From Chondrosia reniformis (lineage: Eukaryota > Porifera > Demospongiae > Chondrillida > Chondrillidae): a DNA stretch of 64,000 bases. The stretch lies in the NCBI GenBank assembly GCA_947172415.1, contig OX359193.1, forward strand, positions 1,064,501-1,128,500, read 5' to 3'. The position numbers were made by a program, and so were the translations under genes. The notes under the pieces are model-generated. The model was not told the DNA's origin. It was given only the letters and a program-made list of their open reading frames with translations, and did not search any database. This document shows, piece by piece, positions 1-64,000 of the stretch (within the stretch, counting starts at the first letter, position 1; each line of letters opens with the position of its first letter).

Positions 1-240
1 AATTGTAAAGGTGATGATAAGTAAACATGAGTAGGCCTACTGGTGATGTAACATTTATCACTAGTTCAAGTGTGAAATATAAGGTTTGTAACACCCCAGA
101 TATCACCCAGTTGCCCTGGTAACATGATATATCTCCCTGATATGTACTACAATTTTAAGGTAATATTTAATGGTAACTTCACTTTGATATCTGTATTTTT
201 GTAACTCATGGTCCCTGGTTTGGCCTAGTGTCCTTTCTGT

Positions 241-274
241 AATTAATAATAATAATAACAATAATAATAATAAC

Positions 275-317
<43 letters not shown>

Positions 318-318
318 T
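241..318. repeat. (AAT)n microsatellite
   Basis: AAT trinucleotide run with a few AAC interruptions, upstream of the first recognisable exon. It creates a poly-leucine reading frame on the minus strand that is not a gene. The rest of 1-418 shows no exon I can support; it is probably intron of the gene at 419-1241. Confidence 0.9.
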
Positions 319-418
319 CTCTTTACAGCATATCTTATACAGTTGTAGATGTATATGGCTAAAGTTTCTTCTAATGATAAAGTGTGTGTTTATATCATTA
401 TAACTTCTGTTCAACTAG

Positions 419-1241
419 AATGAACAGTTTTTGGGAGTGATTGTTCAGTTGGCCAGTATAATAGGAGTTGATGCTGGCCGCATACTCCTGACTCACAATA
501 CAGTAACCTTACGACCCGAAGATACCCCCGAGAAACTATCCATCAGTACCACAGATTTTATTGGTGTGTTAAAACAAGGATTCTGTTAAAGAAAGTGTGT
601 TTATTGTTATTCCAGCATTGTTACCAATTAGAATATTCATTTTCCTATAAAGACAGGGTTGACCTTAATATTGTGATGCATGATAAATGTTTCATCTTTT
701 AAGAGAATTACATAATATTATACATGTGTTATGCAATATCCTGAATTATAATGTGATATTGTATACTCTTAGATGGAGTTATTTTAACAGAGGCTCTCCC
801 TCAAGATAAAAATGATGAAGGTGCTAACTATGTTCTGGTGAAGGTCCAATCTCAGAAACACTCGCAAAAATACAGAATTTCAAAAGTTAGTCTTTATTTT
901 GTTTAAGGTACATTTTAATGCACACATGCAGTTAGAGTAGTCATGTATGCTTAGCACTTGAGTGGTGTTAGACCCAAGTAAGGACAGTGCAGGTACACTT
1001 TAAAGCCATTCTCATATTCTCTATGTAAGGTTTTCATTGAATATACGTAGTTTAAAGGATTGGTCTTTGTTTTTAGGAAGATTCACTGGGAAAGATAATG
1101 GACAAGTTTGCAGAGAGTCTGAATATTCCAATAAATAAGATTTTATTTCAATTTGATGGAGATACAGTCAAAGTATCAGACACTGCTGAGATGCTCGGTT
1201 TGGAAGATGAAGACACAATAGATGCTAGAGTTAAGACTTGA
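419..1241 (+). CDS. NFATC2IP: NFATC2IP-like protein, C-terminal tandem SUMO-like domains (partial)
   Basis: Three exons, 419-563, 773-885 and 1077-1241, join in phase with GT-AG junctions and end at TGA 1239-1241. They encode two ubiquitin-fold segments. The first contains GVDAGRILLTHNTVTL and ends in an ITTS/D-D-x-V type strand (DFIDGVILTEA). The second contains NKILFQFDGDTVKVSDTAEM followed by LGLEDEDTIDARV. This order and the terminal DxI-hydrophobic ending match the tandem SUMO-like domains of NFATC2IP/NIP45 and yeast Rad60/Esc2, genome-stability factors that contact the SUMO E2. The 5' exons lie outside the window, so the acidic N-terminal half is not visible. Identification rests on remembered similarity to human NFATC2IP. 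ATTAAA at about 1485 may be the poly(A) signal. The gene converges with HGH1. Confidence 0.8.
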
Positions 1242-1623
1242 ACAAAGTATCCCTCTATAGGGCAGAGTGGGGAAATCCCTTTCTTTATGTACAGTACCTG
1301 TTTTTATTGATTATCCGAATCATATATATATATTCAAATCAATCAGCAGTCCATTTAGTACGTATATACATACGTACATGATACTTTTAGGCAGTTTCTA
1401 ATTTAATATTTGCATGATTGTGCATATTTGCATGATTGTGCATGATTACTAAAATCATAATTTATCTCATTGGTACATTAATTATATTAAAGTTTGGCTT
1501 TCTAAGACAATTAGACAAATCTGCATTTCAAAAATGATTACAAATTACATGAGCAGTTATTACTGTATGTACAATCATGCACAGCTTTGTACACAAAAAA
1601 TTACGTTAACTGTCATCTTCTTG

Positions 1624-3337
1624 TCAACTGCTCTCATTTTCAGTAGCTTTCTTCAAATCATATTGTTCAAACTGCTTTGTTACCTCTTCTGGTATTGTCA
1701 CTTTGCTAAGGTCCTCCATTCCCGGTTCTGGTTCGTCTGCGATGAGCATTCCTATCAGCTTTTCACAGGCCTGAGCAGTGCTGTCATCCTTCTCCCACTT
1801 GTGATACTCCCTCATCAGAAGGTATGTACCCTTCTCTCGAAGGATCTTACGACCTACTTTAGTAGCACATAGCTAAAGTAGGAGGGAAAATATCAAACAG
1901 TTTGGAAATGTGTAATGTGGTGTTGTACAAATAATAGGCATGATAAACAAAACACAACTCTTTCATCAAACACATTTTAGAGGGAACAAGAAAGAGGAGC
2001 AATATCTGGGAATTGAATCAAGGTCAGAATTTAACTGGTTTTGATCACCAGTTCTGTCACTTCACAGAATGTCACTATTACCTGCATGAGTGCCTCAACC
2101 AGCATTTTTCTAATTGAAGGGTCCTCCTCTCTGGTCTTGTCATCTGGAAGATACTGTAAGTCTAAAGGAAATTTTTCTGTGTCCTGGTCCTCAAACTCCT
2201 CTGGTCCAGCCAGGGGTAGGAGGAGGACTGGAAGCAGGTCAACCTCCTCACTCAAGAGCCAGCTGTGCCGCTCTAAGGAAGTAATGTAGATGGAATATAG
2301 TCTGGAGCAGGTATGCATAGATAAACTTTATGGACACTGGGCTCAAAGGCTTGTCATATTTGCATTGCATCACAGTTGTCTGACCCCTGGAGACAAAGTG
2401 AACTCTACCTCAAGCTACCCAAAGCTCTACATGTTGCATTGTATGTGCATAGGTCCTATATATAGGTCTAGAGATATTGTTGTTCCAATAACTTGCAACT
2501 ACAAATGGCTAAGAAATATAATTCAATAGTCTTGTCATTAAAAAGGGCCAGCAACAACAGTTAAAGCTTGGATTTAGGTAGTGCAGACTTAAACTTAAGT
2601 GACATCTTAGGATTTGATGTATGGTTTGCTAGCTATAGGAAGTCCTATATACCAGTCTCAAAACAGAGATTTCTTAACAGTCCTACAATTCCTCCTCTTC
2701 TTATCACTGAATTTTCAAAGTGAACCAAAGGCATTAGGCGCAGCAAGTGTTTGCCATCCAATAAGAGCGCTCTAGCGTCTCTCAACTGTGTTATATTGGA
2801 TAAAATGGTGGCAACGTAATGCAGTTTGGCTTTAGAATTATAGTTCACAACACAACAAATTTTTACAAGTTTAGATAACCTATTTTCGTCGCAATCAACG
2901 AGACAGGCCAAAACAGCTTTACTGCCCGCGGCGGTTCTGGTCAGGTTGGACAGAGAAGCGCAAACCTGGTCCGCAAACACAAAGTCTGGATTCACCAGAG
3001 CATCGACTAAACGTTTCACAACATCCATCTTTAAAATTGCATCAACTACTTCGTCATTGTTCGTGAGATTAACTAGAGCTAAATGTGCATTGTTCGCCAC
3101 AGCGGGGCTCTGGTCAAACAACAGTTGGACAGTACACTTCAATAGAGATGGACAGCTAACAAAGAGGCGTTGACCTCCTGGTGTCCCTGTTAGCCCAAGA
3201 ACCTGACTTATTGCCTGAATTCGAATATCCTTTCGGGTTTCTGGAGTCAAAAACTGTTCTAGCTCCTTTAAGCTATCGACTTCGGCATCTTCAAATCTGT
3301 GACCCGTAGCCGCCATTTTAATTAAGGATTGCTTCAT
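1624..3337 (-). CDS. HGH1: HGH1 homolog (eEF2-specific folding cochaperone)
   Basis: Minus-strand exons 2653-3337, 2082-2272 and 1624-1872 join in phase (1,125 nt, 374 aa; human HGH1 is about 390 aa). Armadillo-like helical repeats are visible (LALVNLTNNDEVVDAIL, SLSNLTRTAAG, LSNITQLRDA). Family hallmarks follow: RRGGIVGLLRNLCFE, then HSWLLSEEVDLLP, LAGPEEF, DLQYLPDDKTREED, IRKMLVEAL and GDEPE-like IADEPEPGMEDL. HGH1 assists folding of elongation factor 2 in the cytosol (known for yeast). Exon 2 is taken from the acceptor after CTTCCTTAG at 2273, because only this restores the phase and the family's C-F-E-x-R-H-x-W-L-L junction. The first ATG is at 3335-3337; the next in-frame ATG (3314-3316) has a better context and overlaps an AAAATGGCGGC motif, so it may be the true start. 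RFC2 ends only 57 bp upstream. Confidence 0.93.
3309..3319 (-). promoter_or_regulatory. YY1-like AAAATGGCGGC motif over the HGH1 start region
   Basis: On the minus strand the sequence AAAATGGCGGC overlaps the second ATG of HGH1. It matches the animal YY1 consensus (AAnATGGCGGC), which often lies at the transcription or translation start of housekeeping genes. Similar sites lie at RFC2, UBE3B and XRCC3. Binding is inferred. Confidence 0.45.
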
Positions 3338-3393
3338 TCATCACCAAATGAGTGGTCATAGTAAATAGACAAACATTACATTAATAGAGTTAT

Positions 3394-6300
3394 TCAGGAG
3401 ACATGTACAGTTTTCAAACAAAGTTTAGCTAAAAGACCTGACAACTGAAGAAGAGTGTTGACTCCCTCAAGTATATGCAACTGCGTGTATCCAATCTCCT
3501 GGAAAAGGGCACAATGTATTAGAATAATTCATCAGCATGTAATAAATACACTGAATGTAAATGCTTCAATTTTAAATAAATATCTTAAGGTTGAGTGGTC
3601 AAATTAAAGAGACCAGTAACTTGCAATTGTAACCCTTGATTCTTCTAGTAATAATAACACAGTACGATATATTTGAGCCATTCAATAATTGAAAATAAAT
3701 GTAGTAAAACTAAAGGATAAGTGCTTCAAGAGGTCTAAATTAGTCATACTTTGATGAATTCCAATTTGAGATATTCTGGCATTTCAAAATTTTTACAAAC
3801 TCTGAAAATATTTGTGATGATGTCTTCCGCTGCATAACCCTTGTCCCAAAGAGATTTGAGAAGACCATAAGCTCCATCAATGTCACCCTTAACACAATGG
3901 CCAATCATTTCCCTTATTAGGAGTGGGTGGGGCTCATCACACACCTACACTCATACGGGTGATTAGATAACAGGATACTATATATCATGATTTAAAGAGA
4001 TTCATACATACACAACCAGTGCAAATCAAGGAAATTCAGTAAATCAGTATATCAAAGATTCCAACTAACAAATATCAAAAAAAGTACCAAATACAAGATA
4101 ATGTAGTACAGTACGTTCTGGGTCGGTTGTCCAGACTGTAAAAGGTCATTGACGTGTGCATGGTGACGTCATTCTAGTGAGAAAGTTTGTTCAAATGGTA
4201 TACGTAGTTGCAAGTTATCGATTGCAACGTCCAGTCTGGACAACTGATCCAAAAAGTATTGTATGCTACTGTTATGTATGTACAAACCTTAAACACGTTC
4301 TCTGCATTCACAAAACTAAAACCAGAAAATGTTGATTGTAGGTTGTTAATGGCCTACATACAAAGAACATGGTCAATCAATAGAAATGAGTTTTGGATAC
4401 ACACAAACTGACAGATGTACACAGACACTCCATTGTCACTGTCCACCCATTCTCCTCCCCTTCCCCCAATCCCTGTTCATCTTTTCCATCTGCCACTCCC
4501 CCTACCCCTGTCCATCTCCTCCCCCTGCCCATGTCCATCCCCTCCCCCTCCCCCTCCCCATGTCCATCCCCTCCCCCTCCCCCTGCTCATGCCCATGTCC
4601 TCCCCTCCCCCTCCCCCTCCCCCTGCCCATGTCCATCCCCTCCCCCTCACCTGTCTCATGTCACCTTGAGCTGTGAACACCAGTGCCTCCAGACCATCAT
4701 CAGTCTTAGTTACCTATGTATACACATTCAACAGTTACCTTATAAATCATGTGCATTTACAACTATCAAAGGTATGCAATCACATGACACTGCTGTACTT
4801 ATTAGAACACAGACAGGATGTGAGGATATGACTCCAAGACCTGATTCTAGCCTACACATGGTTACCATGGTGTTGTTCAGTAAATGAATTTGGAAGCCTG
4901 ATAACATACAATGATGGACACCTAAAGCATGTCCCAAGTACAGTGCATTAGACAATCAGACAAATACCTACCAATTCACTAAGCAGGAACATACATAGAT
5001 CTGATATATCCAAGCTACCTTTTCCTTATCACAGATATCCAAAAGCCTGGACAGGATCTGAGCATCTGATAACTTGGTATATCTCAAGACAGCACATCTC
5101 GATTGTATGGGTTCTACATGAAGGACCCAAACATGGACAGCACTGCATTCATATCATACAAAAGAGGTACATACCAATGATCTTATCTGAGTCGTTACAA
5201 GCCAGGGCAAACCTGGTCGTCTTTGAGTAGATTTCCATTGTTCTCCTCAGGGCTTGCTGAGCACCGTCTGTCATACTGCAGAGGCGGAGAGGTTACTGTA
5301 TGTATGTGCGTGCTTGCTACTTGTCAATAGGTGCAATTGATCTTTTGGATGGTTCATCTTTCAACTTTTTGAGCATCTAAACAAGACTGTAAACAAGACT
5401 GTGATTTACCATCTTTAGATGTGCAGAAAGTCAAAATTTAATCATACAAATTAATAAAGTTAAGTTTGAAAAAATCCTTATTCTGCATTCCAAAAATTAA
5501 GGTGACAAATTGAGTTGTAGATATGTATATAGCTCAAATAACAAATAACTAGATTAATGAACACAGAAATAACTACTCCTTGACATACGTATATATATGA
5601 TGGATGATAGGTGTATCACACAAGTATTGCACACATATCCCATTTGTATGATACACAAATACACATATATATATACAGATTCTCTCAGAGCAATACACTA
5701 CATACGTATCTATTATAGATCCATTATATCGGGGTTACATACGTATATACAGTATATGTAAGAGATGAAGGTTTATTGAGCTTCAGCAACATGAATTGAT
5801 AAATTCTGAACGTTTCGACCCTGAGGTCTTCATCAGCAATATATAAAAGAATGAGGAAAAGGAATTTATTAATTCATGTTGCTGAAGCTCAATAAACCTT
5901 CATCTCTTATAATGACCACAACAAGCACTCCCAATTCCTTCATACAGTATACGATATACAAGAGCAATACACTACATATCTATTATAGATCCATTATTTT
6001 GGGTTACAAGTTGTTAACCTGTCTGCTTCATCCAATATGATTATCTTGTGCCTGCCTTTGGGCAAGGTGACTTTCTGCTGTGCAAACATCTTGATTCGAT
6101 TCCTCACAACATCGATACCCCTAATGAAGATATACGTATATTATCCTACAGTCTACCATCCTAAGAATATTGTACAGCAGTGAGGATTCCTAAATGTCTT
6201 GGAGAAATGGGTAATCCCCTACTCTTCCTTTGGAGTGAGTCCCAAATTGATCCCTAGAGTGAGGGGAAGTAGACGCACCTCTCATTTGATGCATTCAACT

Positions 6301-7231
6301 CCAAAACAGCTTCCTTCACAGATGCTCCAAGGAGAGCATGTGCAATACATAACACACTTGTGGTCTTGCCTGTTCCTGGTGGACCCTATATATATATGAA
6401 TGTTCTAATAACACCTTAGACCCTATATATATATGAATGTTCTAATAACACCTTAGACCCTATGTATATATGAATGTTCTAATAACACCTTAGACCCTAT
6501 GTATATATGAATGTTCTAATAACACCTTAGACCCTATGTATATATGAATGTTCTAATAACACCTTAGACCCTATGTATATATGAATGTTCTAATAACACC
6601 TTAGACCCTATGTATATATGAATGTTCTAATAACAACTAGTAAGATATATTGTGACAAATTCCAACAATCGATGCTCTTACATTTAACAAGTGACTTATG
6701 GTATGTGTACATGAAATAGATGAGGTCAGTAATTAATATTGTTGGGCATGACATTATGGCTTATCTAAGTCTGACTAGTACTGTTAGTGAGTGGAAGTGA
6801 GGGATCAATAATTTTTGAGTAATCATTGAGAAATCTTGTATGCACAAATATATTATACATGTACATAATTGATACAGTTGGACCTACGTACGGCTATTAT
6901 CAGATTTGGGAGGTTCCCTTCGTTGGAAAATATCTACAGAAACAAGATTGAACGATATGAGCAATGCTATTGATAAATTCACATCTTTACTGACTTCAAG
7001 TCTACTGATCGCTTCCTCATTTCCAGCAACATCTCTCAGCTTTGATGGTCTGTACTTTTCGACCCTGCGAGATGACGGTGTGGAACTGAACCAAACTTTC
7101 TTAAAACACTTATATTAACGTTACCATGGTAGCTCATAACCAGTGGATTTGGCTCTCTTTTCGCCTCCTTTTGGTGCAGACTCAGTATTACTTCCAAATT
7201 CCATAGTAACAGGTGATTCTTCGTCCGCCAT
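3394..7231 (-). CDS. RFC2: Replication factor C subunit 2 (RFC40, clamp-loader AAA+ ATPase)
   Basis: Eleven minus-strand exons join in phase to 350 aa (human 354): 7125-7231, 6995-7064, 6902-6943, 6279-6385, 6019-6120, 5175-5275, 5019-5113, 4651-4713, 4288-4353, 3750-3944 and 3394-3498. The protein reads YELPWVEKYRP at its start, Walker A GPPGTGKT (exon 6279-6385), Walker B IIILDEAD (6019-6120), the RFC-box SRC motif in PIQSRCAV (5019-5113), then [18 protein letters not shown] and NIFRVCKNF near the C-terminus. These identify RFC2 rather than RFC3/4/5. It is a core subunit of the RFC clamp loader that opens PCNA on primer-template DNA in the nucleus. The start ATG (7229-7231) lies inside an AAGATGGCGG motif. 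Introns hold a foldback element (5759-5909), a 37-bp minisatellite (6384-6636) and a polypyrimidine array (4440-4650). Confidence 0.97.
4440..4650. repeat. CCCCTC-rich polypyrimidine minisatellite in RFC2 intron
   Basis: Irregular tandem copies of CCCCTCCCCCTGCCCATGTC-like units. On the minus (transcribed) strand the array begins right at the 5' splice site after exon 4651-4713 (CAG|GTGAGGGGGA), so the intron starts as a pure purine tract. Overlapping proline-rich and glycine-rich reading frames here are artefacts. Confidence 0.85.
5759..5909. mobile_element. Foldback (MITE-like) element, GTTTCGACC family
   Basis: Arms of about 50 bp (TAAGAGATGAAGGTTTATTG and onward at the left, its near-perfect reverse complement at the right end) flank a core with AACGTTTCGACC and GAGGTCTTCATCAGC. 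It has no coding capacity. Related cores occur at 32912-33041, 34994-35195, about 47150-47235 and 49080-49170. It lies in an RFC2 intron. Confidence 0.7.
6384..6636. repeat. 37-bp minisatellite (7 copies) at an RFC2 splice acceptor
   Basis: Seven copies of a 37-bp unit starting at 6384, 6421, 6458, 6495, 6532, 6569 and 6606 (the last truncated). The first copy overlaps the 3' splice site of the Walker A exon (exon high end 6385), so the copies repeat an acceptor-like TATATATAGGGTC sequence on the transcribed strand. Confidence 0.9.
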
Positions 7232-7235
7232 CTTA
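7224..7235 (-). promoter_or_regulatory. YY1-like AAGATGGCGGAC motif spanning the RFC2 start codon
   Basis: Minus-strand TTAAGATGGCGGAC contains the RFC2 initiator ATG, in the same arrangement as at HGH1. Inferred YY1-type core-promoter element. Confidence 0.45.
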
Positions 7236-8123
7236 ACCGCCAAACAACATTCTTAATTGCCGCGGTATTGAAATCGATTTTTAGTCTAACGGACTAGTTC
7301 ATGATCACACTATCCTACCACCTCTGTCACCATCACTATTCTTAGTCATGACCATCACTATTCTTAGCCATGACCACTATATTTATAGAGTTTGAGAGGA
7401 CTAAATCTCAAGTCCCCTACACAGATTTGAAACCTTTTGAATGGGCAGTGTTATAAGTACACTTTTAATAGCATTTGAAATCTGACAGTTCAAAAGGTTT
7501 CAAATATATAGTTTCATGCTGCACGAAAGCTGATATTTGTTTCTGTGTTTATTACAGCTAGAAGAATAATATATAACATGTAACTGCCATACACTACTGG
7601 CATAGATTTATTTAGGAGTAATATATTGGTAACCTTCAATTTATTTGCTAATTTGCTATAGTGTTCCTTTCTTATTCCACTTCTAGTAGATCAACCAACT
7701 GAGCTACCTCTCTGGTTACAGCAAACATAGGAATGAAATACTAGCTTACTGTACAAGTTAATTCTTCTACATTAGTAGGTACGTATATATGCCAAAGCAT
7801 GCATGCACTTGAACTCCAGCATCATTATTTTTTACCACTAATATATTGATGCTATATGATTTAATAGCTTGTGGTTATTATAAGGTGTATACATACCTAC
7901 CACATTTGAGGTATTTTTCATCTAATCTCATTTGTTACATAGTATCACTCCTATATACTTAAAGTAAGGTATGATTACCTCATTCCAACGAGATATCCTT
8001 TCCATTCATTTATATATAGTCTAGCTGATTACAGGCTTAGCCCACTTTAAGGATTTACTATAGTGGAAATAATATCTTAGTTGGCAGATGTTAAAGTAAT
8101 TCATTTTCTAGTGCATATTTGAG
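7232..8123. other. Intergenic region between divergent RFC2 and the DOMON gene
   Basis: About 0.9 kb without a supported gene. It contains an inverted repeat at 7423-7506 (AGATTTGAAACCTTTTGAA against TTCAAAAGGTTTCAAAT); related half-sites recur near 35745 and 41570. The remainder is AT-rich sequence where the promoters should lie. Confidence 0.6.
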
Positions 8124-8132
8124 TATAAAAAA
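8124..8132 (+). promoter_or_regulatory. Possible TATA box of the DOMON gene
   Basis: TATAAAAAA lies 37-45 bp upstream of the ATG at 8169. This spacing would leave a very short 5' leader. A TATA-type promoter would fit a regulated surface-protein gene, unlike the YY1-type starts of its housekeeping neighbours. Purely positional evidence. Confidence 0.35.
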
Positions 8133-8168
8133 GAATCTGGACTTGATTCACTAAATTTTAGTAGTACA

Positions 8169-11100
8169 ATGGATGTAAAAATAGTAACGGTGATCGCCTT
8201 AACATTCATCGGTGAGATCTAAGTTATCTTTAACTGTGTACAGAATGCTGAGTTATTTATAATCATAGGATTCACTGTTGAGCTCTATTACTTTAGTAAT
8301 TTTTTTTCCCAGTTAATGTTCCTACATTAGTGGCACAATGTCACCTTGAATACTCACTTGCTGGTGGTGACTATACAGCTGATATATGGGTGAGGGGAGA
8401 TGTGATTTCCTTTGAGATCTCAGCACTTACCAGCGGTTGGGTTGGCATTGGATTCTCCCTGACTAGGAACATGGTAAGACCCCACTGTTTGTGAGAGAAG
8501 TTTGTATTAAGAAAAGGTACATGAATAACAGTCTTTAAGTTGAGCTTCCTTCTTGTGGCCCATCTAGCCAAATTCAGATGTTGTGATTGGTGGAATATCG
8601 GGAGAGGACTTTGTGACTGATGCGTAAGTGATGAGATGAAAAAGTGTGAAAACTTGTTAATTTGAACACTCTTTTGCAGATATGCATCTAGTCGCAGCCG
8701 TCCCCCTAGTGACAGTCAACAAGATGTGTTCAATTATGAGGTTTCCATGGAGGATGGTAGAACAGTAGTGAGATTTGACAGAATGAGAGTTACTGGAGAC
8801 AGTAATGATGTTGCACTAGATCAATCCACATACATACTCTTTGCTTACGGTGGCTCTATTATCAGCACGAATCCAATAAATATTGGCATTCATTCAAGGC
8901 GAGGATTCTTTAGCCCAGATATGATAACTCTTCCTGGTGCAGATGTATGTCCCTATGGTAAGCATTCCTTACAAGTTTACACAATTTCTAGAGCGATGAA
9001 TAATTAGACTTTTGAGTTAATGGTTATAGGTGTTTTGATTGGCGTAGAGGTGTATTCAGTTGGTCACAATTTGCTTTCTGTATTCAGTGTCTTCCTCAGC
9101 TGTAATGCAATCATTCTCCTCATCAGCATCACCAAGTGCATCATCCATCTTTCTTTCATCCCCTGCCGAGGTGTTAACCTCTTCTGAGATAGTAGCAACA
9201 CCTTCTCCCAGTCCATTTGGTGAGTCAGTGTGTGTACATGTGTCATTGTATGCAGGAAATGGAATTTGAAGTCCCCCTCATATTAAAATGTCAATGTGCC
9301 TATATGATGATTGAATGACTGCTGCTTGATCCTATTCAGTTCCTTGTCACCTTGAGTACTCACTTGCTGGTGGTGACTATACGGCTGATATATGGGTGAG
9401 GGGAGATGTGATTTCCTTTGAGATCTCAGCACTTACCAGCGGTTGGGTTGGCATTGGATTCTCCCTGACTAGGAGCATGGTAAGACCCCACTGTTTGTAA
9501 GAGAAGTTTGTAAGAAAAGGTACATCAATAGCAGTCTTTAAGTTGAGCTTCCTTCTTGTGGCCCATCTAGCCAAATTCAGATGTTGTGATTGGTGGAATA
9601 TCGGGAGAGGACTTTGTGACTGATGCGTAAGTGATGAGATGAACAAGTGTGAATGCTTGTTAATTTGAACACTCTTTTGCAGATATGCATCTAGTCGCAG
9701 CCGTCCCCCTAGTGACAGTCAACAAGATGTGTTCAATTATGAGGTTTCCATGGAGGATGGTAGAACAGTAGTGAGATTTGACAGAATGAGAGTTACTGGA
9801 GACAGTAATGATGTTGCACTAGATCAATCCATATATATTCTCTTTGCTTACGGTGGCACCATATTCAGTACGAATCCAATAAATATTGGCATTCATTCAA
9901 GGCGAGGATTCTTTAGCCCAGATATGATAACTCTTCCTGGTGCAGATGTATGTCCCTATGGTAAGCATTCCTTACAAGTTTACACAATTTCTAGAGCGAT
10001 GAATAATTAGACTATACAGTTAATGGTTATAGGTGTTTTGATTGGTCGTAGAGGTGTATTCAGTTGGTCACAATTTGCTTTCTGTATTCAGTGTCTTCCT
10101 CAGCTGTAATGCAATCATTCTCCTCATCAGCATCACCAAGTGCATCATCCATCTTTCTTTCATCCCCTGCCGAGGTGTTAACCTCTTCTGAGATAGTTGC
10201 AACACCTTCTCCCAGTCCATTTGGTGAGTCAGTGTGTGTACATGTGTCATTGTATGCAGGAAATGGAATTTGAAGTCCCCCTCATATTAAAATGTCAATG
10301 TGCCTATATGATGATTGAATGACTGCTGCTTGATCCTATTCAGTTCCTTGTCACCTTGAGTACTCACTTGCTGGTGGTGACTATACGGCTGATATATGGG
10401 TGAGGGGAGATGTGATTTCCTTTGAGATCTCAGCACTTACCAGCGGTTGGGTTGGCATTGGATTCTCCCTGACTAGGAGCATGGTAAGACCCCACTGTTT
10501 GTAAGAGAAGTTTGTAAGAAAAGGTACATGAATAGCAGTCTTTAAGTTGAGCTTCCTTCTTGTGGCCCATCTAGCCAAATTCAGATGTTGTGATTGGTGG
10601 AATATCGGGAGAGGACTTTGTGACTGATGCGTAAGTGATGAGATGAAAAAGTGTGAAAGCTTGTTAATATGAACACTCTTTTGCAGATATGCATCTAGTC
10701 GCAGCCGGCCCCCTAGTGACAGTCAACAAGATGTGTTCAATTATGAGGTTTCCATGGAGGATGGTAGAACAGTAGTGAGATTTGACAGAATGAGAGTTAC
10801 TGGAGACAGTAATGATGTTGCACTAGATCAATCCATATATATTCTCTTTGCTTACGGTGGCACCATATTCAGTACGAATCCAATAAATATTGGCATTCAT
10901 TCAAGGCGAGGATTCTTTAGCCCAGATATGATAACTCTTCCTGGTACAGATGTATGTCCGTATGGTAAGCATTCCTTACAAGTTTACACAATTTCTAGAG
11001 CGATGAATAATTAGACTTTACAGTTAATGGTTATACGTACGTGTTTTGATTGGTCGTAGAGGTGTATTCAGTTGGTCACCATTTGCTTTCTGTATTCAGT

Positions 11101-14100
11101 GTCTTCTTCAGCTGTAATGCAATCATTCTCCTCATCAGCATCACCAAGTGCATCATCCATCTTTCTTTCATCCCCTGCCGAGGTGTTAACCTCTTCTGAG
11201 ATAGTAGCAACACCTTCTCCCAGTCCATTTGGTGAGTCAGTGTGTGTACATGTGTCATTGTATGCAGGAAATGGAATTTGAAGTCCCCCTCATATTAAAA
11301 TGTCAATGTGCCTATATGATGATTGAATGACTGCTGCTTGATCCTATTCAGTTCCTTGTCACCTTGAGTACTCACTTGCTGGTGGTGACTATACGGCTGA
11401 TATATGGGTGAGGGGAGATGTGATTTCCTTTGAGATCTCAGCACTTACCAGCGGTTGGGTTGGCATTGGATTCTCCCTGACTAGGAGCATGGTAAGACCC
11501 CACTGTTTGTAAGAGAAGTTTGTAAGAAAAGGTACATGAATAGCAGTCTTTAAGTTGAGCTTCCTTCTTGTGGCCCATCTAGCCAAATTCAGATGTTGTG
11601 ATTGGTGGAATATCGGGAGAGGACTTTGTGACTGATGCGTAAGTGATGAGATGAAAAAGTGTGAAAGCTTGTTAATATGAACACTCTTTTGCAGATATGC
11701 ATCTAGTCGCAGCCGGCCCCCTAGTGACAGTCAACAAGATGTGTTCAATTATGAGGTTTCCATGGAGGATGGTAGAACAGTAGTGAGATTTGACAGAATG
11801 AGAGTTACTGGAGACAGTAATGATGTTGCACTAGATCAATCCATATATATTCTCTTTGCTTATGGTGGCACCATATCCAGTACGAATCCAATAAATATTG
11901 GCATTCATTCAAGGCGAGGATTCTTTAGCCCAGATATGATAACTCTTCCTGGTGCAGATGTATGTCCCTATGGTAAGCATTCCTTACAAGTTTACACAAT
12001 TTCTAGAGCGATGCATAACTAGACTTTACAGTTAATGGTTATAGGTGTTTTGATTGGTCGTAGAGCTGTATTCAGTTGGTCACCATTTACTTTCTGTATT
12101 CAGTGTCTTCCTCAGCTGTAATGCAATCATTCTCCTCATCAGCATCACCAAGTGCATCATCCATCTTTCTTTCATCCCCTGCCGAGGTGTTAACCTCTTC
12201 TGAGATAGTAGCAACACCTTCTCCCAGTCCATTTGGTGAGTCAGTGTGTGTACATGTGTCATTGTATGCAGGAAATGGAATTTGAAGTCCCCCTCATATT
12301 AAAATGTCAATGTGCCTATATGATGATTGAATGACTGCTGCTTGATCCTATTCAGTTCCTTGTCACCTTGAGTACTCACTTGCTGGTGGTGACTATACGG
12401 CTGATATATGGGTGAGGGGAGATGTGATTTCCTTTGAGATCTCAGCACTTACCAGCGGTTGGGTTGGTATTGGATTCTCCCTGACTAGGAGCATGGTAAG
12501 ACCCCACTGTTTGTAAGAGAAGTTTGTAAGAAAAGGTACATGAATAGCAGTCTTTAAGTTGAGCTTCCTTCTTGTGGCCCATCTAGCCAAATTCAGATGT
12601 TGTGATTGGTGGAATATCGGGAGAGGACTTTGTGACTGATGCGTAAGTGATGAGATGAAAAAGTGTGAAAGCTTGTTAATATGAACACTCTTTTGCAGAT
12701 ATGCATCTAGTCGCAGCCGGCCCCCTAGTGACAGTCAACAAGATGTGTTCAATTATGAGGTTTCCATGGAGGATGGTAGAACAGTAGTGAGATTTGACAG
12801 AATGAGAGTTACTGGAGACAGTAATGATGTTGCACTAGATCAATCCATATATATTCTCTTTGCTTACGGTGGCACCATATTCAGTACGAATCCAATAAAT
12901 ATTGGCATTCATTCAAGGCGAGGATTCTTTAGCCCAGATATGATAACTCTTCCTGGTACAGATGTATGTCCGTATGGTAAGCATTCCTTACAAGTTTACA
13001 CAATTTCTAGAGCGATGAATAATTAGACTTTACAGTTAATGGTTATACGTACGTGTTTTGATTGGTCGTAGAGGTGTATTCAGTTGGTCACCATTTGCTT
13101 TCTGTATTCAGTGTCTTCTTCAGCTGTAATGCAATCATTCTCCTCATCAGCATCACCAAGTGCATCATCCATCTTTCTTTCATCCCCTGCCGAGATGTTA
13201 ACCTCTTCTGAGATAGTTGCAACACCTTCTCCCAGTCCATTTGGTGAGTCAGTGTGTGTACATGTGTCATTGTATGCAGGAAATGGAATTTGAAGTCCCC
13301 CTCATATTAAAATGTCAATGTGCCTATATGATGATTGAATGACTGCTGCTTGATCCTATTCAGTTCCTTGTCACCTTGAGTACTCACTTGCTGGTGGTGA
13401 CTATACGGCTGATATATGGGTGAGGGGAGATGTGATTTCCTTTGAGATCTCAGCACTTACCAGCGGTTGGGTTGGCATTGGATTCTCCCTGACTAGGAGC
13501 ATGGTAAGACCCCACTGTTTGTAAGAGAAGTTTGTAAGAAAAGGTACATGAATAGCAGTCTTTAAGTTGAGCTTCCTTCTTGTGGCCCATCTAGCCAAAT
13601 TCAGATGTTGTGATTGGTGGAATATCGGGAGAGGACTTTGTGACTGATGCGTAAGTGATGAGATGAAAAAGTGTGAAAGCTTGTTAATATGAACACTCTT
13701 TTGCAGATATGCATCTAGTCGCAGCCGGCCCCCTAGTGACAGTCAACAAGATGTGTTCAATTATGAGGTTTCCATGGAGGATGGTAGAACAGTAGTGAGA
13801 TTTGACAGAATGAGAGTTACTGGAGACAGTAATGATGTTGCACTAGATCAATCCATATATATTCTCTTTGCTTACGGTGGCACCATATTCAGTACGAATC
13901 CAATAAATATTGGCATTCATTCAAGGCGAGGATTCTTTAGCCCAGATATGATAACTCTTCCTGGTACAGATGTATGTCCCTATGGTAAGCATTCCTTACA
14001 AGTTTACACAATTTCTAGAGCGATGAATAATTAGACTTTACAGTTAATGGTTATAGGTGTTTTGGTTGGTCGTAGAGGTGTATTCAGTTGATCACAATTT

Positions 14101-17100
14101 GCTTTCTGTATTCAGTGTCTTCCTCAGCTGTAATGCAATCATTCTCCTCATCAGCATCACCAAGTGCATCATCCATCTTTCTTTCATCCCCTGCCGAGGT
14201 GTTAACCTCTTCTGAGATAGTTGCAACACCTTCTCCCAGTCCATTTGGTGAGTCAGTGTGTGTACATGTGTCATTGTATGCAGGAAATGGAATTTGAAGT
14301 CCCCCTCATATTAAAATGTCAATGTGCCTATATGATGATTGAATGACTGCTGCTTGATCCTATTCAGTTCCTTGTCACCTTGAGTACTCACTTGCTAGTG
14401 GTGACTATACGGCTGATATATGGGTGAGGGGAGATGTGATTTCCTTTGAGATCTCAGCACTTACCAGCGGTTGGGTTGGCATTGGATTCTCCCTGACTAG
14501 GAGCATGGTAAGACCCCACTGTTTGTAAGAGAAGTTTGTAAGAAAAGGTACATGAATAGCAGTCTTTAAGTTGAGCTTCCTTCTTGTGGCCCATCTAGCC
14601 AAATTCAGATGTTGTGATTGGTGGAATATCGGGAGAGGACTTTGTGACTGATGCGTAAGTGATGAGATGAAAAAGTGTGAAAGCTTGTTAATATGAACAC
14701 TCTTTTGCAGATATGCATCTAGTCGCAGCCGGCCCCCTAGTGACAGTCAACAAGATGTGTTCAATTATGAGGTTTCCATGGAGGATGGTAGAACAGTAGT
14801 GAGATTTGACAGAATGAGAGTTACTGGAGACAGTAATGATGTTGCACTAGATCAATCCATATATATTCTCTTTGCTTACGGTGGCACCATATTCAGTACG
14901 AATCCAATAAATATTGGCATTCATTCAAGGCGAGGATTCTTTAGCCCAGATATGATAACTCTTCCTGGTACAGATGTATGTCCCTATGGTAAGCATTCCT
15001 TACAAGTTTACACAATTTCTAGAGCGATGAATAATTAGACTTTACAGTTAATGGTTATACGTACGTGTTTTGATTGGTCGTAGAGGTGTATTCAGTTGGT
15101 CACCATTTGCTTTCTGTATTCAGTGTCTTCTTCAGCTGTAATGCAATCATTCTCCTCATCAGCATCACCAAGTGCATCATCCATCTTTCTTTCATCCCCT
15201 GCCGAGATGTTAACCTCTTCTGAGATAGTTGCAACACCTTCTCCCAGTCCATTTGGTGAGTCAGTGTGTGTACATGTGTCATTGTATGCAGGAAATGGAA
15301 TTTGAAGTCCCCCTCATATTAAAATGTCAATGTGCCTATATGATGATTGAATGACTGCTGCTTGATCCTATTCAGTTCCTTGTCACCTTGAGTACTCACT
15401 TGCTGGTGGTGACTATACGGCTGATATATGGGTGAGGGGAGATGTGATTTCCTTTGAGATCTCAGCACTTACCAGCGGTTGGGTTGGCATTGGATTCTCC
15501 CTGACTAGGAGCATGGTAAGACCCCACTGTTTGTAAGAGAAGTTTGTAAGAAAAGGTACATGAATAGCAGTCTTTAAGTTGAGCTTCCTTCTTGTGGCCC
15601 ATCTAGCCAAATTCAGATGTTGTGATTGGTGGAATATCGGGAGAGGACTTTGTGACTGATGCGTAAGTGATGAGATGAAAAAGTGTGAAAGCTTGTTAAT
15701 ATGAACACTCTTTTGCAGATATGCATCTAGTCGCAGCCGGCCCCCTAGTGACAGTCAACAAGATGTGTTCAATTATGAGGTTTCCATGGAGGATGGTAGA
15801 ACAGTAGTGAGATTTGACAGAATGAGAGTTACTGGAGACAGTAATGATGTTGCACTAGATCAATCCATATATATTCTCTTTGCTTACGGTGGCACCATAT
15901 TCAGTACGAATCCAATAAATATTGGCATTCATTCAAGGCGAGGATTCTTTAGCCCAGATATGATAACTCTTCCTGGTGCAGATGTATGTCCCTATGGTAA
16001 GCATTCCTTACAAGTTTACACAATTTCTAGAGCGATGAATAATTAGACTTTACAGTTAATGGTTATACGTGTTTTGGTTGGTCGTAGAGCTGTATTCAGT
16101 TGGTCACCATTTACTTTCTGTATTCAGTGTCTTCCTCAGCTGTAATGCAATCATTCTCCTCATCAGCATCACCAAGTGCATCATCCATCTTTCTTTCATC
16201 CCCTGCCGAGGTGTTAACCTCTTCTGAGATAGTAGCAACACCTTCTCCCAGTCCATTTGGTGAGTCAGTGTGTGTACATGTGTCATTGTATGCAGGAAAT
16301 GGAATTTGAAGTCCCCCTCATATTAAAATGTCAATGTGCCTATATGATGATTGAATGACTGCTGCTTGATCCTATTCAGTTCCTTGTCACCTTGAGTACT
16401 CACTTGCTGGTGGTGACTATACGGCTGATATATGGGTGAGGGGAGATGTGATTTCCTTTGAGATCTCAGCACTTACCAGCGGTTGGGTTGGTATTGGATT
16501 CTCCCTGACTAGGAGCATGGTAAGACCCCACTGTTTGTAAGAGAAGTTTGTAAGAAAAGGTACATGAATAGCAGTCTTTAAGTTGAGCTTCCTTCTTGTG
16601 GCCCATCTAGCCAAATTCAGATGTTGTGATTGGTGGAATATCGGGAGAGGACTTTGTGACTGATGCGTAAGTGATGAGATGAAAAAGTGTGAAAGCTTGT
16701 TAATATGAACACTCTTTTGCAGATATGCATCTAGTCGCAGCCGGCCCCCTAGTGACAGTCAACAAGATGTGTTCAATTATGAGGTTTCCATGGAGGATGG
16801 TAGAACAGTAGTGAGATTTGACAGAATGAGAGTTACTGGAGACAGTAATGATGTTGCACTAGATCAATCCATATATATTCTCTTTGCTTACGGTGGCACC
16901 ATATTCAGTACGAATCCAATAAATATTGGCATTCATTCAAGGCGAGGATTCTTTAGCCCAGATATGATAACTCTTCCTGGTACAGATGTATGTCCGTATG
17001 GTAAGCATTCCTTACAAGTTTACACAATTTCTAGAGCGATGAATAATTAGACTTTACAGTTAATGGTTATACGTACGTGTTTTGATTGGTCGTAGAGGTG

Positions 17101-20100
17101 TATTCAGTTGGTCACCATTTGCTTTCTGTATTCAGTGTCTTCTTCAGCTGTAATGCAATCATTCTCCTCATCAGCATCACCAAGTGCATCATCCATCTTT
17201 CTTTCATCCCCTGCCGAGATGTTAACCTCTTCTGAGATAGTTGCAACACCTTCTCCCAGTCCATTTGGTGAGTCAGTGTGTGTACATGTGTCATTGTATG
17301 CAGGAAATGGAATTTGAAGTCCCCCTCATATTAAAATGTCAATGTGCCTATATGATGATTGAATGACTGCTGCTTGATCCTATTCAGTTCCTTGTCACCT
17401 TGAGTACTCACTTGCTGGTGGTGACTATACGGCTGATATATGGGTGAGGGGAGATGTGATTTCCTTTGAGATCTCAGCACTTACCAGCGGTTGGGTTGGC
17501 ATTGGATTCTCCCTGACTAGGAGCATGGTAAGACCCCACTGTTTGTAAGAGAAGTTTGTAAGAAAAGGTACATGAATAGCAGTCTTTAAGTTGAGCTTCC
17601 TTCTTGTGGCCCATCTAGCCAAATTCAGATGTTGTGATTGGTGGAATATCGGGAGAGGACTTTGTGACTGATGCGTAAGTGATGAGATGAAAAAGTGTGA
17701 AAGCTTGTTAATATGAACACTCTTTTGCAGATATGCATCTAGTCGCAGCCGGCCCCCTAGTGACAGTCAACAAGATGTGTTCAATTATGAGGTTTCCATG
17801 GAGGATGGTAGAACAGTAGTGAGATTTGACAGAATGAGAGTTACTGGAGACAGTAATGATGTTGCACTAGATCAATCCATATATATTCTCTTTGCTTACG
17901 GTGGCACCATATTCAGTACGAATCCAATAAATATTGGCATTCATTCAAGGCGAGGATTCTTTAGCCCAGATATGATAACTCTTCCTGGTACAGATGTATG
18001 TCCCTATGGTAAGCATTCCTTACAAGTTTACACAATTTCTAGAGCGATGAATAATTAGACTTTACAGTTAATGGTTATAGGTGTTTTGGTTGGTCGTAGA
18101 GGTGTATTCAGTTGATCACAATTTGCTTTCTGTATTCAGTGTCTTCTTCAGCTGTAATGCAATCATTCTCCTCATCAGCATCACCAAGTGCATCATCCAT
18201 CTTTCTTTCATCCCCTGCCGAGATGTTAACCTCTTCTGAGATAGTTGCAACACCTTCTCCCAGTCCATTTGGTGAGTCAGTGTGTGTACATGTGTCATTG
18301 TATGCAGGAAATGGAATTTGAAGTCCCCCTCATATTAAAATGTCAATGTGCCTATATGATGATTGAATGACTGCTGCTTGATCCTATTCAGTTCCTTGTC
18401 ACCTTGAGTACTCACTTGCTGGTGGTGACTATACGGCTGATATATGGGTGAGGGGAGATGTGATTTCCTTTGAGATCTCAGCACTTACCAGCGGTTGGGT
18501 TGGCATTGGATTCTCCCTGACTAGGAGCATGGTAAGACCCCACTGTTTGTAAGAGAAGTTTGTAAGAAAAGGTACATGAATAGCAGTCTTTAAGTTGAGC
18601 TTCCTTCTTGTGGCCCATCTAGCCAAATTCAGATGTTGTGATTGGTGGAATATCGGGAGAGGACTTTGTGACTGATGCGTAAGTGATGAGATGAAAAAGT
18701 GTGAAAGCTTGTTAATATGAACACTCTTTTGCAGATATGCATCTAGTCGCAGCCGGCCCCCTAGTGACAGTCAACAAGATGTGTTCAATTATGAGGTTTC
18801 CATGGAGGATGGTAGAACAGTAGTGAGATTTGACAGAATGAGAGTCACTGGAGACAGTAATGATGTTGCACTAGATCAATCCACATACATACTCTTTGCT
18901 TACGGTGGCTCTATTATCAGTCCGAATCCAATAAATATTGGCATTCATTCAAGGCGAGGATTCTTTAGCCCAGATATGATAACTCTTCCTGGTGCAGATG
19001 TATGTCCCTATGGTAAGCATTCCTTACAAGTTTACACAATTTCTAGAGCGATGCATAACTAGACTTTTGAGTTAATGGTTATAGGTGTTTTGATTGGTCG
19101 TAGAGCTGTATTCAGTTGGTCACAATTTGCTTTCTGTATTCAGTGTCTTCCTCAGCTGTAATGCAATCATTCTCCTCATCAGCATCACCAAGTGCATCAT
19201 CCATCTTTCTTTCATCCCCTGCCGAGATGTTAACCTCTTCTGAGATAGTTGCAACACCTTCTCCCAGTCCATTTGGTGAGTCAGTGTGTGTACATGTGTC
19301 ATTGTATGCAGGAAATGGAATTTGAAGTCCACCTCATATTAAAATGTCAATGTGCCTATATGATGATTGAATGACTGCTGCTTGATCCTATTCAGTTCCT
19401 TGTCACCTTGAGTACTCACTTGCTGGTGGTGACTATACGGCTGATATATGGGTGAGGGGAGATGTGATTTCCTTTGAGATCTCAGCACTTACCAGCGGTT
19501 GGGTTGGCATTGGATTCTCCCTGACTAGGAACATGGTAAGACCCCACTGTTTGTAAGAGAAGTTTGTAAGAAAAGGTACATGAATAGCAGTCTTTAAGTT
19601 GAGCTTCCTTCTTGTGGCCCATCTAGCCAAATTCAGATGTTGTGATTGGTGGAATATCGGGAGAGGACTTTGTGACTGATGCGTAAGTGATGAGATGAAA
19701 AAGTGTGAAAACTTGTTAATATGAGCACTCTTTTGCAGATATGCATCTAGTCGCAGCCGCCCCCCTAGTGACAGTCAACAAGATGTGTTCAATTATGAGG
19801 TTTCCATGGAGGATGGTAGAACAGTAGTGAGATTTGACAGAATGAGAGTTACTGGAGACAGTAATGATGTTGCACTAGATCAATCCATATATATTCTCTT
19901 TGCTTACGGTGGCACCATATTCAGTACGAATCCAATAAATATTGGCATTCATTCAAGGCGAGGATTCTTTAGCCCAGATATGATAACTCTTCCTGGTACA
20001 GATGTATGTCCCTATGGTAAGCATTCCTTACAAGTTTACACAATTTCTAGAGCGATGAATAATTAGACTTTACAGTTAATGGTTATAGGTGTTTTGGTTG

Positions 20101-23100
20101 GTCGTAGAGGTGTATTCAGTTGGTCACAATTTGCTTTCTGTATTCAGTGTCTTCCTCAGCTGTAATGCAATCATTCTCCTCATCAGCATCACCAAGTGCA
20201 TCATCCATCTTTCTTTCATCCCCTGCCGAGATGTTAACCTCTTCTGAGATAGTTGCAACACCTTCTCCCAGTCCATTTGGTGAGTCAGTGTGTGTACATG
20301 TGTCATTGTATGCAGGAAATGGAATTTGAAGTCCCCCTCATATTAAAATGTCAATGTGCCTATATGATGATTGAATGACTGCTGCTTGATCCTATTCAGT
20401 TCCTTGTCACCTTGAGTACTCACTTGCTGGTGGTGACTATACGGCTGATATATGGGTGAGGGGAGATGTGATTTCCTTTGAGATCTCAGCACTTACCAGC
20501 GGTTGGGTTGGCATTGGATTCTCCCTGACTAGGAGCATGGTAAGACCCCACTGTTTGTAAGAGAAGTTTGTAAGAAAAGGTACATGAATAGCAGTCTTTA
20601 AGTTGAGCTTCCTTCTTGTGGCCCATCTAGCCAAATTCAGATGTTGTGATTGGTGGAATATCGGGAGAGGACTTTGTGACTGATGCGTAAGTGATGAGAT
20701 GAAAAAGTATGAATGCTTGTTAATTTGAACACTCTTTTGCAGATATGCATCAAGTCGCAGCCGCCCCCCTAGTGACAGTCAACAAGATGTGTTCAATTAT
20801 GAGGTTTCCATGGAGAATGGTAGAACAGTAGTGAGATTTGACAGAATGAGAGTTACTGGAGACAGTAATGATGTTGCACTAGATCAATCCACATACATTC
20901 TCTTTGCTTATGGTGGCTCTATTAGCAGCACAAATCCAGTAAACATTGGCATTCATTCAAGGCGAGGATTCTTTAGCCCAGATATGATAACTCTTCCTAG
21001 TGCAGATGTATGTCCTAACTTAAAACAGAGTACCTCATTAGTGGTTCCATCGCCTACAATGCCAACATCTACACCTACTACATTATGTAAGTTGCATTAT
21101 AAAGCAATATATACGTACATAACAGCAATTAATTAAATATCTATTTACATTTTGTCACACGAGGATGGAATTAAATGCACTTGGCCTGTGCAAAGACTAT
21201 GATGATAAGCAAATAATCACTGGAATGTATCACACATATACAGTATGTATATGTAACATTTGTATCTTGCTATATGCCAATGGTATAAACTGTTTACATT
21301 ACAATTTTTAGGTTACAATAAATAGCCATAAAATGCTAATATTCACGTATATATTTCAGTTATATGAAAGTCTAAAAATACGTACAATTTTTTTTAATTT
21401 AGTTTGTCCTGAAGATGTTACAGATATAGGAGGCGTTGGAGAATACAGTTGGGGCGAGACAGCTGCAGGTTCAATAGCTGAGCTCTCCTGCATCTGTGTT
21501 CCTGGTTCTTTTGCTACCAGGCTTTGTGGAATAGAAGGAACGTGGGAATCCCCCAATGTACAAGACTGTCAAGTATCCAATCAAATATTCTCTTTATGTA
21601 TGACAGTAAGTCTGACTACATATATACTAATACCAGCATAAAGCATGCTGTTTGTGATGGACTGTAGAAGTCATGATCACTATATGTTAAAATTTATGAA
21701 TGAAAATATTTGTTTTTTTGAGGGACAAAAAAGATATATGGTTCTAGTCTGTACATTATGAAATAATTATGATAATTGTTGTATTTATTTATTGTTTATT
21801 ATTGGGGATATTGTTATGTTCATAATTGAGCATCAGTAAAACTTGTACAACTCAAAACAGAAAAGATCAGATGTGTTTCAACCAACATGTCTTCCTCAGC
21901 AATGTCTCATCAATCTGCATATCGTAATTCAGCAATGAGTGACCTGCTGTTTGAAATGTCCGAATTCTTTTGGATTTTATAAGTGTTGCTGATGCTCATA
22001 TACATATACATATATATGTACCTCCTATAGTACAATATATATATACGTATTATCTATACATCACATGATACCTGCATTTATATCTTTATAGAATTCTACT
22101 AATAACATGGTGGAAGCTTTGATAGGCTTGACTCGAGGTAACACCAACTTGATGACCAGAGATATTCCGCTTCTCACGTCTGTTGTTGACAGCCTTGCTA
22201 CACGTGAACAGCTAAATAATGACTCAGTAAGAGATGATAGTGTTCTTGTACTTATAGTAGAGTTTGGAAGGCATATATACTATGATAAGCATTATCTCTA
22301 TGTACGTACATACACAGAGGCTGTATTGTAGAGATAGGCTATATACGTATATATGCACATATTTTCAATTATTTGACTTTAAAGGAAGTTTATCTCATGT
22401 CTATCAGGGTTTTCTTTTGGAGAGGGGCAGGAGGGAATTCACCTCTCCCTTCTGAAGTATACTTGAAAATTGTCCATTTTAATATTGAACTTGGTAGCCT
22501 CTTTATATTTTATATTTTTACTATAGTTTATATCCCCCCCCCTGTAGTATTTTCTTTAAAAAAACTGTTACTACAGAGAATATCTACAGTTCTAGAGAGA
22601 TTATTATCAATAAAAACATTAATCATTTAAATAACATGAAAAATTATATAATACATATATCTCTTTCAATAAATTACAGATTAGAAATGTAACACTGTCA
22701 GTCCTTGATGTCATTTTACAAGTGATCACTGAAGAGGCAGCAGGTCAACTTAATGGCCAACAACAACAGAGGTATGCATGTATTTTAACTTTATTGCTTC
22801 CATGAATTTATTGTGTACGAGTATTCATATATATTTTCGGCATTATCATTATTGTACATGTACGTATGTACGTATATGTTAGATTAACTAATAAATGTAC
22901 ATATATATACATGCTGTTAAGCAAGAAGATTAAAGTACTACTTTTATAGTAACTATTAAGAAAGTGTTTGAACCACTAGGCCTAGCAGAATGTTCAATCT
23001 CTAACATGTAACATGGCCAAAAAGGACAATGATTTTAAGATATAAAGGTGTAGGTACAGTACATGATTAATATAGCCTCAATTCATAAGCAATGCAACTC

Positions 23101-24930
23101 CTAGTATAGCTTTATATGCAGTACAACATATGTACAATTAACTGCTCATTGAGTGTGTTATTGATTAGATTTTTTCCCAGGACACAAATCTCACTGCCTC
23201 TAAGAGTTATTCAAAAAATACTCAATAATATAATACTGATTCAGTTCAATTCATTAAGCATTTTTAGGAGACCTTTAGATTTGCAGTGGGACCCAGATAG
23301 AGAACTGAAATAAGAGGGATTGGATGAGGAGTGATTGCAGAATTTACGTATATATATAGATGATAAAAAGAATAAATATATTACAACTTAAATAACCCAT
23401 CAGGGTTCTATCTAGGATGCAAATTTTGGGGGGGAAGAAGCACAAGAGCTAGGGGGGTCTGGGGGCATGCCCCCCAGGATTTTATGCCCTCTGAGATTGA
23501 TTCTGACATGAGAACTTTCTTTTAAATTGCAATTGGGTTAATTTTTTTTTGGGGGGGAGGGAAGCTGGAGTGTTTGGGGGAGAAGTGTCCCCCCAGTAGA
23601 TTGAACCCTGCCCATGTATGTTATCATTGTATACATTTGAATGTTTAACGTAGTGTTTTGGACTTGCTTGAGAATTTGTCAGTTAATATTCCTGTTGAAA
23701 ATGAAGATGAAGTGATAGTCGGTAGTAACTATGTCATCGCAGCTTCTGTCAGAACTGTAAACCAGACAAGGATCAGTGGTCTTTTGGTGGAAGTTGTAGA
23801 AATTAACAGTTCAGTTGCTTTTCCACCTGATTTTTTTAATGGTTTTACAAATGAATTTGTACGTATATCCGTATCCTCTACATTCAATTCATTCATTGGG
23901 GACAGACAGATTGCCACGGGATTAGTAATTGTAAACGTAGGCAGGGAAATTGAAAATTTACCAATCAGTGGCAGAATAAGGCTAAACCTTGCTTTACAAG
24001 TAAGAAATGCATTAATATATACTGGTAGGCCAAGCTTATATAGAACAGAAGGAGTATATATGTATATATATGAAAGAGAGAGGGAGACAGAGAAGAATTC
24101 AATATATATTATATATCTTCACTAATAGGATGTACAGGGTGAAAATGAGGAAGCTGTTTGTGTATTTTGGGACCCATTTCAGGAAGGTAAAGATTCTATG
24201 TTATTATACTCATTACTGTGTTTAACATCATTGTTTTGTATTGTAGTATCATATACTTACTTTTAAAATCTTTTACTAGTTTTTTCTGGTAGAGGATGTG
24301 AATTAATTGGTACTTCTGATGGACAATTGGTTTGTGAGTGTGATCATTTGACAGCATTTGCAGCTTTATTTGTGAGTGATAAGTCTTGTACATACGTACG
24401 TATATCCACATCAAGCTGTAATACCTATATGTGTGTATATGTGTGTACATTAAGCATGTACTCATACAGTACTGTAATACCTATATGTGTGTATATATAT
24501 CATTAGCTCTCTATCTTAAAAATCACATTAGTATTCATGTATCCAAATTTAGGAGTCTTCAAATTCAGTTCCAACTTTCTCACCACTGGCCATTGCTTTA
24601 ATAGTTGTAGGAGTTTCTATCTTTATCATTTTGTTTGCAGTGGCAATTTCATTCCTTGGAATCAGGTATAAATTTGCACATATACTCATATATATATAAT
24701 AATAAGTACATATACTAAGAATACATCAAATGTGATACTAATATGCCATACATTGTGTAATAGATGTAGCATGCAGAAAGCAGTTTTCCAACAGTATAAT
24801 AATGTATATTATACCTGGGATATATAGAGTACATATATGCCACCATGTGTATATATATGTTACTTTCTGTAGTGCTTATAATACCAAAAAGGCTAATAAA
24901 AAGGCGGACATCAAAATGCAGGATATTTGA
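8169..24930 (+). CDS. Giant 13xDOMON - HRM-like - GAIN/GPS - single-TM surface protein
   Basis: Exon 8169-8211 gives a signal peptide (MDVKIVTVIALTFI..., continuing into the next exon to VAQ). Thirteen units follow; each DOMON is split over three exons (about 140, 56 and 278 nt) and followed by a 132-nt Ser/Pro linker exon, for example 9340-9479 and, for unit 1, 8313-8473, 8568-8623, 8680-8957, 9088-9219. DOMON signatures are GWVGIGFS...M, DVVIGG and MEDGRTVVRF. After unit 13 (last exon 20743-21086) come an HRM-like exon 21403-21572 (CPED...YSWGET...LSC...RLCGIEGTWE...DC), GAIN exons 22092-22226, 22680-22771 and 23654-23999, GPS exons 24129-24186 and 24280-24371 (CVFWD, then VCECDHLTAF), one TM exon 24553-24665 and a 20-residue tail 24873-24930. 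The sum is 8,940 nt, 2,979 aa, exactly in phase. AATAAA at 24952 follows the stop. There is no 7TM bundle. Likely an extracellular, autoproteolysed adhesion or redox receptor; function unknown. Confidence 0.88.
8313..21010 (+). repeat. Tandem array of 13 DOMON gene units (1,004/1,008 bp)
   Basis: First DOMON exons start at 8313, 9340, 10344, 11352, 12356, 13364, 14368, 15376, 16380, 17388, 18392, 19396 and 20400. Periods alternate 1,004 and 1,008 bp through the middle because every second unit carries a 4-bp ACGT insertion in the intron after the third DOMON exon. Exons and introns are both nearly identical. Units 4-6 share private variants with units 8-10 (shift 4,024 bp). Edge units 1, 11 and 13 are the most divergent (STYILFAYGGSI instead of SIYILFAYGGTI). 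Reverse-strand frames repeated in each unit are shadows. Confidence 0.97.
21838..21990. mobile_element. Degenerate foldback-element remnant
   Basis: Within a DOMON-gene intron, GAGCATCAGTAAAACTTGTA at the left and TAAGTGTTGCTGATGCTCAT at the right form imperfect inverted ends. Inside is TGTTTCAACCAACATGTCTTCCTCAGCA, which resembles the GTTTCGACC/TCTTCATCAGC core of the foldback family. Low-copy decay makes the limits approximate. Confidence 0.45.
23401..23610. mobile_element. G-rich MITE-like element with CAGGGTTC termini
   Basis: Begins CAGGGTTCTATC and ends GATTGAACCCTG, so 11 of 12 terminal bases are inverted repeats. The interior is poly-G rich (GGGGGGGAAG, GGGGGCATGCCCCCC). No open frame. 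It lies in the intron between two GAIN exons of the DOMON gene. A similar G/C-run sequence occurs at 39550-39715. Confidence 0.6.
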
Positions 24931-24951
24931 AGTGATTATATATACAGTGTA

Positions 24952-24957
24952 AATAAA
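24952..24957 (+). terminator. Poly(A) signal AATAAA of the DOMON gene
   Basis: AATAAA 22 bp after the TGA stop at 24928-24930. It supports the short-tail C-terminus and makes downstream 7TM exons unlikely, since UBE3B begins at 25334. Confidence 0.6.
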
Positions 24958-25263
24958 TTAACTGCTTTTCATTTAAAGGAGTGCATATAAATTGTATTAA
25001 ATTAACACCTTTATTCAGCTGGATAATCATCCTATTAAAGTTCTGTACATGTTCGGAGTTGCAACTCTACCAAATGAGTCGATATACATATATATGAAGC
25101 TATAACTTGGTGACAGCATTCACAGAAATCTATTAAAACATATCCATTGAGTTATTGACCATGTAATGACAAACAATATTTTTGCCCTATCTGTTAATAA
25201 TAATATCCACAACACAATGAAATTACAAGTCAGTGACAGAGCTATAGTATGGTTAGGGTTATA

Positions 25264-25305
25264 AAAATGGCCGCTTTGTTTATAATTATTTCCCGAGTTG
25301 TTTAA
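25264..25305 (+). promoter_or_regulatory. YY1-like motif with a 12-codon upstream ORF before UBE3B
   Basis: AAAAATGGCCGCT (25264-25276) matches a YY1-type core-promoter motif. Its ATG at 25267 opens a 12-codon frame ending in TAA at 25303-25305, 28 bp before the UBE3B ATG at 25334. If transcription starts upstream, this is a uORF; if it starts at the motif, the motif is the initiator. Confidence 0.4.
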
Positions 25306-25333
25306 TGGTATATAGCAATACTATCAAGTCGAC

Positions 25334-28300
25334 ATGTTTACCGCTAAGAAGGAGACGCCACAGTATATAGATGACCTGAGACGCGCACGTGATACAAGAA
25401 CGAACGAGAAGACTGAGAAGAAGGCAGCTATCATCATACAAGTCAGTCTAGAGCGTTAGGCCTAGGTCAACCGTACTGGTGATACACAGTAACACTTTAT
25501 CATTTAAATTTACCGTTCTTTAGAGAGCACTACAGCAGTTTTATCACCGTAATGCTGTCATCAAGTCACTCAGGTACGTACTCACTCGTACTGTACTGGC
25601 ATACCATTTTATATATATAATTATCCACGTTTCTACTATGAATCTAACTGTGATCCTATAGGGATGACATAGACATCTGTTTGAAAGCAGAACCGCCGAA
25701 TGGTAAAGTTCTTTTTCTGTGTATGCTCTAGACTTTCTACAATAATATATAATCATAAGTACATTATCTGTTGATGTGTGTGTACGTGTAGGCTTGGAAT
25801 TGTTTCATTCAACCAGAAAGCTTCTTTTTATTGATAAGAAGGGGAAAGACATCAAGGTATTAACACGATCTTTTGCTGAACTGTAACCCATTTCCAACAG
25901 ACATTATTCCATTAGAGGTTTGATGCTGTCTGTGGTGTCATATTGAGGAGTATGGCCGAGGAGAATGTAAAAGTAAGAATTGTTTTGTCTTACTATAGTA
26001 AGGTGATTAAATATAGCATATGTTTGTGTTAGAAAGATTAGAGGAAGGGACAGAGAGGCAAGGGTAGAGAGGAAGCTTAAGGGATAGAGAGGAAGGGGGA
26101 GAGAGGTAGGGATAGAGAGGAAGTGGTACAGAGGAAGGGGTAGAGAGGAAGGGGGAGAGAGGTAGGGATAAAGAGGAAGGGGGAGAGAGGAAGGGGTAGA
26201 GAGGAAGGGGTAGAGAGGAAGGGGTAGAGAGGAAGGGGTAGAGAGGAAGGGGTAGAGAGGTAGGGGTAGAGAGGCAGGGGTAGAGAGGTAGGGGTACAGA
26301 GGAAGGGGTAGAGAGGAAGGGGTACAGAGGAAGGGGTACAGAGGAAAGGGTACAGAGGAAGGGGTACAGAGGAAGGGGTACAGAGGAAAGGGTACAGAGG
26401 AAGGGGTAGAGAGGTAGGGGTACAGAGGTAGGGATAGAGAGGAAAGGGTACAGAGGAAAGGGTACAGAGGAAAGGGTACAGAGGAAGGGGTAGAGAGGTA
26501 GGGGTAGAGAGGCAGGGGTAGAGAGGAAAGGGTACAGAGGAAGGGGTACAGAGGAAGGGGTACAGAGGAAGGGGTACAGAGGTAGGGGTACAGAGGAAGG
26601 GGTAGAGAGGAAAGGGTAGAGAGGAAGGGGTAGAGAGGAAGGGGTAGAGAGGAAAGGGGTAGAGAGGAAGGGGTAGAGAGGCAAGGGTAGAGAGGGACAA
26701 TGAAAGATGTAAAGCAAAAATATTTCAACTAAAAACCTAGCTACGTATGTATATGTTCAAATATACATATTAAGTAGCTATGCGATACCACTTTTAGTTG
26801 AAGTACTTAATTTTTTAGGGGCTGCCGCAGGCAGCCCCTTATATTGTTTTCATTTGCCGATTACGTTGTATGGCTTCATGTTACGGAAAGATATATATAT
26901 ATATATATATCTATATATATAATACGGGTTGATACGCAACTATTATAACACTTTATTTATACGTCGCTATATAATTAATACAGGTTCATATATACGCAAC
27001 TATTATAATACTTTATAATACTTAATTTATACATCAATACATCGTTTTGCAAATGGCGGCGTTCAGGAAGCTTTAGTTAACGAAGCTTTTCTGTCGCTAT
27101 TTATAGTGTTCAGGACACTTAAGCGTCCTCAATCGTTAGTATTACGAATATATATATTAAATGCCAACGATACGGCCAAGTAGTTCGAGTTGATTCGGGG
27201 GGCGGCAGCCCCACGAGTTTTTAAACTCGAACTACTTGTTTTGACAAGGTCTGAAATAAAAAGTGCATAAGTCTTAGCTAGTAGGTAGTTCAGTAGGTAG
27301 TTCAGTAGGTAGTTCAGTAGGTAGTTCAGTAGGTAGTTCAGTAGGTAGTTCAGTAGGTAGTTCAGTAGGTAGTTCAATAGATCTGCTAATAGACCGTGCC
27401 TATATACAAAGTACATCTCTTATGGAAGCAGTAGTCCCCTCAGGAGGTGGAGCTAGTGTTACACTGTCTACATAGCTCCATTTCCACAAGTTTTCAGTCC
27501 TTGATATCTCATACTTCAATTTCCAAATCTTCTCTCTGTTCTCATGTAGAGTTGGTATGTGTCTGTTGCAATGAACAAGGTTTTTGCTGTACAGTGGATC
27601 CAGCAAATAAAGTGTGTCTTGCAGCTTGTGTGTGAACATCTGAAGGACATCAAGGTACAGTACTGATTAAAATAACCTCATTGTCCTAAACGCATACATT
27701 CTTAGTACATGTACGTGTACTTATTATTATATATAAATATAAATAATTTCGATGAGTATTTGTGCAAATTTATACCTGATTCTAAGGAATGAAATTGCCA
27801 CTGCAAGCAATATGTACATTATATATATAAGATAGAAACTCCTACAACTATTGTACATACATATATTTAAGGGATGTAATGTGTTACAGGTTCTTCTAGA
27901 AAATGTCACAGGGGGGGGGGGATGTTGGGGTGGCAACACAGTTCAATATGGTAATTTGATTTTCTTTAAGGGGGGAGGTGTAATTGAGAAAGTATGTATG
28001 TACATATGTACAGTATATACATAATGTTTGTCCATTTAACTTGTTTGTAGCCTGATACAGCTAAAGGTAGAAGTAGAGTCGAGGTTTATCTTGAAATGGT
28101 CAGTTAAATGCATTACCTGAATACCTATACAACTATGTTATTACACTATTTTATATATATTTATATTACTTACATTATAATAAGATCTTAAGTTTTGTAC
28201 CAAACAGTTAATTTTACTAAATATATGTGCAAAAAAGAATCAGTGATTTTCATAATAATAGAGCATGTATTTGTGTAGATTACAATTTTCACTGATTACA

Positions 28301-31300
28301 GTCTGTGGAAAATGGCTGCCAAAAGAGGTTAGGCTATATCTGCATATATTTCTCTTTAATTGTGCTGTAGTATGTCTCAAGGAAACAATACATATATATG
28401 TACATACGTAGTTGTGGTTAGCTTATCACATCATTTGTTTATGCAAATGCATTACTCCTCACCAGGCCAATCCCTTCGACCTATTCTCAGTCAACTTTGT
28501 ACAAATGTGACCAGCCATCTTGTTGAGAAGGGAATGTACACCTCTTTGCATGTACGTAAGAGTGTCAGCAATTGCAATACTGTACATCTGCTTGCCTTCT
28601 TGTCTCTACAGTCTTGATGCATCAGTTATTTTAGCACTTTATTCTCTTAATTACGTATATATGAACAATTTAGAAAACCATTTCCAAAAAATTATGGCTG
28701 TCCTAATGTACGTACATAGACTGTACATATTGTGCATGTACTTTAAGAGTATGTACGTACCATAATTTGGGAAATTTTCATTGTTAAAATATTTTCGTGG
28801 TTGGCCCAAACCACGAATATTTCTCGCACGAAATTTGTTCATGTGAATCAAGAAGTGCGGTTGGTTTAGACCATGAAAGTATTTCAACACGAAAATTTCC
28901 CGTGTTACGGTATATAATATACAGAACATAATTATGCCTACATATTGTATATATATGTACTTTAGGAGTATATACACATAGTTATGCCTACATACATATT
29001 GTATGTACATATTGTCTATACTTTAGGAGTAAACTGTGTACATGTACAATGTTTCATATTTGCTGTGTAGAACTTGCTCCTGAATGGTCTGGGATGTCCC
29101 CATCCGGGGCTCACAAAGGTCACCCTACCAGCTGCACTGGCACTGAGGTAGGTGGAACTGTGTGAATGTGGGTGGAACTGTGTGAATGGGAAAAGCAGCC
29201 ATTTTATTAAACTGCATTGTTTCAACAAAATGCTTCGGGGATTTTTTACCTTTCTTAAACAGCTGTGTAGTTATGAGAACCTACTGTACTGTATGTTAGT
29301 ATACTGTACTGTATGTTAGTATACTGTACTGTATGTTAGTATACTGTACTGTATGTTAGTATACTGTACTGTATGTTAGTATACTGTACTGTATGTTAGC
29401 ATACTGTGCACATGGTCACTGATGAAGGGTAGAATTCTCAGAAACAGCTATCTGGCCCAGAGGAGAAGAGAAATAGAAAGAAAAAACTCTTGTATCCTCA
29501 TCCAAAGCTGTCACTATAGGTTTAGTTCCCTATAGGCCTTAGCATATTCAAAAATGATGTGTATAGATTATTTATATATTCTAATTAATGAGCCCCTTAA
29601 GTACATACATTTCTCTTACCTTGCAGGTGTCTCTCTCTGTGTGGCCTTCCCGTCCACATGGTAACTTTATTTGTCAACAACATGTTAACGGTACCTGCAC
29701 TAATGTTGCATTTGAACAATATGTCACCTGAGGTAGGCATGTCCACGAGGTACAGTACATAGTAAAAGTATGTGTATACAGTATGTATGTATGTATGTAT
29801 GTATGTATGTATGTATGTATGTATGTATGTATGTATGTATGTATGTATGTATGTATGTATGTATGTATGTATGTATGTATGTATGTATGTATGTATGTAT
29901 GTATGTATGTATGTATGTATGTATGTATGTATGTATGTATGTATGTATGTATGTATGTATGTATGTATGTATGTATACAGTATGTATGTATGTATGTATG
30001 TATGTATGTATTTTTCAACATTTTCTAACTGGCCTCATGTACAAATTGCAATATCAGCCAATTTTGGCTTCTTACAATGGAGCACTTGTTTGCAAATGAT
30101 TTATATAACCTGCTAATATCACCTACGTACGTATCTCCCGTGTTCCGATGTTTCGCTTGGGGGTAGGATTGGGGTAATGCGTTGCCCTCCTTGAAGAAAT
30201 GTTGAACTACCAAATTGTAACAGCATTCAAATAAACACTTTGCTCTCCTCTTATGATATATTCTTTTGTACTTGTGTTTTTGTAGACTTGCGATCAGTTG
30301 AAATCAATTAAAATTCTGCAACATATTTTAGTAGTTTTGGTGGACAAACCAGAATGCCATCAGATTGTGTTTAAATCCTTGAATGGCAACAGAGCACTGT
30401 CCTTGTTGTGCAACATTGTTCATTTAGTACATTTGGAGAAAGAGGTACATACTGTATATGTGTGTGGTGTTACGCAAGACAGAATTGAGCAGTTTTGATA
30501 TACATATTATTAGTTATTAGTTGACTTAAATCTGGATGAAATTCCCAGAAACACCAGTGGAGAGGTAGAAGGAGAAGACTCTTGTATCCTCATCCAAAGC
30601 TCTCACTAGGTTTAGTTCCCTATAGGCCTTTTATTCTCGAATAGATGTAGCATGTTGATTTGGATAAGTGAAGTTTAAAGTGGCCAAAGAATTAATTAAT
30701 TAATGAAAAATTATAAATCTTGATGTTTCACATATGCAGACCATCCAACCAGCTGAACTTGATAGAGTCATGGTGAGTGCATACAAGTAAAATGGTAGCT
30801 TGATAGCACTGTCGCCAGCATCACTACTATGTGTTGGGTCTTTAACCATTTATTCACTCCTAGCATATTTTGATAAAGTGTATTCCATGTCATGTGCAGT
30901 GCATATTTGTATGTGACCTTGTAAGTATTTATGAAGATTATGCATAGTAACATAGTAGAATTCAAAATGGAGATTACATAGGTATGACTTATACATTCTG
31001 GTGCATTCTATCATGTTGCGAAGGTAGTGGCCAGTGAACTGCTGAGAATTTGTTTTGAAAAGAGTGGAACCAAACAGAGCAGTCATACCACTTGGCATCC
31101 GGTGTTTGGATGGTTTGAACAGAAGTCAGATAAGCGGTACCTTATATGTAATAAGAGGTACCTTATATGTAATAAGAGGTACCTTATATCAGATAAGAGG
31201 TACCTTATATGTAATAAGAGGTACCTTATATGTAATAAGAGGTACCTTATATCAGATAAGAGGTACCTTATATGTAATAAGAGGTACTTATATCAGACCT

Positions 31301-34300
31301 TATATGTAATAAGAGGTACTTATATCAGATAAGAGGTACCTGTTGCTCTGGTGGGTGTGTCACTGTTGCTCTGGTGGGTGTGTCACTGTTGCTCTGGTGG
31401 GTGTGTCACTGTTGCTCTGGTGGGTGTGTCACTGTTGCTCTGGTGGGTGTGTCACTGTTGCTCTGGTGGGTGTGTCACTGTTGCTCTGGTGGGTGTGTCA
31501 CTGTTGCTCTGGTGTTGTAGGTACATGGAAGCCATGTGCCACATTCTAAAGCAATTGGATCTGTTGTGGAGAAGAGAGTTTGTCTCTCTCCTTTTCACAC
31601 CTCTCCTAGCCCTCACTCCAGCTGCTGAGCCCAGCACGACGACAATCAAGAAGGGCGCCTCAAAGAGTGAGTCTTTGCTGTTTTCATTACAGTGGAATAA
31701 GGGTTTGATCTAACTAGAAACATTCATACGCATCCTATGATTTTATGGTAGCCAAAAAGTGAAGGTACAAACCCCGTGTTAAGGCTATATATGGACAAAG
31801 TGTGAAAGTAATCACTGAAAGTATTATCCCAAGATATGTGCATCATTGAAACTATAGCTCGGGTTCAGAGGGGTTTGAAAAATACAAGCCCCAGGCTTAT
31901 ATTAGAGATAATACGGTATCTTGTGCATCTAAGAATGGAATTCTCTGATGTGATTTCTGTTTGAGAGATAGTGTATTAAATATATGCATACATACTGCTA
32001 CAGTACAAGTTTATCGTAGCTATAAGTAAATCTCTCCATCTTGAGAAATAAACATGACATGTATACCACATGACCATCATGTGATTATCACATGTTATAA
32101 AAGGGTTACCCACTGTATACTCTAGGCAGACTGCAGAAATTCAAGCTCTTCCTGTCAAATATTTCCTCTTCAAATAACAAGCTTCCTTCAGACATAGAAA
32201 GGAGAATTCTCAATGCTTGCTCATTTTACCAGCTTTGTATGAAGTGTTTGCCAAGTTCCAGGATGGACTTTTTAACCTGTATTAGTTACCATGGTGATGT
32301 TATCCCAAAACTTTGGTACTTTTTGGGAACATTGACCAAGTTAAATGCAGAATCTCTCAGTCAGGCAATCAGCAATACCAAGTTTGAGCAGCAAATAGAT
32401 GCATTCCGACTGTTCTGTCAAGTGGCATGCCATTTGATAGTGTGAGTCAGTGGACTTCGCTAACACTATCAGTGTATTAACATTTATATTGGTTATCATG
32501 CATAGCATACTATTATTATTAGTGAATAGGTAACATGGGGAAAATATGCAAGGACCATGATTAGTGTAATTTTATAGTCTTGAAAGCTCCAAGTGTGAAT
32601 ATCATATTGAAGCATAACATACCACAGCTTCTTGTACTTGTGAATGTAGAGTACTTGATGACAGTGAGTTTTATGAAAAGGAAGAACCATTTAGATTGTC
32701 AGACCTAGTTGAATTGAGTCATCTTCTCAATCATGTAGCTTTTCACCTTATATGGAAGGTAGGCTTACTGATTTATATATGTACATGAACATATACGTAT
32801 ATATGGACCATGCTATCATGAGAAAATGATGTCCTATGCTAACCATACAATAGCCAAACAGTAGAGTCATTGTAATAATTTCCTCTGTATCTTTGAGATG
32901 GTTCATTGTTTAGTGTCTCGAGATGTAGTTTGTTTCTTGAGAATTGGACATTCCAACCCTGAGGTCTTCATCGGTTGCTAGAGAAGACCCCTGGGGTTGA
33001 AACATCCGATTTTCAAGAAACAAACTACGTCTCAAGACACTCAAAAGACTAAAGATGAACCTTCACAAAGATAAGTTTACCACAGTTGGAAAAATCCCTA
33101 TTATCTTACTTCCTGTGTCTCACACTCAGGTTCCCAAGTCACCCGTACGAGATGATGTTCTGCATGATTGCCTGTTGCTGCACTCTGTCCTCTATGCCCG
33201 GGACAGCAGAAGACAGTTCTGCCCGGATAACTTTTGGTTGATTAAGTAAGGATTGCTTTAGTGTGTCAAGCTAGTGTTAGGATAAATATTTCTGGCATAA
33301 TTGCCTTGTGATGGTGTGTACAAATGTATAGAAATATTTCTAGAATGGATACCGTACTTACAGTATTTGTGGTATGTAGTATACATACGTAGGTATGATA
33401 GTAGCAATACTTACTTGCTATGCTAATAAACACATTTCACACATTGTTCTTGCTATTTAGGGATTTGAAATTTAGTGCATTTCTCTCGGAATTTCGTAAC
33501 AAGAAAGAAAGAGCTCTGAAATTGTTGACTGAATTACCTCAGATTCTGCCTCATAGAAATGTAAGTCACTGATAATACAACAGACTCCAATCTCACTAAA
33601 AGGCATCAGCATCCATGCACTTTGCACTTTGCACTTTGTAGTCTATAGCTGCCAATTTTATGAGTAATACATTTGAACTCAGGTGGAATTCTTACTTTCT
33701 GAAATTTTACATTTCACTTCTTCTGACCCTTTTAAAGTCTTCATATGAATTTCCTCTAGCGAGTTGAACTCTTCAGGGAAAGAGTGAAGACAGAGAAGAA
33801 GGCACTTGGTATCATCAGAGAAGGTGATCTCCCTGCCCCATCCTCTTACATTACTATTCACCGCACTAGACTGCTGATGGACGGACATGATCAGTTATCA
33901 ACTTTGACCTCAAAATCTCTGAAGAGCACGGTAAAGGTCAAGTTTATCAATGAACAGGTTTGTAGTTTGTGAAGGTATTTATCTTACACTATTGTGTATT
34001 GGTCCAGTGGAGAAGTAGAAGAAGAAGTAGAAAGCTCTTGTATCCTCATCCAATGCTCTCGCTAGGTTTAATTTCCTATAGGCCTCATAGTTGTAGCATG
34101 TTGAAAATGTTATTCATGTCAATCAGAGTGAAGTATTGTGACATTATATTGATTACAGAGCAGGCTGGTTTGGCATGTACGTACATGCGGTTGCACTCAT
34201 TTGGAAGCTGGTTTTGTTCTCATTGTAACTGTATGATTTACTCAATGCATTCTGCTAGGGACTAGAAGAAGCTGGTATAGATGAACATGGTGTGTTCAAA

Positions 34301-37300
34301 GAGTTTCTGGAAGATATTGTCAAAGAGGCATTTAACCCGGATCTTAACCTCTTTAAGGTACGTACACTGGTGTCACATTCATTTTTCTAGCTATTTAATG
34401 ATATGTAAGGACATTGCAGTGTAGAGAATGCTAGTACTGAATTAATGCATTAAAATGGAAACCCATTTTTTTAATTTACTTGAAACTTTTTCATAAGTTG
34501 CATGTATTGTATTTCTTTATGTATGTATGTACATATTTACAATCCAGCTACAGTCTAGATACACAGTATATTTGTATGTGCTCAGATCACCACTCACATG
34601 TACATATATATAGCAGTTAAGCATTCCACGCATACTGTGTGCGTGTGTCTATGTGAGATTAGTATTATTCGACTACTCTGTTACTCTACTGCTCTTTTTC
34701 CTTTGAGTGAGTGTGTATCTCATTGTTCAGATAAGCAGTGAGGGTAGACTGTACCCATCTCCAACAAGTCATATCAATCCACACCATCTTTCTTACTTTG
34801 AATTTCTCGGAAAGCTTTTAGGAAAAGCAGTGTATGAGGTAAACATCTCTCGGATTATACTGCATATTTAACGCTTGTGTGCATTTGATGGCACGTGTTT
34901 CTTCTGAGTGGAACTTATCTTTGAAAGGGTTCATCTTTCAATCTCTTTTGACTGCAGATATCCAAAGAATTTGTAAAATTTACACCTCAAAGAGATCAGT
35001 GGATTCCATATGAGCATCAGCGACAGTATTTTTATACAAGGTATTGAATGTTTCGACCACAAAGGATGAAGTGGGAATGATACAGCCATGTAGGGGAAGT
35101 GTGATGGGGATTGCTGATGAAGACCTTTGTGGTCAAAACGTTCAATAACTTGTATACAAATACTGTCGCTGATGTTCATATGGAATCCACTGATCTTACA
35201 ATGAACGCAACAAATAAGCCATCTCAAAGAGAGTTTTTGGCAGTGCAATTAAGAGACTTATTCTATTATATTATGTAGTATGTACGAATATGTATAGTAC
35301 GTATATGTACGTATGTACGTATATACGTACGTATATGTACAGTATATGTATATGTATGTATGCCAACTTGCTTTATAGGGTATAGTGGTTGATGTTCCTT
35401 TTGCAAGATTCTTTCTTGTTCAAGTGCTGGGTCATCACCATCATACACTCTACAGTCCTTACGATGAGCTACCTTCCTTAGATCCACAACTCTTCAAGTC
35501 CCTTCAAGACGTTAAGGTGCTTGTCAAAATAGATTAGTAACATTACTGGAGAGAAAGTTTAGAAGGGACTCTTTCTTGTGGGACTGCATGTTGTGTGGTG
35601 TGTAGCAGTTTTGGTTTTATGTAATAGTTATAGTTGGAGAGTATAAGAAAGGTATAAATGTGTCGTTGAATCCTTCTGAATGATTAACTTTACTGACTTC
35701 TTTAGTAAATTGTTACCAATTTGTGATATAAGCTTATCGGGTAATAGATTTCAGAAGGTATGAAATCATTTAGCATTAAATGTAGCTTTTGATTATGATT
35801 ACTGATGAAGCACATCTCTTTGCATGTGGCTATGTAGAATTATGAAGGTGACGTTGCAGACCTGATGTTGACCTTCTCATGGGAAGAAGAATTCTTAGGG
35901 AAGGTACGTACATATAATCATGTGCAAACTGTTGTTTGTTATGCACTACAGCTGTTGTAACATGATGTTGCAGTGTTGCATCTTACAGTCGATTTCATTG
36001 CTTAAGTGTTTATATATATTGTTATTCTAAATATTGAAATGTTAATATAACTATACCATCATCTGACCCTCCTAATAGCTCATAATGCATGAGTTGAAAG
36101 AAGCAGGTTCTTTGACTCCTGTTACAAATGAAAACAGGTTAGTTACATCATCCATTTCATCTTTATGGCCCAAAAGATTACTTTACTTTAGATTTTATGT
36201 ATCTTATGTATATCTACCTCTGTATATCTGTATCTGTATATATCTGTATACCTGTATATCTGTATACCTGTATACCTGTATATCTGTATCTGTATATCTC
36301 TATTTAAATGTGTGAGTATTACCCCTAAATTATTTAATGAATATAAGTACAGTGTTGTAAGGGACATTTATTTCTTGCTTAGAATCGGTTACATTCACAG
36401 ATTGGCTCATTTCCGCATGTACACTCAGATCAAGGATCAGAGGTTGTCTTTTGTCCGAGGCTTCCGGTCAGTCATTCCTCAGGAGTGGCTCCTCTGTTTC
36501 TCTGCCCCAGAGCTCCAGAGGCTCATATCCGGAGACAATGTGGAGATGGATGTCGACGATCTAAGGTCTGTTAATGCATTCACATTGTTGTAGTGTTATG
36601 ATGTTGAAGTGTTCTGTATACATTATAAAACAGTAAACTGTAGTGTAAAGAGTTACAGACACCTGTTTTGGCATCCATTTTTAATTGAACTTTAATTCAG
36701 TTTTCCAGCCTCTGATCACTTGGCTGGGGCAGCATAATGTCTCTCAATGATTATCCATATCATTGTCAATGTATGTATGTATGGATGTATGAAGCATGTC
36801 ATTAATCTCACATGATAACCTTTTATTTGATGTACCTCAGAAGGAACACAGAATACTATGGCGGGTACCACAGCTCCCATCGTGTGATTGGCTGGCTATG
36901 GGATGTGCTGAGGAGAGACTTTTCAAAAGAAGAAAAATCTGCTTTTTTGAAAGTGAGTATAAAAGAAATCTTTAATTGTAAATCTAATTCTTGTAGTTCA
37001 GCAGTGGCTGTGGTCTGATTTGGGCTCATTGATGTAATAGTATTACACTCTGAGTGTATTCTTATCCAGTTGGTTGGTCACATCCTTCAGACAGTGAATT
37101 GATTGTGTATTGTTGTTAAATCAGCTCAATGGATAGGCTAGGCCTAGGGTAGAATTACACTACTATGTAGCTAAATACAACAGCTTTGGTTTAAACTTGC
37201 TACACATACCAGTTTATCATTATGGGAACTGCCTGATTTGTTTCATGTGATGTGATAATAATCAAATACAACACATTAAATTTAAGAGCATCTATTCCTT

Positions 37301-37693
37301 GTTGAATCCAGTTTGTAACAAGCTGTTCAAGGCCACCACTGCTTGGCTTTTCACATCTTCAGCCTAAATTCTCAATCAGATTTGTAGACATAGGAGAAGA
37401 TCAAGTGAGTTAGATAGAGAGATGGCATAACTTTAGTCTACTGTGTTAAGTGTATACGTATATACTACCGATAACCTCCATATTGTTTTGGTGTAATATA
37501 GGATTCTGGGGATACTGTTTTGAGTGTAATGAAGGGATTCTTCTCAGTCCGAAGGCAGCAGTCGGATGTTCGTCTTCCCACTGCCTCCACCTGCTTCAAT
37601 TTGCTGAAGCTTCCTAATTATGGGAAAAGGAGTACTCTGCGGGATAAACTACGATATGCTATACAAGCAAATGCAGGATTTGAACTGTCATAG
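25334..37693 (+). CDS. UBE3B: UBE3B, HECT-type E3 ubiquitin ligase
   Basis: Twenty-nine exons join in phase to 1,043 aa (human 1,068): 25334-25441, 25524-25573, 25662-25702, 25792-25856, 25916-25972, 27550-27654, 28051-28098, 28279-28327, 28466-28551, 29071-29147, 29627-29732, 30286-30444, 30740-30772, 31024-31136, 31521-31666, 32126-32441, 32650-32758, 33130-33245, 33461-33560, 33760-33957, 34259-34357, 34731-34838, 35379-35516, 35838-35903, 36079-36137, 36383-36565, 36841-36952, 37312-37404, 37502-37693. An N-terminal IQ-like segment ([15 protein letters not shown]) is followed by the long helical region with WYVSVAMNK and TWHPVFGWF. The C-terminal HECT domain has [40 protein letters not shown] and catalytic Cys in [13 protein letters not shown], ending GFELS. 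UBE3B is a cytosolic/mitochondria-associated calmodulin-binding ligase in vertebrates. Introns are full of tandem repeats and foldback elements; none disrupts an exon. XRCC3 starts 187 bp downstream. Confidence 0.97.
26040..26696. repeat. 14-bp polypurine minisatellite (about 47 copies)
   Basis: Copies of GGAAGGGGTAGAGA and variants (GGAAAGGGTACAGA, GGTAGGGGTAGAGA) in UBE3B intron 5. The strand is nearly all purine. Because 14 is not a multiple of 3, all three minus-strand frames stay open and encode the same [18 protein letters not shown] peptide; these 200-270 codon frames are artefacts. Mirror-repeat purine tracts like this can form triplex (H-) DNA. Confidence 0.95.
26797..27238. mobile_element. 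Candidate TIR element in UBE3B intron 5
   Basis: The left end AAGTACTTAATTTTTTAGGGGCTGCCGC mirrors the right end, whose reverse complement starts AAGTAGTTCGAG and runs into GGGGCTGCCGC. Inside each end are secondary palindromes: GGGGCTGCCGCAGGCAGCCCC on the left (26818-26838) and AAGTAGTTCGAGTT against AACTCGAACTACTT on the right (27178-27238). No transposase frame is present, so it would be non-autonomous. It carries one AAATGGCGGCG motif at 27052. Boundaries uncertain. Confidence 0.45.
27280..27376. repeat. 12-bp tandem repeat (AGTAGGTAGTTC)x8
   Basis: Eight near-perfect copies immediately after the candidate TIR element. It encodes a spurious LLNY repeat on the minus strand. Confidence 0.9.
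27752..27850 (-). pseudogene. Inverted genomic copy of the DOMON gene's TM exon and intron edge
   Basis: The reverse complement of 27752-27850 matches 24601-24690: the second half of the TM exon, its 5' splice site and the first intron bases. The copy carries a few substitutions and a replaced AT-rich centre. Because intron sequence is included, it arose from DNA, not from mRNA. It sits in UBE3B intron 6 and is non-coding there. Confidence 0.8.
28769..28901. mobile_element. Foldback element in UBE3B intron
   Basis: Left arm GGGAAATTTTCATTGTTAAA and continuation to CAAACC pairs imperfectly with the right arm GGTTTAGACCATGAAAGTAT to GAAAATTTCCC. About 133 bp, no coding capacity. The flanks (CATAATTT / GTTACGG) extend the symmetry weakly. 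Confidence 0.55.
29283..29402. repeat. 20-bp tandem repeat (x6)
   Basis: Six copies of ATACTGTACTGTATGTTAGT in the UBE3B intron following exon 29071-29147. Confidence 0.9.
29416..29540. mobile_element. Family A MITE fragment
   Basis: Contains the family A internal sequence in reverse orientation relative to the full copy at 45629-45931: GATGAAGGGTAGAATTCTCA, then CTTGTATCCTCATCCAAAGC and GGTTTAGTTCCCTATAGGCC. Lacks the terminal inverted repeats. Similar fragments lie at 30533-30637, 34008-34087, 38829-38903, 46700-46785 and 60739-60860, so it is a dispersed family. Confidence 0.7.
29781..30011. repeat. (GTAT)n microsatellite
   Basis: More than 50 GTAT units with one ACAG interruption near 29977, in the UBE3B intron after exon 29627-29732. 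It produces MYVC/CMYV repeats in all three plus-strand frames and an IHTY repeat on the minus strand; none is a gene. Confidence 0.97.
30533..30637. mobile_element. Family A MITE fragment
   Basis: Shares CTTGTATCCTCATCCAAAGC and GGTTTAGTTCCCTATAGGCC with the other family A copies. Intronic in UBE3B. Confidence 0.65.
31128..31340. repeat. 20-bp array built from the UBE3B exon 14 donor junction
   Basis: Copies of TAAGAGGTACCTTATATGTA and TCAGATAAGAGGTACCTTA. The real exon 14 end and donor, TCAGATAAGCG|GTACCTTA at 31128-31144, is the first copy. Each later copy repeats the exonic TCAGATAAG or AATAAG followed by a GGTACC donor-like sequence, about ten potential donors in total. Confidence 0.9.
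31341..31520. repeat. 23-bp array abutting the UBE3B exon 15 acceptor
   Basis: Eight copies of GTTGCTCTGGTGGGTGTGTCACT. The final partial copy, GTTGCTCTGGTGTTGTAG, ends in the AG of the 3' splice site before exon 31521-31666. Together with the preceding array it makes up essentially the whole intron. Confidence 0.92.
32912..33041. mobile_element. Foldback element, GTTTCGACC-like family
   Basis: Arms of about 48 bp: AGTGTCTCGAGATGTAGTTT to TCCAACCC at the left, and the reverse complement ending AGACACT at the right. Between them is TGAGGTCTTCATCGGTTGC. Intronic in UBE3B. Confidence 0.75.
34008..34087. mobile_element. Family A MITE fragment
   Basis: Carries CTTGTATCCTCATCCAATGC, then CTAGGTTTAATTTCCTATAGG. 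Intronic in UBE3B. Confidence 0.6.
34994..35195. mobile_element. Foldback element with about 75-bp arms
   Basis: Left arm GATCAGTGGATTCCATATGA, continuing through CATCAGCGACAGTATTT to GTTTCGACCACAAAGG, pairs with the right arm ending GGAATCCACTGATC. This is the longest and cleanest hairpin of the GTTTCGACC family in the window. It sits in the UBE3B intron before exon 35379-35516. Confidence 0.8.
36195..36305. repeat. TGTATATC/TGTATACC microsatellite
   Basis: Degenerate 8-bp CTGTATAT/CTGTATAC repeats in a UBE3B intron, 70-80 bp upstream of exon 36383-36565. Confidence 0.8.
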
Positions 37694-37700
37694 ACCCAAT

Positions 37701-37824
37701 ATTAAAAGCATTAACCCGAGTATTTTCAAACATACTTTGTGTCTCATAACTTGAATGATGTACTGTATACCTTAATTAAAAGCATTAACCCGAGTATTTT
37801 CAACATATTTTGTGTGTCTCATCA
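37701..37824. repeat. 74-bp tandem duplication in the UBE3B-XRCC3 spacer
   Basis: ATTAAAAGCATTAACCCGAG recurs at 37701 and 37775 and both copies run on to TTGTGTCTCAT or TTGTGTGTCTCAT. Each copy holds an ATTAAA hexamer 8-90 bp after the UBE3B stop, so the duplication may provide two poly(A) signals, and it occupies most of the 186-bp space before XRCC3. Confidence 0.75.
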
Positions 37825-37879
37825 TATGCATATACAAACATGACTGCCATTTTCTGGCTAATTGCAAATACTATGGAAT

Positions 37880-40556
37880 ATGGCGCGGGAATTCGAACAA
37901 GTTTCAGTGGATTTCTTAGACTGTAACCCAAAGCATCTACAAAAATTAAAGTTAGGTAATTCAGATCGTCACACGCGTGGCATATGTATACTTAGAGCAA
38001 GCGCTAGCATTCCTTACCTACTTGTAGCTGGATATAAGACGGTAGCTAGTGTGTTGCAAGCTTCGGAACAAGACTTGTGTAAGCGATGCAGTTTTTCGGT
38101 TGAAGAATTAGCGCAAATAATTAGTGTATCTTCGCAACACGTATTACAAGAAAAGACAAATCCTACATCTTGGCGCCTGTTTCAGAATCCTTGTCAAAGT
38201 ATGTATATCGCTAAACCTGCTGATAAATATCCCTAGCTCTCACCAGTTCTACCCATAAGACTAGACATTACGAGTATTTATGTATTTAATACAACATGAA
38301 TCCCCTCTTTTCATCCCTATCTGTATCCCACTCACTATGGGCCCAAATTAGTCCATGGCTAGGGGATTTCCCAGTTTAAATCTTACTACCTTCTCGTGCA
38401 GCACACCTGACAGTTGGCTGTCCATTGCTGGATGCCTGGCTCAGAGGAGGTCTCAGAGTGCCCAGTGTAACTGAACTGGCCGGGGTGAGCTCGGCTGGTA
38501 AGACCCAGTTCTGCCTCCAGTTAGCCTTGACTGTACAACTGCCATTCTCTAGAGGAGGTCTGGAGGGAGGTGAGCGCACAAGAAATATTAGTGTACCAAG
38601 TGATTTATATGATAAAACTACATGTGCATACCGTACTTTATAAATTCACCCTTGTGATATTTGATATAGCTTGACATTCGTGCTGCTTCTTTTACTATGT
38701 ATGAGGCAGCCATTTTAATGAACTATTTTTCAAATAGGTCTGTATCTCCCTAGCTGATGTACATATGTATATATATGTGCATATTGTTTTACTATAACAA
38801 TATGTTCCATCATCTTGTATGTGTACATGGAGCTGAAGAATAAGGAGAAGACTCTTATATCCTCATCCAAAGCTCTCACTAGGTTTAGTTCCCTATAGGC
38901 CTTTCACTATTGAATATATAGTATGTAGCTATTTGACATAATTATTGTATATTTTTGTCTTTTAGCTACTGTTTACATATCAACAGAAGATGTGTTTCCA
39001 CATCGTAGATTGAAACCATTAGCTGAATCTTTCTGTAAAAATCATTCTGACTTGAGCTTAACACCAAAGCAGTGCATGGATCAAATATATGTTGATCACT
39101 GCCTGACAACTGTAAGGAAACTGTATTATACACATACTCACTGCTTGACAACTGTGAACAAACTGTATGAAAGCTAAACACATAGCCAGTGTTTGCATGT
39201 ATTTTGCTGCATAGGGAAGTCTGGATGTCATGATACAGCATCACTTACCAAAACTTATGTCATCTCAGAGTATTCGCCTCATTATAGTGGACTCATTAGC
39301 AGCCATATTGAGGGCGGAGTTCTCCAATTCCCAATTATACACAAGAGCCAGATTTTTGAGTTCGTTTGGTGCTAAGATGAGAATGCTTGCCAGTCGTCAC
39401 AATGCGGTTGTGTTGGTTGTAAATCAAGTGACAGGATCGCATCACGAATCACACAATGGAGTATCAGTGTAAGAGTTCCCCTCGACTAGCTACCTCTCCT
39501 CCAAAGATTCTGCTCACTGGCCTATGAAATCGTATAGGTTGTATATGGCAGGGTTTCTTTCAGGGGGGAGTGGTCAGAGGGGGCAATTTGCCCTCCCCCT
39601 TGAAATATTTGTGTCACCCTGAAAATGACAAATGTTATATTGCCATTGGTGCACTAAATATGCCCCCCCCTTCATTTCTATTATCATCATTTCCCCCCCC
39701 CTTGCTAAATACTCTGATAATGATCACCATAAGTGCAGTGAGTGGGCATGATGCTGTTATTATTAAATGAATCTATCAAATCTACATATATTTAACTTCA
39801 GCAACTTTATGCTCTGTAGGTTTAGGCCTGCCCTTGGAGAGACTTGGTCAAATCAGATTAATGTACGTCTTATTGCGGATCGAACTTCCCAAACTGAAGT
39901 ATGCGAATGCTGTAGCTATACCTACTACACGAATAATCTAACACACCATTTTTCTTACACACTATCTACTTTAGAGTAAAAGGCCTATAGGGAACTAAAC
40001 CTAGTGAGAGCATTTGATGAGGATACAAGAGTTTCTCCTTCTACTTCTATTCTTCTCCACTGGGCTAGACAGCAGTTTCTAGGAATTCCACCCTTCATCA
40101 GCGATCCTGGGAATCTTTGTCTTCTTCTTGATCTTTTGTGAGTCCTTGGCTCTCTATACTAAATCTAGGAGTCTTATATATAGATGTTTTTCATGCTGTA
40201 TTCCCTTTCTGATAGATCCCTAACTGATGCCATGTGATTATTCATGTTTTATACGAATAATTTTCTGTAGCTCAGTATATTCTAAATATACTCATAAGCT
40301 ACCACAAAGCCCCAATAAAGATTTCTTTCTCACACAGTGACCTAATGTTTTTGTACTGTTACATTATGTATGTACGTGTATATCTATCATGTTTTCCATT
40401 GTATATATGTACTTGCTGTAGTGTGGAAGTGGTCAAGCTGGTGTGCTGCGTACATTCACTGTCTCTCTAGCCCCCCACCTCCCAGAGACTAGCCATCACT
40501 ATTACATTGATGGAGATGGGGTGCATGGAATTGATTTTGCTGGATTCATAGATTGA
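37880..40556 (+). CDS. XRCC3: XRCC3, RAD51 paralog
   Basis: Exons 37880-38198, 38402-38569, 38966-39111, 39215-39468, 39820-39898 and 40422-40556 join in phase to 366 aa (human 346). The helix-hairpin-like N-terminus is followed by the family core: [14 protein letters not shown], Walker [23 protein letters not shown], Walker [21 protein letters not shown] and [10 protein letters not shown]. It ends with [22 protein letters not shown], the XRCC3-type C-terminus. XRCC3 works with RAD51C in homologous recombination and crossover resolution in the nucleus. The ATG at 37880 is chosen because the frame upstream lacks another ATG and the spacer to UBE3B ends there; GCCATTTT (37846-37853) lies just upstream. 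Introns carry family A fragments. Confidence 0.94.
38829..38903. mobile_element. Family A MITE fragment
   Basis: AGAAGACTCTTATATCCTCA, then AAAGCTCTCACTAGGTTTAG and CCCTATAGGCC; in an XRCC3 intron. Confidence 0.65.
39550..39715. mobile_element. G/C-run repeat, possibly related to 23401-23610
   Basis: CAGGGTTTCTTTCAGGGGGG, AGGGGGCAATTTGCCCTCCCC and runs of eight C within an XRCC3 intron. The resemblance to the G-rich MITE is only in composition and the CAGGGTT start; the right terminus is not clear. Confidence 0.35.
39979..40145. mobile_element. Family A MITE, longer fragment
   Basis: Same orientation as the full copy: AAGGCCTATAGGGAACTAAA, GATGAGGATACAAGAGTTTC, TTCTCCACTGGGCTAGACAG, CCACCCTTCATCAGCGATCC and TTTTGTGAGTCCTTGGCT. 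Terminal inverted repeats are missing. In the last XRCC3 intron. Confidence 0.7.
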
Positions 40557-40949
40557 ATATATGTACATACGTAGCTTTAATAGGAATATTAATAACAATG
40601 ACTGTATATACATTTTTAAATGTATACATTCATTATTATTAATTTCCTGAGAAAATTCACATGGTGTTGAAGATTATCTTACACTCCATAATTTTTCTGA
40701 TGTTTCTCAGAATATTATAATTGTGTTACTGGCTGTATGAAATTGACTATGTGTGTAAAACAAGTATATAGTTCTATGTCCGGTTAACCGCACCCAGTCG
40801 ACGCTTGATTACTTAATTTTTCAAGGTTATATATATTTCGTAGAAAACGTTTATACGCAGGCTTTACGTTACATAGTATTAGTAAAGGTGGTTTCTAAAT
40901 CCTTTTCGTTCGCTTAATATTCGACGCTAAGGAAGAGAAAGCTAGTTTT

Positions 40950-41440
40950 AAGCTAGAAAACGAAAGCCAGCCGAACGTCCGCCATTTTGGTGACAGATGT
41001 AATGTAACAAGCAACTAAAGCAGATGCTGACCAAATTGCAAGAAATGGAAATGAAGATAGGATAGGGAGTCCAGAGTCTTCTTGTGGTTCGGAGTACATG
41101 CATGAAGATGTAGGAATTCAAAGCGTCAGCACTGTTGCATCACGATTGACTAGTCTAAGGACAGAAGAATTGCACCACGGCAGCAGATAAGGAAATTGTG
41201 GGGAACGGGTAGATCACTGCTTGCTAGTCAAGTCCAGAGGGAGGCCGCTACCTATTGTGGCTGGAAAAAAGCTAGACAGTTTAGCGTGGAAAGGATTTTC
41301 GAGGAAAGGATATTTGGTGGTTTGAGCTCAAAGGAAAGGAGGAACTGCTGATGGAATTGGAGTCGAAATGGAACCAAAGATTTTGGAGAATTGAGAGGCT
41401 GATCATGAATAAACAATTCTCTCGAATGTATGTTTCATTA
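40950..41440 (+). other. Decayed ORF or non-coding transcript candidate
   Basis: Intergenic stretch with a CCGCCATTTTGG motif (40979-40990) followed by a roughly 57-codon open stretch from about 41009 (ATKADADQIARNGNEDR, then ESSCGSEYMHEDVGIQS) that stops near 41188. A second frame is open nearly to 41352 (RKLWGTGRSLLASQVQ, YCGWKKARQFSVER). One frameshift would join them, as in a decayed transposon gag-like or host gene. AATAAA at 41408 follows. I do not recognise the protein. Confidence 0.3.
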
Positions 41441-41726
41441 CTCTTTGTACAGTGCTATATACATGGGGCAATGTAACCCTAAGTGTGCGTCCAGCTAGAG
41501 CACATGATGCACTTAAATCAACAATAATAATAATATAGAACTGTGGTATATAGACTATGCATCAGATTTCAGAAGGCATGAAACTCTTTGAACTACCAGG
41601 TTTCAAAGGGTATGAAAATATGTATAAACATAGCTATATAGGAAACCTTACATTTGTTGTTCTGTGATGTGTTAACGTTACACCATGCAATGGGGGTTTC
41701 AAGCAATTAACCAATGTGTATTTTTA

Positions 41727-42545
41727 TTAAAACCATCTAGTTTTATACATCAGATCTTCATCCAAACAAAACAGACAATCTGTAATGTTACCAATTATAG
41801 CTTTCATGGAATCATCAGGTATTGTCATGCTTAAGATTTCCTTTGTATCTGGTCCCCAATTCTGTAACCTTGCTCCCCAATAGTGGTTCATTCTCAGCAA
41901 ATGTGATGGGATTTCCTTGCACTTTAATCCACGTTTAAGATGGTTGCGATGAACTCCTGGCTTAGCAATGCCATTTACCCTATATATAGGCTTTACAAAA
42001 TGATTACTTGGTTTGGGAGTTCTTCTCCAAATTCTGTCAATCAACAGTGGATGGATATTATCATCCAAGGGCTGTCCTAGAAATAAGAAGTTATTCATTG
42101 ACAGCTCTGCTATTTCGGCCTTTAGGCCCTCCAAACTATCAGAAAAGATGTTTGTAGGCCTTAAGAATCTCTGCAAGAATCCATGACTAGTATCAACTGG
42201 ATTGAATGGATATTCATCAATATCTATTGCTGTTTGCACGGAATCGTTACCATACTTATCAATACAGTCTTGATAGGCACTAACTTGAGTCTTCACAGTG
42301 CTGTATGGCCAAGCATAAGCACTCCAGTTGGTATATGTTACGTAGCCACTTTCAATGAAAGGTCTCAGAACTGACTTTTGGGATTCGTTTCGATGGACAT
42401 ATGCATCGTATACGTAAACGTGTTCAACTCCAGCATATCTCAAATATTGAAGCCATTGTATCATCTCTCTTGAACTCAGTTTGGCCTTATCTGTAAAATA
42501 GATTCTAACTTTAAGAATAGCAGTCAGAAAATAAGGTGGTTTCAT
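41727..42545 (-). CDS. GT92 (DUF23) family glycosyltransferase, catalytic region
   Basis: A single-exon frame of 272 codons from an ATG at 42545; the same frame stays open upstream to about 42685. It shows the DUF23/GT92 pattern: MIQWLQYLRYAGVEHVYVYD near the start, TAIDIDEYPF as the DxD-like metal and nucleotide-sugar site, FLRPTNIFSDSL, and a late HRNHLKRGLKC and MNHYWGAR segment. GT92 enzymes are Golgi type II membrane beta-galactosyltransferases acting on N-glycan core fucose in invertebrates. The natural N-terminus should be the anchor segment at 42608-42793, but that frame is offset from this one. The gene may therefore be a pseudogene or need an unseen splice. Acceptor and exact substrate unknown. 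Confidence 0.75.
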   Translation of the reverse strand: MKPPYFLTAILKVRIYFTDKAKLSSREMIQWLQYLRYAGVEHVYVYDAYVHRNESQKSVLRPFIESGYVTYTNWSAYAWPYSTVKTQVSAYQDCIDKYGNDSVQTAIDIDEYPFNPVDTSHGFLQRFLRPTNIFSDSLEGLKAEIAELSMNNFLFLGQPLDDNIHPLLIDRIWRRTPKPSNHFVKPIYRVNGIAKPGVHRNHLKRGLKCKEIPSHLLRMNHYWGARLQNWGPDTKEILSMTIPDDSMKAIIGNITDCLFCLDEDLMYKTRWF

Positions 42546-42607
42546 ATTGTCGCCTCTTCTACACCAAAGTTTACATTCCGTTTCATTTATCCGAAATTTA
42601 CTGTCTT

Positions 42608-42793
42608 CTACAGTTGCTGATAAGCGTTGCTCGGTGAGGGTTGCCCATAAGGTGCAACCATAGAATGTCTCCTAATAGCCACTGGCGTAATTGCAGCGTT
42701 CTCCATCCACACGATGTAACACCATGTGAGTAGGTATAGACCAAGTCCAGAGTAAAAGCTGAAAAAGGGCAATTTGCGCTTCCAAGTCCACAT
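42608..42793 (-). CDS. Type II membrane anchor likely belonging to the GT92 gene
   Basis: Starts MWTWKRKL, followed by a hydrophobic stretch (FFSFYSGLGLYLLTWCYIVW) and a short stem, then stops at TAG 42608. A basic start followed by one helix is the usual Golgi glycosyltransferase layout. The catalytic frame begins overlapping its end (about 42608-42685) one frame away. No intron of reasonable length repairs the join, so a frameshift is the simplest reading. Confidence 0.55.
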   Translation of the reverse strand: MWTWKRKLPFFSFYSGLGLYLLTWCYIVWMENAAITPVAIRRHSMVAPYGQPSPSNAYQQL

Positions 42794-43006
42794 CGTCTAT
42801 AAATAAATCAAAACTTGTCAGTTGTAATATCTAGCTACTCATAGGCGCGATAGGTATTAGCGATCGAAACCCTATATTGTAACCTCGATTGTAACAAACA
42901 TTGTAAATTATATATAGGTTCTAAGCAACAGTCAAACGGAAGCCGGAAATTCTTTCAAATATATTAGCTCGTACTTTACTTAGCTTGTAAATAAGTTTCA
43001 TCAGAT

Positions 43007-43117
43007 TATTACTTGGTTTGGGAGTCCTTCTCCAAATTCTGTCAATCAGCAGTGGATGGATATTATCAATTTCAAGGACTGTCCTAGAAATAAGCTTTTC
43101 ATTGATAGCTCTGCTAT
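43007..43117 (-). pseudogene. Fragment of the GT92 catalytic region
   Basis: 43007-43117 repeats 42004-42112 (ATTACTTGGTTTGGGAGTCC through CTGTCCTAGAAATAAG and CTCTGCTAT) with several substitutions and small indels. It is in the same orientation, about 1 kb upstream of the source in transcription terms. Broken and too short to be functional; evidence of local tandem duplication and decay. Confidence 0.85.
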
Positions 43118-43495
43118 AAATTTAATACGTACTAAGTTTCCATACATGTTAATTCGGCCAGAGGAAAACAAACTGAGAAACCTATCACATATATATATCT
43201 GTTATATATCCATACGTGTTATTACATTTCATGTGCATTTAGTGCTTCATAGTTACAATATATAAGATATTGTGTAGTGATGCATGTTTTCTATTTTGGG
43301 GCTATATGCTATGCTATGGGGCTATTTCTATGTTTTTATTTGGGGGCACAAACAGCTAGCGCAGCCCTCATGCATTGAGGATTGTCAAAAATACATTGAA
43401 CAACAAAACTAATCACACATACAATTTAGTGGTACAAATGGATCCTTTTACAAATATTTAAATGTTGTACATATCTAAATTAAATTCATAATTCC

Positions 43496-46400
43496 CTAAG
43501 TAGCATTACAAATTGTATTCCTCTCACTGCTAAGATTTTGAAGCTTTACTCCATTCTCCCTCTGAAGATGGCCATCTAGCTTATCAAAACACCCATCACA
43601 CACTCGCACGGGACTAGAAAGAAGTTCATTCTTGACTAGAGCAGATTTGTTGGAACACCAACCACAAAATACGCCACCACAATTTCTAAAGCAAAAATAA
43701 TGATCCTTTTTGGTACTAGTTAACCTACATATACGTACTAGCCCTTCACACTCTAACACATGCACATGGATATGCATAATAACTTTAGGAGAATTTGGAC
43801 ATACATACTTATCTGCATACAAAAAAAATTAGTGGCAGTGGACTTTCTAATGAGATGGTGATTATACAGACAGTTGTGGACTGATTATCACAGAATTACA
43901 GTTAATGAGTACAAACAATCCATACAGCCATCATGGAAATACAAGGCACTTCGGCACACATGGAAATACAAGGCACTTCGGCACACATGGAAATACAAGG
44001 CACTTCAGCACACATGGAAATTACAAGTGATCCACTAAGTGTATATAGGCATTATGTGATAGAGGACACATGCACAGTAGAGGTGTACATACCATTCCTT
44101 AGCTCAGGTCATACCGTTAAATGAAATACATGTTATTGTCAACTATACATGGCATGTCACCTGCAGTGGTGTTTTCGTGTGATTGGCCATACTGTAAGAC
44201 TAGTCTGACACTTCATGCAAGCAGAAACTTGATGATCAGGAACCCATCGGACCCCTACTGCATCATCAGATGTCACCTTAAGCCAGCTATTCAGCTCAGG
44301 CTGTAACAAAGAGATTATAAATACAGTGGAAACTGGTTACAAGAAGTCTATAAGTGGTATGTTACCTGCCATATGTGGTCACTAACTCAAGACAACCTAC
44401 TGTATATAGAGGCTGTAACTATTGATTGGATTGGATAGGTGCAGTTGTAACTAGACCAGACCTACCTCTTCGTCTGGTGGGGTGCATGGCTTGAGGACTT
44501 TAGATTGACGGCTGTTTTTCTCTATATGTACTTTTGGAGTAAATCTTTGATCATCTTTCAATATTTTGCACAAGCGTTGTTGAATAGGGTCCACTTCAAT
44601 CACCAATCCCTCAGCTCCAAGAAACTGGCCTATGGCTTGGATATAACTCTCATTTGGTGAAGGCTTTCTTCTCAAGGAAAGGTTCTCTAATTTGCTGTTT
44701 ATATCTAGACTTTCTTCTTTCTTAGAGTGGTGAGGGAGTTCCATTCGACTCATGTCCATTTTCTTTGGGATATGGTGTCCGTTTTCCACTGGAGCAGAAG
44801 ATTGCTGCTGAGAGCAACCCAGGAGAGAAAAGTGTTCATGAGAAGTGTCCCAATCTTGGGCACTAATCTGCACTTGTTGGGTGCTACAATAGAGTCTTTT
44901 CCACAATATCAAATCTCTTACAGCAGTTTTCACAGGTAACGTCTACATATATACATGTGTAGATAACACATACAATCTTCTTTTAGAAAATATTACAAAG
45001 GCTACAGTATATTTAGAGGGGGCAGCCTAATGTTTCTTTGTTATTAATATTTGGCAACTTGACTGTCTTTAAGATTGGGGGACATTTTTAAGAGAGATAA
45101 AATGTCCTCCCCCTGCTCCCTCTAAAGGAACCTTTGTTTACAACTGATTTAGTCATAGAGATATGAACTGTGTAGATTTAGTTATAAAAACCTACAGAGC
45201 ATAGCATAGCTACACTCTATATGTCCTTCGGTCCTAGTATATACGGCTATAGGCATGACTGGACAGTAGGCGGTATGTAACAGTAAAAGTATATATGTAC
45301 TGTCTACATAATAAGAATACTGTAAACTAGCATTGCATTAGCGTTCTACACAATGACATACAGTTCTTCCTTCTGGGACAGTGTACAGGAGATTGGTGTA
45401 GAGTTCCTCTTGTTGATGAATACTATCCCAAATTGAACGTGACTTCGTGTAAAGTTCAGCCGCAATCCTCTCTTTGACACAATTACCAAGAAACGTACCA
45501 AACAGTCGAGCATAGCAGTGTTGAACCAAATACACCTACACACATATACATACTCTCTCCTAGCCTATAATATCTATCATTACACACATAACAATCATTG
45601 CACACACAGGAACACTGCACATAAATTTCATGAAAAATCTAAGATACCATTTTCCTACATGCTATATGCCTATTCTGTAAAAGAGCCTATAGGGGAACTA
45701 AACCTGAAGAGAGCTTTGGATGAGGATACAGGAGTCTTTTCTTCCTTCTTTTCCCTTCTTTCATCTTCTTCTCCACTGGGTCAGACAGCTGTTTCTGGGA
45801 ATTCCACCCTTCATCAGTGATCCTGGGAGTCTTTGTCTTTTTCTTTATCTTGATCTTCTGTGAATCCTTGGCATGGCTCTTTTACAGAATAGGCATAGCA
45901 TGTAGGAAAATGGTATCTTAGATTTTTCATGTATCATGTAGGTATACGTATATCTATATCAGAGACATAACAAGTTTGCTATAGGAATTGAAATACCAGG
46001 AATGTAGGCAATTTTGTTACACAGGGACATCTTCATTACTATAGTTACTGAACAGCTCTGTAATAAGTGTAATTTGTTCAGTGACTTACTAAGAGGCTCT
46101 CATTGAAACCAAAGTCACACGGAAACTGCTGAAGAAGCTGATAGACACTGTCACACCATTGAAGGAAGATGGGGCTCTTTTCCTCACTTTGAAAACTGCA
46201 TCTGTCCTCAAATTTATGGCCAAACTCAAGCCACTCTCTCTTAATCAGGTCCAGGAACCCCTTCATCAATGTACAGTACAACAATGAAATACCACACGAT
46301 TATTACAACAGCATTGACATAACAGAAGAAGATATAACCAGATGAAGGAAGGCCAATATATATTCCTTTACATACATATCCTTACCTCCAGTGTCCTATA

Positions 46401-49400
46401 TGAAGGGTCTGCTATTAGCTTTGCTAAGGATACAACCTGAGCTGTTCTATCCCATCCATCACTGCAGTGCACAAGGACCGGCCTGGCTTCTTCCAGTGTA
46501 CTCACCACTTCTGCTGATACCTCCATAATTTGAGACAGGTACTGCAGCCATTTTGTTCCTTCCAAGTTGGACAAGAAGCTGAGTAAAGAGTGATAGTATA
46601 TTCATATTATATTGCCACAGACTCTGTTTTTATCTTAATGTGCATGAGATGGTAAAATTATCTATATTAAATAATCAGAAGACATAAGGGTATAAGGGTC
46701 ACAGCTGAAGGAGAATTCTCAGAAAAAGTTGTCAGGACCAGTGGAGAAGAAGAATTCTATCTTTATCTAAAGCTCTCTATAAATGTGTACATATATATGC
46801 ATGTGTGCATTTCTTTCAGTCTCAGTCCTAAGTCTCAGGAACCAGTGGAAATAGTGTCTGACGACTCATTTCATGCGTACCTTTGACCACTTCCATTCCG
46901 CAGCAGTGATCTGAATCCCTTGAAACTCTTGTAGATGTCGTGAATGTTTACCAGCCCCTTGTACTCCAAAATACAATTCTTATAGTACTCTACACAGGTA
47001 AATACAAGTAAATATCCCAGGTGGATCTATGTATATCATTTCTAATTCATTTTTATCTTTATTAGATATGCGGTGCAATTTGCACATTACATCACTTATC
47101 TATCCATGTCAATACCTCTGTACTTAACTAGTGGCTTTTCTCCCTATTTATTATTTTCCAATGAAGAAGACCTTTGGGTCAAGATGTTCAGATAATTGAT
47201 TCAATAAATGTTGCCGATGCCCAATAATTGAGGTTATCATATGTACTTATATACAGTGCAAGTTAATATAATATAAATAATTCATATGGCTCCAAGAAAG
47301 GACCTAGAAACAAAATGGGCATATTATCATAAAATTCAGGGTATAAAACTCATTTTAAATTAAGGGATTATTTATTTAGGCCTCTGTTTGGTAGAAAACA
47401 GAGGACAAAATCTGCATATATAAAACCTATAGAAATTTATATTGAAACAATGTGTTATATTTATAAAAAAAATTCAATTGGTCTGATCACTGTGAAGCCA
47501 ACATATACATATGTAGCTGCTACGTACATACCTGGATTTTCTGATCCTCCACCTTTAGTCCTGTTCCCAAAGGCTGCCATATATGATCTCAGATCAAATA
47601 TCTTCATTTTCCTAACATACTGATCATCACCAATGCTTGATTCAGAGAGGTTGCTTAGCAACAGTGATGGCTCATGAAACCCTGAGTGCTGATTGGCCAG
47701 CTCCAGTCCATTACTGCAGGCTTTAGAGATTTCCAAGAGAAGCTTTTCATCTGCCTCATTTCTCCAGCTGAACCAGCCTACTTCCGGTTGACTTGATCGA
47801 ACCAACACACAGCCATTTTCATGCCTTAAAGCAGAACACAGATATTATATACCTTTAACTGGTTAGATAAATGTGTATATGCACTACTATACAAAGTGAG
47901 AGTGGTAATTGCACTATAGCCTGTGAGGAGGCCATGAGGAAGAAATGAATAATCACTGTAAGATCACTGCAGTCTCATCTTGGTATGGGGATTGAAATCC
48001 TGTTAAAATAGCAACTAGTGATCACCTCCCAGTCATCCAAGATGGCAAAATTCATCAAAGAACCACAGAAAGTTTCACCCTCATTTGGGCTCACATTTTG
48101 GTGGTGAATTCGAATGACTGCCCTAACTATATAGGTAGGTCTATAATACCAGTCTTATATAGGTAGGTCTATAATACCAGTCTTATATAGGTAGGTCTAT
48201 AATACCAGTCTTATATAGGTAGGTCTACATACTATAAAACATGTAATTGTTCACCTCCACACTATAGCTGGAATTCTTCCTTTAGATCTGAATTTAGACA
48301 CTACCTTCAATTCTTCATCTGTCATTGCTTTAGGAACTACTAGCAGTTTTGGATACGTTTCACACAACCTAATCAATAGAACAGCATACAAACTCATTAT
48401 AATATACAGCATATGACTAAGTCAGCAGTCTTAATACAGGACAATTGGATTTAGATTCATGTCTTCCTTTAATATTAAATTATGAAATGTAATAATAAAT
48501 AATATTTACCTCCAAGGATCATGAAAACATGTAGATCTAGATATAATAATAAATTTATATTCCTCCTGTCCATTCCATACTATCATAGGATAAGGTTATA
48601 AATGCCATAGGGTAATACTACATGTATAGTTAATTTATGCATGACCTAAATACAAAATTGCAGTAGCTCAACCAGGCTACTACAAGCATACTTTGACCAT
48701 CACTTGAAAGAGCTTACTCAAAATGTTGATTGATGTCTGTAATCTTCCAACAGCTTCCCAGGTTCATTTGAAGTTTGTCAAATTCTTCCCTGACCAACTG
48801 AGAGGATAATTCCAATTCTGATCCACTTTGCTTTAATTCTTGTCTGCTGTCCATTATAGCTGCAAAGTGTCTCAGTGAAAAGGCACTCTTCAGTCCACGG
48901 TTGGCAAGGACTACCAGGAAGCGATCCCTCCACTTTTGACATTCTACTTGAGTTGGGAACTCAATACTACGAAAGGGACAGTGCAAAGATTCAAACCAAC
49001 ATATATCATATGTACATACGTACATATATGAAGTGATAAGGGGATATGTTGCGTACATTATGATAACTCGACTTATTAAGTAGTAGCACCATTTAATAAA
49101 TCAACAATTGGAAGGTCTTCATCAGCATTTTCTACCTATTAAGACTTTCAGGTCGAAACATTGAGATATGTGTATACGTATATTAAGTAACCAATGACCT
49201 ATACTTACGTGCATTGTGTTGTATCACTGCAATTAATTACAAGGGAGCTGGGCATGGCTATCTCCAGCGTATCAACCAGTCCTATAGGACACTATACAAT
49301 ACAAACATACAGGTGTAACACAATTAAGAGGAAGTCATATAATTATCATAGATACAATTATCTTTTGCACAAGTTAGCAAAACACCACCAACTAAGTGGG

Positions 49401-50093
49401 AGACTTTGACCTAAAGTATGCAACATACATACATACAACTCATGGTTACATAGATGTACATTCTCAGTTACATAAATGTACATTCTCAGTTACATAGATG
49501 TACATTCTAGTATATTCACGGTTACATAGATGTACATTCTAGTATATTCACGGTTACATAGATGTACATTCTAGTATATTCTCAGTTACATAGATGTACA
49601 TTCTAGTATATTCACGGTTACATAGAGATAAAAACAGTTTGGTATGCGCTATATACATAATACAATGAGCTGTATTCTCACACAGTGGAAGGTGGTCGGA
49701 TACGCTATGAACATCCTGTAGTCGGACAGCGCTAGCACCAGGGACGTGCCGAGGGAAGGCTGGTAAACGCACCCGAGGAAGCGCGTCTGCTCACCGGCCA
49801 ACGGCTCAAAGGGAAGCTGAACTGAAGTATCGTCTACATACAACAAAAGTGGAGGACGAGTCAAAACCAATCAAGAACACACTTGGGTAGTGATTGCGGA
49901 ATAGAAGATTTAAACTGATATCGTAAAGAGGTGTGGCTACCAGTAATATAAGCCGCTTAGGACGGATAGTAACTTAATCCTTAAAATTTTCTTTTTTCTT
50001 AATTCTTAACAAACCACAAGTTGCCAGAATGTCCTCGTAAGCATCTCCTCGGTGTATATTTCCAAAGCTACTTTCCTCCGAAATTAAGGACAT
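43496..50093 (-). CDS. MTMR4: Myotubularin-related PI3P phosphatase with FYVE finger (MTMR3/4 type)
   Basis: Thirteen exons: 50015-50093, 49682-49833, 49209-49291, 48718-48966, 48255-48368, 47532-47824, 46881-46989, 46386-46578, 46090-46260, 45362-45535, 44466-44942, 44161-44300 and 43496-43685; 2,424 nt, 807 aa, in phase. Order: PH-GRAM domain ([28 protein letters not shown]), myotubularin phosphatase core with [33 protein letters not shown] and active-site loop [13 protein letters not shown] (CX5R intact), then [16 protein letters not shown] shortened linker leads to the FYVE finger with WVPD, RKHHCRNCGG and RVCDGC, all three canonical PI3P-binding motifs. The enzyme should remove the 3-phosphate from PI3P and PI(3,5)P2 on endosomes. 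It is about 390 residues shorter than human MTMR3/4; MTMR3 versus MTMR4 cannot be decided. Shares a promoter with VPS29. Confidence 0.93.
43931..44018. repeat. 27-bp tandem repeat in an MTMR intron
   Basis: Three-plus copies of CATGGAAATACAAGGCACTT plus CGGCACA between the two FYVE exons. The unit is 9 codons long, so a plus-strand frame repeats MEIQGTSAH; that frame is not a gene. Confidence 0.85.
45629..45931. mobile_element. Full-length family A MITE with about 58-bp terminal inverted repeats
   Basis: Left end CATGAAAAATCTAAGATACC to TTCTGTAAAAGAGCC is mirrored almost perfectly at the right end (GGCTCTTTTACAGAATAGGC to GATTTTTCATG). The 303-bp interior has CTATAGGGGAACTAAACCTG, GGATGAGGATACAGGAGTC, TTCTCCACTGGGTCAGACAG and CACCCTTCATCAGTGATCC. 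No coding frame. At least nine partial relatives occur in this window, always in introns or spacers. Sits in an MTMR intron. Confidence 0.88.
46700..46785. mobile_element. Family A MITE fragment
   Basis: CAGCTGAAGGAGAATTCTCAG, then CCAGTGGAGAAGAAGAATTC and TATCTAAAGCTCTC; decayed copy in an MTMR intron. Confidence 0.5.
47150..47235. mobile_element. GTTTCGACC-family remnant
   Basis: GAAGAAGACCTTTGGGTCAAGATGTTCAG, then AATAAATGTTGCCGATGCCC; one arm plus core of the foldback family. In an MTMR intron. Confidence 0.45.
48122..48236. repeat. 28-bp tandem repeat (x4)
   Basis: Four copies of ATAGGTAGGTCTATAATACC plus AGTCTTAT, ending just upstream (in plus coordinates) of the MTMR exon at 48255. 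Confidence 0.9.
49080..49170. mobile_element. GTTTCGACC-family remnant
   Basis: GGAAGGTCTTCATCAGCATT and, downstream, TTTCAGGTCGAAACATTGAG form the inverted core of the foldback family. MTMR intron. Confidence 0.5.
49440..49625. repeat. About 32-bp tandem repeat in an MTMR intron
   Basis: Five to six copies of TTACATAGATGTACATTCTA plus GTATATTCACGG, with shorter variants at the left end. It ends about 55 bp from the exon at 49682. Confidence 0.88.
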
Positions 50094-50265
50094 CTCGCCG
50101 TCTTTAACAGAAAACAAACACAAAAGTGTCTATTAGCTCTAGGGTCTTTCCCAGGTAGGCAGGTTTCGGATGACGCAGCTATCTACCAATAGTATGCAAT
50201 TTAAACGCCGTTGGAATAATATAAAAAACGTTAGGATCAAAGCACGTGACCAGACGAAGCTTAAA
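50094..50265. promoter_or_regulatory. Bidirectional promoter of MTMR and VPS29 with CACGTG box
   Basis: Only 172 bp separate the MTMR ATG (minus, 50093) from the VPS29 ATG (plus, 50266). The region contains AGCACGTGACC with a CACGTG E-box at 50243-50248. No TATA box is evident. The VPS29 ATG lies in TTAAAATGGTGGG, which is weakly YY1-like. Shared regulation is inferred from the geometry. Confidence 0.65.
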
Positions 50266-52911
50266 ATGGTGGGTTTCATTGATCTTGTTTAAATCTTCCA
50301 GCGCATGGATCACTTTCCTCTCGTCTTTCCGCAGCTGGTGTTAGTGATAGGAGATTTTCACGTTCCGCACAGAACATCCAGTCTGCCCCCTCAGTTTAAG
50401 AAGCTCCTGGTTAGTCAGTTTGGAAGCTAGTGAAGACATAGATTATCTTAGAGATTGCATTATTTACAGTGGCCCCAGGATTATTATTAGTTATCGTATT
50501 CGTAAAGGTTTATTTGTGGCATAATATGCCTTAGCGGAGAGAGACAAGGACTCATGAAAATCTAATACACCATTTTCCTACATGCTATAGACCTATTCTG
50601 TAAAAGAGTCTATAGGGGAACTAAACCTGGAGAGAGCTTTGGGTAAAGATACAGGAGTCTTTTCTTTTCTTTTCTTTATTCTTCTGCTCCATTGGGCCAT
50701 GTAATAAAAAAATATTAGTCATGATAATTTATCTGCTTGATAAGCGTTGACTGCTTCTCTCTTTATTGTTATTTCCATTTCTTGTTTGAGCTTGTTGATC
50801 TGTTTGTTGTGTCTCTGGTTGCTAGGTACCCGGCAGGATCCAGCATATTCTGTGTACTGGGAACTTGTGTACTAATGAAATATACGACTTTCTGAAGACC
50901 CTGGCCAGTGATGTACATGTTTCTAAGGGAGACTTTGATGAGGTAAGAATGGATTAGTTGGCTCATGAATAATATAAAATGTAATTTCCTGTGGACAGAA
51001 ATATACATTGATTTGACTGTTTTCTGGACTTGGTTGCACTAGACCTGTGTTTATTTAATTGGCCACCATTTCTTGTTACATGTTATGTAGCAGAAGACTA
51101 TGATCCTTTATTCTGTTGTACTTTGACGTTACAGCGAAAATGTACAGATTCATTAATTGATTCATATTGTTAGTTTTTTAATGATTATAATGCTTCCTCA
51201 AGCTTATAGCTGTTGAAATCTATGTGTCTAAATGTTCTAAATTGTAAGTGTTGCTGAATACTCATACTCTAAAATGACTGCAACAGTACCCCATATCAGA
51301 TATTATGTAATATACTGTTATATGCTGGGAACTCTGAATAATATCAGAGAGTAAGGAAGTGCTCTTTAAGCAGGGATGGCTGAAAAAACATGGCCGCCCT
51401 ATGTATACATATGTGCCACACAGCAACATATCCAGTGATTCTTCCCTTTCATATTGTGCACTCATCTTCTTGCAGAATGCCTCGTGGCCGGAGCAGAAGG
51501 TAGTTGCTGTGGGACAGTTCCGAATTGGTTTGATCCACGGACATCAAGTGGTGCCCTGGGGAGATATAGAGAGCCTGTCTCTTGTAAGTTGAACCCTACA
51601 GTGGACATATATACACTGCTATGTCCTGACTTTATATATATACTGTATACTAGGATAGGATGAGATATGTCAGAAGCACTTGAGAATTAATGAAAAATCT
51701 AATATACCATTTTCCTACATGCTATATGCCTATTCTGTAAAAAGAGCCTATAGGGGAACTAAACCTAAAGTTAATGTATACCATACTTCATCAGCATTCA
51801 TAATGTTATACGTACCATCTTAGATAAACCATTATTGTCATCATCCCTAGTGAATTTAGCATTTAGTTTTCTTGCTCTATAGAGGAAGTGATTTAGGGAT
51901 TATATGTCTCTTTGTAGAAGTGTGTAATGTGTAATAGCATATACGTATGCATGCGTCTAACTGTTCATTGCATGGACTAGTTAACCTGTGGACAAGTGTC
52001 TGTACTTATGTGCATAGTTAGGTTGTCAGAAGTAACTAATTACGTAAGTTTAGGAGTTACAGAATGTAATGTAATATTAGTATGTCTTATCTTCCAGGTA
52101 CAAAGGCAGCTTGATGTGGATATATTGATATCTGGCCACACCCACAAAGTAAGTAGCCACACCTCCACTATTAGCTTTATACATTACCATTCCACTGTTT
52201 ACTGTACATGCAGTTTAGTGCTCGGGAACATGAGGATAAGTTTTACATAAACCCTGGTTCTGCTACGGGAGCTTACAATGCCCTGGAACTGTAAGTTTGG
52301 ATAGATTATATTATGTGGTGGATAGACATATTGAAAATTTCAGTTTAGCCTAAAATAGTAGACAGGTCCGTATGCAGCTCCAAGACTGGGAGGTTCTTCT
52401 GTTCTCAAAGTGGAACTCATCATATAGATTAACATGTAGCATGCATGTGATGCTTACTCATTCGCCACATGTCAAGTGTTTTGCATGCTCCCCCCCCCCC
52501 CCCCCCAATTTCTGGCATGTGAGCTATTGGTATAGTGGGGGGGGAGTTGCTGCTCAAGGCGAGTGGGGGAGGGGGGCATCAAAAGAACCCCCTGCATACG
52601 GGCCTGGTAGAACAGGTGATCCAGCATTTTCTTGTCTAAAATCTATGCATACATACGTAGGTACGTATAATGTATCTTGCTAATTTATATATCTGACCCA
52701 TGCACTAAACAACAAGTGTCTATATTGCAATAAAAGAAAGCTGATCATGAAATTAATTATTTGAGGACATGTGTCTTCCATCTTGTTTAGTGATGTAATA
52801 CCCTCCTTTGTGCTAATGGACATACAGGGGGATACTGCCGTCATCTATACCTATCAACTGAGCAAAGATGTGCAAGTTCAGAAAATGGAGTACAAGAAAA
52901 AGTCTTCATAA
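50266..52911 (+). CDS. VPS29: VPS29, retromer subunit
   Basis: Exons 50266-50268 (the ATG alone), 50335-50409, 50826-50942, 51476-51583, 52098-52148, 52214-52290 and 52791-52911 join in phase to 183 aa (human 182). The metallophosphoesterase fold landmarks are all present: [53 protein letters not shown] and [17 protein letters not shown]29 scaffolds VPS35 in the retromer that recycles cargo from endosomes. The exon 1 boundary ATG|GTGGGT is chosen because it yields MLVLVIGD directly, as in the shorter human isoform. Introns carry family A pieces (50548-50700, 51689-51770) and another TIR element (52363-52606). Confidence 0.96.
50548..50700. mobile_element. Family A MITE, left half
   Basis: ATGAAAATCTAATACACCAT, then CCTACATGCTATAGACCTAT, TATAGGGGAACTAAACCTGG and ACAGGAGTCTTTTC. 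Keeps the left TIR; truncated after the CTCCATTGGGCC segment. VPS29 intron. Confidence 0.75.
51689..51770. mobile_element. Family A MITE, left end only
   Basis: AATGAAAAATCTAATATACC through CTATAGGGGAACTAAACCT, then unrelated sequence. VPS29 intron. Confidence 0.75.
52363..52606. mobile_element. TIR element with CAGGYCCGTATGCAG ends
   Basis: Begins CAGGTCCGTATGCAG and ends CTGCATACGGGCCTG, 14 of 15 bases inverted. The interior contains a run of 16 or more C and GGGGGGGGAG. No open frame of note, so non-autonomous. VPS29 intron. Confidence 0.75.
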
Positions 52912-53244
52912 CATTTTTGTATGGTAACTGGTTTATGATTGATGTTTGCATGTAAAGAATGTAAACAAACTAGCATTCTCTTGTTTGTAACGGATAGAAT
53001 CCTGCTACATACGAATGAATGAATAGGCTATGGGCACCTTCACTTACAACCTACCTAAAAATAGTAGACTAGTCAACCAAGGTCTATATATACTGTACTC
53101 CAAATAGTTGGTATAGGGAAAGTTAATACACATAAGGTGACACTAGATATCTAACCTTGTATGAATTATGCATGATAAAACCACTATATATATATATATC
53201 TACAGTAATGTTACGAAGCGTTAGTCTAAATTATAAGTAGCTGA

Positions 53245-56200
53245 ATGTATCTGCAAAGCAGTTTAATTTTGGTCGTTTCAGTAACTTTGGCAACAGGACA
53301 ACAAAAGTCCTACAATGATCCAATTGAACCAGGACAGAACTACTGTAAGACCATAGAAGAGGCTGTCAACTACCTTAGGGGACGTGAAATCCTAGAGGAC
53401 ATAAATTTAGATTTCTTAAGAGACATAGCTTACGTTGAGACGAAGGACGGAGAGCGTCTTGTGACTACTAATGATACTATTAATCGAGGACTTTGGAATA
53501 TAAATGAAAAACAAAGGTCTTATCTTAATAATACAGTTTATTGTGAGAAGGTTAGAGATATACTTGGTAACGAGTTTACATGTGGATCAATGACATCGTA
53601 TGAGCAACCAATATCTGCAGCAACAGCTGCTTTGGCATACATAATTATTGCATTATTTGACTTCGATGATAATAAAATAAATAAAAATCTTGTCTCAACG
53701 ATGTTTAACAATAATTCAAGTTGGCAACTTTACAGGCTATACAGTAATAACACAAATGTTTCCCAGGAATGGTTTGATAATAAAACAAGAGCTTTGCGGG
53801 ATCCAACTGAACAGTATTGCTTCAGCTGTGAGAATATAGAAAGCAAAGGAGATGTCATCGTTCTCATGGACAGTTCTGGTAGTGTCGGCGACGGTAACTT
53901 TGAAATTGCAAAGAGATTCATGGTTAATTTGGCTAGTCACTTAAACCTTGGTCCTTATAAATTTGGTGTCATAACTTACAGCCATCTTTGCCAAGACACG
54001 TACAGCGTCCCTCTAAGTGACGATATAGGACATCTTAATGATTCAATAATGGCTATACCGTATACTGGTGGTGGCACTCTTACCGGAGCAGCCATCTACC
54101 ATGCTGTGAGCAAATTTGAACCAGATTCTGGATTTAAAGGTCGATCAAAGGACAAAGGTGTCAATCGTATTCTGATAGTAGCTACAGACGGAAGGTCGGG
54201 TGACAGTGTTTCTGAGCCTTCCGAGTATGCATCCAATAATAGTATCGAAGTGTTCAGCATTGGCATTGGTTCAAATGTTAATGAAGAGGAACTACGTACC
54301 ATAGCTAAAGAACCTCACCACGTATTTCATGTTGATACATATGAGCACCTCTTCCAACTGTCCTTAGTCATACAAACAGCAACCTGCCGCTCCAGAGTGC
54401 ACATATCTCCAACTAATGGTAGTGAATCACTACACCTCAACATCACTGAAGACAAGGTGTTCTTTGCACAGATAATGATTTCAGAAAGCAGACTGCAAGA
54501 GTGTAATAATGAAGGCAAAAATGCAATCAACTTAAATATTACAGTAATAAACGGAGAAATAGTAGTATATGGGTCTTTTGAGATAGAGTTCCCAGATAGT
54601 AAAAATTATGATTACAATTGGACAATTGGGTCTGGTCAAAATGTTTCACCGCAATTTGAGGTAAACACTCATGATCATTGCAGTGGATCAAAGAGACGCA
54701 GACAAATTGATAATGATAATCAAGTTTTTTACATGGCCATTCAGAGTGGAAACACTTCTGTAACTTTGGACATTGACACATCAATCGGACCACTTAACGA
54801 GGAGAACTTGCTTGCTGTGATAGTGACCAAAGTGACTGACACAGAAGCAGAAGGTTTATTATCATACCACTGCATTGCAAACTGCACATGTCCTGATGCA
54901 TATGTAGTATGGGAAAGGGACAGCATCAATCCAGCATTGCCCACAGCTGCTAAAGCTGTAACATCTTCAAACAATCGCGAAACAACATTAAACCTATTTA
55001 CAAACACCTTGGGATATTCAGGCGGATTCTATTGCTACATTCGCTCTCCTAGCGTGATTGGGACATTTGGGGAAAGGATTGAGGTCAACCTTAAATGTCA
55101 AAATGGACATGCCATTAACAACATTTACTGTTTGTGTGATCCTGGTTGGAGGGGTGACTTCTGTGGACAAGGTATATACATGCATATGCACTTACATCAG
55201 CAGAATGCCTGAATTATATAGATGCCTTACCTTTTATCTTGCAGCAATATGCACGACTCCATGTTCAAACAGTGGCACTTGTGTCAGTCCCGATCATTGT
55301 GAGTGCACTGAAGAATGGACAGGAACCACATGTACTACAAAAGGTTAACTTACCCCATTCATATTTGAGTCCATAATTTTAGACCTTGGTCTTGGACATG
55401 CATACTTTGTAAGTCTTTATACTCATACCAATTAATATGTACCACCAAAGGGTTAACTGCACTAAGCCAGTTCAAAGACTCAAAGACATGATAGAAATAA
55501 TTTATTACTGCTGCCATTTAATAGGACTTCGTCTCCCAACCAAGAGGGGGTCACTTGGTTGGTCAGGTATCTACCCTATATATTATATGTACATACATAC
55601 ATTTTGTATGCATGAATTTTGTTCTATATATGTGTGATTTCATTTTGACTCCACAAACATATATATACAGTGTAGGTCATTTATGTATATTAATCCTTCT
55701 GTATATAGTGGAGAAACCAGATGTAGTGGTAGCTGTATTAGTGCCCGTAATGTTGGTGGTAGGGCTAGGGGTGGCTATTGGTCTGCTGATCGCTCTAGTT
55801 GTGTGGAGATGGAGGAAGCAGAAAGGTAAACACAATGTTGAAGCTACTGAAGAGGCACCTGGAGAGAGAAGACTAAGCAGGCGCATCTCTAAGCAGCTTT
55901 ACAAGCTAACATCAAAAGGTCGTCTGTCACTTTCAAGTACCATGAGTCCCTCCATGGAATATCTCAGTATGTACAACATATTATAGTCATACATTCATCA
56001 TTTAGGCATGAATTGCATTATACGTAACTATTTGAAATTGTTTAACTCGCAATTAATTGCCACTTACAGATTTGTATATTATATATACAGTATAGGATCA
56101 ATGTATAGCTAACAAACATAGGCTAGAGCTGTCCTGTATAATTACACCTATCTTTTTAAAAGCAGCCTAATCAAAGAACTAACATTGCATAGTTCTTTAT

Positions 56201-56340
56201 GCCATTATGTAATTACTTTTGCAGACAAATCGGGTGAAGATGATATTCCAGAAGAAGGTGAGAATGAAGTGGAATCAGATTGTGAGTCTAAAGAACAGGA
56301 ACAGCCAGAAGACACTTCTGAAGACAACACTGAAACTTAA
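53245..56340 (+). CDS. VWA/EGF single-pass membrane protein
   Basis: Exons 53245-55171, 55245-55343, 55709-55966 and 56225-56340 (2,400 nt, 799 aa). A signal peptide (MYLQSSLILVVSVTLATG) opens a Cys-containing N-terminal region of about 180 residues. A von Willebrand A domain (about residues 205-375) follows, with the MIDAS motif DSSGSV, a GGGTLTG threonine loop and VATDGRSGD. Then come a beta-rich, N-glycosylation-rich region with KRRRQ (possible furin site, about residue 490), an Ig-like segment (YHCIANC...GGFYCYI), and two EGF-like modules (CLCDPGWRGDFC; CECTEEWTGTTC). One TM helix (VLVPVMLVVGLGVAIGLLIA) leads to a basic then acidic cytoplasmic tail. Likely a metal-dependent cell-adhesion or matrix receptor. 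I do not recognise an ortholog; the large first exon is unusual for this region. Confidence 0.88.
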
Positions 56341-58691
56341 CCTCAGAACTAGTTGCATGTGTGACACTAAAGACACTATATACTCTATGCAAAACTAAGG
56401 ATAATTACTAAATCATAATGCTTATTTCTCTTTAAATCATAGCTGATTTATACATAACAGAAGCTTCAATGACATACATACATTACATGTGTCTATTGTG
56501 TTACTGTCATGTACACTTTGTTATAAGTCATTCATTGTATAACATCATCCAATTTATTACCTATGGGTGGGTGGATAGGATGGGGAGGGTGAGTTAAACC
56601 CTGCAATCTGAAAGGGGAGTGGACTACTGATTCCTGGAAAGTCAACAAACATTTCCTAATTCAAGGAGTGATAAATGTATTCACACTCCATAAATTTGGT
56701 GACAATTTTACTAGCATATTATATTCATATTATAATTATATTCATAGTGCTATAATAGTAGATCGGCTCATTTAAAGAGATTCATAGGTGTATATAGGCT
56801 TACCAGAAGTAGCATATTGAAATATATAAGCTTAACACCATACACATCAATTCTAATATAGTTATAATTAGATACATTATATATATGTATACTTTAGCTA
56901 TGCCTGGTATAATATATAATATATAGTGATGTGTATAGTTACTCAGTATGTCATGTAAGCCTTAGCATAATACAAATTTACAAATTCTGATTGTTCATAT
57001 GTGCTAAAGTGTTAATTAAAACAGAGACAGTTACAATTTATGAGGAAATTACACTATATACTTAAAGTGAAATGAAGTCCCCTAAAATACCAAAATTTAG
57101 AATCATCTAACAAATGGACAGTCCCCAGATGGTGCAACCTGCAAATCAATGTGTGCAAAGGAAGTGTAATGAGAACCTACAGTTACCTAACTGATCATGG
57201 TATGGTAAACTTTGGCACTACTAATGTGCTAACAGGAAATTTGTTAACTTTAGGAAGGTGTTGAGCCTATTGCAGACAATATAAAATGAGATGATATTAC
57301 CAGGACATTGTACTTTATACATTAGTATATAATGAACACAAATATGTGAACTCAGGATACTTTTAAGATCAAAAGCTAATCTCTTATATCTACATCTTAT
57401 AAATACAACATAAAATATGTGAATTTCAATTTTTAAATGACACCTTTAAAATGAAGGTTTGCTATGTTAACTGGTGCATATTACATGATTCATTCTTAAA
57501 TATTCCCAACATTATGCAGCCATTAAGACGGCAGAAGTATATACGTACATTCATTTTTGAAATAACTCTATATACGTATGTGTACAGATAATATAAGGTC
57601 TAATAAAATGATCCTGTGTGTATATATTAAGATCATCCATTAACTGAAATTATCATGAGATGCATTAATTTATACGTATGTAACTCATTACTTGACACTT
57701 ACACTTATATTACATAAATAATCATTAGACAATTATACACAAAAATACGACTTATGGAATTTACGGGTACAAATTAGTACAGGTCCGTCATTAACAAGCA
57801 CATGCATATCTTGTCCATGGTATGTGTATATACCTGTGCTGCATTTTTTATATTTACATTTTATGTTTTCTTATTTAAAGACACCACCTCATTATTTACA
57901 AACAGACCTTTAGGTTGACCAAATTATGAGGAATCATTTATCCATTTGACAGTTTCAATAATATTTCAGGAAACAGTGTATATATAAATGCTCGGTAAGT
58001 ATAAAGCTTAAGTCATACAGTTATGTTTATTTACAAGTAAAAGAGAAATTGTTTTCACCTTCAAAGTATTTTATATACCTTAATATTGTGATAGGTAATA
58101 ATCATGTATTTTCTTTGCATGTACTATATGTATGTGTGTTTTAGTTGTATACAGTGGCCCTGGTTTAATTTTTGGTTGGAACAAACAGTGTTGGTTAAAC
58201 CAGGGCCACTGTATACATATTTTTTAACTGACTTTTGAGTGTACAGTCATTATTACCTTAGCAGTTGGTTGATGATTACATAGCCATGAAACCACAGGAA
58301 TGCTAAATTAGCTATGAATGCTATTCTTTTGGATGAAGTGGGTGTGAAATATTGGCCTCATATAAAAGGCAAAATGTCCTCAGAAAACTCACAGTTTCAC
58401 AAAGTAGTCCTGAAGGAAATAACAGAGGTATCAGAGAGTTTTAATAAAAGGAGTTGTTTTTATACTATTAGTGAGAATGGACAGTTATCAATATTGGAGA
58501 TATTCATTGGCCTGTCCTAATGATAATCAGTTATCCTATCTAGGAAGGTTAGTTTAGCTGTTTAATAAAGTTCAACAGGTTTAGTTTTATAATAGTATAG
58601 AAGTCTATAAAGCTTCTAAAGTCCTAACTATTAATACAATTAAGGAAAGCATCTATTCAAAGGAGTTAATATGTAGGAATTAAGCTCATTC
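56341..58691. other. Long AT-rich intergenic region
   Basis: About 2.35 kb with no exon I can support. It should contain the 3' UTR of the VWA gene and the promoter of the rabphilin-like gene. The one open frame (58314-58520) resembles nothing known and lacks convincing splice continuity. A perfect palindrome lies at 58146-58217. Confidence 0.55.
58146..58217. repeat. Perfect-arm palindrome (about 22-bp arms)
   Basis: TGTATACAGTGGCCCTGGTTTA and its reverse complement TAAACCAGGGCCACTGTATACA flank a spacer of about 28 bp. The transcript would form a strong hairpin. Could be a tiny MITE or a structured RNA; no other copy seen here. Confidence 0.8.
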
Positions 58692-61600
58692 ATGCTACAA
58701 AATACAGCATCTACCTCTTTCGTTAGCCTAGAAATTGGGTGGTCTACCTTATCAGCGAAGCAGTCTTCTGCCAGCATGCGAGAATGTGGCCCTTATTATC
58801 CTGATGAAAAGGAAATAGAATTATTAAGTGTCAAGGTAGCTCAGGTAGAGAAGTATTCCAAGGAGGAAGAGAGAAGACACTTGTAAGTGTTGCTTTACTA
58901 TCTAGAAAGTATGCTATATGTATATAACAAGATAATTTACCCACACAATTGGTCTCTGATCCTACAGGCTTTTGTTAAAGAAATACAATTGTTTAACATC
59001 TAATGTGTCCGGTGATGGAAATAGAACGTGTTCCATCTGTGGAAGCAGATTTAAAAGAGGAATTTTCTGTCGAAAGCTGAATAGTACAGAATGTCATGAC
59101 TGCAAATTAGTATGTTTTCAGTTGCATACAGTTATAATATTAATAAATGTATATATGTGACTAAAAGTAGAAATAAGAATACGTCAGTCAGGTGTGGCAT
59201 AAGCACTTAATATTATGGGTATGGAGGTGATCATAACTTGATATGTTCTATGAAACCATTTAGGCTTTTAGTGACAAAAAGATATTAAAGCTAGTGCTAT
59301 GGTGTTATTAGCACTCAACCTTAATTCAATAGCACTAGCTAGTATATAGTTAGGATTGATAAAATAGGAAGCAGGAAGTATCACCAGATATAACAGGAAG
59401 ATTGCTTACATGTTCACATAACCACATAATATGTACATTTATACATGAACTTTTACATATAATTTTATTGTTATTTTATATATAGCTTGTGTGTGATAAA
59501 TGTACACGGCATTACACCTTAAAAATGGGAAGTGTAGAACTCTGTGTGCTGTGCCATGACAAGAGGGAGGTATGTAGAGATTTAGAACACATGTACTTAC
59601 TTATGTATAACCTACCTAGACATTCACAATTGTACTTACGTATTATGCCATGCTTACAAATTTATACGTATATTTTATTGTAAAAATTATCTACTAATTA
59701 TTATAAATGCCATTGAATGCAAATTCTTTAGCTGTGGAAGAAAACTGGAGCTTGGTACAACATGGACGACGCTCTGTTCCAGTTTTCTAATGACCTCATA
59801 GCGGACAGACTTTGGGAACTGGAGTGCGACCTGCTAGGAGGTAGAAACACTCCAGATGGAGGCAATGAGGAGGTACAGATAGCCCTTCATCACTCAGCGG
59901 AGGACATTCTTATGACACCAACACCAATTACTGACAGTCCAACCAAAGGATTATACATTGGAAGAGAGTCAAAAGTACATACTTTAGATTCACCACTCCG
60001 TCCAAGAAACTATCACTTTAAACGTCAGCTCTCACGATCCCTGCCAACTTTGAACATCACTACAGAAGCATCTCCAATTTTTGAAGCCTCTATAGAATCC
60101 CCAACCAGTAGCAATGACTCTTCACTGGTAGCCAAGCATGAAAACCCAAGACCAGAGTTAAATCATGCCAGAGGAATGTCACTCAATTTATCCACTGCTA
60201 CATTGAAGGAAATTATGATTGAAAATAGCCGAGAGAGAAAGTCTAGTGGAGCTAGAGCAGTGGATAGACTCCTTGGAGGAAGAAAGAAATACCCTTCCTT
60301 CAACGGAGGATACCAATCTAAAGAGGGTAGTGAAAACTCCTCACATGAAGAAGAGGAAAAGCCATTTATAAAACATAGACCATCACAGACACTCCAATGC
60401 AAGGTTAATGGCTCCAAGCGGAGCTCCATAAGGAACTTCAAAAAGAAGGCAGATAATTTTTTGAGACCATTTTCACCTGACATAAGACAGAGAGAAGACA
60501 CCCCAGGTAATTGAGAATGCACTATTGTACATTCCACCCATTATAATCAATGATATTAAAGTTATCTATATTATGTCTTTTGTATGCATTTCATTCAGAC
60601 CGTTGCCAGCCGAGCTGTATTGAGTTTTCAATGACTTATAACAAGGCCACTATGGAACTTAAAGTAACAGTAATTGGCTGTATGGTAAGTACACAAGTAT
60701 AATCTAAACATTATTTCCTTCATACAACGTCAGTAAAAAGACCTATAGGGAGCTAAGTCTAGTGAGAACTTTGGATTCTCCTATAATTCTTCTGTTCCAC
60801 TATTTATGGAATTTCACCTCTTCATCAGTGACCCTGGAAGTCCTTCTGGAAGTCATTCTAGAATTTCCTTAATCTGCAATCTCCAGTGAAATATCTTCGC
60901 ACAATATTTTCATTTCCTTTTATTGTTATCCTAATATAATAGAATCTACCAGCAGCTGATCCCAATGGCCAATCAGATCCATATGTCAATATCTACCTAT
61001 CAAGTGGAGAGGTTAGTGAAATTTGCTGCCATATTCAATGTATAACGGGTTATCACCTTAAAAATCAACCATGGAATGCATTTTTAGCATTTTTAAGCTT
61101 CCAGAGCTACCCTTTGTAAAATGTATATACATATTTAAACTAGTGTCAACATATGTTTGTGTAAAGTGTGTATACGTATATCTTGAGCAAACCTATGATA
61201 TTTATATGTACCTCTGAATTTCTTCTTACACTTTTAGTATACAAAGCAGACGACGAAAACTATAGAGACATGCCTTAATCCTGAGTACAACGAGACGTTT
61301 GAATTTCAAGGGATCTCTGAGTCTTTCATAAGACGCAATGAGCTCATGTATGTTAGCAACTGTATATAAACATACACATGTACATTCATGCTTATACAAA
61401 CATGCATATATATGTTTCGCCAGTCACATTAGGTGTAGTATACATTAAATAGAGCATAGAGTATGTTAATTCTTCATCTGTTTGGTATATATGTGTAGAT
61501 TTGTAGTGTACGACTATGATAGAGTTGGAAAAGATGATTTCCTAGGGGCTGCCTCCATTCCCATCAGAAGAGTGAAGCATGAATTGGACAAATTTTGCCT

Positions 61601-63346
61601 TCAACTTACAGACAACTATCCAGTAAGTTGACTGTACATACATGTATCCTCTGAGATGTGCTTAGAAAGGTGTATATCCCTTAAGTTTAAATAACAACTA
61701 ATTGCATACTTACAAAATTACGTTTTGTAAAGCTTGTGTGAAAGCATTGATGAGCTCAGCAGTGTTACAGATGGAAAGTACCTAAACCCATGTTAAGTAC
61801 TTGTATAATAGTTCATTACTACAGACATACACTACAGGAAATGTTTGAAGTATTAGTAATCCACCTTGCGTCTACAAGGAGAACAAGTTAAAAGGAAAAG
61901 TTATGTAAGGCTGTCACCAAAACTATTTATTTCAATTAGGTTTACGCAAAAAAGTCTAAAATCACCAACGATTATGGACAAGCCCTCATATCCGTAATGT
62001 TCTCAAGTGACAACCAGATTGTTGTTGAACTGGAAAAGGCAGTTAGATTGAGGCCTCCAAAGAATAAAAAACTAACTGCCAACCCTTGTGCTAAATTGTA
62101 AGTCTCCCTGAGAAGTACGTAGTATACCTACATATTTTATATATTGTGCATACATCCCTCTACCTGTCTGTATGTAGCATATACGTATGTGTATTCATGA
62201 TTGAAAGAGCATGCACAGATAATCAACTACCGCTGAAATCATATATACTGAAAACTGTCTCCATATGGTTTCTGACCTCTTGTGGTTGTGTACTATTACC
62301 ACAAACACTGTTTGTAGATCTTCTATTCTGTAACAGTATGGTCTGGTGTCTGTGTATGTAGGATCCTGCGAGGAAATGAAAGTTTTGAACTGTCAAAGAA
62401 AAGTAGTGTACAATGTGTTACACTAAACCCACAGTTTAATGAAGTAAGTATGCACATATATATATGTATAACATATGCTATATACACACTGTATGTATCC
62501 ATGTATATTTAAACAGAAAATTTGTTTTTTGTCATTTTAGGAATTAATTTTTCCTTTAGAAGGTAAACAACTTCTTACTGGTTCATTGAGACTTATTATG
62601 CTCCACAAGTCAAGAACTAGGAAGAAGCACACACCAATGGGTAAACATCTTATTCTCACACTCAGACATCAATTACTTGTATCCATGGTTACACAAACTT
62701 AAACGCATGTCAACATTTCAAGGCAATTAGTGATACTTCTTCTAAAGGCTCACACAACAATCCTTTTTTAGTACATACGTCACAATGATGTCATACAAAC
62801 AAACAAATTTAATTCTCCAAATATGTTAGTACCACCTTCCCAATATAACAAGCCACTTTAACAGAATATTGCTGCAGAATTCTCAGCTCTTAAGTGTCTC
62901 ATCTTAACCTCAAGTTGCCAATAACAAATAGCCTGTATACTTATCTAAATGACAGAGAAATGTGTTAATGACTGATAGCATGCTAGAAGCCAAACAAATG
63001 TGTTCAGTTGCTGGAAGTAGTGTCCAAGAAAATGTTAAGCATGTACCTATATTTGAAGTATCTGACATTCTGGTGTAAACTGATGTGGCATCTATTTTGT
63101 AGATACGTCTTATCTCAGTATTGCATACAGTCCATATAACTAGGGAGACTTGAGTGATCAGCTATGCTCTACTTACCATATACACTTTAGCTATATATGT
63201 GCCACGTAAACACGATATATCCTTCTATCTCTTATCTCATGCTCACAGGAGAAGCCAATATAACAGATCTGCTTATGAAAGCCATTGAGAACAAAAATCA
63301 AAGGTATCAGGAATGGATACAACTCAGAGCACCAGAAAAAGATTGA
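58692..63346 (+). CDS. Rabphilin-like Rab effector (Rab-binding zinc finger plus two C2 domains)
   Basis: Twelve exons: 58692-58882, 58968-59109, 59486-59569, 59732-60506, 60599-60684, 60943-61011, 61238-61347, 61499-61622, 61940-62097, 62362-62443, 62541-62640 and 63249-63346; 672 aa, in phase. The N-terminal Rab-binding module has a helix (EIELLSVKVAQVEKYSKEEE), a FYVE-like finger (CSICG...CHDC...VCDKC...CVLCH) and WKKTGAWY, as in rabphilin-3A. A serine-rich 230-residue linker is mostly one exon. C2A (MELKVTVIGC, ADPNGQSDPYV, YDYDRVGKDDFLG) keeps the Asp residues for calcium; C2B (LILRGNESFELSKK) lacks the first Asp pair. Rabphilin binds GTP-Rab3/27 on secretory vesicles and phospholipid in response to calcium. 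Could also be a synaptotagmin-like protein (SYTL). The N-terminal exon start is the first ATG in the frame; an upstream exon cannot be excluded. AATAAA follows the stop at 63349. Confidence 0.88.
60739..60860. mobile_element. Family A MITE fragment
   Basis: GACCTATAGGGAGCTAAGTC, AGTGAGAACTTTGGATTCTC and TTCACCTCTTCATCAGTGACC; decayed copy in an intron of the rabphilin-like gene. Confidence 0.6.
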
Positions 63347-64000
63347 AAAATAAACTTATGAATTTTATGAAGTCTACTCATTTTATTCCAGAATCTTTAT
63401 TTTATGTTTAAAATATGCCTGATGGTATACATTATATGGTCTTTATGTTTTATACATTATATTTTTAACCACGGTTTTGACCACTCTCAAGTAAATGTAT
63501 TCTTTGTATCGGTACCGAGTTAAGTACGTACATTTCTTACAGTATATATCCATTATTATTAAATTTTTGTAATTTGGTGAATTGTGAAAGTAAAACACCT
63601 TCAGGATTTGTTACACATACAGTAGTAGGAATGTATGAATGATCCTTATATTTGATTAAAATTGTCGCCAAATAAATTAGCTCCATATATAATTAAAATG
63701 CTATTAATGCTACATAATAATAGAGTGTAGAGTATATAGATCCTATAAAGATTTGAGTCTGTTTCATTGCACATATAATTATATATAATTGTGTGATGCC
63801 TACCCATGATGGCTTCAGAATTTAGTGACCTAAACTAATATAGCCCCAATAACATCCCCCCTTACTGATGATGAAACCAACCAAGGATTTGGGAATTTAA
63901 AGATTACACACACTTGTTATCAGTAAAGTGTTGTAGAATTATATGGCATATAATTAAAAGTAAACCTGCAATCTAATATAATCAAACTTATAAGTTATAA
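63347..64000. other. Intergenic sequence
   Basis: AT-rich; contains the AATAAA poly(A) signal at 63349-63354 of the rabphilin-like gene. No other supported feature to the window end. Confidence 0.6.

Follow-up and report, generated by a model that had tools for sequence, protein, structure and literature searches.

The window analyzed here is a 64,000-nt stretch of Chondrosia reniformis genomic DNA in which one gene, on the + strand like all of its parts given below, can be modeled as 60 exons running from an ATG at 8169 to a TGA at 24928-24930. All junctions are GT-AG, the phases are consistent and there is no internal stop. The predicted product of 2,979 aa comprises, in order, a signal peptide, 13 DOMON domains, an HRM-like exon, a GAIN domain, a canonical GPS, one helix and a short tail. 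This rebuilt frame reproduces the coordinates, 60-exon span and continuous phase proposed in a sequence-only reading of the locus, and frame, Pfam matches and hydropathy agree on the architecture described there (13 DOMON, HRM-like, GAIN, GPS and a single TM). Exon 1 (8169..8211) carries the ATG and the start of the signal peptide (hydrophobic residues 2-26); the only other hydrophobic segment of the chain is one C-terminal helix (residues 2928-2965). In the genomic frame, array and GAIN module belong to one predicted surface protein.

The 13 DOMON units are near-identical. Unit 1 (exons A1, B1 and C1, 8313..8957) is followed by a Ser/Pro-rich linker exon, D1 (9088..9219; 132 nt, phase 1-1), which recurs after each of units 1-12. 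Units 2 through 12 lie at 9340..9960, 10344..10964, 11352..11972, 12356..12976, 13364..13984, 14368..14988, 15376..15996, 16380..17000, 17388..18008, 18392..19012 and 19396..20016; unit 13 (20400..21086) has no D exon, its last exon continuing into a Thr/Pro-rich linker. Pfam was queried with a shortened 757-aa chain in which DOMON units 1 and 13 are joined to the C-terminal part, and the two units matched PF03351 with 156.3 bits (cut-off 32.7). A PDB search with one DOMON unit returned no match. Between units 1-12 pN/pS is 0.22; judged by its sequence, the array arose by tandem amplification in the recent past and is kept under purifying selection. N-glycosylation sequons are confined to the GAIN part (6/6), with 0 in the DOMON array.

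Met45 and His135 are present in 13/13 units, in settings that, with positions matched by eye, resemble the heme-coordinating pair of cellobiose dehydrogenase, which is conserved in CYBDOM proteins (PMC10691727, PMC10784544). The array could accordingly be read as a multi-heme electron-transfer ectodomain with one heme b per DOMON. The pair is not diagnostic, however, because similar Met and His residues occur in a same-genome DOMON gene taken as monooxygenase-type (L011) and in two bacterial-looking DOMON proteins (P0002, P0004). The chain also lacks a b561 domain, and the sole b561 locus found in the genome is on another contig. We consider an electron-transfer role improbable.

The HRM-like exon (21403..21572) scored 18.1 and 19.4 bits in two Pfam scans, under the PF02793 cut-off of 26.2, which makes "HRM-like" the correct term. 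Three GAIN exons follow at 22092..22226 (probably part of subdomain A), 22680..22771 and 23654..23999 (probably part of subdomain B). Neither of the two scans, one with the shortened chain and one with the C-terminal part, gave a separate GAIN match. A three-member profile of the window protein and two same-genome relatives matched solved ADGRG6 (6v55, E 7e-14, profile positions 14-316 of 354) over a span that begins in the HRM-like part and reaches the GPS, and this match, together with a GPS Pfam score over cut-off (38.2 bits; cut-off 22.5), identifies the GAIN plus GPS combination of adhesion GPCRs. Of the three Pfam families that the sequence-only reading had named, DOMON and GPS thus score over cut-off and HRM below it. 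At E<=1 the C-terminal part matched 18 PDB sequences; three matches at E 0.62-0.97 are not adhesion receptors, look like chance and were discarded.

The GPS motif begins with CVFWD in the exon at 24129..24186 and continues in the next (24280..24371; GCEL...VCECDHL/TAFAALF, the slash marking the predicted cleavage site), after which comes a phase 0 intron. It keeps the four cysteines, the Trp and HL/T, so that the cleavage residues are intact, and autoproteolysis at HL/T is predicted from the residues present. The segment TAFAALF that follows HL/T resembles the tethered-agonist consensus TxFAVLM (PMC12716839).

The single transmembrane helix (24553..24665) reaches a Kyte-Doolittle maximum of 3.22 and is followed by a short cytoplasmic tail with the stop codon (24873..24930); no signaling motif was noticed in this tail. 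Unspliced reading into the intron after the helix exon ends at a stop at about 24697, so spliced and unspliced readings both give one helix. A possible poly(A) signal (AATAAA) lies at 24952..24957 and another gene appears to begin at 25334 on the same strand, leaving little space for 7TM exons. Such exons, spliced on downstream, were what the sequence-only reading regarded as fatal to a single TM; the 5 kb after the window GPS contain no 7tm_2 match and the sequence up to 25400 no additional hydrophobic frame, the gene does not have the seven-helix form, and we reject hidden 7TM exons. A chance or artefact frame was likewise rejected for the helix, since in the background an open frame with hydropathy >=2.7 began in ~2% of stretches of 700 bases (n=126, with 42 counted twice). 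As a test of descent from TM1, the window helix was scored against a TM1 profile of ten typed TM1-like sequences, among them L046, whose 7TM status is ambiguous, and its score was reached by 12/300 shuffles; over 16 helices, four pass this test at 5% and 12 do not.

Of 92 GPS loci found in the genome, 61 are followed by a 7TM match at a distance of up to 5 kb. The 31 loci without one were sorted, partly by eye, into 22 one-helix loci (window included), in which a helix of strong hydrophobicity comes soon after the GPS, two ambiguous loci (L046, L047), one in which no helix was found (L066) and six others (L044, L045, L048, L051, L054, L055) that are missed 7TM, PKD-like or of no settled type. 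Helices of one-helix loci are more hydrophobic than TM1 of 7TM-type loci (mean 3.46, n=20, vs 2.50, n=11; Mann-Whitney P 9e-6), in a comparison that omitted L001, L044-L048 and L054, from which L064-L066 are also absent, and in which L051 and L055 were typed 7TM by helix sequence though neither is followed by a 7tm_2 match over 5 kb. Among the 22 one-helix loci, four carry Gly at the Thr/Ser nucleophile position (L049, L056, L057, L058) and two have HAT in place of HLT (L061, L062); cleavage by every member is therefore not required. A phase-0 intron four residues past HLTxF occurs among 1TM and 7TM loci alike. DOMON lies upstream of the GPS in both forms, in a three-gene one-helix cluster and in two 7TM-type genes.

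One of these relatives, at C7:7.987-7.999 Mb of the same genome, consists of pieces identified by eye as EGF-like, DOMON, FN3, Ig and GAIN, then 7TM. Its 7tm_2 match of 71.1 bits was obtained on joined pieces, with single-gene status assumed; an EGF-like piece was not matched by Pfam. It has in common with the window gene related DOMON exons (57% and 79% identical) and a related C-terminal part (31% identical), and differs in its 7TM and its other ectodomain modules. When the C7 relative L033 was examined as one chain, 10/12 junctions had a GT-AG solution under loose thresholds, some of poor consensus; the script did not find the DOMON to FN3 and GPS to TM junctions. The two introns within its DOMON have phases 0 and 2, as in the window gene.

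That a related gene has a 7TM might suggest that the window holds a degenerate adhesion GPCR that has lost it, a decaying gene or pseudogene. We reject this reading as very improbable: 60 exons run without stop or frameshift, the array evolves under the low pN/pS given above, and a single helix, distinctively strong in its hydrophobicity, is the form seen at 22 loci. It is also unlikely that the locus comprises two genes, one for a secreted 13-DOMON protein and one for a separate HRM-GAIN-1TM protein. An in-frame ATG and a partly hydrophobic stretch do precede the HRM-like exon (ORF 21312-21641), and C5 has GPS-1TM loci (in L036 an HRM-like part was read) to which no DOMON was traced, the nearest upstream DOMON match being at least 11 kb away. 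However, the end of the hydrophobic stretch is a T-rich splice-acceptor tract, splicing is phase-consistent throughout, unit 13 runs into its linker where a D exon would otherwise stand, and every GPS-1TM of the C7 triplet is preceded by a DOMON at 4.2-5.0 kb.

Outside this genome, two joined DOMON units matched eight proteins, whose Pfam listings include DOMON in 8/8 and GPS in 0/8. With the C-terminal part of the 757-aa chain there were 0 matches at E<=0.001 among 7,069 candidates of about 416-1,325 aa; the collection is presumably poor in spliced animal proteins, so this absence of homologues carries little weight.

Kinship with the C7 gene also bears on whether the window protein works only in cis, as a one-helix subunit lending its array to 7TM DOMON-receptors as signaling partners. 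Fly Cirl, whose 1TM and 7TM forms apparently heterodimerize (PMC13197933), is the model for such an arrangement, and the C7 gene would be a candidate partner. Yet the fly 1TM form shares a gene with its 7TM partner, the window protein has its own, and the pairing here is drawn by analogy; we regard a purely cis-acting subunit as possible but rather unlikely.

We favor the view that the window gene probably encodes a single-pass, GAIN-anchored surface protein of a one-helix class, kin to DOMON-bearing adhesion GPCRs, that cuts itself and acts as tether, decoy or 7TM partner. The GAIN domain would cleave itself in the ER at HL/T, and the ~2,900-residue ectodomain would be held non-covalently on a one-helix stub at the surface. 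There, DOMON beads on Ser/Pro-rich linkers could bind a ligand or a neighboring cell many times over, until pulling or dissociation sheds the ectodomain. Lacking a 7TM core, the protein on its own could not signal to G proteins, which points to a role as releasable tether or decoy or to partnership with 7TM relatives. The sequence-only reading had proposed an undescribed class of autoproteolysed, sheddable surface protein; its function remains the likeliest, but as a unique fusion it was drawn too narrowly, given 22 one-helix loci, DOMON in 7TM-type genes and the fly Cirl 1TM precedent.

A broader proposal, which we find plausible but somewhat less than probable, is that one-helix GAIN proteins form a third large, gene-encoded GAIN class in this lineage (about a quarter of GPS loci). 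Anchors would be swapped by exon shuffling at the phase-0 intron, so that DOMON, EGF and FN3 ectodomains occur both as 7TM receptors and as cleavable tethers, and the window gene would be an extreme whose array is recently, perhaps still, expanding. If real, a class of this size would allow the effect of GAIN cleavage without a 7TM to be asked directly, as well as the order of 1TM and 7TM origin and 1TM-7TM pairing, and it would be a natural test that single-helix membrane tethering permits cleavage (PMC12488864).

Among known systems, CYBDOM proteins, the dopamine beta-hydroxylase family and Knickkopf have the DOMON fold in common with the window protein. The Pfam scan of the shortened chain found no b561 or copper-monooxygenase domain, so the protein is not of CYBDOM type; the one PF03188 (b561) locus found in the genome is on contig C11. 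PKD1 and PKD1-like proteins, described as the only family besides adhesion GPCRs known to contain GAIN (PMC11697300), have the GAIN/GPS cleavage module in common with the window protein but eleven helices rather than one; Pfam matched no REJ, PLAT or other PKD1-type extra domain, whether it was given the shortened chain or the C-terminal part. Work on ADGRE2 describes cleavage as possible with one helix, a calnexin helix supporting it, and a 1TM form that gets to the cell surface when other truncations do not (PMC12488864). Cleavage there was about 90% for the full 7TM vs about half for 3TM and 4TM, the 1TM form not being quantifiable (PMC12488864), so that self-cleavage may be less efficient in a GAIN with one helix. 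Adhesion GPCRs (class B2; ADGRG6, ADGRF1) are like the window protein in their HRM-like/GAIN/GPS order, four GPS cysteines, HL/T and Stachel-like sequence, and unlike it in having seven helices and no DOMON array as ectodomain. The 1TM isoform of Cirl reportedly arises by intron retention from a 7TM gene, whereas the window protein has its own gene, which in the searched downstream range lacks 7TM exons. A 2026 review presents Drosophila Cirl, a latrophilin homologue, as having a 1TM variant and describes apparent pairing between this variant and the 7TM form, the two apparently heterodimerizing via their ectodomains and signaling through G-alpha-o (PMC13197933). As described there, the 1TM variant is, like the window protein, an adhesion-GPCR form with a one-helix anchor.

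Exon-by-exon reconstruction of the DOMON-GPS gene (8169-24930, plus strand) yielded 60 exons with GT-AG at every junction, consistent phases and a stop-free product of 2,979 aa, bearing out the continuous reading phase proposed by the sequence-only reading. The single transmembrane helix that it described was also recovered, followed by a short basic tail and an AATAAA. Of its HRM and GPS assignments, Pfam placed the GPS above cut-off and the HRM below it, and gave no separate GAIN match for the C-terminal part. The HL|T cleavage motif is intact. Searched alone, the C-terminal part matched adhesion GPCR structures over the GPS and helix only (ADGRF1, E 2e-5); a profile of the window gene and two relatives matched ADGRG6 over positions 14-316 of 354, a result that needs the whole set of three sequences, each assembled from its exons by eye.

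DOMON units 1-12 repeat with a period of mostly 1,004 or 1,008 bases. Judged by their 97-100% identity and about equal divergence of exons and introns (1.27% vs 1.44%), the array is a recent amplification. Phase-1 introns lie on both sides of the DOMON cassette and of the linker exon (54% Ser/Thr/Pro), so whole units can be duplicated without a frameshift. Non-synonymous change is nevertheless low (pN 0.66%, pS 2.99%, ratio 0.22), an argument that the protein is under selection; pS exceeds intron divergence. Every unit carries one cysteine near either end and a Met/His pair, and no N-glycosylation sequons were found in the array.

The source genome (117 Mb, 15 contigs), in which the window is C5:1064501-1128500, contains at least 92 GPS, 75 DOMON, 49 HRM and 95 7tm_2 matches, lower bounds in which a single gene may match in several exons. 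At 61 of the 92 GPS loci, the same strand carries a 7tm_2 match no more than 5 kb downstream; the other 31 lack one. All 31 were read, the window, L033 (C7) and L036 (C5) as longer pieces and 28 as 2.3-2.4 kb pieces, with short tail exons read by eye in L033 and L036 only. In 22 of them, including the window gene, the ~0.8 kb following the GPS contains an open frame whose hydropathy reaches 2.78 or more. A further hydrophobic frame (at least 2.2) occurs in the scanned stretch of nine of these (L040, L041, L050, L058, L060, L061, L062, L063 and L065), against a background of 43% of 2-kb tiles. In L065 a single GPS is followed by a pair of strong helix frames (bases 409-591 and 717-842); the second of them is the stronger (3.69), resembles the L061 helix and is possibly an alternative membrane-anchor exon or part of a neighbouring gene. 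Four one-helix loci (L049, L056, L057 and L058) are probably not self-cleaving, because Gly replaces the Thr/Ser nucleophile (HLG, HFG).

In five one-helix loci (the window gene, L036, L041, L050 and L063), a phase-0 intron was script-placed where the Stachel-like stretch ends, exactly four residues past the Phe of HLTxF; the script gave the identical position in the 7TM-type loci L002, L003 and L005-L008. The script picks the best-scoring splice pair; at other loci its choice scored less well or lay farther away, and in one 7TM class the intron lies further on. An intron common to both types at this spot would, if true, turn the membrane anchor into a set of exons that can be swapped.

DOMON and GPS also co-occur elsewhere on the same strand. 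In the three-gene C7 cluster, DOMON lies 4.2-5.0 kb upstream of the GPS, followed by one helix; FN3 domains, one Pfam-confirmed, were read between them in L033. Two genes continue into 7TM: at C7:7.99 Mb, DOMON lies 9.1 kb upstream of the GPS, with EGF-like (one piece without Pfam match), FN3 and Ig domains by eye, and at C12:2.04 Mb, 6.4 kb upstream, with EGF repeats and an HRM-like domain by eye. The C-terminal part of the window gene is 31% identical to that of the C7 7TM gene and 24% to that of a C5 one-helix gene; the sequences compared were assembled from exons by eye and may lack some of them. These identities suit, but do not prove, descent of the window gene from a DOMON-bearing 7TM receptor.

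On C5, DOMON loci and GPS-1TM loci are clustered 0.1 Mb from the window gene on the opposite strand. L043 (G000:C5:1206501-1209800), at this distance and on that strand, carries a DOMON unit, by eye between EGF repeats, whose exons share 89% and 94% identity with those of the window array; it is possibly donor or recipient of a window unit. A second tandem DOMON array (G000:C13:6759369-6762781, minus strand) has ~1,050-base spacing, with no GPS match on its contig.

The next gene was taken to begin at an ATG at 25334, after the AATAAA; together with the same-strand HECT matches at 36390-37690, this ATG presumably belongs to one UBE3B-like gene. Within this gene's region, a minisatellite of ~14-base GA-rich units by eye (26020-26700) is the source of long minus-strand open frames. 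A 655-aa VWA-domain frame (53245-55212, plus strand) probably encodes another single-pass surface protein; a helix lies near 55.7 kb, and a signal peptide and EGF-like end were recognised by eye. Glycosyltransferase family 92 (41727-42671) and DUF383/HEAT-repeat (2645-3337) frames lie on the minus strand.

Sea urchin sperm suREJ1 is a single-helix GPS protein. DOMON joined with GPS was not found in titles or abstract starts among the open-licence literature matches listed; six papers that contain the words DOMON, GPS and sponge seem, judged by their titles, to concern other subjects. The Amphimedon GPCR survey (PMC4302439) counts 40 adhesion GPCRs, of which 28 have a GPS and at least 8 an HRM; in the portion available it does not mention DOMON, and neither do the available portion of PMC12716839 and the first 300,000 characters of PMC13197933. 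For DOMON domains, PMC10784544 names haem and sugar as ligands. According to PMC12488864, membrane tethering helps GAIN cleavage and a single helix can provide the tether: ADGRE2-1TM is cleaved and arrives at the surface, and a calnexin helix permits ADGRE2 cleavage, which a complete 7TM increases further. Because one helix can serve as cleavage tether in ADGRE2, the window gene product is predicted to be a two-part, sheddable surface protein.
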